Assembly: GCF_037975245.1 (NCBI RefSeq)
Contig: NC_092572.1
Span: 21,936,489-22,000,488, forward strand
Reading direction: 5' to 3'
Length of the DNA stretch: 64,000 nt
DNA from: Apostichopus japonicus
Taxonomy: Eukaryota > Echinodermata > Holothuroidea > Aspidochirotida > Stichopodidae
Positions 1-64,000 of the stretch are shown in pieces. The notes beneath the pieces are model-generated. The model was given only the letters and a program-made list of their open reading frames with translations. It did not search any database and was not told the DNA's origin. Every line of letters starts with the position of its first letter. Within the stretch, counting starts at the first letter, position 1. A program made the position numbers and the translations under genes.

Positions 1-690
1 GGAATGGGCATTTTGGGGGTCTACTGGCAGGGGTACCCCCCCCAATATAAATTACTGGAAATTCCCATCCCTTACATATGAAGTGATACCATTTTCCAGT
101 AGTTTTCAACTGGTTACCTCATGAGCTCATCTAGGTCAATGGGGGATGGGCATTTTGGGGGTCTACTGACAGGGTTACCCCACCAATGTAAATGACTGGA
201 AATGCCCATCTCTTACATATGAAGTGATACCTATCATTTTCCAGCAATTTTTCAAGTGGTTATCTCATGAGCTGACCTAAGTCAATGAGGGAATGGGCAT
301 TTTGGGGGTCTACTGGCAGGGGTACCCCCCCAATATAAATTACTGGAAATTCCCATCCCTTACATATGAAGTGATACCATTTTCCAGTAGTTTTCAACTG
401 GTTACATCATGAGCTCATCTAGGTCAATGGGGGATGGGCATTTTGGGGGTCTACTGGCAGGGGTACCCCACCAATAAAAATTACTGGCAATGCCCATCAG
501 TTGTATCTGAAGCCCTAAGCAACATTTTCCCGTAGGTTTCAAGTGGTTACCTCATGAGCTGACCTAGGTCAGCCTTGAGGAGTCAATTATAGATCACTGG
601 CAGGGGTACCCCAGCACCAATAATTACTGGCAATGGCCATTTGTTGCTCTTGGGGCCATACCTGACATATTGTACTTACTTTGATGTGTT
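1..690. repeat. Minisatellite, unit about 145 bp
   Basis: GGGCATTTTGGGGGTCTACT recurs near 5, 146, 294 and 434, each time followed by GGGGTACCCC-like sequence, CCATC..TTACATATGAAG and CATGAGCT. A fifth, more divergent unit runs to about 690. The array extends beyond the left edge. Confidence 0.85.
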
Positions 691-1494
691 ACCATGAAAA
701 CTGATCTAGGTTAGCTATCAGGTGACTTTAAAATTGCTCTCCCAGCCACACCCACCACAGTCGGTTTGCCAGTCGTCTGGTTACAGGAATGCACTGTGAA
801 CATTGTGATGTACAAGGCAATTGGTTACCTTCCCAGCTAACCAAACCCTCTGGGATCCCGGTCTATTGGGATCATTATTAACATGATTAACATAATTATT
901 AAGCTTTGAGAAATAACTTGGTGTTATGCTGTGCAAAGCTAATAATAATTTGGTAAAGCTGCTATTCCTGGCTTATAATTTGAGGGACCTAGATTTAAAT
1001 GTATACCTCCCAATATGTTATAAACTTTTAATGTAAATGTATGTTTATGATAATGTGAGTTATCATGTGCTATATCTGTATCTGTGCTTACACGTATATC
1101 ATATTTTCTGTCCACAGGTCAATAATGGTGCAGATTTTGGCTTCCTGAAGACAAGTGGGAGGCCATTTGTAGTTAAGAGAAACACTCTTTGTTCGTGAAG
1201 ACTTAACTGGTGTCGATTTGGGGTACCACTTTAAAACGAAAGTCATGAGGAACCCTTGCCCAAGATTCAACTTTGTATTATTGTGCAGTGCTATACTTTT
1301 GCGATTCATGTTTGATCCATTAACTTGTCTTAACTTTGTTGGAAAAAAAAAATCAGATCTTCAGATTTTATTTACAGTGATTTCTTCTCTATCTGTCGAA
1401 AGTCAGCCGTTTGTAGACATCAGAAGTTTGATCAGAAATAAATACTGCCAACGTACACATTATTTGTGTTTCTTCTGCTCTCTTTTCTTTCAGT

Positions 1495-1870
1495 GATGCT
1501 AGTCAGTGAAACTAGTCGGGTTTAATTCTTTCAGTGAATCTAGTCAGTGCAACTAGTCTGTCGATACCGACTAAGAAAGGTCAGTCGGGAGAGGCACCAT
1601 CCTGACTAATGTAAAACCTGCTATAAACTAGTCGGTGGCTCATATAAATTAGTCGGTAAAGACCGACTAATGTCACCAACTAATGTAACTGACTAATATA
1701 CATTTACCAACTAAGAAATTGTTGATGGACTAAGCTGACGGACTAAGATGACCGACTAAGAAATCCAACTGACTTAGGAATAAATTAGTCGGTATAGCAA
1801 CTGACTAAGGCTATGTTAGTCGGGAGAGGCACCAGATGGACTAACGTTTTGTTAGTCGGTGAACCAATTT
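1495..1870. repeat. Array of TTAGTCGGT / ACCGACTAA motifs in both orientations
   Basis: About 20 occurrences of a 9-base word or close variants, on either strand, are irregularly spaced over 375 bases. GTCGGGAGAGGCACCA occurs twice, near 1585 and 1822. No coding frame spans it. Confidence 0.75.
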
Positions 1871-2574
1871 AAGTTTTCAGTGTATAAGTAAGTGATTTAG
1901 AAGGTAACGTATTTCATTGGTCCGAATTGTAAAATAATGATGCGTAAATAACCCCTTTAGCTTAAATAGGTTGTTGTACAGTTGTACGGATAACCTTATA
2001 ACACATTAAAGCGGGCGTGATTAAAGGTTAAAAGTTAATTTAAAGCTTTAATTAAGTAGTTAAGCGTTACAGGTATCTAATTAATCATGTATATTGTGTA
2101 GTGTCCTGTACTCGACAAGTCTTTTTTTGCTTATTCTTTGTTTATTGTTGATGTTTGTTTTAAAATTTAAAGGTTGCAAAACATAGTATGTATACACTAA
2201 CTTGTCATTGTTATTAGCTGAGAGACAAAATGTTTGTTTAAATGCTCTCATTGGTAAAACAAGTGTGTAATTGAGAGTAGATCTGTTTAGTAGTTTGCTT
2301 TTGGTGCTCATGATCTATCTTGGGTGCCTCTTTCTTTAAACAAAGCATGTTGGGATCACTGTGACCCTATTCTGGCTGTGATCATATTGGAGCAGTAATA
2401 TATGCTCTTCGGTTGATTAATAACCAACAACGTCTGAGGAGCTGACCCTCAGAACAACGGGCACTTCTAAAGGAACCTTGTAGGAGAAAGAAGCCCTGAA
2501 GTCGAATGATATCTAGCAGAGGCTTTCCGGTCAAGATGAAAGCTTAGGAACGCAAAAATACAATGTCCCATCAA

Positions 2575-2700
2575 TGTTTATTATTATCACACGGTCACAG
2601 GCTTGATATAAGGGGACTAGGCGGGGAATGGAACCGTTAAGTCATTCGATTTTCGTGCCCATGCTCTATACAATATGCTTTTTCTTACAAAGTATACCAA
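2575..2700 (+). mobile_element. Degenerate 3' part of the U2-headed retroposon
   Basis: It shares TTATCACACGGTCACAGGC, GGGGACTAGG, TTTTCGTGCCCATG and GCTTTTTCTT with the body and tail of the two better copies. The U2-like head is not recognisable. Confidence 0.55.
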
Positions 2701-3935
2701 CATTTCCCAGGAAGACTCTTCTCAGAACTGTTATGCAATTATAGGCAATTGTTATAGAATCCACGGTACTGCTTCCATTTCAGTAGTTTCAAAATTAAAA
2801 AGAGGAATTTCAGTTAGGCAAATAAATACTACATAATAACAACAAAAAACATGAAGTGAAATAAAACCATGTAGGACGCCTACAAAAGTTTAGGAACAAA
2901 GTAATGTAAACATCATGACAATGACTTACAAGCATTTGTGAGATGTTTATCATATGGATTTATTAAGCTAACAGTAGTGGTGACTTAGGTTTTATGGGCC
3001 CAGTGACGGCAGGGGTGTTTTACCCTGAATTCCTGAAACGTGCACTAGACACGAGGTTAGTAATGGAAAAAGGCAAAATTGGAAACATAGCTCAAAGTGA
3101 AAAGAATTACTTCGCCCACCGAATTAGTCTTGTTCAGTTTATTTATGTTGTGCACATGAAACATGTGATGGACTATTTAGCGCAGATATCCCCCACAACA
3201 ATTGCCGAATATAATTTCTAAAGGACAAAATTTAAGGCCTGCGAGAATTCACAAATCGGAAGAGCAAAGTATACGGGCGAAATTTTCGTTTTCAGTTCCG
3301 CTTCCAAAAAACTGTAAAGGGTCGCTAACGTTGGGTATCCTGTCCCCTTTTCGTTTACCCAAAGTAGCACAGGAGCAGGTACGGCGAGAGTTCCAAGATA
3401 TTTTAAAAGACTTGAAGAAAGTACAACAATTCCTTATACTATGTACGAGAATTTGTTTAAGGTGGTCATCATAATATGAAAAAGAATGATAGACGAATTA
3501 AAATACCACCTTACCGCACGATCCTATTCCTCAAATATCGTGATAGCTGTGGAATATCCCGACATCTTTCTGAAAATATGACATAAATTGGATGGTTATG
3601 AGCGAGTATAAACTTGTAAATAAGTATAGATATTAAATCGTTTGGCAGAGCATTTTTATTTCAGAATCTTAGATTCCTTAACATTTTACACATAATTGGT
3701 GCAGCAAAGGTTACTTAGTGAACGCTACTGCAATATAAGCCATTAAACATTCAAAACAAAGAATGATATATGTATTTTTGGAGTAGAATTGCCCATATCG
3801 TAAGATATATGATCAAACGCTGTAAAAATGCTGTAAACAATTTATTGATACTGCAATGTATGTGTAATGTGGCGGATCTGTCGATTTATATGGTACCCCA
3901 TAATCTTTGAAGGAAACTTCAATAGAGACAATTAT

Positions 3936-6900
3936 TTATATCAACATGGAAGAGGTCTTACTGTGAGTTGACTTGATGATGAGAGCAGCAACGACGAACG
4001 TTACAACTACTAACGTTATGATATTTTCCCAGCTTTTATTCGAATTGCTGACTGTCAACGAGGTACAAGTGAGAGAAAAAACAGGTTACTAAGCGTTGCG
4101 TATATCAAAAATAGCTAAAGTTTAGGAAACTTGAATAATATTAAATAAGTTTGCTTACACATTCGTCGTGTCTAAGTTTACTGTAAATATTTTCGTGCTT
4201 TTCACTATTAACAATATCATTATTAACAATATCCGAGTTTGCAATAGTTCATCTACAAGTGGCGGCACCAGCAGGTGGAGGTGTTGAAAGGGAGGTTCTT
4301 CACCCTAGAACCCCACTACGGCCCTACGATATAGAGAAATTTAAGTATAATTCCTTTTTCTAACATGTATTTTTGCTCTACAAAATCGATACAAAGGCGA
4401 GCAAGAACTATCTAGTGCGTCTTTGCCCTTCCAAATGTCCCCCCAAACTGTTAATCTGCCACCCCCCCCCCCCCTCCGCTCACAATTTGGAATTTCTGGT
4501 GCCGACACTACATCTAACGCCATATTCTACAATTCATGTAGTATTTGATTTGTACGATTAAATTAATTATATTGTCACCCGAAATACAGTGTTCAAGTGG
4601 CATTTCGACAAATATCCTTCAACAGTTTACGTACGTGTCTCTTCCACTTTGACTATACCGCTCACATCAATTCCACCGACTACATTGCTAGCTGTGCACC
4701 TGTACATTCCGTTCACGTTGATTTTAATAGGCAAGTGAAATTCCAACAGTTGAGTAGTAAAGTTTGACTTGACGAGAGCCTTAAGGGCAACTGTTTTCCA
4801 TTCAAGTTGTTCATCTATTCTTTGAAGGAAAACATCTGGTGGAGGATTACCGTCTACCTTGCATACAAACAGTACGATGTCTGCATCGTTTTTGATGTAC
4901 AATTTGGATGCAGTTATCATTTTGACTGTTGCTGGGTCTGTTAGAAAGGTACATGTAACAACGCAGTCAAGTCATACAATCTGTTATTCATTAAGAACGG
5001 CTACACTGTATGCACCAGTCAAGTTAGAATGGGAAGTTTATTCATTATGGTATCGGGAGGAATATAGGTCTGTTTTTCTTATGGAAGTCTCTGATATTCA
5101 ATGACCGTACGTAGTCTATCAGATCAGGCTCGATTTCGTTCATTTTCGTTGCAACTATTTTAGTACCAAGGTTTGAACCCAAATTGTAGTGCCTTCAAAT
5201 TTCTCTATACATATCTCGATTTGTGATGCTTCGGGTTATCTGTAAGTGTTATTTTGAGTGTAAAAAGAGTAAAAGACGGTGGGAAAGCGTCGTAGAACTA
5301 CACAAAGCTCTGTCGTTGTAATTTTTTGCTATTCCGAACATAACCAACAATATCTAAGTCCAAGTTTCGTAAGGCCCTGAATTGAGGGGTAGTACGAAGT
5401 GAGCTATATAAATTGCTGATTTTTCATTTTCATGTTCAGTACTGTGGTTTTCATGGTACTATATAGTGCAAAATTAATGTTAAAAACCAGTGTCATTGAA
5501 TACACTCATTATGAGTGCAATATATTCCTCATTTCTCGCTTCTCGGCCTTTTGGCTAAGATTATGTGTAGTATCAGTTCTTTTCGAGGGGAATGGTGATA
5601 CACACCCGATGATGATCACACAGTCACAGACCCGATGCAAGGGGACTGGGGTTGAGAGCGGATCAGTCGTTCAGTAGTTTGGTTTTAGTGCCCAGGTTCT
5701 TTCCTGGGCGACTTTTTCTTGAAAAGTATTCCTCATTTCTACATAAGTGCCATCAAAACAAAATTTTACTGTTTTGAAATCTTTAAAATGTTTGCAATAA
5801 GATCACCGAATGCAATGAGCAGTGTAGGGAGCCGCAGGTTTTTTGAAAGTATTCTACAGAAAGTATTGTACATTTAGGAAGTATTTAGAAAGTATTGTAC
5901 AGCAATTTCATGGATAAGTGAGTTAACCGATTTTCAGTAAGTTGCTGTGCTTTTAATATTATTAGCATGTTCAGGAGATAAGTAACTGCAGCTTTAGTCT
6001 TCAATTAATCTTTATTGAGGGCTTTTATTATTAAAGTTAACTACTTGGGTCAGTTTAAATCCCAACCTATTTTATTCCACATTAGTATGGTTTGGTGTTA
6101 CTATGACAATGTTACATTGATATGCATACTGTATGTCATTCATGTATTATCAACGTTTTTATGTTATACCTAACATCTGTCAACTCTGTAAATTGCTACT
6201 GCCAACTAGTGTTCCACAGACGAACAAATCATATTTGGTCAGTGAACATGAATCCCAGTGTCATCAGCAGGGATTCTACAAATTAACAAAACATTTTACC
6301 TTTTCGTTTTCTGTAGATAATGATGCTGTGCCATCAGTCCTGGGCAAAGAAACAGTGATGCACCAGAAAGTATAATGAAATGGTAATTCCTCGTCAATGC
6401 ATTTTCACCTAGCTGACACTTCAAACACATGTGGGAAGTTTATGACAGGAGAAGGATTGCAGAATTGATTTCTTTAGGGAATCTGAATGTCAAGCAAAGT
6501 AAGTGTAAAGACAATAGAAGTGTAAGTTTAAGGCAGGAACTTGTAGGTAAATTTCATAGAAACCACTGGATTTGACATTACACAACAAGTTTCATATGAA
6601 TAACCACCAGATGAAAAGGTGTGTAAAACTTGGAACCCGAAGCCAAGATGGAGACCAGTTCAGAGTTATGAGGGGTATTTCATAATTTCAAAAGATTTCA
6701 ATATGAAGCTTGCATCCCCAGAGAGTACTATTTAACATCCTTGAAAACAATTAAAGCAAGTTTGCAAAGTGAATTCTTCAATGTTAATGCATGGAATGCA
6801 AAGCTTACATACATAAGTGATTTGAATTTTAAGTGGTGAAGTATTTGTCAATAGTCAATAGCCAATTGTGGGAGTTCACAAACTTGTGTAGTGTATACCT

Positions 6901-9900
6901 CTATGTAGCATATTTTTTTACAGTGTGGCTTGCCTGCTCTTGCAGTATGAAGTGAAGCTTAGAGAGAGATGTAGGCTAATAAACATTAACTTTAGTCCCT
7001 ACAGACAAAGTCAATGGAGTAGAAATAATAGTGCCTCTCATTGGTTATTCTCCATCCTACCCAACCAAATTGTTTTACCACTTGTCAATTGTAGTTTCAC
7101 AGGGTTGTACTGGTGGAAAGTCTAGAAGAAAGACCCCAGGCAAGTCTGTTTTAACCTTTTAACTTGGATACAGAAACATCATATGGTATGTGTACATTTT
7201 GAGGTGACCATCAGTACTTTAATTACTATTATTTTGTTACATAGTCCTGATAGTACTCGTAGGGTGTTACCATCTATGAGAGAGGCGCAGAATTCAGTGA
7301 ACAGTTACTGTTACATACATTTATTAATTGCAAACTAAAATGATGCAGGGACACTTTCAGGCATCATACTAAACTGTAAATGGCTTATTGGATATATACT
7401 ATATATCGCCGGTGCCTTTCAATCATAAGGTCCCCGGTTCGAGTCACTCCCAGATTAATGTATGTCGTCAAGTTACAGAGTTGTTAACAATTAACAATTC
7501 ATAATCATGGACGTTAAATATGAATGTAAGAGACTGACTTCGGTCAGCTTGCGGCTTTGATAAGCCAATGAGGCTTCTTCGCGAGTTCCTGCTTGCAGGA
7601 GGATCTAATATAAATATATACATACATTATATACAAATAATTGTAGAGAGATCCTTGTGATGTGTGTATGTAAACTATTGTGTGCTGATGTCTGCATATG
7701 GTTGCATTGCAACCTTCAAGAAGCATTTTCAGTTGTACCAAAATGATGTTTCATGAATGAATGGTTATTCAAACAAATTGAAACAGCATTGTCAGGTATT
7801 GCTCATTCCCTTACTAGTAAAAAGGTACTTTAAAATTGAGGGTCCAGCTCTGGCCCGTGGTCAGCTGCTCAGATTTGAAGGGGCAACGTTTATGTTTGGA
7901 AGGGTACTTGCATGACTCAATCATGATTGTCTGTTTCTGAAATCATCACTGAAAAAAATGGGGGCCTAAGAAGAATGCCCCCTGGCCTAGGGTTTCCATA
8001 CGTCTGTATGTTCCTGGTCATATCCTCCACCTAGGTTTCGATATCTTTAACCGGAAGTCGGGAATTTCTACGAAAAAACAACATGAAACTAATAATCAGA
8101 GAAACGCTGAGAGGGAGGGGAGGTTGAAACCGTTCCGATCTCGTTCATCTTTCGTCAGCTGATAGGTCACTGGTTTGTTTCTACGGTGTTGTCAATTTAG
8201 CAGTTTTAGGGCTAGCGTGTTGTTTTCCTTAATCTTCAGCCACGCACATAATTACAATTTTTATATTGCTATTACAACCATAAATAAAATGTTGATAGTA
8301 TACAATTTTTATGGCTTCTTTTACACTGTAGCATTTGTTTTCCTTGTCCTTGCATTTAAGGCATTCATCAATGTTCAAATATGACATACCTACCCTGCCA
8401 CCACCCCCTGTGGCTCTGGGCCTGGTTCGCTGGATTACCTATTTTTCTTTTGAGACTGTTTTAGTTGATTGGTACCTGAGATATGGTCTTACGTTAGGTG
8501 TGTTACCTTGGTGAACATTGACAGTTTCTCATAGAGAATGGGCCTTGATGACCATTAAGCATTACCTCTATCTGCCTATTATAATGTGTGACGTTGGACC
8601 TCTGAAGGCATCACCTCAATAAAAAATCCTAATAGTGAATGCTCACCAAGTTGTTTACGCAAGGAAGATCTGTGTTTTTTCTGAAGTCATGTATATCATG
8701 TTGCTTTGAAAAGTCATTGCTGCCTTTAATAAATATTACACACTGTGAAATGTGACGCCATTTGTTGTTTCCTCGAAAACATACACCTCTCCGATCATCA
8801 AACATGTATAAAAATATTCCCAAGGACATTCCTCTACAACTCTCATCCAGAAAACCTTGGTACTAAATAGGTGCAACGAAAGTCAGTTTATAAGCTCTTT
8901 TGAAGCCTGTCCTGACAGGCAACGGTAAACAATGATTCCTGAAGTAATGTGTCATATTGATTCATTATGAATATAAGAGCGATCCGTGGGGTCACTGAAT
9001 ACATCTACACTTTTAATCAATTTGACCAATGAACTTTGACTTTTGGTGCCACGGCAACTTTGGCTATGGCAACTAACATAGTTAAAATGTCTCAATTGGC
9101 AAAGGAACTAAAATATCTCATCGTCACTATGAAAGCGATGAGATAATAATACGTGAGGGGAATCATGTGTTAATGAAAACCTGAAGTACACTAGGCTACA
9201 CTAATCGGTTTTCAATCTGAGTATCTACATACAATGTATTTTGGTTAGTTATCACAAAAATTAACAAGCTTCATGTTTTGCATTCCAGAGATGTCTTTGT
9301 TTCTCTTTGTGGGTCGCTGTACATGCCACAAATACGCAGCATGATATGATAATTATTGTGGCCACTCACCAGTTATGCCAGAAAATACCCTTACTCGCCA
9401 ATTAGAAGTAATACAGATGATATTCTTAACATAATGCAGTAAAAAATGTGAACACTTGTGAACAAGTGTGATAACGACAACTTTATTATGTTAATGATAC
9501 TATAAATACTCACACCACACATTTAAGGTCACTTTAGATACAGCTCTGTGGTCGTCTTGGACGGTACAAAGTAAATCCTTATCATTGTGTTTACGATCAG
9601 TTGGAAAGGCTACCACCTCACATATAATTGCACCATTGTTATCTTTTGTAGCGTGAACTTCATACATTACGTCTCTTGGAGAAAACGTGTTGTAGTCTAA
9701 AGCCCATGAAAATTCCAATGTCGGTATAGGCGCAACCGGAACGCAACATACTGCGGTAATCTTGTCGTTCGCAACGATGGTTCTATTTGTTGTTAGCTCA
9801 GGCTTTCCTATAAAAAAGTAATAATAATTGGAAAACATGGTTAGCACCATATAACGATGGTACATTGATTCTATGCATTATCTGTAATTTCCATGAGTAA

Positions 9901-12900
9901 TATATTCATGTATCAAGAAATGATAGTCATTCATACACCAATGCACAAAATATCTTATCGAACACGGCATATTTAAATAATTAATTCGACTTTCCATTAC
10001 AAATATTGGCACTTTCAATGTATGAAAAGGAGCACTTAAAAATTCGAGGGTGTGTCCGTTCCTCCCACCGCCCCCCCCCCCGAGGGTTATAAATATTGGT
10101 GTCGCTACAATGTGCAATCCTTTTTGCATCTTTCGCCTTGACGGATGCTATTCTTGCACTTGTTAAAAAGGGACAATATTATGAAATGCAAATGAAACGT
10201 TTTTTGGGTCATTAGAAATCTCTGGTTTTATCAGTCCATTGGGATTCACCTTTATGACCACCTTATTAACATTACCGTAAGTCTGAAGAAGAAAATCTTC
10301 CCTCCACAACTTAGATCCTGTTGATAGAACGCAAATATACTTTCCTGCGTCACTGAATGAAATACTGGCAATTTCCAACCAGGAATTTTTCCCATCATCC
10401 GAGAGCGTTAATGTATATCGAAAGTCTTGTACGTGATTTGAACCTTGACGTAGAGGTTTGACTAACAAATTATTCTCGAAGAACCACATCGAAATAATGC
10501 TGTGTTCGGTATAGTTACTCCTGCAGCCTACTTGTACAGAATCCCCGATGGCATTTGTCTGCGTTATGAAGTCTTCATTGCCACCTGTAAGTTAACAGTA
10601 TTCTTAAATGGCAATTTCAAATTTCAAGTGATACGGTATAGTATGTATATATATATTAGATCCTCCTGCAAGCAGGAACTCGCAAATAAGCCTCATTGGC
10701 TTATCAAAGCCGCAAGCTGACCGAAGTCAGACTCTTACATTCATATTTATAGTGTGTGCTGTTTTATACTTGTGAAGAATTTCATATACTACTCTCAAAT
10801 TCCTTTGATTATACGTAAGAACTCATCATGTCAAATCACATTTTTTTATGGGCTTTTTGGTATTTGTTGGGATAACATTTCTCGCATTAATTATCATTTA
10901 TCAGTGCCTTAAAACGATTTTTTATTGTCCCTCGATGGCACGCAGAACTAATTATGTGATCCCGATCAATATTTGACGACGGTAGGGTTGTATAATGCGT
11001 ATCACTTAATTGGAGGTTAAGACATGTAACTCCAGAAGTAAGCTTGTTAAAATCACTACTTCACACGTGCATAAATCATTTGGTGAGAACGATATACGTA
11101 TTAGGTGAATTTCATATTTAGGGTCAACAGAACTAACAGAAGAAAGATGCAACGTTTACCGAAGATGAAAATGGATCCTTCGCTGATTGCAACGGCTTCA
11201 TGATTATTAGACGCAACACACTTGTAGTTGCCTGTAAATTCTTCGTTCACGTTTTCAAAGATGTAAACCCACTTTACTTGACCTCTTTCTGCCGGTAGTT
11301 TGGCAGGTGACTGATCTAGCATCAGCCACTTCCTATTAACCTTCTTCAGCAGAGTAACGGTAGGTTCCGGATTTCCGTCTGATACACACTCGATGTTGAC
11401 GTCGCTGTGTTCTTCGGTTGATAATATATTTCCTTTGTGTAAACGACTTGAAAATGTAAGTTCAACACTCGATGGATCTGTTGAAGAGAAGTTCATTAAG
11501 TCAATGGATAAGTCTATATTCTCTCTAGAGGGGGTTGGGATAACTGGGATCAACATATCATATATTAAAGTACTAAAGATAATCAAAAGTAATGCAACTA
11601 TGTTGTCTGTAAGGAAGTTTGTAAACATGAGCATATTCTGACCCAAATAAAATGGCGTTGATTGGTGGGTTTGTTTCCTTGGAATTTTAGAATCCCACCT
11701 TGACACACATTACCAACCATACAACATGCAAGGCAACTAACAATGGGCATCGCGTGTGAATAATGACACAATGCGACGAAAAAGAAGTGGAGGCGGTAAG
11801 GAAATACGGAAGAAGACAGTGAACGCAATCATTAGAAGCAGTTTATTGACGTTACGATGATAAATAATTGATTCCTAGATTTTTTCTGGTATACTTACAT
11901 GTCACGTGTAATGAAGAGGAGCTGGTGAGGTTAAGGACGTTGTTAACTAGGCAGAGCAGAGTCACATTATTGTGTCCCTTGTGGACACGGAACAAAGTCT
12001 GTCTACAGACTGTGTGTGTTAAGGATGAAATGGTTGAGTCATTTGTGTCAACCGTTTGATGGTTGAGTCGTGTCTCGTTAATATACCATATTATCTCGGC
12101 TTGGTCTGGTGCCAATGCAAATTCTACACAACATTCTGCTGTAACAACCTCTCCTTCGGTGTATGTGTTTCTAATATTTGTTATGTTAGGCTGTGCTGTA
12201 TGAAAGAAGAGAAAGTGTAAACCATAAATGAAAAGTATTTGACAGTTTGTGTTCATATCCGATCAAAGGCGGTGACGCCGCAATTGCAGCCATGAAGATG
12301 CACCTTGCATTTTCGAGTTCATTCCTAATACATATATAAAGTCTCAGTCAAGATAATTTGATTCCGATATGCTGATTTTATCGGTTAGATCCTTAGTAGT
12401 TTACTGGTGTATTTATACGCGATGACGAACAAATGATTTGTTGGGTACAGTTCTTACAATTGAGCTAAAATTTCTAATTGAAACAAAAGCAGCAGCATTA
12501 CAACGGACAATCAATTGGATAGTTGCAGTATAAAATCAGGTTACTCTCTTTAGATATTATGAAATTTAATCTTGTACTAACTTTGAACTTGGAGATGTAT
12601 GGATTGCTCTTCATTGCTTCCACTTTCATAATACGTTAGGCATACATAGAGTCCAGCATCAGGAAAGGAAGTCTTCCTTAACTTTAACCAGGAAGTAGAC
12701 TGTTCATTCACTACTGCAAGCTCAAAATTGTCTTTTTCGACGGTTGTTGTAGGTGAATCTAATCTGATGATATTTTCGTCATTTCTTTTCCAAATGATTG
12801 TGTGCAAGGTTCTTGAAATGTCAATAACGCATTCAAGTTCGGCTGTGTCCCCAAGTTTGGTCATTTTCGCTTCACTGTTCACCGATTCCGCTTTCAAAAA

Positions 12901-15210
12901 CAAAAATGTTGTTAATATGATGAAGGACGATGTTTTTTAGCTTTTTTTTTTAATTGCAGACGGGATAAACCATTGCTTTTGTTGCACATGACTTTAATAG
13001 TATTTTTTGTCATATTACTCAACTCAGCAAATGACTGAGTCATCTGCAAGAAGTTTACTTTAAATCTGATAGGATACCTGCAGTATACATTGAACTATAG
13101 ACTATTACAAAAAACGACACATCTTGTTTCAAATCATTAAACTGCAGCAACCCAACAAAGATAGTTTTGCGAAAGTAATAACCGGTATTAATGTATTAAA
13201 CGAACAATAAGTTCGAGCAAAGTAACAGAGTATCATACTCAAAGAAGTTTACCCAATATTTGATATTAGCTAAAGATTAAAAGCGTAAAACCCAAGTTTA
13301 CGGTGCTCAAAGTTGTAGGTTTAAAAGTAACCAGTGAGATGCTTATTCTCAATTCACAGATATTCAGTGTTGCTTAGTAAAACAATTGAACATGGAAATG
13401 AAGGGAACTGATGATGGCTGATAAATAGTTGTTAGCAAAAAGCTGACTATGACTTGTTAGGGACAACAATGATGACACGTAAAGCTTGAAAAAATATGAC
13501 TTGGCTATATTAAACACTGCTGAACACAATGTGACTTTGTAAAGTATTTTGACTGCAAAAATATACTTCGTGAACCTGTTGAAATCGTGTAAATGATCAT
13601 CCCACAGTTGTTGTAGAAGATCCGCAACTTAAACTGAGCACTCCTTCCAAAATTTGTGAAACGACTTAATGACACTATCTGATTGAACCGTCCCATTATT
13701 GTAAAGCATCGGCAATAAATCTATACCATTTTTATTGTGTGAGACTGGGTGCCCTTACATAGTGCATTATCTCCATTTCCTAGAGGTTTACATTCCCCTA
13801 GATTGTCTCACTGCACTTACATGTATATATTGCAATGGTAAAGTGTACAGTACTACACTGTACACTCTAAGTCATAAAAAGGGAGGGTTAACTCTGACTT
13901 GGCTACATGTTCCGTCTGGGTTGCTAAGCAACCCCAGCGTCCTAGATGAGAAAAGGCTGACTCAGGGGGTAGGGGATAGAGTCCTGTATGGGGACAAAAT
14001 GTAGACGGTCCATCTGGGAGTCAGATAGGAAAGGCAGAATACATATGGTAGGAGTAGAGTGCAGAAGGAAGTTTGATAGAAAATGTTGATATATTAGGAA
14101 AAGTTGAGAGATTCGTAAAAGCAAATATTATAAAGACGTCAGGACATTGGCGCAGTTTCCTCTAATGAACTGAACAGATGGAAAGAAGGAAAAAAGTTTT
14201 GGAACAAATGGAAACAAGGAAGAAATTTTGGACTAAACCTAGATACCAAATGGACCCATATTGTGGTACTGAAAAGAACATAAAATATATTTCTGACCAG
14301 CCTATTGTTCATACAGTGTATCATAGTTTAGAGCTTGCCTGAACGGGACGCATTTCACCTTTTGGAAACAACGTGTGGACCAATATAGTTATATCGGTCT
14401 CGCCACACAGTATAAAGTATATAGCAAATAAAGGGAATAATGCAACACAACTTATATATATGGAGATGTTCAAGAATCTGACTGTTAAAGATACCGCTGG
14501 AGCCACTTAGCCAATGAAAGGATCAGTCTGGAACACCGAAGATAACATAACTTAGCCGTACCTTAACCATCAAGTAATAATTGAACGTACTAGTAAGACA
14601 CGATGCCAGTTTAATTAAATAAGTACATGTGTATTATATGATTCGTTTGGGCCCAAGATTTGAATGCCTATATTTATATATCGGTTTGCATAATTACACA
14701 TTTTAATATATGCCAATCCAGTTGAGTTCTTTGTCTCTATTTAGCATGTGTCTTGCTGTATGTTTGGGTCCCCGTATCAGTACGGAGATAACTGATCAAG
14801 CTCAGCATTTACTCTTAACGCTAGTCCAGATAAACTGCTACATTTGTATTGTTATATATGCTGGAAATTACATTTGATTTATTCTAAGAATATCAGTGGT
14901 GCAGTATAAAATTAGTAATAATTTCAAATTTGTACACTGCTTCTAGTTTTAGTTAAAACACAAAAGCATTTAAACACAATTACGACAACCTATCAGATAT
15001 ATTTTGAATTTTTTGCTGCCTCGAATACGTTGTTACTATTCCTCCATAATTTCAATTGTCATTTTATATTTGTTACATTAACGGGAATTAAAGGTTGTAA
15101 ACTGGTAAAATATTGAGAAACTTGAGTCTCGTTGGTAAAAACTAGTTGATAAACTTACCAGTGCATGATAGTAACAGTGTGACAAAGCTCCAGAATGTTA
15201 AATGTTTCAT
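3936..15210 (-). CDS. Gene A: six-Ig-domain transmembrane receptor, kinase region not seen
   Basis: Eight exons join in frame: 15159..15210, 12582..12890, 11899..12195, 11160..11543, 10276..10584, 9514..9807, 4635..4937, 3962..4051. All junctions are phase 1. The product is a signal peptide (residues 1-17), a V-type Ig, two more Ig domains, then the same V/Ig/Ig triplet again, and a transmembrane segment near residue 665. The triplet and the TM exon are homologous to gene B1, so the protein is probably a cell-surface receptor of that family. No kinase exon is recognisable between 3962 and the left edge. The TM exon either splices at 3961 to exons outside the window, or reads through to a TAA at 3936..3938, giving a short tail and about 687 residues. 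The alternative is two adjacent three-Ig genes, but no second signal-peptide exon was found before the second triplet. Confidence 0.7.
3962..4051 (-). CDS. Gene A exon 8: transmembrane segment
   Basis: 90-nt exon with SWENIITLVVVTFVVAALII followed by KSTH, a single-pass helix with a basic inner flank. It aligns with B1 51506..51611 (SWMIYALAVFATFILAVIV then TRSTQSK). It is followed by a GTAAGA donor at phase 1, whereas B1 leaves at phase 2. If that donor is not used, translation stops at 3936..3938. Confidence 0.7.
4635..4937 (-). CDS. Gene A exon 7: membrane-proximal Ig domain
   Basis: 303-nt phase 1-1 exon. Cysteines lie in FVCKVDGNPPPD and MYRCTASN. It is clearly homologous to B1 51972..52277: both share DGN/EGNP, DVFLQ, EWK and NGMYRCTA. 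It is separated from exon 6 by a 4.6-kb intron. Confidence 0.8.
5537..5726 (+). mobile_element. U2-snRNA-headed retroposon, complete copy
   Basis: The first ~48 bases (CGCTTCTCGGCCTTTTGG..., then GTGTAGTATC) match the 5' end of U2 snRNA, including the GTAGTA branch-point-pairing segment. The remaining ~140 bases are not U2. Near the 3' end GCCCAGG-TTCTTT-CCTGGGC forms a hairpin followed by GACTTTTTCTT. A perfect 14-bp duplication, TATTCCTCATTTCT, flanks it (5523..5536 and 5727..5740), showing retroposition. Confidence 0.8.
7405..7625 (+). mobile_element. SINE-like element with structured tail
   Basis: A B-box-like CCCCGGTTCGAGTCAC at about 7432 is followed by a tail with two hairpins: CTGAC-TTCG-GTCAG and TCCTGC-TT-GCAGGA, ending AGGATCTAATATAAATATA. 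The tail recurs in inverted orientation at 10640..10745. Confidence 0.55.
9514..9807 (-). CDS. Gene A exon 6: Ig domain, second triplet
   Basis: 294-nt phase 1-1 exon beginning GKPELTTN. Core residues are in TAVCCVPV, LEFSWALD and KDLLCTVQDD. It ends in NVW next to a GTGAGT donor, so the next exon completes the linker as VWYPA, a common Ig-Ig hinge pattern. Confidence 0.8.
10276..10584 (-). CDS. Gene A exon 5: V-type Ig domain, second triplet
   Basis: 309-nt phase 1-1 exon with VQVGCRSN, MWFFENN, LEIASISFSDAG and KYICVLSTG. Its closest match in the window is the V exon of B1 (53808..54122), closer than the first V exon of the same gene. Confidence 0.8.
10640..10745 (-). mobile_element. Second copy of the structured SINE tail, antisense orientation
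   Basis: The reverse complement matches 7520..7620 nearly base for base over about 80 bases, including both hairpins and the AGGATCTAATATA end. It lies in the gene A intron between exons 4 and 5. Confidence 0.65.
11160..11543 (-). CDS. Gene A exon 4: Ig domain 3 (C2-like)
   Basis: 384-nt phase 1-1 exon with cysteines in NIECVSDGNPEP and GNYKCVASNN, typical of a C2/I-type Ig. It is about 80 nt longer than its homologues, with an extra N-terminal stretch starting FIPTPSREN. The acceptor at 11544 is the best in-frame choice but was set by hand. Confidence 0.7.
11899..12195 (-). CDS. Gene A exon 3: Ig domain 2
   Basis: 297-nt phase 1-1 exon. It has a doubled cysteine in AECCVEF, a core tryptophan in EIIWYINE and a closing VTLLCLVNN. 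The same CC start is found in the equivalent exons at 9514..9807 and in B1 at 52824..53114, which marks it as the second module of the triplet. Confidence 0.75.
12582..12890 (-). CDS. Gene A exon 2: V-type Ig domain 1
   Basis: 309-nt phase 1-1 exon. It shows the first Ig cysteine in ELECVID, the tryptophan in HTIIWKRND, and the F-strand motif DAGLYVC. The V-set-like length and the DxGxYxC motif support an N-terminal V-type domain. The donor is GTTAGT, weaker than those of neighbouring exons. Confidence 0.8.
12891..15158. other. Gene A intron 1
   Basis: AT-rich sequence without a recognisable exon or element. A short purine repeat, GGAAAGAAGGAAAAAAG / GGAAACAAGGAAGAAAT, lies near 14178. Confidence 0.5.
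15159..15210 (-). CDS. Gene A exon 1: start codon and signal peptide
   Basis: ATG at 15208..15210 begins MKHLTFWSFVTLLLSCT, a short charged start followed by a hydrophobic core, typical of a signal peptide. The exon ends with one base before a GTAAGT donor (phase 1), matching the phase of the next Ig exon. Confidence 0.7.
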
Positions 15211-15879
15211 GTCTGCTCCTCTCTTGATAACGTTGTAACATTTAAACATATTTCCCTAATTTATAGAGCTTTTTGCAAGATGTAAATGTAAGCGTTCAAG
15301 GGCTACGTGGTAAACACTAACCTCTGCGCACAGTACACTGAAAGCAAAATCTTCTTATGAGGGATTAAATATTTGAAGGTATAAATAAAGGCTGTAACGA
15401 AGGGGAAATATTGTAAAGGTTTACTGTTGTTACGATATCATTTGTTCGGACAACTTACATCATGAGAGTTTGTTGCTGTTTTCGTTGTGTATGTATACAT
15501 CTAGTCAATCTTTACTATTGATAAGTGAACGTTATATACATAATAATGAATAAATAACTTAAGGAAGTTCACATGTTTCTATAATTTAGAAAGGTAACTT
15601 CACTATTTAGGGTGTGTCACTCCTTGCTGACTTTCTTCAGATGTTTAATCTCAAATACTTCCTTGCCTTTGATAATAACGCTGATAGTGAAGGTTATTTA
15701 CATCACGTGAAAGTCAACCCGATAGAAACCCGCAAGATTGCCAAATTTTGCGGGTACAAGTCTGTCTCCCTGAAATAATGCAACTAATTGGCTCACTTTC
15801 ATATCAGTGTTGTGTTTCATTTCACTCGGCCATTCAGCACTTTTTATGGAAACTACTCCTGGGAAATCACAAAAAGTCC

Positions 15880-15940
15880 AGTATATATAGTATATATATA
15901 TATATAGTTTATATATATATATATAGTATATATATACATG

Positions 15941-15982
<42 letters not shown>
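15880..15982. repeat. (TA)n microsatellite
   Basis: Long interrupted TATA runs. The short open frame across it is only repeat translation. Confidence 0.9.
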
Positions 15983-15983
<1 letters not shown>

Positions 15984-17263
15984 TCATTTTCAAATCAGTG
16001 GTGTAACTTTCAATATTAGCACTTATTGCTTTGTAACTCAGTGACCAAATACTAGAATTCTTAGATATTTGGCCATTTGACCATACTAAGTAAAGTCTAC
16101 CTTGTGTAGCTTAACGAACTTTCTCGTTTTTTCAGGTAGATTTGGTGGCCATAAATATGCTTAAAATATGCTAGTTCAGCCGTACACTCTCAACTAACAT
16201 GCACAGTTGATGAATCAATTACAAATATGTGTTTTTTTTTTGGCCACATTTTCCCCTTTCTGGACAACAGATAGCTTGCCCATTGCTTACATTAGTGCTA
16301 TAAATATACTGGAATGAAATAAAAGATCACAATCACCAAACATGCAGCTTTTAATACTTTATTAACATGGGACAAATTTATCCGAAATAAGCTTAATCTG
16401 CCTGTGGTCTTTGCTATTGTTTCGGAAGTGACATTGATTGTTTACATGTAATATACTGAACTGTCCCTTTGTTCGAGGCTTAGAGCATATTTCTGAATAT
16501 TCTGCTAGTGCATACATTTGTGCTGCAGTTGTACGTTACCTTCTGTGAGTTCTACAGTGCTTTTGAGTACATGTTTACAGGTTTAAATTTGCAACACGTT
16601 GACCTGTACCAGTATACACATTAATTTGCATTCCCACAATTGCCACGGGGCTTGTACTACTTGGTCCAGGTAAATATCCTACCAAAGTTCAGAATATTTG
16701 TTTACAAAATAAAGTTCTGCTTCTGTAACATTTGCAGCAAATAGAACGTATCTTATTGCTTCTTTAATGAGCTATCACAGCAAATTGTCTGAAAAGAGAT
16801 TTCCCAAAAAATAAAATATAAATTGAACAGGGAATTTTCCTCCCTTTTCTTAAAGGGTGTGAAGACTGGCGCAAAAAGAAACGTCTAATACCGGTAATCT
16901 GACCTAGTTTCGATGAGGTGTAACAGAAGTTTTAGACACCACCATCGATCCCAGAAAATACACACAAAGCTTGCTACCGTCGGTAATTAGACACTAGTGT
17001 ACAGTCACCACATACAGCTGCGGTCAATACCCACAGCACAGTGTACAAACGATACAGCGATGGACAAGTCCAGCTAAAAATTAACAAGGTATCACGTTTT
17101 ATTACTGTACTGTCTGCATTATGTAGCGACACGAACAAAACGTCACTTTTTCAGACGGTCGCACGCGGTTCGGGGGGTGTCTTCAATGCCATTAACAACC
17201 AACTACAAACAACTTGAGTGAACACTCATTTAACTCTAGATTGTTGCTCCAGATGGTCTCTTA

Positions 17264-18234
17264 GGTCTTGTTCACATTTAAGAATGCAACCTGGGCGATT
17301 ATTGATATTAAGTCCGCGAGGTGGATCAACTAGTTAAGAGCAAGACGCATTCATATTTCAGAACGAGTAAGTTTCGTCTGCTTGCGAGATTAATATACTG
17401 CGCAGGCGTGAAAAGGTCATATCAAATGTTTACATTCCCCCTGTACTTTGCCATAGTCCTATGTGCTGTACGTACTACTCCGTACACCACTGCACGGCAA
17501 CGCACAATCATCGCACATAAACAGTATACTGTATTCAAACCACTCCGTACTGGCATTACCATAACATTTTAACCCAGATTTGAATTTCTTCCAAACCCTT
17601 CATGTGGATGAGCGAACGATCTTGCCAGTCAGTGTTTTACTGCTTGATGTCGAATTTGAGGCTAACCCAACATCGAAGGCATTTAATGTTAGGTCTAAAC
17701 CTATTAAGGTCTACTGTATCTGCATTCAGTAGGCTAGTGCAACTTCATTATAGGCCAGGCCAGACGCAATGGTTTTAGCCTTTTTCTAAATTCCGTAGCA
17801 ACCGAACCCAAAATCATCCGAACAGTTTGGCCTCTTCAAAATCTGTCAGTACGGCGTACAAAGAAATTAAGGTTATAACAGTAGATTTAAGTGGACTGTC
17901 ATTCAGTTTGCTTTCGTCTCACAACCGTTACCGCGTCTTTTCTGCAGTGTTGGTCAAATCGGTTCAAAGAAATGAATTGGGTTCACGAATAGCATCGTTT
18001 GGTAGTGTTTCTGTTAAGAAGGGCAACGCTCTGACATCTCGGGTCACCATTAAGTCCGCGACCATTCACATTACATTTATTAAGAATACACGAGCGAATG
18101 AAGCCCCAGAAAGGAGGATAAATTCTTAAGACTGCATGCGGAATTGAAGTATGAGTAAAGGAGTGTTCACACTAAGGGAATTAATTGCCCTTGCGGACTT
18201 GTAGTACGGTTGCATTCTTTAATGTAAACAAGGC
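17264..18234. mobile_element. MITE-like element with 29-bp inverted ends
   Basis: AGGTCTTGTTCACATTTAAG... at the left end pairs with the reverse complement at 18206..18234, about 26 of 29 bases matching, followed by a shared AAGTCCGC. No clear target duplication was found. The 100-codon frame inside it (17827..18129) resembles no protein I know. Confidence 0.45.
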
Positions 18235-19682
18235 CTTTGTAGCCAAGCTGCTGTTAAATGTTTTTAGCCAATCATTTATGCAGTGTTTGACAAGTGTGAA
18301 CCTAACTTTTCACTGAAACTTTGATAGACTGTGGTTAGGTTATATTTATGATGTGTTTTGTTTCCAGAATATTAGACTGAATGTCCTCTTCAAATTTGTA
18401 AAAGGTTACAGGAATGTGACAGTAAGTTTCACTGCCAAAAGTGTAACCAACATAAATGATACTGTAACTAGCAGTAAGGATGGCTAATGGCTACGCAATG
18501 TTAATCATTTCTTTGTGATATAATATTTCATATGCAATTAGCCAAAACAGTGTGAATTTAACCAAATAATTTTGAACGGATACAGTATTGTCTCCAAGTT
18601 ATCATGAATGGCAGCAAAATCAGTCATAGTTCTAGTATCATGAATGTCATTAAAATATAATCAACATATCCTTGTAATGTTTTTCATACTTTCCAAGGTA
18701 AGTTCTATGTGTTTTAGCATGAATCAAGCCTTCTGGGTTGTGTAAACGTTTAGCGTCACTTCCGAAACAAAAGAGACTGAAGGTATATACAATATGTTGT
18801 ATGTGAGATATTCATTTGCAATATGAGTGCCACAGTAAGAGACTTCAACCCAATGTTTACAATTGCTTTATAAATGCCCATATTTGCTTTACCTGACATT
18901 TACCTAACTTTTATAACATACAACTATTGTATTCTGTGTTCTGTATTCATTCACTAGTTGTACGGGTAGTTGACCTACATTCTCTGCTACTTGGCATCAA
19001 TATTTTTTTTATTTAAATCAGTTTTTGATTAAAGATGTTATGAATATACATTGATATTACGTGTTTAATTCTTTGTTATCAGCAAAAAAAGCCTTTACAA
19101 CAAATTGTAAACATTTTTGTCACCTCCGAAACACACATCAAATGTTAATTTCACCTCCGAAACGCGTAAGTGGGAAAGTTCCAACTTTTGCAAAACTGCA
19201 TGGATTTTTGGGCAACTTGGATTGGATATTTAGCTCTCTGTGAGGAGACATTATTTAGGGTGTTTGACTCGGCCTTATCGTTTTTAAATAGTTTAAAGTT
19301 AAATTAAGAAAAACAATCCTTGATTTCCAATAAGTTTTTAGTTAACATGGAAATATCTGCAATAGTATTAAAAACTTTCTGCCAAATACTTTTAATTTTA
19401 AGTAACATAATAAAAAGCATTTTAAAGTTACATCAGAGTACTGTTTAACACTGTGTAAATGTGGTTGCTTAAAAATATATCTTTTTACTTAAAGTATTCT
19501 GGAGTCATACTGTCACCAAAATATTACACCCATAAACGTATATGTTTAAGCTCCCAAAAGTTGAAGTTCCAAAATGTTGCACCCTTTAACATGTGCACAG
19601 TAAACATTTCAATATGTATATGGTGTTTGAAGTTTTGGCCCTCAGTGTACAAAAGTTACACCACTGATTGTGAAAATGAACA

Positions 19683-19724
19683 TATCTATATATATATATA
19701 TATATATACATACATACATATATA
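19683..19724. repeat. (TA)n / (CATA)n microsatellite
   Basis: Short AT dinucleotide run grading into CATA repeats. Confidence 0.85.
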
Positions 19725-20859
19725 CCATTTGTATAGCACATTATGTTAATGTATTAATATAACCATCCAGATGTAGATATTTTGATTCACACTTTAGGAA
19801 TTCTTTCCATTAACATAACTTTCTAACAAACGATATACAGCGACTATTTGATATATTTTAGAGTGTACTGTGTAGTACTCGCATTTAGAGCTAGGCCTAC
19901 TATAGTGTAAACAGAGTAATGTCATTCATACTACGTAACTACGTACTTTTTGAATGAAATGTCTTGGATTACTTTTGCACATATGCGAATTGGGTCTTGT
20001 ATATATCACCATATCTGTATATCATATATGTATATCTTTTCCCTACACTTGCTAAGATAAATATCAAATTTCATAAAAGTATAACTTTCTGTTCCATTTT
20101 TCTACTTTTTTTTGTATTGTCCAAATGCTTTTGCTACCAGCTCTTTACTCTCTGCAGCCTTTTTGTCACGCATTACTCCCTGTAAACATGTTCTGGAGAC
20201 TGCATTTGAGACGAATATTTTCATTTTATCAACATTAGCATGAGCTTATAGTAGAGCTCTGGATTCGTGAGCAGTGAAAAGAGAAGTGCGGAATCAGATG
20301 GAGGCGAAATTTCGGCGTTTGTCGAGACCTACTCTTGCTATCTCTTGTTTTTGGACGGCCCGCCTGATTGGTGGTTAGTGCGCCTGTTGGTGGACCGATC
20401 ATGCATTATGGGGACAGTGATGATGGAGATTCGGAAGATTAAGTAAGCATAATTGTTATGTACTTCAAAGCAAACAAACTTTTAAATTGGTCCTAAGTTA
20501 GAGTATTTGCATCCTATTTGAACTAACGTGTTTATGCACAAGTAAATGTAAAAATTGAAAACATTTCTGTGACGTCATCACACATTGGTACATAACTCAC
20601 CCTACAGGGGTCCTATATGGACTAAGTGGTGTCAAAATGTGCGCAAGACTTGGGGAAAATGTCATGAAAGAATCTAGTTCATATCTCAAACGGTTCAAAA
20701 TCCGTGGCAAAAAATGTCACAATGCCCCCCCCCCCCGTGCAGTTAGGGTTAAATAGGGGGTCCTTTAGAGACCCCCTAATTTTCCCAACCACCGCAGTGT
20801 TACCACATCCAATATTTAAGGCTTAATTAACTAACTGGGTTTAAATTTTGAGGTTAATA

Positions 20860-21212
20860 AAAGTTTGTTTTATCTTATTTGTGTGTAAATGTAACTTATG
20901 GTAGTTTTCCTTAAAGATGGACCCACGCCCACGAATGTGAGAAAATGGACTCCCCAGAAAGAACCCCCTTTTCGGGGGTGCGTTCAGGATTTGGGCTTTT
21001 AACCCAAGATAATCTTATTCCTTATGAAATTCTCGTCTAGAAAAAAATACATTTTATCCTATTTGTGGTATATGTAACTTATGGTATTTTTTCCTTAAAA
21101 ATGAACCCCCAGAAACAACCCCCCTTTTCGGGGGGGGGGGCTGCGTTCAGGATTTGGGCTTTTTACTCAAAATATTCTTATTCCTTATGAAATTCTGGTC
21201 TAGAAAAACCAC
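20860..21212. repeat. Tandem repeat, two units of about 180 bp
   Basis: Each unit carries TTTATCTTATTTGTG-type sequence, GTAACTTATGGTA, CCCCCTTTTCGGGGG, GCGTTCAGGATTTGGGC and CTTATTCCTTATGAAATTCT. Confidence 0.8.
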
Positions 21213-21394
21213 ATGAGATAAATCCTCCTTCCGGGTAATACCTATAGCTCAATCGTATGCCTGGTCTATATCACATCATCAAAACCACCTGTATCAGGTT
21301 TATCGGACAATTTGCCCTTCCTTCGCCCCTTCTAACGATGACAATTGTACGTATGCCTGCTGAAGTAATACCATAACAACATTAATCATAGAAT

Positions 21395-21475
21395 TTAGAG
21401 TTCTAAATTGTGTAATGCGACGGTTGTCGTAGGTAAATTTACTCTGGTTATATATTTGCCGTCATCGTTGTGTTG
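21395..21475 (-). pseudogene. Decayed V-type Ig exon fragment
   Basis: The minus strand reads NDDGKYITRVNLPTTTVALH then NLEL, resembling NDENIIRLDSPTTTVEKDNF in gene A exon 2. No cysteine-bearing strands or splice sites could be found around it, so it looks like a relic of another Ig receptor copy. Confidence 0.5.
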
Positions 21476-22036
21476 TTTTGAAATCTCATTTTCAGATGTC
21501 TGCCTACGGATGCGAATATTTAAACGTTTATTTCTAATAAGTCCGTGAGGTTTTAGAGGTGATGAGAATAGTTTTGAACATTTTCTCATAGATTCAGAGG
21601 AAATTACTCTCGATTAAAGTTGAATTTTACATGCCATGGCCTCTTTAAGTGTTAACGCAATTAAGCAAAACCCCATACGCTGCGTATAAACGCAATATAC
21701 TACCAATATGAAATCAGATTTAAGGTTACAGATTTCACTCTACGGTGTCAACAACACCGTTAACCGATGCAAATATACTAAGCAACAACCGATGAACTAA
21801 ATGGCGGTAATGTGGATCATTTAATCTAGCTTTCTTTCTGATAGCTGAACAAGCTGTACCGTAGTATTAGAAACACCAACTTGGTTGATAGAAATGATAA
21901 GATAACTTACCGTACTTAGACTTGTATCTTGAAGCCTGGACATTGGCTTAAGTTTACGCACGCGAGAATTGACTACTTCAAAGAACACACTGAGTTGCAA
22001 TCACCAGTCTTCCGGAGACCGGAAGCTCAACCCTTG

Positions 22037-22191
22037 TAACAAAGGCACAATTGGTTACGTCATAGTAAACAACCCAGGAGAATAGCGGGAATTTTCCGAC
22101 AGGAATCACAACATAACAAAGGCACGATTAGTAAAGTCATGGTAAACAACCTAGGAGGATAGCGGGCATTTCTCGACAGGAATTGCAACAT
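22037..22191. repeat. Tandem duplication, two units of about 78 bp
   Basis: AACAAAGGCAC...AGTAAACAACC...GATAGCGGG...CGACAGGAAT occurs twice in direct orientation. Confidence 0.8.
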
Positions 22192-24118
22192 CACTTTAAG
22201 CTTAAACAGTTAATATAGCGTAACGACTAGTTTTCAAAAAGTTAAAATACTACGCAAGTTCGGTTACAATACCACCGTCTCATATCTTCAAAATTCTTTC
22301 TCTTATCAAAATTAAGAATACAGTTCTGTGTTAAAGAAACACAGAAATGCTAATTTACATTGTTAATCACGACTTTAGCATTAGGTATGTCTTTACGACT
22401 TTAGCATTAGGTTTGTCTTTAAGTTTGTCCTTAACGGTAATTGCGATGCAGTTTACACTTAGTGGGCACTCTGTATTGCATTATACGTTATATGGTTGAT
22501 AATAGTATTTATTTCATTATATAACTGGAATACAATATGCAAATACAATCCTTAAGTGTTTTATCTGCCTTTCTCATCTACTATGGTCTACTGTTAACTC
22601 TCTATATTTAAATGTCATTGTCAACTTCCCCAGGCGCGTAGCGAAGGAGGGGGTGGGGGGTGAAGGGGGCGACCGCCTCCCCCTTGAGCATTTTTTTGGG
22701 GGTATGATTTTATGATATCGCTAGTAATCTCAAAGTAGATCTATAGGAGGCATTTTCGGCAAAATTTTTCTTGAACGCTTTGCGCCAACTTATGGTGGCG
22801 CTACGCTTAGATAGTTTCCAGTTGCGAATCTACGGCTCCAATAGTTTGCCTACAGGTTGCCTGCTCCCTTGGCAAATATCTCGCTACGAGCCTGACTTAC
22901 CCATATGTTCAACGGAACGATATTGTTGACAACCATTTTCCGACACATTTTCGGTATTTCAATTGTTCGAAAACAATGAAGCATTCTCCTGTGTGAGAAA
23001 GTCTCATGCAATTTCCGGCAGTTTGACAGCCAACTGCCAGCGCAATTAAAACAGATGACATGATGTTTCTTGGCCATACTAGTGGTTTTGTGGATATTTC
23101 TTGTCAGAACTATTTTGTGTGAAAGTATAACTAATTCTCTTCAAGAACATTTTGCTACTTTTGACGAACTTTTTTAAAGATTTAAAACCTGAATATTTTT
23201 ATTCAAAAATGACTCCAGATTTGTTTTTTTTTCGAATTTTTTATTGTTACATGATAATGTTATGATTATTTCATTTAAGCGCATATGAAAGTGATACAGT
23301 AGTAAAATCAACATACAAATACGAACTTGACAGTTTATGGACATGTACTGGGCTTAAATTATCTCCAGTTTAATTACAATATCGAAATAATAGTTATATT
23401 CTGTATCGATTATATATACATCTATCCATGTCATAATGATAGGATTAAATTAACGTGAATTTTCGCTACATAAACGTTTGTACATTTTGAGTAATGTATA
23501 TTTACAGGTTTGTAAAAATATTTCTATAAAGAATTATTTGATGATGAAAAGAGCAACATACTCTAAGCATCCTAATGAAATTTGTGTTCATTTCATTTCT
23601 AATGTATCGTTTTCGACACTTGAATGTGATAGCTATAAAAAGTGCAGGTGCAGGTGGACACTAACATATTTGTTGTAAGATTTTTTTTAAAATGTACATC
23701 CAAAATTGGGATGCATTAAATAATATATGAATACACTCAAGTAATTGGGGTAATGATAACTTCAGATTCCAAAGAGCAAGTTGAAACCCTATCCTTTCTA
23801 AGTTTAAACAATGAAAGTTTAGAATAAAAAAAAACAATTTTGCTATCAATATGCAACTGCATGTTGCATTATACCTTTTTTGCTTCAAGTTCACTGAGTA
23901 TGAACAAACTTTAACAATATCAGCTATCATATCTCGACAATGCAATGTACAAATTGTCTTCAAATTTTAACAGGGAAGCTTATGAAATGTTCTTTTTTTC
24001 ATTCTGTCAAAATCAAATTTTCCTCTGAACTTTTAAATGAATACGAAAGTTTCTGTCAGTAGCAATATATTGGTTTTCATCGTATGGATACTCCACTCCC
24101 TTGAACTATTTCTTTTTC

Positions 24119-24241
24119 TTAAGGTTTGTTAAAAACTTCGTTTTGATCGCGTTGATGGCGTTGAACGCGTTGATCTTCGTCATCGGATTGGCTGTATTCT
24201 TCCTTTTTGTCTCGTTGAAACAATTCCAATACTAGATAACC
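24119..24241 (-). CDS. Gene C exon 14: charged C-terminal tail and stop
   Basis: 123-nt exon beginning [20 protein letters not shown] and running through a Gln/Arg/Asp-rich segment to a TAA at 24119..24121. Two tyrosines near the start are possible docking sites. A decayed homologue lies near 36021..36045. Confidence 0.75.
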   Translation of the reverse strand, partial: GYLVLELFQRDKKEEYSQSDDEDQRVQRHQRDQNEVFNKP

Positions 24242-27200
24242 CTACAAGATAAACCAACAAAAGATTTTTTTTAAATATTCCGTATTGTCTCTCCTTTCTC
24301 TGATATCGTATTCCGATCTTATTTCTTGCAAAGAATAACGTAAAATATGTTCATTGTAATTGTCTCGAAAATGCAGAAATGCTGAAACCAGACCCTTAAA
24401 GTAGTGTTCAATAAGAGGACTCTTTTCGGTTTATTTTTCTTTAAATCGGCCCTACTCAAGAGCTTTTCATTCGATTTTCATTTGTTCGATTTTCATTTGT
24501 TCATAAATTTCATAAATTCTTTACAGATATTTCGTTTTATTATATTCCTTACCTGATCATCCTCCATGATTGAGTCCATTTCTACAATGGTCATCCTCAT
24601 TGTAGGTCTTCTTGCTGGGTCTGTTGACCAACAGTCTAGCATCAGCTTATAGCTGCGGACACATTAAAATCACTTAAAGTAGACAAATCTGGCGATATAG
24701 ATTTAGTTATAGATATCCATAATAAAGATTTAAAACAGAACGAATGAATTATAGTGTTTGCATATATGGGTCTATGTTCAAAACATCCTGCAACAATATA
24801 TCATTTAATAGCATCATGAAAAACTAAGAAAATGGAGATAGTAACACAGAATAAACTCAACTAAATTCATGTGTAGTTTCCGTTATGACAAAGGTTTGAC
24901 CATGTTTTTTGGCACAACCCAAAAATGTCATAATCGTCAACGCAAATACTTCTCGTGTAACATATTACCTATTCGACCGTTCTTATATGTATTTGTTGAT
25001 AACTTACTATGGTTGAAGACAGTGATCTGGCCGAGGGAGGCGATAACCTGACAGTATAGCATCCATCACATCGTCATCAGACATAATAGGGTAAGGATGA
25101 CATCCTGGTGTTACAATGAAATTTCAAAAAAAAAAACAGATGAATTATAACCTTTATTTCTTTTCTTAAAGTACAATGTATTCAATATGGAAACAATTTA
25201 TGCTCCGTTGATATTTCGATTTATATAGCTAGTTTCATGCAAACTCATTACTCTGACAACATTGAGGTAACCATTGCGGCAAAAATATTGATCCGGTATC
25301 AATTGTTTTAACTTTCTTTATAATGTCCAATGAAGAAGAAGAAGACGTGATATCATGTCAAGTCATACCGAATGTGACTATTTCCCATAAGACGACTCCA
25401 AATGACCAAACATCAGTCGATTTGTTGTATTCCTGTTGTTTGAGAGTTTCTGGTGCAGCCCATCGAATTGGCGTTTCATTCTGAGGGATCAAACATACAA
25501 TATACGTCCAATGGCATGATGAATCTTAGGTACAGGTATGTCACTATATACTACTTCAGATGACTTCAATATTTTGTGAAATGCTCTCAAATGTCACTTT
25601 CATGAAATAATTTAAAGTAAATGAATTAAAGCTGCAATGGATAAACAACATTTCAAATGGAAATCGTTTATCGTGTCGTGTTACTGTGTTGTATTACTAA
25701 ATCCAAACGAAACACGCTTTTGATGAGCCTTTCTAGAAGCTGTTCGTCGTCGCATCTCGACGTATCCGATATAACGCCGATAACTCTGTTGCATCCAACT
25801 AAGTAAAACTTTGCGAAACTTTAACCAACGCAGGTTGATAATGTGGTGTATTCCTCATTATGTGTGGTGGTCGAAAAGGAGTGGTCATTTTATTAGAAGC
25901 AATAAGGAATCTAATTCACTATATGGTACCTACCAATAGAGTGTCTTCGGCACTTTCAGCCTCTGTATGTATGGCACGACTAAAGCCAGAAATTTTGCAG
26001 GTTAACTCGGTTCCAAGCAAAATATGACTTGCCGATAAATTCCTGTGGATAATCTAAAGATGAAAAAACAGCTTTGTCATTTAAAAATTGAATAAATGTA
26101 TTGTTTGACGATCATTCCAAATCATCCATTTATTAAACAAGACAAAGCCGTACTATCTGGACAGGACAATATTACAACAATACATTTAGAGCAATATATA
26201 ATATAACTAAGTACTGTATAAGCATGCTATATAGTGGGATATATTTGACATATTTTGGTTTGCGCAGAGAGGGAACGATACATGTAGGTGTCGGTTACTA
26301 AATACGTACGTTACATGAATGAAGATATTCCATTCCTTGGGCTATCTGCGTTCCAAAAGAAATTAAATCAAACTGGGTGATATCTTCTGACGACGCATGC
26401 CTAAAGTTTTCAGCAATGTATGGGCTGTCTTTCTTACTCAGTAGTGATTGTAAATACTCATGTAAGTCCCCGCTCGGTAAATACTCCATCACCAAGTAAA
26501 ACGGTTCTGCAATCAAGAAGTTAAGTTTAGTAAGAGCAATCAAACACTTTCACAACACCCATGTTAAATAAATTAAAAGCGTACAGTATTCGTCATTCAT
26601 TGCTTGATTCTATTTCACTCGTATTGATATTTTTTGGTTTCCATATTTCGAAAACTATCGATGCTAAACATATATTTCGCATACAATATGGTAATTATAA
26701 TTGAACCCAATTGACATGAGGACTTGATCGTAGTATTTACAACAGAGTACTCTGAAAGAAATGCAGTCGATGCTTTCATTAATCCAGAATTGAATAACTA
26801 TCATAAATTGAATCATTTCTGTTTTATTTAAAATTAAAAGAATTATATCGAATTCACGAATTCTACTGAATTTCGTCGAGTTATTACGTTTGGTTATTAA
26901 TTCCACCCATCGATATGTTTCGCAACCAGGTCACACTAGTTGTTGGCCACTCCCGAAGGTAGGATGATAAGAAAGTGAATTTGGCAGAACATGAATACAT
27001 TTTGCTATTCTTCGATTCAACCCTTGAATTTGTTAAATGGCAATCGATGCAAATGAAATACGATAATATGCATGATTCTGGTTTGATGAATTCATCGTTG
27101 TCGGATCTCATTCTACATGTGACGTTAAAATTTAAAAAAAAACTATAAGTGATCCTACAAGTAAACTAAATTTGAATTGACGCTACGTTAATTTAGCATA

Positions 27201-30200
27201 TTGAGGTTGAACGAATGCAATACCTGAATCCATGGAGCAGCCGAGCATCTCCACGATATTCCGATGTGGGTCCAGAACCTTGTAAATAGATAGCTCCTGC
27301 ATAAAAGCTGCCTTTTCAGTAGTTGTAATGTTGCCTTATGAGGAGATAGTAATGGGAATTACACTCAAAGTGATTTCAATTGGATGTATTTGAGAATTTT
27401 AAAGAGCTTTGTTATCTTCACAAACGAAAATGTTCATCCTGTTTCGATAATTCCGTGGTGTTTTGGTGGTTAAAAGACTACTTGTGGTTACCATATATTA
27501 GCTTGAAAGGAGGTTTGGCTAGACCTATATAGGTCTTAGGGTTACTTAAATGATATTACACGAAAATATTTTATTTTTTATTTAATATTGATATTTATTG
27601 TTTAATTCTCACGGTCAACAATCCCACTGATTGACATTAATACCGTAAAATCCAAGATGATACTACTATATACTAAGTCAATATTTGGTCCTCGTACTTT
27701 TCACATCTGGTTGCCTACTATATACTAAGTCAATATTTGGTCCTCGTCAATATTTTCATAATTAAAGCTTTCTGTTGTATTATTTACTTAAGTTGATATT
27801 TCATCCTTACTTGTCAACACTTTCACAGCTACAATTCTTCTCACATGGGATGCGTCGTTGTTAAATGTCCCTCTGTAGATCTTTGAGCGGGATCCACTTC
27901 CAATAGACTCACATAGTTGTAAGTTTTGTTTCATGTAATTAACCAATTCATTGTCATCCTCAATTAAAGATTTATTTGGAGAAGTTGATGAAAGTCTCGT
28001 TCTTTTTAAAGGTTGAATGTTGACCTGTGAAAAAAATTAATAAAGTACAATGCTTCAAAAAACATCTTTTACTTCTTAAAGATACCGAGCACGGGAAGAC
28101 ATTTGATGTCTTTGGATTTGAAAGATTTTCTTGAATCTTCATGAAATCTTGGGTACGGTAAAACGTTTCACAAGCAGGGCTTTCTTGTTATCAGATGGGG
28201 TGTAAAAAAAAAATAAATTTTCATTGCAACGTCTCTTAACGGTTCAAAACACCGGATATAACATGCATGGATTAGCACTTAATTATGGCTTACGGATATA
28301 ATTGATGCTCAATATTGTGCTTACAGAGCTTATGCATCAGGCTTACTTTGTAGGTGATGATATTTGTACTCATGTCCATCTACTTTTTAAAAGTTATATG
28401 ACAAAGATATCATGTAAAAGTAAGTGGCCTGACGTTTCGACCCTATCAGGATCTTCTTCAGAGTCTGAATGACAAGTAAGAGAAACTACAAGGGACAAAA
28501 TACAAGCACAGAAAACAGATAGATTAATGAGCATGCAGGGTGAACGCAAAAGAGGCTGATGAATGAGGATAAGTTGAGAAAGGGTGGAGAGAAGAAATAA
28601 AAGAGGGAAAATGAGAAGATTAAGGGAAGAGGGGATAAAGTTACAGAATGACAAAGTTAGGAAAGTGTGAAGATGACAGAGGGGGAACAAGGGGAGATGG
28701 GGGGGGGGGAGCAGAAGAAAGGTTAATCATGTCCTTCCTGAATGTGGAGCCATGAGATTGAATGGTCTGAAGGCGGTGCATCCACAGTCTCTCAGTGCTG
28801 AGTCGTACTAGGTCAGGACGGCTACATAAGTTGATGGGATTTGTTGGAGTTACGCATATTCTCATTTCTTACTGTAATCCTAATAGCACATGCCCCCGAT
28901 TTATCAGGTTTTTCAGCACAATCCAGTTTTAACTGTTGCACAAAGATTTAAGATTTACAGTAGTTACTGTAAGTTACTGTAATCTTACTGTAAATTACTG
29001 TAATCTCAGTGTGAATCGGTTGCGCTGGTACATATCAGTGATGATCTGTTTCATCTGCTGGAAGAAGTTATCTGGGATCAGAATCAAGAAGCGTGTAATT
29101 ATCACTGTTGGAGAGATGACGTATGGCTTTCCTGTAATTCTGTCCATCGAAACGTCAGGCCTACTTCCTTTTTGAATGATATATTTGTCATACAACTTTT
29201 AATAAGTTGATGGACATGAGTACAGGTATCATCACCTACAAAGTAAGCCTGTTGCATAAGCTCTGTCAGGCCTGCCTAACTGTTACACGTTCTCTTACAC
29301 AGGCTCTTTAGTAGATGCAGGTTGCTAACAGTTTTGTTTTATTTTGATTTAATTTTGACAAAGATATCAGTTTGAAACACATGTAGAAATAAGCATTGTG
29401 GCATTTACTTACCATCTGTTTTGCGTTGTAGTTCACACTTCTGTTCGACCTGCTAAGATGACATCGAATTAAAATAACAAAAAGGAAGAGAAACAGCAAT
29501 GTTCCAAACACACCAACGGTACCAGACACAATTTCACTAGCTAGATTCTCTTTGTGTCTCAATATTTCTGGATCTGCAATGAAGATACGCTCAGTTAGGT
29601 ATCTGGAGATGATGTAAAGCGTCTCAAGTTATTCAGTAGTTTTAACATGTTATATTCACTTCGAAATCAGCTTAAGTAGAAATGGAAATTTATTTCGTCA
29701 TTCTGACTTATTTATTACAACTTTTTACATTTTTTAATGTTGTATTTCTTTTACATGGTATCATTATTCTCATAAACCTTTCAACCAACGTGACACAGAC
29801 ACAATCACTACTTCAAATGTCTTGTATTCATGTTATTATGTAATTTTTACAAACGTAGTTACTTTATGTTTTATTATGTATTTCTTATTATTATCTTATA
29901 TAGCAACACAGTAGATTCAATGTAGTATTAAAAAAAGGTAAACAAATTTATAATAAAAACAAAAACTTGGTACCCACCCTTTTGTAAAGATATAATTTTA
30001 AATTTAATCCATACGCCGTTTATTAGATATAAATAATCGAAGAAAACGTAGAAAATATATTATAAACCTTTTGTAGATGATACTACTTCGTCTTTCTCAA
30101 GATTGATTGCAATGGTAAAGTTGCAATCTCTTGATTGGTGAGTAGAATCAGAACAGGTGCAAACCACCATATTTTCACCCTCGTGTAAAATGGACACAGT

Positions 30201-33200
30201 TGTGCATTCGGATGAAACGGTACCACCCTCTTCGCCATCTTGAGAGCACCGTGGAGGCATCCATGAGACGTCATCACTTGAGATAGGACGTGCTTTAGTT
30301 ATCACTTGTATGTCATTTGGACATGTCAGTGTATCTGGTATTTTAATTGCTCTTGTACTCGTTCTTGCAGTAGGCGTGATGAACACAGGGAGTGGTGGCA
30401 CTGGATGAATTGAAAATAAATGGTGTTTGATACAGTTCAACCTATTTCAAATTGAAAATTAATATAAAATCTTCCATCAGCTATGGATTTTACAACTTTT
30501 AATAGTCCACAAATACGGTTGTAAACACATTGCACCAGTCTCTGATTTAACCACCAAATAAAGTGTTAATTCGTTGCGTTTGAAGCGCAGAACATGTCTA
30601 GTTATCTTGACTAAATTATATTTGTTTCAGAAGTTGAGAAAATTGTTCTACAAAATGCAATAGCTACTAAAACAACAAAACAGTGCAATAAAGGTGCATT
30701 CTTATATACGTGGAAACAATTCTCTCCGTGAATGCACGAAGTAAATTTCCGTTCGGATCAGATTGCATCATAATAGCAGTAGTGAATGATGGTTGAAAAC
30801 TTACTCCTTAATTATGCAGGTGGTAACACCAGTAACAAAAATGATATCAAAATATCAACAACAAAAAGTGAAACGATTTTAACAGAGGAAGTGTACTTAC
30901 TACGACTTGTGCTTATATCAGATTGCTTTTATAAATAAAGAGATCAGATACAATTATTATTAAATATAAAATTTTACAAAAGAGACCTGCCAATGGTCGC
31001 ATAGAATGCTTACTAAGTATTTGGACTGAAAAGACACATGGGATTGACTTCAAGTTCTGTGAATCAGTACACTGACAAATCACGGTAGTCTCCCCTATTG
31101 AAGACCTACTCAGAGTAGCTGGTAAACAATTAGCCTTTATGTCACCGTCCTCTGGATCCGAACAATTCGGGGCCAACTGCGTCACGTCTACAGTTTTGAT
31201 CGGATTAATATTAAAGCTCTGTGATGGAGGACACACTGGAGGGCTTGGACCAATATTAATATGTTCTATGCGAAGAAAAAGTTCAAACCAAATGTTCATA
31301 ACATGTTTACGAGAGTTAGGCTCATGGTACTTGAGAGTACAGTTATATGCTTATTATGTTTATAATTTGAACTCATAGCAGGAGTGTCAATTGGTTTTAT
31401 TTATATTTTGTGGTTATCTAAAATAAACTTAATCAGCAACGGGAAAGTCCCTTACGACTTGGTTTGGTCCAACGTGTTCCTTTTACTTGGTTTGTGTTAT
31501 CTTTCACATATTATATGAATTATTGTATTATATATCCCTTTAAACTATGATACTTAAAGTGTCTGCCACTGCGTTGCAAACACGCAAGCCTGTACAAATG
31601 GTGCTTTAACAATGATACCGCAACTCATATTTTGTTTATCTTTCACACGTACGCAGATCTTTGAGAACAATTGCTTGTTAGATTTCAACTATCACCAGTT
31701 ATGCTGTCGCCGAGTGGATAAAGGCGGTGGCATTTGAAGCAAGGAGGCTTAGCAATCTGGAGGTTCGGGGTTCGATTACCAGCCGGGTAATAGTAAGGTG
31801 GGTTTTTCATCCAAAAGCAATCTACGGTTTTCCCATGACTTTCAAAATTGAAACCATTCCACATTTGTGGTCGCTTAAGCGTCGTAAAATAACTGCTAAT
31901 TATTATTAATATTATGATTATCATTATGTAGTCTGATAATTTATATTTACAGGTTTAATTCATCAGAAATGTATATTTAGTTATATCTCCTGCATCATAC
32001 TGACCATGCACGACAACAGAGAATACACAAAAGCTGCTGGTTTTTGCAGTATCCGTACATATACAGGTGACATTTGTTGCTCCTAGAGAGAAATAACTGT
32101 TTGGAGTAACGGAACAATTTGCTTGAAAGTTTCCATCTTCATCATCGACGCAGAGAGGGAGTTCCCAGTCGACCAACTGGGCATTTTCACCTTCTTCCAC
32201 TTCCACTGATATTGTTTCAGGACATGTGGGTGGATCTGGGGGTCGATCCTCTGAAAATGAAGAGATAGCAACTCATAGTTTTATGTTTGATGTGCAAAAC
32301 AACTTGAATTGCTGAAGATACATCAATAAATTTCGTAAGTAATGTCACGCCGGTCGCATTAAGCCGCCGTGCATTGGTTGCAGTCACTTTTCCCATTGTG
32401 CCAGAAGAGTTAGGCTTACGCAAGGACGACGTGAGTTTCATTGTATCTTGAATCTCTTCTTTCAAGTTTTATTTGATTCTCAAAACCAATGATATATCTC
32501 CATAAATGTGATGAGATCAAACTACACATTGAATGAAGATTAGTATTTATGAAACTCTAGATTAAGAAAATCATTCCTACCCCAAGTCGAAAGTTGATTG
32601 GGTGAGTGAATTCCGTCTTGGCGCATTAGAAGAGACCATTTTGGCCGAAAGTAACTACTTCAATGTTTAATTTAGATGCACTACAGAAAAACGCAATTTG
32701 GGAGATCTATACAACTGAAGCAATCTAAACGGGAAAGGAGTCAACTGTACATTCTGATCGCACGGCGTCAATAACGCAACGTATTGTGTCTGTAACGTAT
32801 TACCAAAGATCTGCGTCAATAGCGTAATATGTTCTAACTGCGTCAATAGCGTAACCTACAAGGTTTTATCCTTGTTTCAAAACGTTTTGTTTTTCTTTGT
32901 TCTAACGGTCAAACTTGATTCTTAGATTATGTTCCAAAGAAAGTACTCTTGTTACCAAATGTAACGTCTAGCCAGCGTTGAGCACGCGTTTCCAAATTGT
33001 CAGTACGTTAAGGTTTTCTATACCTGTAAACCCGACACCATGTTAGATTCATCCCATGTCGTTTGACTTGTCTATAGTATGCCTCATTAATGCTACGACA
33101 AAGGAGATTTGCCGTAATGCTGTCTCAATATAACGAAGACCAAGTATAGCGTATCAATAATAACTACACACCATCAGTCGTAGCACCTGCTATAGTCATA

Positions 33201-35391
33201 ATTGTAGTCATAAATACGATGGGCTACGCACAATGGATTTTCAAAGGATTTACAAAATCGCAAACACTGCAGAAAACCACAATTTACCTGCATTGATCCC
33301 TACAACGCATGCCTAAAATCGGTCTAAATGTGCTAATCCATACAATACGTTCAGTTCAACAGTGGAAGCGGTTTTGAAAAATTGGTTGACTCGTTTATTG
33401 TTATTATTACTATGTGTAATATAGAACTTGAATACATATAAATATGCGTACTCACTGAATGTTCAAGGAAAGCCACCAGCAACATATATGTATTTGCTCT
33501 ACTGGACGACCTGGTTTTATTTCGTCCAGGGAAGTTGTCTAAGGGGAGAAGTGAGCCTCCCGATAAAGAAGTTTTGGTAAAGTGGAGGGTGTTTAGATGT
33601 TATATTTTGCAACTTTTGGAACAATGTTGAGGAATGTTCGACTGTTTAGGTTGTAGAGCATATACATGTCGTACATTAATGTGCTTTGTTAATATTCTGT
33701 CTTCCAGTCGGGAGGGGGAGGGGGGCGTGGTCTGTGCTCACTCCCCTGGTTTTCTTCTAGGGGCTAAGGCCCCCCGCCCTGAATTATTCTTGACTGAGCA
33801 CCTGCATTTCTAAACACATACTCCTATATACGTTTGTGTATTGCATATACCTATATGAAAAAAGATGTCTCCAATAGGAACAAGTTTGTTAACCCAGCCT
33901 AGACCTATGAGGCCTACATGTTAAGTTATTTTATCTACTGATGGAATTTTTCTGAATTATCTTTAAACATGCATATAATTGGAACCTTTTAGTTTCCTTG
34001 TGTCCAACTTACCTTCAATAATCACAAGAAACGTACAAAAGCTCTGCCAACCTTCAGAATCCATGCACGTACAGGTAACAATATGAAATCCAATATCAAA
34101 CATTTTACCAGATGGCGGATTGCACTCGGCCATAAAATAGTTATCCTGGCGATCGAAACACATCGGGGTTGTCCAAGAAGTCGCCATAGCAACTGAACCA
34201 GTCGCTTTTTGCATCGTTATGGTGTCTGGACATTCTGGTGTAGACGGCTGGTTTTGTGCCACTATACGGAGTTAAAATGGACGATTATCACCTTATAGAA
34301 ATATGTAGCCTCACGTTAATATAATCACGCTTTATAAAAACCTTCAGTGTGGGCTAATTACAGTACTAACTAAAAACGAAAAAAAGAGAGCAAAATAAGC
34401 CATTATTGTAATGATTCATTTTCGCTACCTTTTTCATGGATTATGATGTTACGGTCTATAAACGTCTGGAAAACATATTTCAATGTTCTTAGTTATAAAA
34501 TGTGAACACCCATAGATTAGTGTAAGAATGCATGAACGCGAATTATGCCAGTCCTGTGCAGTTAAAAGACTGTATTTATTAATATTCTTAAAAATATGGG
34601 TATTTATGTATTAGGATACTATACTTACATTTGTAAACAGTACAATAAATATTATTGCTGAAAGATTATGTTCAAATGTTTAGGACGAGAGGCCTAACAA
34701 AAATGTTATAGATCGTAATGGATGTTGTTGTGTTATGATGAACACTAACAACAGTATGTTGGTCTATCTTGATGTAACCATGTTGTTATGATTCCATAAC
34801 AACTCCTTGTTGTAACCAATAAGGCTAAAACTGTACACAAACTAACAAAGCCATCCAAACATTGTCAAACGTCAATCAAATGGACGTTCTTCAAGTTTAC
34901 AACTTTCAACGAAGTATAAGTAAATAAAATAGTCAACAGAATGTTTGTGTATGCCAAATTTAAACTTCGATCTTTTACAAATCCTTTCGACATTGCAGCA
35001 AGAAATCAGGGTGCATCAAGCCGTTTCGAAAAACTGGATAATATTCTGATTACAGTAACTACATTATTAGTTATGTTGGTCATGGCTGACGAAAGTGACG
35101 AACTAGCATCGCATTCGCTGCATTGATACAATAACTGTACATTAACTTGCTTTGGTTATTGTTTATTAAGCAAATATATGTCTCGTATTCTCCTTTCGAT
35201 AGACCCTGATATGTCACGTTTCAACTCTTAAAGGTAATCAACTCATAAATAAGTTGAATGTGATGTTCATAACGCACTTACGAAGTCATTAGAAGTTAAT
35301 AATACACCATTCATTACCTCTCGATATTTACCAAGAACTTACCTGAATATGTGCTGCAAATGACCGCAATGAGAAGTTGCTTTAGCAACAT
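24119..35391 (-). CDS. Gene C: HYR-domain receptor with pseudokinase-type tyrosine kinase domain
   Basis: Fourteen exons give 787 codons plus stop: 35343..35391, 34013..34261, 32005..32250, 31014..31265, 30068..30400, 29413..29573, 27811..28024, 27224..27334, 26310..26506, 25934..26053, 25369..25480, 25008..25104, 24553..24652, 24119..24241. Order: signal peptide (1-16), four HYR domains (about 20-370), TM (about 393-413), juxtamembrane region, kinase fold (about 465-747), acidic/basic tail. The ATP-binding parts look intact (G-loop near 472, Lys498, Glu515). The catalytic Asp of HRD is Asn609, the loop Asn is His614, and DFG is Gly627-Phe-Ser. HYR domains are adhesion modules related to the Ig fold. 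The protein is therefore probably a surface receptor whose kinase domain may bind nucleotide but is predicted inactive. No transcript support. Confidence 0.85.
24553..24652 (-). CDS. Gene C exon 13: kinase helices H and I
   Basis: 100-nt exon encoding [20 protein letters not shown], the LMxxCWxxDPxxRP signature that closes a tyrosine-kinase domain, then [12 protein letters not shown]. Phase 2 to 0. Confidence 0.9.
25008..25104 (-). CDS. Gene C exon 12: kinase helix G
   Basis: 97-nt exon with [20 protein letters not shown] and YRLPRPDHC, matching the G-x-x-PYP...LxxGxRLxxPxxC block of tyrosine kinases. Leaves at phase 2 with a GTAAGT donor. Confidence 0.85.
25369..25480 (-). CDS. Gene C exon 11: P+1 loop, APE motif and helix F
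   Basis: 112-nt exon with [10 protein letters not shown] and [18 protein letters not shown], both highly conserved tyrosine-kinase signatures. The structural parts of the fold are preserved while the chemistry residues in exon 10 are lost. Confidence 0.9.
25934..26053 (-). CDS. Gene C exon 10: degenerate catalytic loop and DFG site
   Basis: 120-nt phase 0-0 exon reading [13 protein letters not shown] and [11 protein letters not shown]. It aligns with the canonical HRDLAARN and DFG elements. The catalytic Asp is Asn609, the Mg-binding Asn is His614, and the DFG Asp is Gly627. The exon and its splice sites are otherwise intact. Confidence 0.9.
26310..26506 (-). CDS. Gene C exon 9: kinase hinge and helix E
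   Basis: 197-nt exon with [17 protein letters not shown] (hinge and helix D), a short insert containing [11 protein letters not shown], and [16 protein letters not shown] (helix E). This is the normal receptor-tyrosine-kinase arrangement and leaves at phase 0. Confidence 0.85.
27224..27334 (-). CDS. Gene C exon 8: kinase helix C
   Basis: 111-nt phase 1-1 exon: [20 protein letters not shown] then EMLGCSMD. Glu515 is the expected salt-bridge partner of Lys498, and HRNIVEMLG is the standard HPNIVxLLG strand 4 region. Confidence 0.85.
27811..28024 (-). CDS. Gene C exon 7: juxtamembrane region, glycine loop and VAVK lysine
   Basis: 214-nt exon. The kinase start is visible as [17 protein letters not shown], a GxGxxx glycine loop with Ser/Lys where Phe/Gly-Val is usual, then [10 protein letters not shown] with the ATP-anchoring Lys498. 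This half of the nucleotide site is therefore conserved. Confidence 0.85.
28324..29265. mobile_element. Non-autonomous element with ~118-bp inverted ends
   Basis: 28324..28442 and the reverse complement of 29149..29265 agree closely, sharing CAGAGCTTATGCA, GGCTTACTTTGTAGGTGAT and GGCCTGACGTTTCGA. The interior is purine-rich and has no plausible transposase. It lies in the gene C intron between exons 6 and 7. Confidence 0.7.
29413..29573 (-). CDS. Gene C exon 6: transmembrane and stop-transfer region
   Basis: 161-nt exon entering at phase 1 and leaving at phase 0. It encodes [19 protein letters not shown] followed by [18 protein letters not shown], a single-pass helix with a basic cytoplasmic flank. 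Confidence 0.85.
30068..30400 (-). CDS. Gene C exon 5: HYR domain 4 with long linker
   Basis: 333-nt phase 1-1 exon. A Pro/Thr-rich linker of about 30 residues (for example [13 protein letters not shown]) precedes a HYR core with [26 protein letters not shown] and CNFTIAINL. The donor GTTTAT is weak; the boundary is set by phase and by the lack of a better in-frame donor. Confidence 0.75.
31014..31265 (-). CDS. Gene C exon 4: HYR domain 3
   Basis: 252-nt phase 1-1 exon with [34 protein letters not shown] and PCVFSVQIL. The EDGDIKANC segment is the usual acidic HYR loop. Confidence 0.85.
31702..31925 (+). mobile_element. tRNA-derived SINE in a gene C intron
   Basis: A Pol III A-box-like GTCGCCGAGTGGATAAAGG and B-box GGTTCGATTACC, with long-variable-arm spacing, suggest a tRNA-Leu/Ser-type head. 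The tail contains ACATTTGTGGTCGCTTAAGC and ends in ATT repeats. It lies between HYR exons 3 and 4 of the gene. Confidence 0.75.
32005..32250 (-). CDS. Gene C exon 3: HYR domain 2
   Basis: 246-nt phase 1-1 exon with TCPETISV, the acidic [25 protein letters not shown] and [10 protein letters not shown]. The donor GTCAGT is slightly off consensus. Together with domain 1 this is the clearest HYR match in the window. Confidence 0.85.
34013..34261 (-). CDS. Gene C exon 2: HYR domain 1
   Basis: 249-nt phase 1-1 exon. It has the HYR pattern ECPDTI, a central [22 protein letters not shown] and a closing [10 protein letters not shown]. The four cysteines and the G-x-x-x-V-T-C-x-C-x-D core match the hyalin-repeat family. 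Confidence 0.85.
35343..35391 (-). CDS. Gene C exon 1: start codon and signal peptide
   Basis: ATG at 35389..35391 opens [16 protein letters not shown], a compact signal peptide, ending phase 1 at a GTAAGT donor. Phase and position fit the HYR exon that follows. Confidence 0.75.
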
Positions 35392-35989
35392 CTTTCCCTT
35401 AAGACTTCAGCAATGTCAAGGTACCGACGTCCTTACTTTTAGTTACCTTTAGAAAATAAACTGCAACTATATTTTGCGTGTACTAAAGTGAATATCTATT
35501 TACAGTTCTAGTGTAAGACTGCCCTGCTTGGCTAGACTGCTTTACAAGTTCAATTGTAATAAAAACCTCGGAATATAGTTAAACTTGCCATAATTTTAAA
35601 AATTAGTGAACTGTGCAGAGCTTATTATGTCCGTCATAATAGGCTTTTTTGTTGTTGATTGTATAATGTCTAGATCAGGTTTGCTATATCAGAATCATAC
35701 ACAGTTGAATTATTCCAGGTATTTAACACAGTTTGAATTTTATGGTACGAGCCCATTGGACCATTTTTTTAGTTTATCAACTGCTAATGTACGGATCATC
35801 AACCGCTAATGTAACAGAAATACTAACCAATCATGCCACAGGCAGAACAAGCTGTGATAAACGAAGGAATTAACTTACAAGCACTATACGTACTTGATAT
35901 GTGTCTTGGTTCAGTTAGGGTTCAGGTTTCAATACGAAAAAACACTTAAAAGCTTGTTAGTTTACTTTGACATACTAATTGTTCTGATC

Positions 35990-37830
35990 ATTCGAACTAC
36001 CGTGGGTGTCGTGAAAATATTTCCAACACCAGATAACCCTGTAAATATAAAACATGTATAAATCTTAACAGAAGTATTTTCCTCTTCCCCTTTATATCAT
36101 TTATATTATGTAATTTACCAAAAAAAATACTTAAGACTATCCTTTTACCCATTAAAATAACTGCAATTTTAATAATTCAAAGGCATAATTCTTTGTGATA
36201 ATTTAAGAATCTTTTCTACCGTATATTTTTTCATAAGTCACAATTGTTGAAGACAGTACATCTGGCCGAGAGGACGACGATATAACCTTACGGTATGGCG
36301 TCCATGATATATAACTTCAGCTACCAAAGGATTGATTTGATCTCGCATGCAGCTTCCATGGAACTCCTTAGCATTGGAATTTAACTGCTGCACAAGTATG
36401 CCACTATACTTACTTCAGTTGACTTTAACAATAGTTGGTATTTTGAAAAACACTGTCAAGTATTACTTTCATTTAGGCTTGACTTTATAGACACTTTTCG
36501 AATAGAAATCGACAATCGTGTCCATGTCAATAATGTCTTTTGTCCAAAATGGAAGTCAGTGTTGTTAAGGGGTAGTATGAGCTGTTCGTTGGTGGCAATT
36601 GGATATTAGCCTTTTGGCGGGTATTCATCGAAACGTTTACAAACATCTCCAACTCTACAGGTTAACACATGCCTATATAATATAGTCCTGGGCGTTAAGG
36701 AGAAATAATGTGATCTGATACAATTGCGCACATAACGCGTCTTTTATAAATGCTCTACCCACCTTTGGGCATTTATCAGCAATGCCAACATCTGTATGTA
36801 CGGCACAACTAAAACCAGAAAGTGTGGAGATTAAATCGGCTCCAAGTAAGATATTACCTATATTATTCGATAAATGCATGTGGGGAATCTGCATGAGAAC
36901 AGGAATAAACATACTTGGTAATTAATAAGCGGGTAAAATAAATTATTCTATCAATGGATGTTTGTTAGTTATACCAACTCAGCACATTTACAAAACAATG
37001 TGGTAATGCACATTTAAACCATCCCAAGAAGTCAAGGGTTATTGCCTAAGCGTAATTGTTTATTAGTTGGGATTTTACTTCAATTTTTTGTGTTCGATGT
37101 TTTCAACACTATCTTTAACAAGGAATACTCCTTTGAACATACTCAACATGCCAGCTTCCCCACCCACACCAAACCTCCCTATCCCATCAAACAATTGTTC
37201 CATAAGGTTAGTTTCACTTTAACATATATTTGCAACAGACAAATGTACAAAATCAGTCGACGCTTTCACTTATCCCCAATCACAACCTCCAGGGAATCAT
37301 GTATTTAAATATTAAAGTAATAAAGAATCAAGGTTTAATTCTACTGAATATCTTTGTTGGTTACCTAGGAAATAGGTGTTACAATGAAGTGCCCCTTTGT
37401 GGGGAAAAAATATTCGATAAGCTTGATAACCACTCAATGTTAGCAGTTCACCACACACATACAGTACATAGCAGTGAATTTAAAGTACGAGAACCCATTC
37501 TATCATCTTTTATCCAAATTGTAATTCATTTAATGACAATCCATGCAATTAAATAAAATTCTGAACACGCATTCTGTTATGGCTTAATATCTTTTTGCAC
37601 ATGACATAGAAACACTATCCGTGGTCTTCATGTTGTTTCTGCAAATGAACTCTTGGATTTCATCAAATATGAACTGAAGCTACTTTAATTTAGCATAGCG
37701 ATGCTGAAGGAATACAGTACCTGACATGCAGTAGCTAAGCACGTTGTGCTGGTCCAGAGACTTGTGATTGGATAGCTCTTCTATAGATACTGACTGTTCA
37801 TAAGCTGTAATGCTGCCATAAGATATAACT
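35990..37830 (-). pseudogene. Decayed copies of gene C kinase exons
   Basis: Minus-strand remnants appear in the same order as gene C. About 36021..36045 matches the tail exon start (shared CCAGATAACCCT-like stretch). About 36240..36310 matches the helix-G exon (TTGAAGACAGT, CTGGCCGAG). About 36745..36895 matches the catalytic-loop exon, with NILLGADL and TLSGFSCAVHT still readable. About 37690..37820 matches the helix-C exon. The copies of exons 7, 9, 11 and 13 were not recognised, and the remaining pieces carry indels. The GFS in place of DFG is shared with gene C, so it was present before this duplication. Confidence 0.7.
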
Positions 37831-38429
37831 ACATACGACATACTTGTATAACTATTTACAATTGTATAATCCATTGTATATTTGAGTACCGTACTTTCAA
37901 GAGCTTAATTGTAGTCCTATTTACAAACTACGATTTCCCTATGTTTAAATCATGTAGAGAATATTGAGCAGCAAATTATAATTAATACTTAGGTATATGG
38001 CCTGGCTGTGGTTGATACATAAATCCCAAACAAGTGGTCTCATCGAAGCTTGTCGGGGATTATCGTCGGGGAATATCGAGGATTGTCGGTGTACCGTCCC
38101 TCTGTCTGCGTCTGCTTCTTTGCAGTGGGCGAGTTGTGGATGAGAGGGTCTGGGTGTGGCCCGTCTGTCTCTCCGGGGGTTGGTGGAGCGATTATCCGTT
38201 GGCTGCGGTTGTTCTCGTGGCGGAACTTTTATATGAGTTACGGACGTTCGTTACATTCATAATGCACAACTGTACGTTCTTGTCATAAGACTGAGGTACA
38301 CGGATCTCTCCACAAGTTGGTGCGATAATTCCATAAAAGGCATTAAGTCAAACATCTCTCCTGATAGCACTTGACGATTGTCTCAACCCAGTATATATCT
38401 TTAACTTAAATATCAAAATTAGTGCATTG

Positions 38430-39570
38430 GTGTTGGGAAATTTTGCAAAGTGTGGTATATGACATCCCTGGTCAAATAAAATGATCAAGAATAAAATAGT
38501 TTAGATCATTCTGTGCTCGTGAGGTCACTGTGATATATGTAAAGGTTTCGTTCAGTTCAGTTAAGTAAAATTCAGTTATATACCATTTCTCGTAAGTTTA
38601 AAGCATTATATTTCATATTCTTCCCAGTCTGGAAGTTTGGTTCAGGGCAATCTATGCCTTTATGCTAGAATATATCGATATCCGTGCATTGGTGCTTGGG
38701 GATTCTTACAAAGTGTGGTACATGACATGCATGCCCAAATACAAGGGCGGCGGAAGCACTTTTAATCCGGGGGGTGGGGGCACCGACATCAAAGGGCACT
38801 TTGCAGAAATTCGATTGGACTGATGCAGCCTTATCTTTAATACCCTTTATAACTCTTATTGTATTATCTTACTTGCGTATACACATCACTCCATCAACGC
38901 CACCCCCCCCCCCCCCCCTTCAAGGAAAATATGCATACTGACACTGCAATATCCAATGTGCAAATTGGGAAACAAGTTTTCTTTTGAGACAAAATGAGGT
39001 GAAATCATGCTAGTTGCTAATGTAGGAATCTTCCGAATTAGAGTTTATATCTTGTTAATATCTTAACAAATTTTTTGCCTTTTTCGGTTGGCGAGGAGCG
39101 TACAAGAAAATTTGTGGTTTTACAAACCCCTCAGATGGCCGGAAACGGCCCTTCCCGAGTGTTCATTCTGGTTCTCTGGCCTCTTGCTATAACTTGAGAC
39201 ACCTCAATTTTTATGTAGAAAAAGGACACATTTTTAACCTGAGGAAAAGTGGGGGGGGCACGTGCCCCCTGTGCCCCCCGGTTCCGCCGCCCTTGCCCAA
39301 ATGAAATGTACAAAATGCAGGTGTAAAAGCATTGTGATATATAAAGGTAGGTTTTGTTAACTTTAGTTCAGTTGTCATAGTCAGTTACACCTCATTGCAC
39401 TTAAGCTAAAAGCGTTATATTTTTTATGATCTTGCCAGTATGTCTGTGTCGAGGCAATCGATGCTTTTAACCAGTTGGTTTAGGAATTCTTACAAAGTGT
39501 GGTATATTGACATGCCTGGCAATAATGAAAACACACAGGAATAATATAGTTGTGCTGTGCTTTTAAAGTC
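38430..39570. repeat. Three-unit tandem repeat interrupted by the MITE
   Basis: AAAGTGTGGTA(T/C)ATGACAT-like blocks start near 38448, 38711 and 39494. Each is preceded by GCATTGGTG- or TTAGGAATTC-type sequence. After removing the 554-bp MITE the spacing is about 220-260 bp. Confidence 0.65.
38742..39295. mobile_element. hAT-like MITE, 554 bp
   Basis: Terminal inverted repeats CAAGGGCGGCGGAA at both ends, flanked by 8-bp near-identical duplications CCCAAATA (38734..38741) and CCCAAATG (39296..39303). GC-rich TIRs of this kind with 8-bp duplications are typical of hAT elements. No transposase frame is present. Confidence 0.75.
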
Positions 39571-42500
39571 ACTGTTGTGAAAACCGTGCATGTGATATGG
39601 AAAGTAAAGTTCAAGTTGTTCACTCAGACTCGATGTCACAGGCTGAAAGCCACAGTTAAAGGAATCAAACATCCATCATATGGATATATGTTGTTCTTTT
39701 CATTGATATTCTTATACTTAAATTCTCCTAGCATGTTCATCCATTGCACTATCTGCAGTTAATCACATGTTGTACATATAGTTGTTTCAGTACTATATGC
39801 AAGCTCCTTCAATCAAATGATGTGTGATTGCAGATTGTAAAGATCAAATTGTTCACATTTATTATGTTCTTCCATTCAATTCCAAAGTGCTTACATGTTT
39901 TTATTGTTATAGAAAGTTTGCCGCACAATCAAAGTTTCGGATACATCATCTCAACTCTGAACTATTTTTTGTGACAATGACTTTAATGCTTCTTTTGCTA
40001 TTGGAACTATCCACTAGAACAAAAAATGGTGATACTATATATTGATGAGATATGTCATTGGGCACTGAACATCTGCCCAGCAGATAGATGCTGTGATACA
40101 ACCAAGGCAGTTAACTTCTGTGGTAAAGTAATATTTTGCTTAAACTGTATATATTAGTTTTGTGAGTGTGGTATTTTCAAATGTGAATAAATGAAAAACC
40201 TGGTATATGTATAATAAATAGAAACAATGACCAATTTAGGGGTATCGGATCTCAGTACCTCGTAATTGGCAGTCACTTTAAGTTCCATATAGTCTCAAAG
40301 CGGAACTTAGATTGAGACAATTGACTGAAAGAAACGTATTGTTACACGTTTTAGGAGAACACCCTGCCGCTTCCCGTTTTGTTCTATTCATAATAGTAGA
40401 CGCCATTGATGCAGTGTATGATATTGTACTCGGAACAATAATAACCATTCAATTTTCCGTTGTGCCAGCAAAAATCATTAGTTTGTGCGAAAAATTTAGC
40501 CATAACCTTTTCTTTCTTCAGTTCATATCAATAAGAGACGCATCCGGCTGAAGGTTATACAAAATTATTTTAAATATGACCTTTGAATACAACGAGTGCA
40601 TTTTACAATACAAATATAATAGTAATCACAATGATATCAGAAATCATCAGGAACAACCATCAGCCGGTGGTGACTACACAGTCACACACCTAAAGGTATG
40701 GTTTGCTGTTTTGTTAATAAAGTTCAATACTGCGATAGCCAGCAATGTTTTGTGACTTTTTATCAAATTTATCTTGGTATCGACTTAGCTTGAAATGCAA
40801 ACAAAATGAATCTACGGTATATAGAATCCACTGTATATTTCTATAGAAAGTTTCTTGTGGTTGCTCTTAACAGTCAAAGGTCATGTAAAAGATAATACCA
40901 ACTATCGCAAATACCAAGCATGTAGATTGAAATACCTTTCTTCGGAGAATGCTTGGATGAGCCTCAGAGTAAATGTATTCTTAATGCTCAGGGAAGGGGG
41001 CATTGCGACCTCCCCCCTCCCCTCGCCCACCCAGCCCTTAATTCTGTGAACATCCTGGAAAGTGCCCTTTTTGACATGACTATGGTCACTGACGCTACTC
41101 CAAGAAGTTCGTGCCCTCCTCAAGGCACCCCTCCCCATTCTCTCATTTTCCCCATATTCAGTTTTCTGCTACTCTGTTGTTGCGTGCAAAGATCTAACAA
41201 ATCCAAGTTACGTGTAAACATTATTTCATTTCCTGTCCTTTGTAACATGCCGTCTCTTGAACCCAACAAATAGGGCTCCAACTACAACATGTGCACAGGT
41301 ATAATTAAGTTGCAAGCAGGGTTAGGATGAATAAATAATCCCTTTTCATGAAAGAATACAATTTTTTTTATCGTTTTGTGACTCACATAACAACCATTTT
41401 CTTTTCTAATATCTCCGTTTTACCTGGGTAAGTCACCATGTTTAACACAATGCCGTGACGTATCACAATATTGCTGTTTATTTGAACCGACTAAAAGTAG
41501 GTAAAAAAGCTTTAAAGAACTGCAATACATCAATACCTTCAATAACTTCGATAAATTTCAATAAGAACTGATTTTGAAATTGAATCTCTCTGCTGGAACT
41601 CAGCCAACGCATACACTATTTGTATGAAACCTTTTCTTTGACAAAGACGAAATATGCCGGTCTTTTAGAAGTCACATACTGGCTACAGTTTGACTGGTTG
41701 TATAGTCTGTTACTTCATATCATTCAGTATCAACAGAGTAAAGTACACTTCAACTAACGGTAGTACAACTTAATGCAGATAGTGCGTATACTGCCCTTAC
41801 ATTAGTGGTATATTAGGAGATATGACATAACGGTTCATTATATTGGTACAGGAATGTACAAATAGTCAGACACAGATAAACAATGAAAACATGTGTTGTA
41901 ACATATCAGTAGCACCGTTCGATATGCTTTATTAAAATTAGTATTATAACCTATTTCTATCTTCATTTCAGATTCACTCATCTGAGTTTGAACTTTGTAA
42001 GGTAGATGAGAATAGTGATGAACGATTAAATAGCAACATTTTAACATATTATTTCATTTTGTGATGTCGTTTCCAAAAAATGAAGGATTTTTTGTAAAGC
42101 TTTACAACAAATTTATGCAGGTCATAGTTGAGAGCGATCCCTATAGAACTTTATTATATATGTATATCTTCCCTGGAGTGTCAGTCAGACGCCTCAGTAC
42201 TTGCAAGAGCTGCTATACAACATTGTTACGCCGATAGTTAATCATAAATCGTGTTAGTAATTGTTCCCTATATTAATATCATGCATCGCTCATGTATTCT
42301 ACATCTCCGTACATCTTGGATACAGTAGTATCTACAAGAATGATATATATACTACTGTAAAAAAACACATTATGTTACATTGTATTGTAATACCACTGGA
42401 AAACCCAACGGATTGAAAACATTTCACTTTCGTTACGTCATCTTTACATGGACGTTCTCGTTCATAAGAAGTGGTAAGAAGTTCTCGAGGTACTTTGGCA

Positions 42501-43029
42501 TCCGGAATGATTTAAAAAGATTGCTCTGATATATACGTCAGGTTGTGATTCCATTGTCAAAGGTTTTCTTACTGTTGTTATAATTGAGGGAATCTGAAAC
42601 AGAACCAAACAATACGAATATGAGTCCAGTATAAATTTCACAGAGACCAGGTTAAGACAAAAATGGCATTAAAATGTTAAGTGTAAATGAACCTTGGTTG
42701 AAAATACTTTCATTTAAGTAACCGTTACGGAACCTTAACTGAAAAAGAAATATTAAGGATAAGTTGGTCCCTGGCAAAGTTTTTAAGAAAACCACTATGG
42801 CTGAGAAAAGACATGATCACGTTACATTACCGTACATTACGGTACTTCCCGTCCGATACATGGTTAAGATTACGCTACACTTCGAGTATTTTCTATTCAG
42901 AGTAGTAGGTTGTTTTGCGATTCAGCATTAATATGTGAGAAGTTTTGTATAATTAAATATATGAAGAAACTGCGCTAAAAATAATTCTGCTGGTGCATGG
43001 AAAACAATGCAAATGCTGACTGGGTAAAA

Positions 43030-43375
43030 ACAGAAGTCGGTGACGCCCGGGTCAGAGGTCACACAACCTTTCGTGAAAGAGTTGAATGCATTTTATAGCA
43101 GATTCGAAAAGGACTTTACAACCGAGAAAGATGTAGTTATGAGTGGGTTGATTAGTGAATTAATGGAAAATGGGTTCAACAATGAGATTTGCACTACTGA
43201 ACATGAAGTAAGGGTAGTGTTTGGATCAATGAAAACCAACAAAGCCCAGAGCTCTGATGTTTTATGCAATAAGATCCTTAAACTCTGCAAAACTGAACTG
43301 GTCGGGATTTTCACAAAACTCTTTCAATGTTCTTTAGACAACGGCTCAATTCTATATAGACTATTCTTCTTAGCT
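43030..43375 (+). mobile_element. LINE reverse-transcriptase fragment
   Basis: The plus-strand frame reads ELNAFYSRFEKDFTTEKDVV, then SMKTNKAQSSDVL and LVGIFTKLFQCSLDNGSI. This matches the N-terminal reverse-transcriptase region of CR1/Rex/L2-type LINEs (FYxRFD, xxNKAxGxDGxx, AGIFTxxFxxSL). It is truncated at both ends and sits just downstream of the B1 stop. Confidence 0.7.
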
Positions 43376-43389
43376 TTAAGCAATCGTCT

Positions 43390-43395
43390 TTTATT
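43390..43395 (-). promoter_or_regulatory. Possible poly(A) signal of gene B1
   Basis: The minus strand reads AATAAA twelve bases after the B1 stop codon. If used, the 3' UTR would be very short. A plus-strand LINE fragment lies just beyond it. Confidence 0.35.
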
Positions 43396-43407
43396 TTACA
43401 TACGCAC

Positions 43408-43525
43408 CTAGTGTTTTTTCGTTGCCATGAAGGTTTCTATGGTTCTTTCTAAGTATTCATTAAGCTCATCGAAGCTTAAACGAGATTGTTGATCCCACTG
43501 CCAGCAAAGTGACATTGCTTCATAC
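43408..43525 (-). CDS. Gene B1 exon 13: kinase C-terminus and stop
   Basis: 118-nt exon with [20 protein letters not shown], equivalent to the LMxxCWxxDPxxRP signature but with DQQSR for DPxxRP, then ETFMATKKH and a TAG at 43408..43410. The last ~45 nt differ strongly from B2. Confidence 0.85.
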
Positions 43526-46500
43526 CTATAAATAGAAATAGAACTGTTTTATTCAGATCATTTTTAGGTAATTGAAGATAATGTCTCAACAATGTTTTAA
43601 GAACGGATGTTACTTGTCAAAGGTCAACACCTGCTTAGACAAATAACACAATATCAAATGCAGTTATTAAGACAATCGTATTGCAAGTAGACCCAGAGCC
43701 AGAAGAGCTCACTTCGCCATTGTAAGAGCTCTCTCTTGAATCTCTTGATCCACTCTCCTGGAAGAGAAGCCCAAGAGAAATGATAAACGTCAACTTGCCA
43801 TCCCAATCTACTTCCCCTTTGCCAAGTTACTAACAACTATCATCACATCCAGCCCACCTACTATCGTCTTCAAAGAGCAATACCTGATAAGCGGACCATT
43901 GCGTACATATGCCCCTGTAACCCTGCGGGACTTGCTAGTTCGTGCTGCTCTACCTTTTTAACTCCACCATCGTCCACGCCTACTTCCAAATGTTCTCTAC
44001 CCTCCGGTTGCATTGTCTGCGAGGTCCACATTTCGGGATCGGATTCTTTCACCAGTCACACCACCCATCACACGCACACAAAGCAAAGGATTACACAACT
44101 TGCACTACCTCTAATGTCATTTACCTTATTTCGTGAGTCTGCATTATTCAGTGCGAAGGTGAGACCAGGGTTACTCCTACATTTGACCAAAGATCCACAG
44201 TCAACACTTTGAAGATTTTAACTCCAGTTGGACGATATTTCAACCCTTTTAACCACACTATATCGGATATGATCTTTCAAGGCATTCCATTTAACCACAC
44301 AGTCACAGTTCGCCTCACAAAGAACGTTTGTGGATCCACGGCATTCGAACCATTCAACCACATGGGCTCAACATCCAAGAAGGAAACTACGAAATTACCC
44401 CCCCCTCCTTCCCCCTCCAGCCTCTCTTTTCTATCCACATTCACAGGTCTTCCTTCCTAATCCCCTTTCCTTACTTTTCACCCCATTACTTATTACCTCC
44501 TAGTGTTAAACCCCTGCTTCCTTTCATCTTTCCTCTCCTTTCTGAGTCTTTTTCTGATCTATTCGTTGCTTTTTTTGTCCAAATTTACTTATCTTTTCAT
44601 CTGTGCATGTTTATATGTTCTTATTTTATTTTCGTGTCAGTTAGCCTCTGAAGAAGTTCCTGTTAGCATCGAAACGCCATGCCCTCACACGTTTCATAAT
44701 GAATCAAATAAGTATGCTTTGCTACAACTATGTTCAATTTGTCCATGAACGAACAAGAGGTGGTGCAAACGTGTTAGCATGTCAATCTCATTTACGGGAT
44801 CATGTATCATATGTATTGTGTATAACAACTTGAATTCGTTTTTCTTTGTCACTGTACCGCTGTGTTAAAGTTTATTCATCACAAATTCTTAACAGTACAT
44901 ACAAAATTACTTTTTCTCGGTAGCTGTATGGACATGTACATCCGCTCCCACCCCACGTAGAATTTAAATTTAAACAACACAATATTGAAGTATTCCATGC
45001 AAACAACCATAGGTTTGTGAAATTCATAAAACTAGTTAGTAGTGTAAATTAAAGGATGTTTATAAAAGAATGCTGCTGAAACGTTTTAACTTACAATTGT
45101 CCAGGGCAATTAGCAGGTCTTGTTAATTTTCCTAAAACGTCTGTTGATCTTTGTATTTCTTTGTATTCCGGTATTTTTGCACCTAGAAATTAACAAGAAA
45201 AACACAATGGTTTATAGAGTAATGTGTTAGAACTAACGCCCCAACATCCATATTGAGGCAACGCAATAACCAGGGATGTATTGATCAGTTGTAAACATTT
45301 GGATAATTAAACTATTAAGTAAAATAACTTTAAAAAAGTTACTAGAAATGTTACTTTTTGTTAGAATCGAGTTCTCGACTCGATGAGAAAAGATTACTTA
45401 CATTAATCACACTAAAAAGAACTTTTTCGTGGTATATCCTAAAGCTTGATCAGATAATAGTTTTCAAGCTTCAAGATCATATCAATACAGCAATAGAATT
45501 GATTTGATAAAGCAATGAGCAAAAACATCTATTTAGAAACGGTTGATAATTATATTTCCCAATTGCAGTAAGGTCTTTATGAGATGCCTAAAAGTTAGGG
45601 AACATAATGCTTTCAGAAAACGTAATTATTGTGTAGAAAACATATCTCTCAGAATAAGCTTAAGACCGTTTCTTAAGCGTCAATATGACAATCGTGCAGT
45701 TGCGAGGGGAGCATGACAAATAAGGGAACCACTCACGTTTCTTTATTCATGATTCTATTTTGTTATATCAGGTTTCATCATACTTCGCGTTCAGATTTCG
45801 AAGATGTCTCGTATTAAATATTTAACCGTTACAAATTTCAAGGCGGAAGCCACAGCGAAAAACAGATAGACTATCAGTATATGATGGTTTTTGCCATAAA
45901 ATGGAGTTTCTGTTATATTTACGTCCCATTGTTTACAGCAAACTGAGAAAATAGAATTAATGAACAACTTGAAGAGGTAAATGAACTTGAAATCATCGGA
46001 CGGATTGTAAAATGATCTAAATAATATTTGAATACTTCTAGATGAATAAAGCAGAAACTCAATAACATACCATACGAAAATATTTCCCATAGGACGACTC
46101 CTACAGCCCAAATATCACTCTGCTGTGTATATTCTCCTTTTCGCTTTGCTTCCGGTGGGATATTCAACCGAAGATCCCCATTATTCTAAAATGAGAGAGG
46201 GCGTTCATTAAAAAAGAAAACACTATAAATAGATATCACATATTTACGGTGTCCTTGGATCACTAAGTAAATCATTAAGACCAAGACCGTGAATTAGAAC
46301 CTTCAAACACTGTAATATAGACTACGCACTTATATCATTAATAAGGCATGCCCCAAGTCGACTCTGAATTTATATGCCATATATAGTTATATATCATGTC
46401 AAGCAACAAGAATTTTGGTGGGTTTGCCATGCAAGCTTAGGCCACGAATAATGACAAATGCAGTGGCTTACCTTTTCCAGTTCTTCTTTTACTCTATCTC

Positions 46501-49500
46501 CTGAAGACGTTACGTAACAAAAGTCATGTAGTTTACAAGAAAGGCCAGAGTGTCCAGATTGAGATATCAGTAACTTCTCGGTACTTAATCCGGGATGTAG
46601 CCACTGGAAGATTTATGGAAAACAAGCATCCAGCAACTCAAAAAATGACAAATGGTCTAAGCTTTCTAAATGAAATTATCACATAATGTCACATACTAAT
46701 CAATGCAGGCCACATAAGGTAAAGCCCATTTATGTTTTGTCAAATTGAGCATACATTGTTTGGATACTGTTAACATTAACATATCATACTGTAACTTGTT
46801 TATCATACAATATCACAGTAACTTAAAATTTAACCAGTTGCCCTACGTAGTTCATCCAGATTTAATTCTGTGTTACCAACTACTGTATTTTGATAGATTA
46901 CTTCACCAGATACTCGACACTTTTATTTTAACCCCGATATATCGCTACTATTGGGCATGTCAATGAGTCTTGGGGAGTTCACCAATACCTTTTAAACCTG
47001 TCAGACTATTATGAAATGTCCTCTACAAAATCAAGATAGAGACGAGACGTATGTGGTATATGTTCATAAGTTTTATGTTTACAATGTATATGTCAACCAT
47101 CACATCGACCTTCCTGATTCGTCTATAAATAAATGTTTGAATTTGTTCGAAATTTTAGGACAATGAATTCACATTAACAATTAAATAAGCTTAGCCAAAA
47201 AATGTAGGCCATCTTACGCAATAAGCAAGACTATCTTACACAATATTGATGAAGAAACTTCATGCCGTTGATAACGTTTGATGCAAAAGTCAAAAAGTGA
47301 TGTGGTACCGGCTCTAATGCATTCCCGTGAAAACGACTTTTTCCAAAATTAACTTCAAGATGAGATTTGAGAGTTCCAAAAGCCATATATTCTTGCAAAC
47401 AGTATGAAATACCTGCAACAAAACATTTTTTACGAAAAGTGACATCAAAGTTTGCTTACACAATTTCAAACATTGAAACACTTTTGACTATATTACTTTG
47501 CAAGGATTTTTTTCTAAAATTACCTCGCACCACATCAAAACATTTGATGTTAAGTACTCAACCTTTAAAGTTTACGGATAGTATAACACTGGAAGACATT
47601 TTGCGAACGACGTTACGGTATCATCAGGCATTATTAACATTGATTATATTTAACTGCTAAATCAGTGATGATATAGTTTATTCTCACCTGACATCTGAAC
47701 AATTCCAAATGTTTCGACAACATTTTCGTTTATGGGGAGGATGGCAATGTGTCGAAGAAAGTATTTCCATTCCTCAGAAGCTATTGTAGCATCTGTGAAA
47801 GAAAAATATCAAATGCCAAACAGATGATTGCAATTTTTAACTAAAAAAACAATCCTCCCTCAAATGTAATTAAAAGCATTTAACCCTATATAAATACAAG
47901 TTCTACATTACAAATATATCAATATATCTATGCGTTTACGAGTGTGTGTTACGTTTCACGGAATAAATAATAATAATAATAATCTACATTTATTATTATT
48001 TTTACGACGTTTAAACGACCACAAATGTGGCTTATGGATAACAACTTCCAATTCAACAGTTATTACTCAAATTTGGAATGTTTTCAATAAATAAAGTCAT
48101 TTCAGATAGGAAAACCGCAGATTGCCCTTGGAGGAAAACTCCATTTTACGGTCTGGTTTCGAACCCGGAACCTCCCGATTGCTAAGCCTCATTGATGCAT
48201 TCGGCCACAGCACCCGTCAATGAAGACAGTTAATCTGAACGACTTTACAATTTTCCATTTTCAAAACTTATAAATTTCCCCCAGTTGACAAAATCTTTTA
48301 TTGCCTGTGTGTGCTTTCTTCGTAAAACAGAATGTATTATATAATTTGGTATCTCGCAATCCATATTTTGAGTTATGTAGCGTTAAATGACATGAATGAA
48401 TCCCACGACGTACCTGTTTTTCTCCTCATATGTGTGTAAGTTTCAGCAGCAGTGCCTTTATGTAATATCCCAAGCCAACGCTCTCGCATCATGTCCTTGT
48501 TCAGCTGTACAACAAAAGCCACATCTTTTCTGTCGAATTCCCTAAGCTTTTGTGTTTCCGAATCAGTTTCTTCTTCATCTATGCTTAAATACAGGTCTGG
48601 ATTTTAATGGAAATTAATTTGATAGAGACGAAACAGTTCTCATCAATCGTAGAACAAAATGTAAAGAAATAATAATATTCGAAAATTGGTCGGAAGTGGA
48701 AGACAGCTGCTTACGACGCTAACCAGCCACAAATGCACAAGAAACGTGTTCCTTAAGTTCATATTGAATATTATCGGGATTAAGACAATATCCTAAGGAA
48801 TAAGTCCATGACAGTTGCCAGTCTGTGGCACAGACCAGACTCGAATCCATTCTCTATGGACTAGGTATTGGGTTCGAACACAAGTTGGCTTATAGACTGG
48901 ACGTATCGCGGACTCAGGGACCCCAAAGATTGGACTTCAGAGTTCTGGCGAGTCATAAATTGCTTATGTCCCCTCCATTTCAAGGTTCTTTGGCATAATC
49001 TATAGAGTGGCTGCATAGGCTATATAGATACGATTTATACAGATAGATATATCTATGCATAACAGCATGACTGTACATTAGGCTGTAATGAACAACATTC
49101 TCAAAAAACATATATCCTAAGCCCACTACGAACTTCTAAAGGAAGCAATACCAGCTGTGTACTGTTCATTCCTTAAAAGTCAGATCAAAAGGTGTTGTTA
49201 TTGCTGATGTGTCAAGATAGATTGTTCCAGAATTACAGTACTGTTTGAGAATTAGTTGAGTATACTTATATATAGTATAGCAGGTTTTTGAAATTTCAAA
49301 GACTAGTTAGAACCAATATTTCATAAGAAATAAACAACACCAATATGTTGCATTTGGACTAGAGGTATTTTGCCCTTTTTTATACATTATATCCTTCTGT
49401 ACCCTGTTTCTGTAAGAAACGTTTGGATAGACTAGCAATTTGAAATAATGTGTTATCACTTGATCATACGAGGTAAACGGTTTGGCTTTGCCAAGCTTGG

Positions 49501-52500
49501 GCATGCATCAAAACGACCGAAAAAGTGTGGTTAACGTTGAATGTGTAGAGTACTTTAATATAGCTGTTAAAGGTCACGAGGCTCATGTACTTCAAACAAG
49601 ATGAGCCTAAACTTGTGGGAGGAGATCTGCAACTCCATGGATTTCCTACTTGTGTTTCTTTTTCTCCATTCTAGTTTTGTTGCTCTAACGTTATGTTTGT
49701 TAGACCGTGCTGAAATTGGCTGCAATTTGAAAACGGCTTCTCACCAATTTCAGACCGACTTTGGTAGTTCACTGGGGTGTGAACCCGAAATACAGTCTCA
49801 ATAAAACTATACCATACATCATAAGAACAGAATCGAACATATGATCAAACGTACCAAGATAATTTTTGGTGACATTGGTGTCAACAGGCGTAAGTACAAA
49901 ATCTTGGGTTTGGAGAGCGTCTCGTCTGTTTGAAAAAGAGTTGAACAAAATATATTTACTCTAAATATGCCAATGAAAGAGAGACAATACTATTGGTGTA
50001 TAGTTTAAAATCATGGTTACACTAAGCTCTTGAATACTACGTCTACCTAATGGCGTTTATGCCAATGTCTACTTCGTGTGCATTTGGTGGCATACTATAT
50101 GTATATTCAGCGAGAGCGCCGATATCACCTCTCTCAGGAAAGTTGCCGAAAGGCAACATGAGAACATTTTTTCGATTTGTTATCAATCAGAGTCTTGTAT
50201 TTTCTAGCTTTGATATTACGTAATATGAAAGGAAATACATGTTGTGTAAAAAGTTGGGGAAATTTATCCAACGCAGATCACTTTAAGGCTTCCAAGAAAA
50301 AAGCAGCGTTTACTGATGAATAAAGATGCTTGTTTTCTAAAACGTTTGGCCCTCGTAATTACAATGAATTGAGATGCCATGAGTTATCGACCTGTCACAT
50401 AGTTATCCAGCTAGGTGTAGGGTTGAGCTAGTAAGAACTTCTACAAGGGCACAATGATCACATCAATTTGACTGCTTACTGTTTAATTCAATGCAGAAAT
50501 TCAGACTTTTTCATTATGACGGACATTTTAGTCATCTTTCGCTCATAATCATTCTTAAGCAAATATTGAATGTTTACTCTATTTTTGTGTGTTTACTGAC
50601 ATACTGGCATAAAATGCTATGGAAAAGAGATACCTTAAAATGACATAACTGATTAAAATATTAAAAGAGAGGCAATGAAAAAATAATAACATTAAATATT
50701 TAATTACCGTACTGACCTTAGGCTAGAGTACCGTGGAAAACATCTTTCTGCAAAAAAAAGAAATTTATGAGTTTACTTGAAGAAAAGTTGTGACTGTAAT
50801 CACGAGTGTAATGGCTTAAACTTGACTGAGATGTAAAAATCCTCAAACCAAGGTGTCCATTAAAAATGTTGTTTATGAGTTGGTAAATAAGTTGAATGCA
50901 TGTAATTGTTAATTATGATTAAATGAAAGAATATAGAGTTGTAACGAGATATAAGAATGGAGAGGGATACATTGAATTATTCCGGAATATCCCAATCTAT
51001 TTGCAGCTACAATGTGGCGAATACTGCAAAACGTTTAGGCTTCACTTTCAGTAAGAAGTCAAGTCTAGTGCATTCGGCTCTGCAACCTATCACCGTTTGC
51101 TTGAGACCAAGACTGAAAACAGCAGAGATGTGTTACAGACGTGTCGTTTGATATGTTGGCATTACTTGGCTTAAATGTATAAAAAGCACAGCCCTGCTTT
51201 TGTTAAAGTTTACTTTACAGTTAAATAAATTTAGTTTATCGCGATTGGACACAGACTAATGTTTTACCTACGAAGTGTCCAGGAAGCTGGAAAATTTCCG
51301 GATACTGAAAAGGCCCATACAAAATCGTCGTAACAATATATCAACCCGTACTTGAAATGAGCTAATAAATAACTAAAAGCACTGTTTTATACGTTGGATT
51401 GTATCAAACATATTTGAAATGTTAACTATTCAATTGTGTACAAGGAAGTACTGTCAAGTGCAAGTCGAAACAAAAAGGCATTAAAACTATTATTAATAGG
51501 GATACTTGCTTTGAGTTGACCTGGTGACTATGACAGCAAGAATAAAGGTAGCAAACACTGCCAAGGCGTAAATCATCCAGGAATTATCACTTCGAGATAT
51601 CGACGTGTTTACTGTCACACAAAAAAACATCGCCAAATTCATATCAGTTGTGCCATTAACGGAAATAAAGTAATATCCGCAGGCCAAATTAATATAAGAA
51701 ATGAAATATATGCGAACTAAAGTCACGCATAACCCATAACATGAATAAAATGTTTGATTGGTAGATTGTTCACAATATGAAGAATAAAATTAGTTAGGTC
51801 ATGAATCTTATGTTCCAGATAAGTAAGGATATATGAACTACGGTCAATTGAGAAATGCGTCTTAAAATTGGGTTTAACATAGGAGACGAAGATACCACAA
51901 AATTCTTCAGAAAAGACAAAATGGCTACACAACAAACAACAGACGTTTATCACGTGATACCCTTTACTTACTTTCCTTTTCTACACTGACGATACTGCTT
52001 ACGTCAATATTATCGAGGGCGTTGTTAGCTGTACACCTGTACATTCCATTGACGTGGTTGTCTTTACTTGGCAACTGGAATTCCCACAATTGAGTTGTAA
52101 GGTTCGACTTGTTCAGAGGCTTTAAGTCAATTATTTTCCATTCAAACATATCATCCAATTTCTGAAGGAAAACATCCGGTGTTGGATTACCCTCCACCAT
52201 GCAGATAACCAGCAGGATATCTGCATCATTCGCAACATTTATGATAGATGAAGTAACCATTTGGACGGTAGCCGGAACTGTTAAAGGAAAAAAAAAACGA
52301 ACGGTGGTATTTTCCTTGTGCTATAAGTATCATTTTAATGAGCTAAATGACCAATGTCAATTTGGAAAAGGATATAATGTTTTGCGTTAAGTTAGCCAAC
52401 AAAAATCACAAGGAAGTAAACTACTAATTATTCCACAAAAGTGCCGAAACTACAATTAGTTAATGACAAATACGAACAGTTGACTCTGTCGAGTTCTATG

Positions 52501-54895
52501 AAACCCTAGATTTCATTAAAGAGGGAAATATCCGCATATCCTACGTTAATCAGTGACTGCCAAGCATTAATTACTTTTTACAAGTATTATTTCTTGATTT
52601 GGACGGAAAATGGGGAAATCACCTTGTTTTTTTTCCAAAATGATCCTTAGAGGAAATCAAATTGCTTTGGTCTTGACAGTAAGCAATATTTTTGTGTGCA
52701 CCGTTATAAGGTGAAGACGGAAACTCTGATTCTCAGAAAGGTACATTCATGTCAAATTCCCTCAGGTTAGTAATCGGTGTAGAACATTCACGAGTAATAA
52801 ACGGTTGTATAGAGCACACTTACACCAAATATTTAACATCTGTTTGGATATTCCCTTCCAGTCGTCATTCGCGACACAAAATAACTCCTTATTATGTTGC
52901 TTGCGAACGGGTCGAAAGAATGCAAAGCTACATACACGCGACATATGGTAACTGATGTTAGTATGCGTGTCATAAGTTGCAGGGGAGAATGTTATGTTGT
53001 CTAGAATCCAGGAAAACTCAACAATGGTCGATATAGGTGTAACATCAACACAGCAAACTGCTGTAATCGTCTCGTTTACTATGATGGACTTGTTTGCTCT
53101 TAGCTCCGTCTGACCTGTTAATCAATAATCAAGATTATAATATGGTAGCTTTAGCATACAAAGTTACTTTTTTTGTCATCAGAACACCCGATACACACAG
53201 AGAACACATATACTACTGTAAATCTTAATATAAATTGTATAAATCGGTAGCATGTGCTATTAGGATCACAGTAAGAACTGAGGATATGTGAAGTCCCAAC
53301 ATATCCAGTTGTTGGGATTTGTTGGGATTACACATATTCTCAGTTCTTACTGTAATCCTAATAGCTCATGCTACCGATTTATCATATTTTTCAGCACAAT
53401 TCAGTTTTTATTGTGGTACAAAGTTTTAAGATTTACAGTATAGTTAATGTAATCTCTGTGTGAATCGGCTGATCAGAATTGAAAACTACCATCAATTCCT
53501 AATACATTCAACTTATGTAACAAACACACATTGTAGCTATATTGGTTGCTTTAGGTGAGCATCGCAACTATGTAAAAAGAAAGATATTTCTCTATATTAG
53601 TTTGTAAAATTATAAAACGACAGATAATATACATTGCTGATCTGACGACACCATGAAATGACAAACGCTTATTTAATTTGGAAATCCTCATAGGTATATC
53701 AACTCTTATAATGTACATATGTATACTTATTGATATCTTTGTTATTTAACCTTTTTTTTTTCCTTTATCATATTGACCAGGTTATTCCTTCTGGTAGGTG
53801 CGCTTACCGTAGACGTTAAGCAAAATATTTTCTCTCCTCATCTTCGGGGATCCTGTGTACATCACACATGAATACATACCAGCATCACTGAAAGAAATGT
53901 TTGAAATCCACAATGAGGCAGATCTGCCATCGTCTGATCGTTTTGAAGTGTAGCGGCCGTCCTTGTTGTAAGATTTATTCAAGTGACTGACAAGAGGTTC
54001 CAATAATGTCTCATTCTCGAAATACCACCAGGATGTCACATCTTCTCCGGTAAAGTTATTCGCGCATGATAGCTTTGCGCAACCGCCGATTGCCTCTGTC
54101 TGTATTTTGATACCAAGGCAGCCTAGTATTGTAGAAGAGAAATGTTATTTAACCAATTCAACAGAGACTTGATCGCATGTTTTTCGTTTGCTTTTCGTTT
54201 CCGTCTGTCAACGATATTTATGAATTCATTTGACCGACCTGAATGTTCGTTATATTCTATGAGTATTTTAAGTTTTAATTTTTATTGGCTTACATCAGTT
54301 TGATATCTGCCTGTTTGGTCCTTTCTCTCAGTCAACTCTTTCAATGACAAATGGTATTGTAAGAGACTTATTGAACTACTTAAGATATATTATTATAACA
54401 CCCTGCATTTGCCCAAGAAACTGATACAAAACATTCATCAATATGATATTTATGAAGTCATTTGACCGGCCTGTATGTTCTTAATATTCTTAGGGTTTTC
54501 TACTTTTCACTCATTTAGCTTTCATTAGTGTGATATCTGCCTATTTGGTCCTTTCTCTCAGTCAAACTCTTTCAACGACAAATGGTACTGTTAGCAGACT
54601 TATTGAAATAATCAAGTTATATTATTATAATACCCTGCATTTCCCTAAGAAACTGATACAAACCAATCATCAAAATGAGATTTGAGCAATCTTTATACAT
54701 GGCAAACCATCAACGGCGCATAACGGCCAAAGAACTGAATTGATCATCAGAGAAATGTTCCGTGTAACTTCCGTATACTTGAAGGTAGAAAAAAACAAAC
54801 TTGGTTTAAAGAAATGTCTTCATGTGGTTACCTGTAAATAGGTCGCCCTGGAGGAAAAAGTACGCCACCGTCAAAGCCGCTACTTCAATTAACAT
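43408..54895 (-). CDS. Gene B1: three-Ig receptor with pseudokinase domain
   Basis: Thirteen exons give 688 codons plus stop: 54832..54895, 53808..54122, 52824..53114, 51972..52277, 51506..51611, 49855..49925, 48414..48596, 47688..47792, 47240..47412, 46472..46603, 46071..46185, 45095..45182, 43408..43525. Order: signal peptide (1-21), V-type Ig (22-126), Ig (127-223), Ig (224-325), TM (about 333-352), juxtamembrane segment, kinase-like fold (about 392-680). HRD is His541-Pro-Gly543, the catalytic-loop Asn is Lys548, DFG is Asp565-Phe-Cys567, and no glycine loop is seen. The PPE/helix-F block and C-lobe signatures are intact. All phases agree. It is probably an inactive receptor that works by binding partners. 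Confidence 0.85.
45095..45182 (-). CDS. Gene B1 exon 12: helix G
   Basis: 88-nt exon with [20 protein letters not shown] and RPANCPGQL, the helix G block ending in RPxxCP. Phase 1 in, 2 out. Confidence 0.85.
46071..46185 (-). CDS. Gene B1 exon 11: PPE motif and helix F
   Basis: 115-nt exon with [18 protein letters not shown] then [15 protein letters not shown]. This is the P+1 loop and helix F signature; PPE replaces APE. Confidence 0.9.
46472..46603 (-). CDS. Gene B1 exon 10: degenerate catalytic loop
   Basis: 132-nt phase 0-0 exon reading [14 protein letters not shown] and [14 protein letters not shown]. Against HRDLAARN, Arg is Pro, the catalytic Asp is Gly, and the Asn is Lys. In DFG the Asp is kept but Gly is Cys. 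The B2 copy has the same changes. Confidence 0.9.
47240..47412 (-). CDS. Gene B1 exon 9: hinge and helix E
   Basis: 173-nt exon with [20 protein letters not shown], a short insert, and [19 protein letters not shown]. Donor GTAAGA at phase 0 directly follows the YC that precedes the degenerate catalytic loop. Confidence 0.85.
47688..47792 (-). CDS. Gene B1 exon 8: helix C region
   Basis: 105-nt phase 1-1 exon: [20 protein letters not shown] then [11 protein letters not shown]. This is the helix C / strand 4 block, with NVVETFG in place of NIVxLLG. Confidence 0.85.
47960..48215 (-). mobile_element. tRNA-derived SINE in a B1 intron
   Basis: Reverse-strand copy of the family at 31702..31925, with GGTTCCGGGTTCGAAACC as B-box region and the ACCACAAATGTGG tail element plus (TAA)n. 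It lacks about 20 bases after the A box. Its partner in B2 is at 62025..62332, so insertion predates the duplication. Confidence 0.75.
48414..48596 (-). CDS. Gene B1 exon 7: degenerate kinase N-lobe
   Basis: 183-nt phase 1-1 exon. It contains [20 protein letters not shown] and [14 protein letters not shown], where a glycine loop would be expected but no GxGxxG is present. YTHMRRKT occupies the VAVK position, with no matching lysine. The intact homologue in B2 is 62532..62714. Confidence 0.8.
49855..49925 (-). CDS. Gene B1 exon 6: short juxtamembrane exon
   Basis: 71-nt exon read as RDALQTQDFVLTPVDTNVTK then NYLD. It is supported mainly by splice signals and by the exact phase it must supply (2 in, 1 out). 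It contains a tyrosine close to the kinase start. Confidence 0.65.
49926..51505. other. B1 intron between juxtamembrane and TM exons
   Basis: About 1.6 kb of AT-rich sequence with no recognisable exon, repeat or element. Confidence 0.5.
51506..51611 (-). CDS. Gene B1 exon 5: transmembrane segment
   Basis: 106-nt exon encoding NSWMIYALAVFATFILAVIV then TRSTQSK. Leaves at phase 2 with donor GTATCC. A GC donor two codons earlier was tested and breaks the frame of the next exon. Confidence 0.8.
51972..52277 (-). CDS. Gene B1 exon 4: membrane-proximal Ig domain
   Basis: 306-nt phase 1-1 exon starting with the hinge FPATVQM. Cysteines are in LLVICMVEGNPTPD and GMYRCTANN. Homologous to gene A 4635..4937. 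Confidence 0.85.
52824..53114 (-). CDS. Gene B1 exon 3: Ig domain 2
   Basis: 291-nt phase 1-1 exon with TAVCCVDV, VEFSWILDN and KELFCVANDD, closing in NIW. It keeps the CC start seen in both equivalent gene A exons. Confidence 0.8.
53189..53468. mobile_element. Foldback (palindromic) element in B1 intron 2
   Basis: Left arm 53189..53300 and right arm 53318..53468 are imperfect inverted copies, with the outer ends CGATACACACAGAG and CTCTGTGTGAATCG. The right arm also matches about 28840..29020 inside the gene C intron element, so the two are related. Confidence 0.7.
53808..54122 (-). CDS. Gene B1 exon 2: V-type Ig domain
   Basis: 315-nt phase 1-1 exon with AKLSCANN, SWWYFENE, LWISNISFSDAG and MYSCVMYTG, followed by NVYG. 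Strong V-set features; homologous to 10276..10584 of gene A. Confidence 0.85.
54208..54680. repeat. Tandem duplication (about 236 bp) in B1 intron 1
   Basis: GATATTTATGAA(T/G)TCATTTGACCG starts each unit, and GATATCTGCCT(G/A)TTTGGTCC and ATTATTATAA(C/T)ACCCTGCATTT recur once in each. Confidence 0.8.
54832..54895 (-). CDS. Gene B1 exon 1: start codon and signal peptide
   Basis: ATG at 54893..54895 begins MLIEVAALTVAYFFLQGDLF, a hydrophobic leader, with a GTAACC donor at phase 1. No other in-frame ATG leader was found upstream of the V exon. Confidence 0.7.
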
Positions 54896-57666
54896 CTTCG
54901 TCTTCTAGCGAACTGTCCTGGCACGATAGGGAAAGACTAGCACTGTGTATCTACCTGCAACTGACTGTACTCTCTTCGTATATAATATTAGAAACATAGC
55001 TTCCTGGTTCGTGTACTCGATTGTCTATTAACAAACCGAAAGCAACCATAACTAAACAATGGCGGATACCTCGAACGTTTGTCGCAGCTAAGTTGCGGTG
55101 CATTGTTTTAGGATTCGAATCTATTGTAGACACTTACCTTTCTGAACTTTTCCACAAAACTGGAGGCACTTGCCCCACCACACAACAATTTAGCTTCCCT
55201 GCCAAACAAGGACAACTGTTCCTCCTCGTAATCCTCTCTTGCGCCCCCCCCCCCCCACCTCTCTCTCCCTTTACAGGCAAACTGTTTGTGAGGCAGTTAA
55301 TTTGAGTAAATTTGCTAGAAAAAATGTTTATTTTACCCGGTGGTCCTTCTAATTAACGCGCTAAAACCTGGATATTAAGATATTCCCGTGGAAGGAAGTG
55401 ATCCGTTCTTTGTCTAATATTTCGCTCCTGTCTGGTGGTATCTAGGATCATCATTATTTCATGTGCATACTAATTTTCGTCAAGGAAGAAATTTTCCATC
55501 TGAACGTAATTATGAGTATACCTACTAATTTCAGGTGACATGCGGGTGAATCGAAACTACTGAAACTGGATGAAATTAGAACTTTTGAAGACTTCATTAC
55601 ACTTCAGAAAAAGTTTGTGCTCCACTAACTGAGCTACTCAATCCACAGTTTTCCCCCTATGTAACCATTCTTCTTTTTTTGCTGGAGTGAACCACAGTAC
55701 CTTGCAGGCAGGTCAACCAAGACCCACACCCCATTGCATCCCGTACTGCAGAAAAAGGCAATCAATGGTCTTGACGATAAATTCAGCTGAAATGGATTGT
55801 ATCAATGGGAATAAACAAAGTAAACCCGTTCTATTGAAGTATGTTTCCTAGTCGAGTATATTTATGCGAGTTCTAAGTGCTTGCCAGAACATTGCTTCTA
55901 GCTATCAAGTACTACAGTGCGAGTACTGGTTTCGGGATTTCGAGTACAAGTGTCCAAGTGCGGCCTTTATGTGCAAAGGTCACATAATCAAAACCAACAT
56001 TTTGGCGGTTACATACACGTGAAAATGGTAACATAACCGAAACCCCACAACCCACTAAGGATACCAGACAGAGTAATAATTGTAGTCCTTGATTACAGGA
56101 AATCAAAGAATAAAGTTGACATATTTGTACGAATAACTCTGTCACGACTTCCAGCTAGGCCTGTGTTATGTTAATACGTAATTAGACTCTTGGGAAGCGG
56201 GTACTAATAAAGTATCTTGCCCAAGGGGGTGATTGGAAGGGTCGGTTACAAATCTACAGAAAACACAGTTTCAATCACTTCAAATAAACGATTAATAGTT
56301 CCAGCTGGATTTGATGTTGGTTTATTTTCTTCTTTTTCTCTTAATAAATGTTGGATTATAAAAAGCTCAATCAAATTATGTTATACAGCCTTGTATGGTA
56401 AATCAAAATAATGATTATAAGATCGTTCTCTTTCGAACATAATTCCAGTTCTGAAGAGCCTGTGCGATTGGGATAGACTTGCTGTGTAGACTGGATTGAA
56501 CCTATGTTACGACGATATATCATTTACTAACTGATGATTTAGTGGAGGCTATAGCACCCCCCCCCGCCCCCATTCCCACGCCCCACCCACAAAGCGTGAC
56601 TAATTATTAGCACATAGGTCCAAAGAGCCAATCAAAAGTGAAGCCAATAAATATCTGCCTGCACGCGTGTAAACATCTGGATGGAACATATGTGTCCTAA
56701 CCTCACGATGCTCTGGAAGAATTTAATGTAGATCAAGTAAAAAACAAACGAGCGTGAGACCAGAGGAGTAAATGTCTTCCAGGGATGTAGTTCAAATCGG
56801 AAGTTATCTTCATGTTGGCTATAAGGGGCTTACAGATTTAATGTAATATATTCTAGACTATTACATGACACTAAACAGTACGTTCGGTGTAATTTCCCCG
56901 AGGCTGATGACGTCATAGGTTCAAAGGTCAGGGCTCAAAGGTCAAACAGCACCTTATTGATAATTATGTGTGCATATTGCTAGTGTTAATTGGATACTTT
57001 ATAGATTTCTTTGTTATAGATGTCAGGTTGGGGTTCCATTGCTGATAATGCTGCACCTGTGTGAACCTGAAACAGAACAAATGCGAAAATGTAAACAAAT
57101 GAATTTCTCAGAGACCATGTCTGGAGGAAAAGACATAAAATGTATCTTTATAAACTGTTAGTGTCAATGAAGCTTGAAATAACTTCTTTGGCAAACCAAA
57201 TTAATTCAGATATGTTAATATGCACTTGAAGTTCCTAGCGACATTGGGTGCTAGTGCATCTCATGAACCCTTTACAGCTGACAGGCTGAGAACAGACCTT
57301 ATTATACCGTTTAACGGTATTGTACTTTGCGATGACGCGCAATGTCTTACAAAGTTGTGGTTATGTTATGGTAGTTACGTTATATATTCAATGTACTACT
57401 TAGTTCTCTTAAGATTAACTATAACTTCAGGGGAAAATACCATATATAAAATCAGAACGGCAAAAACAACTTTTGTTCTCGCACTTTCATGTTTTTCTTT
57501 ATTTCATTTTTCTTATTTGCTTCTTCGTTGCACATTTGTGTTACATTTATCAGTTACAACTATAGCTTTTACTTTCTCAAAATTTGTTAAGTAATTTGTG
57601 GATTGTTAAAAGTTGAATTGTTTCATAATAGACTGTCGTCGTTACTTTTGATCACTTGCGTGTAAC
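54896..57666. other. Region upstream of gene B1 and downstream of B2
   Basis: Expected to carry the B1 promoter and B2 3' flank. A C-tract lies at 55243..55257 and a C/G-rich patch near 56557. AATAAA on the minus strand at 57498..57503 could be a B2 poly(A) signal, 245 bases after its stop. No exon was recognised. Confidence 0.4.
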
Positions 57667-57675
57667 TACTTTACT

Positions 57676-57858
57676 CGGCCTTTTGGCTAAGATCATGTGT
57701 AGTATCTGTTCCTTTCGAGGGGTATGGCGATGCACACCCGACGATGATCACACAGTCACAGTCCCGATACAAGAGGACTGGGGTTGAGAGCGGATCAGTT
57801 GTTTGGTAGTTTGGTTTTCGTGCACATGTTCTTTCCTGGGCGACTTTTTCTTAAAAAG
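57676..57858 (+). mobile_element. U2-snRNA-headed retroposon overlapping B2 last exon
   Basis: Same element as 5537..5726, starting at CGGCCTTTTGGCTAAG (about nine bases 5'-truncated). Flanked by TACTTTACT at 57667..57675 and 57859..57867. Its antisense strand encodes the B2 tail and stop. The terminal hairpin is partly lost (GCACATG for GCCCAGG). Confidence 0.8.
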
Positions 57859-58009
57859 TACTTTACTTGTATTCTTAGTTTTACATCGCACCTGTTGGTT
57901 TCTCATTACCATGTAAGTCTCTGTCGTGCTTTGTAGATATTCGTTAAGCTCATCGAAGCTTAAACGAGATTGTTGATCCCACTGCCAGCAAAGTGACATT
58001 GCTTCATAC
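57748..58009 (-). CDS. Gene B2 last exon with retroposon-derived tail
   Basis: 262-nt exon starting [20 protein letters not shown], then [20 protein letters not shown], after which the frame enters the antisense strand of the U2-like retroposon at 57858 and ends at a TGA at 57748..57750. The retroposon-derived part is Lys/Gln/Ser-rich and ends IGTVTV. Confidence 0.75.
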
Positions 58010-61000
58010 CTATAAATACAAATAGAACTGTTTTAATTAGATCATTTTGAGGTAATTGAAGATAATGTCTCAACAATGTTTTAATAACGGATGTTACTTG
58101 TCAAGGTTAACACCTGCCTAGACAAGTAACACAATATCAAATGCAGTTATTAAGACAATCTTATTGCAAGTAGACACAGAGCCAGAAGTGCTCACTTCTC
58201 CATTCTAAGAGCTCTCTCTCTTCGAATCTCTAGATCCACTCTCCTGAAAGAGAAGCCCAAGAGAAATGAAAAACGTCAACTTTCCATTCCAATCGACTTT
58301 CCCTTTGCCAAGTTACTAACAAATATCATCACATCCAGCCCACCTACGATCGTCTTCAAGAGCAATAACTGATAAGCAGACTATTGCGTACAGATGCCCC
58401 TGTAACCTGCGGGATTTGCTAGTTCGCTCTGCTCCATGTTTTAACTCCACCTTCGTCTTCGCCTACTTCCAAATGTTCTCTACCCTGCGGTTACATTGTC
58501 TGCGAGGTTCACATCTCGAGATCGGATTCTTTCACCCATCACACTCACACAAAGTAAAGGATTACATTACTTGCATTACCCCTAATGTCATTTACATAAT
58601 TTCTTGATTCTGCAGTATTCAGTGGATATGTGAGACCAGGGTTAATCTTACATTTGGCCAAAGATCCACAGTCAACACTTTGAAGATTGAAACTCCAGTT
58701 GGACAATATTTCAACCTTCTTAACCACACTAAATCGGTATGATCTTTCAATGCATTCAATTTAACCACCAAGACACAGCTCGCATCACAAAGAACGTTCG
58801 ATTCACGGCATTCGACCATTCAACCACATAGGCCCAACATCCAAGAAGGGAACTATCAAAGAAACCCCCCTTTCTTCCCCTGCCCCCCACCCTCCAGCCT
58901 CTCTTTTCTATCCACATTCACAGGTCTTCCTTCCTAATCCCCTTTCCCTCCTTTCCCATTACCTCTTGTAGTGTTTCACCCCTCAGAGTGTATCTCCACA
59001 GCCCTTAATTCTCTAATAGATGCTTCCTTTCATCTTTCCTCTCCTTTCTGGATCTATTTCTGCTGTATTCGTTGATCTTTTTGTCAAATTTTACTATCTC
59101 TCAATCTGTGCATGTTTATATGTTCTTATTTTGTTTTCGTGTCAGTTAGCCTCTGAAGAAGTTCCTGTTAGCATCGAAACGCCATGCCCTCACACGTTTC
59201 ATAATGAATCAAATAAGTATGCTTTGCCACAACTGTGGACAATTTCTTCATGAACGAACAAGAGGTGGTGCAAACGTGTTAGCATGGCAATCTCATTAAC
59301 GGGATCATGTAGCAGATGTATTGTGTGTAACAACTTGAATTCGTTGTCCTTTATGGTTGTTGTCATTGTATCGCTGAGTTTAAGTATATTCATCACAAAG
59401 TCTAAACAGTAACATGCAAAATTACTATTTCTCGGTAGCTGTATGGACATGTACATCCGCTCCCACCACCCGTAAAATTTAAATTTAAACAACACAATAT
59501 TGAAGTATTCCATGCAAACATGAAACATGAAACTTAGTAGTGTAAATGAAAGGATATATATGAAATAATGCGGCTGAAAATTTTTAGCTTACAATTGTCC
59601 AGGGCAATTAGCAGGTCTTGTTAATTTTCCTAAAACGTCGGTTGGTCTTTGTATTTCTCTGTATTCCGGTATTTTCGCACCTAGAAATGAACAAGAGAAA
59701 CACAATTGTTTATAGAGTAATGTGTTAGAACAACGCCCAACATCGATATTAAAGCAACGCAATAACCAGGGATGTATGGATATATTGAAAACATTTGGAT
59801 AATTAAATTATTAAGTATAATAACTTAAAAGAAATAGCAATTATCTTTAGAAGATCTGAATAGATCGTATTATTTACAATCTTTATAGGCAAAAGTTTGA
59901 TGAAAGAGTTACTAGAAATGTCACTTTTTGTTAGAATCGATTTCTCGACTCGATGAGAAAAGATTACTTACATTAATAAAACTCAAAAACCTTTTCGGGT
60001 GTATCCTAAAGCTTGATCAGATAATAGTTTTCAAGCTTCAGGAATCCTATCAAGATACAGCAATAGAATTGATTTGATAAAACAATGAGCAAAAACACCT
60101 ATTTAGAAATGGTTGATAATTATATTTCCCAACTGCAGTAAGGTCTTTTGAGATGCCTAAAAGCTACGGAACATAATGTATTCAGAAAACGTAATTATTG
60201 TGTAGAAAACAAATCTCTCAGAATAAGCTTAAGACCATCCCTTAAGCGTCAATGTGACAATCGTTCAGTTGCGAGGGGAGCATGACAAAATAAGGCAACC
60301 ACTCAGTGAACGTTTCTTTATTCATGCTTCTATTTTGTTATATATATCAGGTTTCATCATACTTCACATTCAGGCGGAAGCCATGGCAAAAGCAGATAGA
60401 CTATCAGCATAAGATGATCTTTCCCATAAATTGGAGTTTCTGTTATATTTACGTCCCATTGTTTTGAGCAAAATGAGAAAATAATAATGAACAACTTGAA
60501 GTGGTAAATGAACTTGAAATCATCGGACTGATCGTGAATGGATCTAAGCGACAGTAATATTTAAAAACTTCTAGATGAATGAAAGCGGAAACTCAATAAC
60601 ATACCATACGAAAATATTTCCCATAGTACGACTCCTACAGCCCAAAGATCACTCTGCTGTGTATACTCTCCATTTCGCTTTGCTTCCGGTGGAATATTCA
60701 ATCGAATTTTCCCATTATTCTAAAATGATAGAGAGGCGCTCATTACAAAAGAAAACACGATAAATAGATATAATATCTTTACGGTGTCCTTGGATCACTA
60801 AATAAATCATTTTGACTAAGATAAACCATGAGTTAGAACCTTCAAACACTGTAATATATACTACGCACCAATATCATTATTTAAGGCATACCCCAAGTCG
60901 ACTCTGAATTTCTATGCCATAAGTAGTTATATGTCATGTCAAGCAAAAATAATTTTGGTGGGTTTGCCTTGCAAGTTTAAGCCACGGATAATGTCAAATG

Positions 61001-62714
61001 CAGTGGCTTACCTTTTCCAGTTCTTCTTTTACTCTATCTCCTGAAAATATTGCGTAACAAAAGTCATGTAGTTTACAAGAAAAGCCAGAGTGTCCAGATT
61101 GAGATATCAGTAACTTCTCGGTACTTAATCCGGGGTGTAGCCACTGGAAGATTTATGGAAAAAAACATTCAGAAACTTATAAGATGACAAATCGTGTAAG
61201 ATTTTTAAATAAAATTATCAGGACTTTTAGGACAATGGACACACTAACAATTAAATAAGCTCAGCCAAAATAAGGTAGGCAATCTTACACAATAAGGTAG
61301 ACTATCTTACACAATAATGATGAAGAAATTTCATGCCGCTGATAACGTTTGATGCAAAAGTCAGAAAGTGATGTGGTACAGGCTCTAATGCATTCCCGTA
61401 GAAACGACTTTGTCCAAAATTAACTTCAAGATAAGATTTAAGAGTTCCAAAAGCCATATATTCTTGCAAACAGTATGGAATACCTGCAACAAAACATTTT
61501 TACGAAAAGTTACATCAAAGTTTATTTACACAATTTCAAACATTGAAACACTTTTGACTATATTATTTTGCAAGGATTTGTTCCAAAATTACCTTGCACC
61601 AAATCAAAACATTTGATGTTAAATACTCAACCTTTAAAGTTACGGATAGTATAACACTGGAAGACATTTTGCGAACGACGTTACGGTATCATAAGGCATT
61701 ATTAACATTGATTATATATAACTGCTAAATCAGTGATGATAGTTTATTCTTACCTGACATCTGAACAATTCCAAATGTTTTGACAACATTTTCGTTTATG
61801 GGGAGGATGGCAATGTGTCGAAGAAAGTATTTCCATTCCTCAGAAGCTATGGTAACGTCTGTAAAAGAAAAATTATCAAAAGCCAAACAGAAGATTGCAA
61901 TTTATTAACTAAGAAAACAATCCTCCCTCAAATGTAATTAAAAACATTTAACCCTATATATACAAGTTCTACATTACAAATATACCAATATATCTATGCG
62001 TTTACGAGTGTGTTACGTTTCACGGAATAAATAATAACATTCAACATTTATTATTATTTTTACGACGCTTAAGCGACCACAAATGTGGGAGAATCCCGCA
62101 AGTGCTTATGGATTACAACTTACACGTCGGGTGGCATCCAGTTCAACATTTATTACTCAAATTTGGAATGTTTTCAATTAATAAAGTCATTTCAGATAGG
62201 AAAACCGTAGATTGCCCTTGAAGGAAAACTTCATCTTACTATGACCCGGTCTGGTTTCGAGCCCGGAACCTCCCGATAGCTAAGCCTAATTGTTTCAAAT
62301 GCAACCGCCTTGATGCATTCGGCCACAGCACCCATCAATGAAGACAGTGAATCTGAACGACTTTACAATTTTTACATTTTCAAGATCTATAAATTTCCCT
62401 CAGTTGACAAAATCCTGTTTTGCCTGTGTGTGCTGTCTTCGTAAGACAGACGTATTATTTAAACTAGTACCCCGCAATCCATATTTTGAGTTATGTTGCG
62501 TTAAATGACATGAATGAATCACACAACGTACCTGTGTTTCTCCTCATATGTGTGTAAGTTTCAGCAGCAGTGCCTTTGTGTAATATCCCAAGCCAACGCT
62601 CTCGCATCATGTCCTTGTTCAGCTGTACAACAAAAGCCACATCTTTTCTGTCGAATTCCCTAAGCTTTTGTGTTTCCGGATCAGTGTCTTCTTTATCCAT
62701 GCTCATATACTGGT
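57748..62714 (-). CDS. Gene B2: duplicate of B1, kinase exons only (5' part outside window)
   Basis: Seven exons, 62532..62714, 61754..61858, 61311..61483, 61012..61143, 60605..60719, 59593..59680 and 57748..58009, match B1 exons 7-13 in length, splice sites and phase. No stop or frameshift is present in them, so this copy may be functional. The HPG and DFC substitutions are conserved. The exons for the juxtamembrane, TM and Ig regions are not seen before 64000, where a microsatellite and LINE fill the intron. The last exon is longer than in B1: it runs through ordinary sequence and then into an antisense U2-like retroposon that supplies about 36 codons and the stop. The true 5' end is unknown. 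Confidence 0.8.
59593..59680 (-). CDS. Gene B2 exon: helix G
   Basis: 88-nt exon, [20 protein letters not shown] then RPANCPGQL, with the same phases as B1 exon 12. Confidence 0.85.
60605..60719 (-). CDS. Gene B2 exon: PPE motif and helix F
   Basis: 115-nt exon, [20 protein letters not shown] then [15 protein letters not shown]; open and correctly spliced. Confidence 0.85.
61012..61143 (-). CDS. Gene B2 exon: degenerate catalytic loop
   Basis: 132-nt phase 0-0 exon, [14 protein letters not shown] and [14 protein letters not shown]. It carries the same loss of catalytic Asp and Asn as B1, so the loss predates the duplication or has been homogenised. Confidence 0.9.
61311..61483 (-). CDS. Gene B2 exon: hinge and helix E
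   Basis: 173-nt exon, [20 protein letters not shown] and [11 protein letters not shown]. Same boundaries and phases as B1 exon 9, with a few substitutions. Confidence 0.85.
61754..61858 (-). CDS. Gene B2 exon: helix C region
   Basis: 105-nt phase 1-1 exon, [20 protein letters not shown] then [15 protein letters not shown]; almost identical to B1 exon 8 (Lys for Glu in VVKTFG). Confidence 0.85.
62025..62332 (-). mobile_element. tRNA-derived SINE in a B2 intron
   Basis: Ortholocal copy of the B1 intron SINE after duplication. It retains the fuller head (GGCGGTTGCATTTGAAAC on the minus strand). Confidence 0.75.
62532..62714 (-). CDS. Gene B2 exon: degenerate kinase N-lobe
   Basis: 183-nt phase 1-1 exon equal to B1 exon 7. 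It reads [20 protein letters not shown] and keeps [14 protein letters not shown]. The first 15 residues differ most from B1 (DLYLSIDEEETDSE there). Confidence 0.8.
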
Positions 62715-63179
62715 CTGGATTTTAGGGTAAATAAATTTTATAGAGACGAAACAGTTCTCATCAACCATAGAAAAAATGTTTCGAAATAATAATATTCGAA
62801 AATTGGTCAAGAGTGGAAGACAGATGTTTACGACGCTAAACAGCCACAAATGCATAAGACGGAAGCTCAGTGGCGTATTGCTGAAGCGTGTTCCTTAAGT
62901 TCATATTGGATATTATCGGGATAAAGACAATATCCCTAAGAAATAAGTCCATAGCATTTGCCAGTCTGTGGTACAGTACGGACTCGAATCCATTCTCTAT
63001 GGACTAGGTATTGGATTCGAACACAAGTTGGCTTATAGACTGGACGTATCGCGGACTCAGGGACCCCAAAGCTCGGACTTCAGAGTTCTGGCGAGTCATA
63101 AATAACTTATGTCCCCTCCATTTCAAGGTTCTTTAGCATAATCTATAGAGTGGCTGCATAGTTATATAGATACGACTTA

Positions 63180-63195
63180 TATCATATATATATAA

Positions 63196-63229
<34 letters not shown>

Positions 63230-63260
63230 TATATAAATATATATATTATATATATAACAT
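63180..63260. repeat. (TA)n microsatellite at the duplication edge
   Basis: Interrupted TATA repeats begin exactly where copy 2 stops matching copy 1, and the LINE follows directly. Confidence 0.85.
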
Positions 63261-63261
63261 A

Positions 63262-64000
63262 GGGGTTTAATTGAAGTCCGTTCCTCACGTCCGAGCTGTG
63301 CACTTGTGGCAGGTCAAGAAGCAAGATAGACAACAAATACAGCCTGAACGAGATCCCAGAAAGACACAACATATAGGCCAAGAACTCCTTCTCAGCACTA
63401 GACTTAACTGAGAGGGAACCGGATGAGTTGTGGCAGGAGGGAGAAGACATCATGAAAAAAGCAGCAGAAAAGAACATCCCAATGGCTAAAAAACAAAAGA
63501 AAAGCAAGTGGCTGTCGAAGAAAGCAATAGAAATTGCAGATAAAAGAAGGGAGGTAAAGAAACAAGGGATTCACAATAGAGAGTTACGACAACTGAATGC
63601 TGATTTCCAATATCAGGCAAGAAAGGCAAAGAAAATCATCTGAATAGAGCTGAAATTAAAGGAGAGATGGCGTGTTTATACAATGGACTTGTACAGAAGT
63701 CATCACAATATCACCACACAATTTACGAAAGGGATCTACGAAGATGAAGCACCGATAATTGAGGAAGAAGTCAGGAAGCTGTAAAGTCAGTAGCAAATGG
63801 AAAGTCTCCAGGATCGGACAAATAACCCATTGAACTCTTTAAGGAAATGAGTGAAGAGGGTGTAACAGTAATAACTGTAATTTGTCAGCGAATCTGGTGC
63901 ACAGGTGTTTGGCCAAAAAGATTGAAGGAATCCATATGCATCCCGATTCCGAAGAAAGGTGATCCCCAAATTTGCTCACACAACCGAACGATAGCACTGT
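63262..64000 (+). mobile_element. Broken LINE open reading frame
   Basis: Readable pieces are SKWLSKKAIEIADKRREVKK, LRQLNADFQYQARKAK, AVKSVANGKSPGSDK and ICIPIPKKGDPQICSHNRTI, the linker and early fingers/palm region of a non-LTR reverse transcriptase. A frameshift near 63780 and a stop near 63826 break it. The rest lies outside the window. Clade not assigned. Confidence 0.75.

Follow-up and report, generated by a model that had tools for sequence, protein, structure and literature searches.

A sea cucumber receptor with four HYR-type modules and a predicted dead tyrosine kinase domain

The stretch of Apostichopus japonicus DNA analysed here (the window, 64 kb, C12:21936489-22000488) carries on its minus strand a gene, designated gene C, that probably encodes an intact single-pass receptor in which four HYR-type modules are joined to a dead kinase that keeps its fold, and which would work without phosphotransfer, as a partner or scaffold. 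Within the kinase domain, the changes fall mainly in the catalytic and activation loops, the reading frame is open beside a decayed copy, and a second receptor that combines HYR modules with a differently altered kinase is present on the same contig. We infer all of the function of gene C beyond that of a receptor with a dead kinase that has been kept.

Gene model and ectodomain of gene C

Gene C extends from position 35391 of the window down to 24119 and comprises 14 exons, which together give 787 codons with zero stops, and all 13 introns have GT-AG borders (Table 1). The predicted protein consists of a signal peptide, four HYR-type exons, a transmembrane exon, the tyrosine kinase domain and a short tail; the HYR exons are all of phase 1-1, and the transmembrane exon leads from phase 1 to phase 0, with the kinase exons following. 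A preliminary description of this DNA had singled out a segment that turned out to be exactly one exon of this model, exon 10, on the minus strand.

Table 1. Features located in the window, with positions counted from its first base
Feature	Position	Strand	Remarks
Gene C exon 1, start codon and signal-peptide-like segment	35343..35391	-	GT donor; hydrophobic start, by eye
Gene C exon 2, HYR1	34013..34261	-	Pfam HYR, residues 22-97
Gene C exon 3, HYR2	32005..32250	-	matched by the L010 HYR domain, E 9.3e-9
Gene C exon 4, HYR3-type	31014..31265	-	six Cys
Gene C exon 5, HYR4-type	30068..30400	-	six Cys
Gene C exon 6, transmembrane segment	29413..29573	-	by eye
Gene C exon 7, juxtamembrane, glycine loop and Lys498	27811..28024	-	
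Gene C exon 8, alpha-C helix and Glu515	27224..27334	-	
Gene C exon 9, hinge and upper C lobe	26310..26506	-	
Gene C exon 10, predicted dead catalytic loop, HRNLSASH and GFS	25934..26053	-	120 bases; AG acceptor, GT donor
Gene C exon 11, APE and DVWSFG	25369..25480	-	
Gene C exon 12	25008..25104	-	
Gene C exon 13, DCW and RRP	24553..24652	-	
Gene C exon 14, tail GYLVLELF... and stop	24119..24241	-	40 residues
Decayed kinase copy adjoining gene C	36000..37904	-	remains of exons 8, 10, 12, 14; outer limits are those of the open frames
Gene B, Ig-type ectodomain, transmembrane segment and predicted HP...K...DFC pseudokinase	43411..54144	-	5' limit provisional
Gene A, kinase exons, near copy of gene B	57895..62667	-	span of the matched exons

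Pfam identified the kinase domain at residues 465-734 (PF07714, E = 1.4e-74; PF00069 also matched) and HYR at E = 1.1e-19 for the whole protein, with no further family in gene C at E up to 0.001. Of the four HYR domains claimed in the preliminary description, two are recognized when their exons are submitted to Pfam alone; the weaker exons were assigned to HYR by their phase (1-1), their size and the six cysteines that every one of the four carries. The HYR exons of gene C are absent from the best 150 of the genome's 1534 HYR candidates. Long arrays of closely similar HYR exons, many with equal scores, occur at C2:11.76-11.80 Mb and at C3:10.39-10.41, 21.3-21.4 and 25.8-26.0 Mb. By sequence, the solved kinases nearest to gene C are EGFR (a two-domain construct), PDGFRA and FGFR1 (the top matches among the best 60 of 2390), a result that does not fix the class to which gene C would belong.

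The join between the ectodomain and kinase exons is predicted by the gene model, and the intron between the transmembrane and kinase exons holds a 950-base inverted-repeat element, so that the locus could be read as two genes, one for a secreted HYR protein and one for a separate kinase. We regard this reading as very improbable, because the exons lie on one strand with matching phases throughout, a transmembrane exon is placed between the two parts, there are one start segment and one stop segment, and the order of HYR exons, transmembrane exon and pseudokinase recurs at C12:13.42 Mb. The element itself occupies positions 28320-29269 of the window and has 100-base arms that are 90% identical; by eye, its tail resembles repeats at about 44.6 kb of the window and in the C12:13.42 Mb locus.

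That locus (L010) emerged when the flanks of HYR loci were read for kinases, and it holds another HYR receptor whose kinase domain is predicted to be dead. HYR exons, a transmembrane exon and kinase exons follow one another on one strand at C12:13.403-13.427 Mb, with Pfam matches to the kinase (E = 2.5e-45) and to HYR (E = 2.5e-7), and the last three HYR exons are nearly alike; the model is partial, its juxtamembrane join being unsure, and the upstream HYR exons may span more than one gene. The loop exon reads CDHPGLSAGKVLLDANNNCKLYDFN; in the alignment, neither the glycine loop nor the lysine of VAIK is preserved. This dead loop differs from that of gene C and places L010 in the HP-type pseudokinase clade described below. 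Among the 3' flanks (9-16 kb) of three HYR loci other than gene C (L008-L009, L010 and L011), one contained a kinase.

Loss of catalysis and retention of the gene

As the preliminary description had read them, and as the 787-residue model bears out, Lys498 (in VAVKVL, residues 495-500) and Glu515 (in FMQELSIY, 512-519) are kept in gene C, and HRNLSASH (607-614) and GFS (627-629) replace HRDLAARN and DFG. Thus, the catalytic Asp is changed to Asn, the loop Asn to His and DFG to GFS, with part of the glycine loop kept. The accompanying proposal that no phosphate is transferred is well supported from the sequence, given that the catalytic Asp, the loop Asn and the DFG Asp are all gone. Because both metal-binding residues are lost, though the lysine-glutamate pair remains, any nucleotide binding should be weak or metal-free, and metal-dependent binding appears unlikely.

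The Asp-to-Asn change in the HRD motif has a parallel in the receptor pseudokinase HER3 (ERBB3), which acts through partners (PMC4718504). HER3 is described as weakly trans-autophosphorylating in vitro (PMC4718504), which, along with the remaining Lys498, Glu515 and part of the glycine loop, would suit an atypical kinase with residual activity. However, HER3 binds ATP via its loop Asn and its DFG Asp, which hold a single magnesium (PMC4718504), and gene C has His and Gly at these positions; HER3 lacks the alpha-C Glu and has both of these residues, and gene C shows the reverse. Residual activity of gene C is accordingly a far-fetched reading.

The distribution of the losses was assessed over 36 invariant columns, that is, columns present in at least six of seven intact tyrosine kinases of this genome (RTK1 and RTK2, introduced below, and five kinases labelled ROR-, MET-, Eph-, Src- and ALK-like by eye). 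Of these 36 columns, 25 are intact in gene C. Nine of the 13 columns within the range 150-182 are lost compared with two of the 23 elsewhere (Fisher p = 3.1e-4, for a range picked post hoc), which means that most of the damage is confined to the catalytic loop and the activation loop. Random loss of catalysis was considered as well, and the clustering argues against it.

The column of the activation-loop Tyr is among those lost, as are both metal ligands, and the tail motif that reads YLNM after RTK2 is YLVL in gene C. These features would be compatible with a decoy or adhesion receptor, in which the HYR ectodomain alone matters and the dead kinase is either a tolerated stub or a dominant-negative dimer partner. 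A mere stub should decay evenly, yet 21 of the 23 invariant columns outside 150-182 are kept, and we consider a decoy rather unlikely.

Gene C is adjoined by the remains of a kinase copy, 69-79% identical to it over four alignable stretches, in which exon 12 is recognized by DNA match only and exon 14 was accepted by eye from a 1-bit match. The remnant of exon 10 reads LSGFS, with GFS common to the relic and gene C. By parsimony, the GFS shared by both copies arose before the duplication, and the loss of catalysis in gene C likely did so as well.

In neutral simulations of the whole of gene C over its half of the divergence, at 0.1, 0.15 and 0.19 changes per site, which assume that GFS predates the duplication and that the divergence of the relic is approximately neutral, 9-15 stops were expected and 0 of 2000 copies remained open at each rate; at 0.05 changes per site, 0.5% of the whole-gene copies stayed open. 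For the kinase part alone, 3.6 to 6.2 stops were expected, and 2.7, 0.2 and 0.25% of the copies stayed open at 0.1, 0.15 and 0.19, respectively, a weaker result. Gene conversion could weaken the whole argument from stops. Because gene C stayed open beside a decayed copy sharing GFS, it appears to be a retained receptor pseudokinase. Ongoing decay, by which gene C would soon be a pseudogene, could be argued from the fate of the neighbouring copy, already decayed, and from the three broken catalytic motifs; it is nevertheless highly unlikely given the absence of any stop in 787 codons or of any bad intron border, and given losses that are clustered, not random.

A search of the genome with exon 10 yielded no second intact copy of the gene C dead loop, within the reach of a search that weak matches may escape. 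The four matches were gene C itself, the relic (42%), RTK1 and one other kinase, with non-self E values over 0.2 (five of five candidates scored), and no HP-type member was among them.

Intact and HP-type relatives in the genome

The assembly searched (671,581,487 bases, 35 contigs) gave 574 candidates for the gene C kinase domain, of which 131 were scored. Among the intact multi-exon kinases examined, those closest to gene C are the tandem receptors RTK1 and RTK2, which lie 0.5 Mb away at C12:22.433-22.466 Mb and are 40% and 42% identical to it, respectively. Their introns are like those of gene C, from which they differ in having an intact loop (HRDLAARN in RTK1, HRDLASRN in RTK2) and DFG, and, in the case of RTK1, in the EGF modules found upstream.

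Introns 7/8 to 12/13 occupy identical places, with identical phases, in gene C, RTK1, RTK2, L010 and gene B, and the splice borders in this comparison are AG/GT throughout save one GC donor in L010. As a control, the 10/11 border was inspected in other kinases: one open frame runs across it in L055, L056 and L058, but L004 and L005 also break there, so this border by itself is not specific. L058 (C18:8.747 Mb) is a HGDLAARN kinase in which the Arg of HRD is replaced and the Asp is kept. A GYL tail exon is present in gene C and follows RTK2, and the relic retains a weak trace of it; it was not found for RTK1 in a search of L001, and none was seen in L010 or gene B, both of which end in exon 13.

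The preliminary description had called the gene C loop a second kind of dead loop, and indeed, genes A and B in the same window instead carry HPGLSTEK...HDFC. Their kinase exons (57895-62667 and 43411-48549, minus strand) are 87-99% identical, and further matches to these genes lie at C12:21.88, 21.93, 22.01 and 22.03 Mb. Because dN/dS between the two sets of exons is 0.35 (dN 0.044, dS 0.127, from ungapped exon matches with split codons dropped), their dead domain looks constrained. The gene B ectodomain contains a V-set Ig domain (E = 9.4e-11) and a weaker Ig match (E = 0.0011) that lies below Pfam's cut-off, and its middle exon has no Pfam match.

Genes A and B represent a clade with the loop signature HP-x(5)-K...CKLYDF followed by N, C or W. 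Forty loci were fetched, nearly all of them hits of pseudokinase or gene C queries, and the loop was not covered or not fully readable in five (L019, L029, L039, L040 and L041); 34 readable loops, together with L047 and genes A and B, make up the 37 that were compared. Of the 37, 36 have HP at the HR position and one has HL (L015), with no HRD in any, and Lys occupies the position of the loop Asn in 35. The Asp of DFG is kept in 34 of the 37 and the Gly in none. Two HP-type loops at C12:23.02-23.03 Mb depart from the Lys that most members have in place of the loop Asn: L044 has Asn and L045 has Arg.

A 41-residue loop query gave at least 150 matches (E up to 0.018; 150 of the 247 candidates were scored), and 14 of these matches were read in letters; 148 of the 150 are free of internal stops, which, for such short frames, is weak evidence. 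By hand count, about three quarters of these matches are on C12 and C16, and other contigs with clade matches include C1, C4, C11 and C20, among others. The pattern CKLYDF occurs at 154 sites compared with 14 for the reversed control. The intact pattern HRDLAxRN occurs at 34 sites in the genome (0 for the reversed-pattern control), none of them among the 150 loop matches when positions were compared. The numbers 150 and 34 were obtained by different methods and refer to exons rather than to proven genes; for intact kinases, 34 is a minimum, since variants such as HGDLAARN escape the pattern.

A profile built from the gene C HYR exons detected no HYR in about 9.5 kb 5' of each of four HP-type kinases (L048-L051). 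Open frames from two of these loci were submitted to Pfam and yielded Ig-like matches, with one of three frames above its cut-off (L049, C2-set) and the others below.

Gene C resembles the HP-type pseudokinases in intron positions (checked for L010 and gene B) and receptor layout, and L010 in its HYR modules as well. It differs from them in its loop, HRNLSASH...CKISGFS rather than HP-x(5)-K...CKLYDF(N/C/W), and in having a 14th exon, and it is only 23-24% identical to L010, A and B and 25-30% identical to three others. A tree of 15 kinases unites gene C with RTK1, RTK2 and six HP-type pseudokinases (support 88/96), within which the HP-type members form a group of their own (100/98); the program flagged long branches, and only two of the 12 inner branches have strong support. 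The best tree has gene C outside the HP-type clade, with p-AU of 0.351 for gene C joined with that clade and 0.413 for gene C joined with RTK1 and RTK2. The loop, the 14th exon and the 23-24% identity speak against membership of gene C in the HP-type clade, but the tree test does not reject it.

Comparison with known receptors and wider meaning

The preliminary description had presented a receptor kinase with an HYR ectodomain as a rare architecture without a named family. Its rarity stands, but the combination of HYR and tyrosine kinase is already named, in the choanoflagellate RTKC receptors, whose kinase is active, in contrast to the dead one of gene C. According to the account of this family (PMC10263333), RTKC8 of Monosiga brevicollis has four HYR domains, one transmembrane segment and an active kinase; this Eph-like protein is 2031 aa long, has a CAP-Gly tail and also carries Cys-rich domains. 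Gene C shares with RTKC the HYR ectodomain, the transmembrane segment and the tyrosine kinase inside, but it has 787 aa, a dead kinase and, in Pfam, neither Cys-rich domains nor a CAP-Gly tail.

In the open-access literature, the publications found on HYR together with receptor kinases were those on choanoflagellate RTKC and an Eph paper that names HYR for a bacterial protein. Among the matches listed, none described an HYR receptor kinase from an animal or an echinoderm expansion of receptor pseudokinases, and open-access records containing both 'pseudokinase' and 'sea cucumber' included none on receptor-type pseudokinases, as judged from titles and the beginnings of abstracts. Where receptor pseudokinases have been tallied they are few, eight of the 58 human receptor tyrosine kinases having been suggested to belong here (PMC4718504). 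The ectodomain of gene C is unlike that of ErbB receptors such as HER3, with HYR alone found outside.

To judge from its architecture, the HYR ectodomain of gene C would bind a matrix, cell-surface or partner ligand. The preserved fold and the analogy with HER3 suggest that its pseudokinase would most likely serve an active tyrosine kinase as scaffold or allosteric partner, for which the nearest intact relatives, RTK1 and RTK2, would be the best candidates. Such partners may phosphorylate tyrosines of gene C, for example, that in the tail GYLVL.

The 2017 A. japonicus genome paper describes an expanded tyrosine-protein kinase receptor family, tied to signal recognition and the nervous system (PMC5638244), and a term search of its main text returned no instance of 'pseudokinase', 'hyalin' or 'HYR'; a 2026 Holothuria glaberrima preprint repeats the expansion of tyrosine-kinase receptors (PMC13228809). 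We tentatively propose that the sea cucumber possesses a large receptor repertoire built from dead tyrosine kinases (at least 150 loop matches, as exons, over four times the minimum of 34 intact sites), with gene C as a separate entry, and that the reported expansion is largely a pseudokinase recognition system. On the same reading, the HP-type loops would sit under Ig-like ectodomains and, in one case read, under HYR. Gene C, for its part, might have reached this design by a route of catalytic loss of its own and with an HYR ectodomain of its own.

If this is true, such a pseudokinase system would perhaps act in tissue repair or in recognizing microbes or self. A single animal seems to possess dead receptor kinases in large numbers; their dead loops are of two kinds, and related modules are joined to either HYR or Ig-like ectodomains, which makes it testable how a signalling enzyme turns into a non-catalytic receptor part. 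The reported expansion of tyrosine-kinase receptors in sea cucumbers asks for a new reading.
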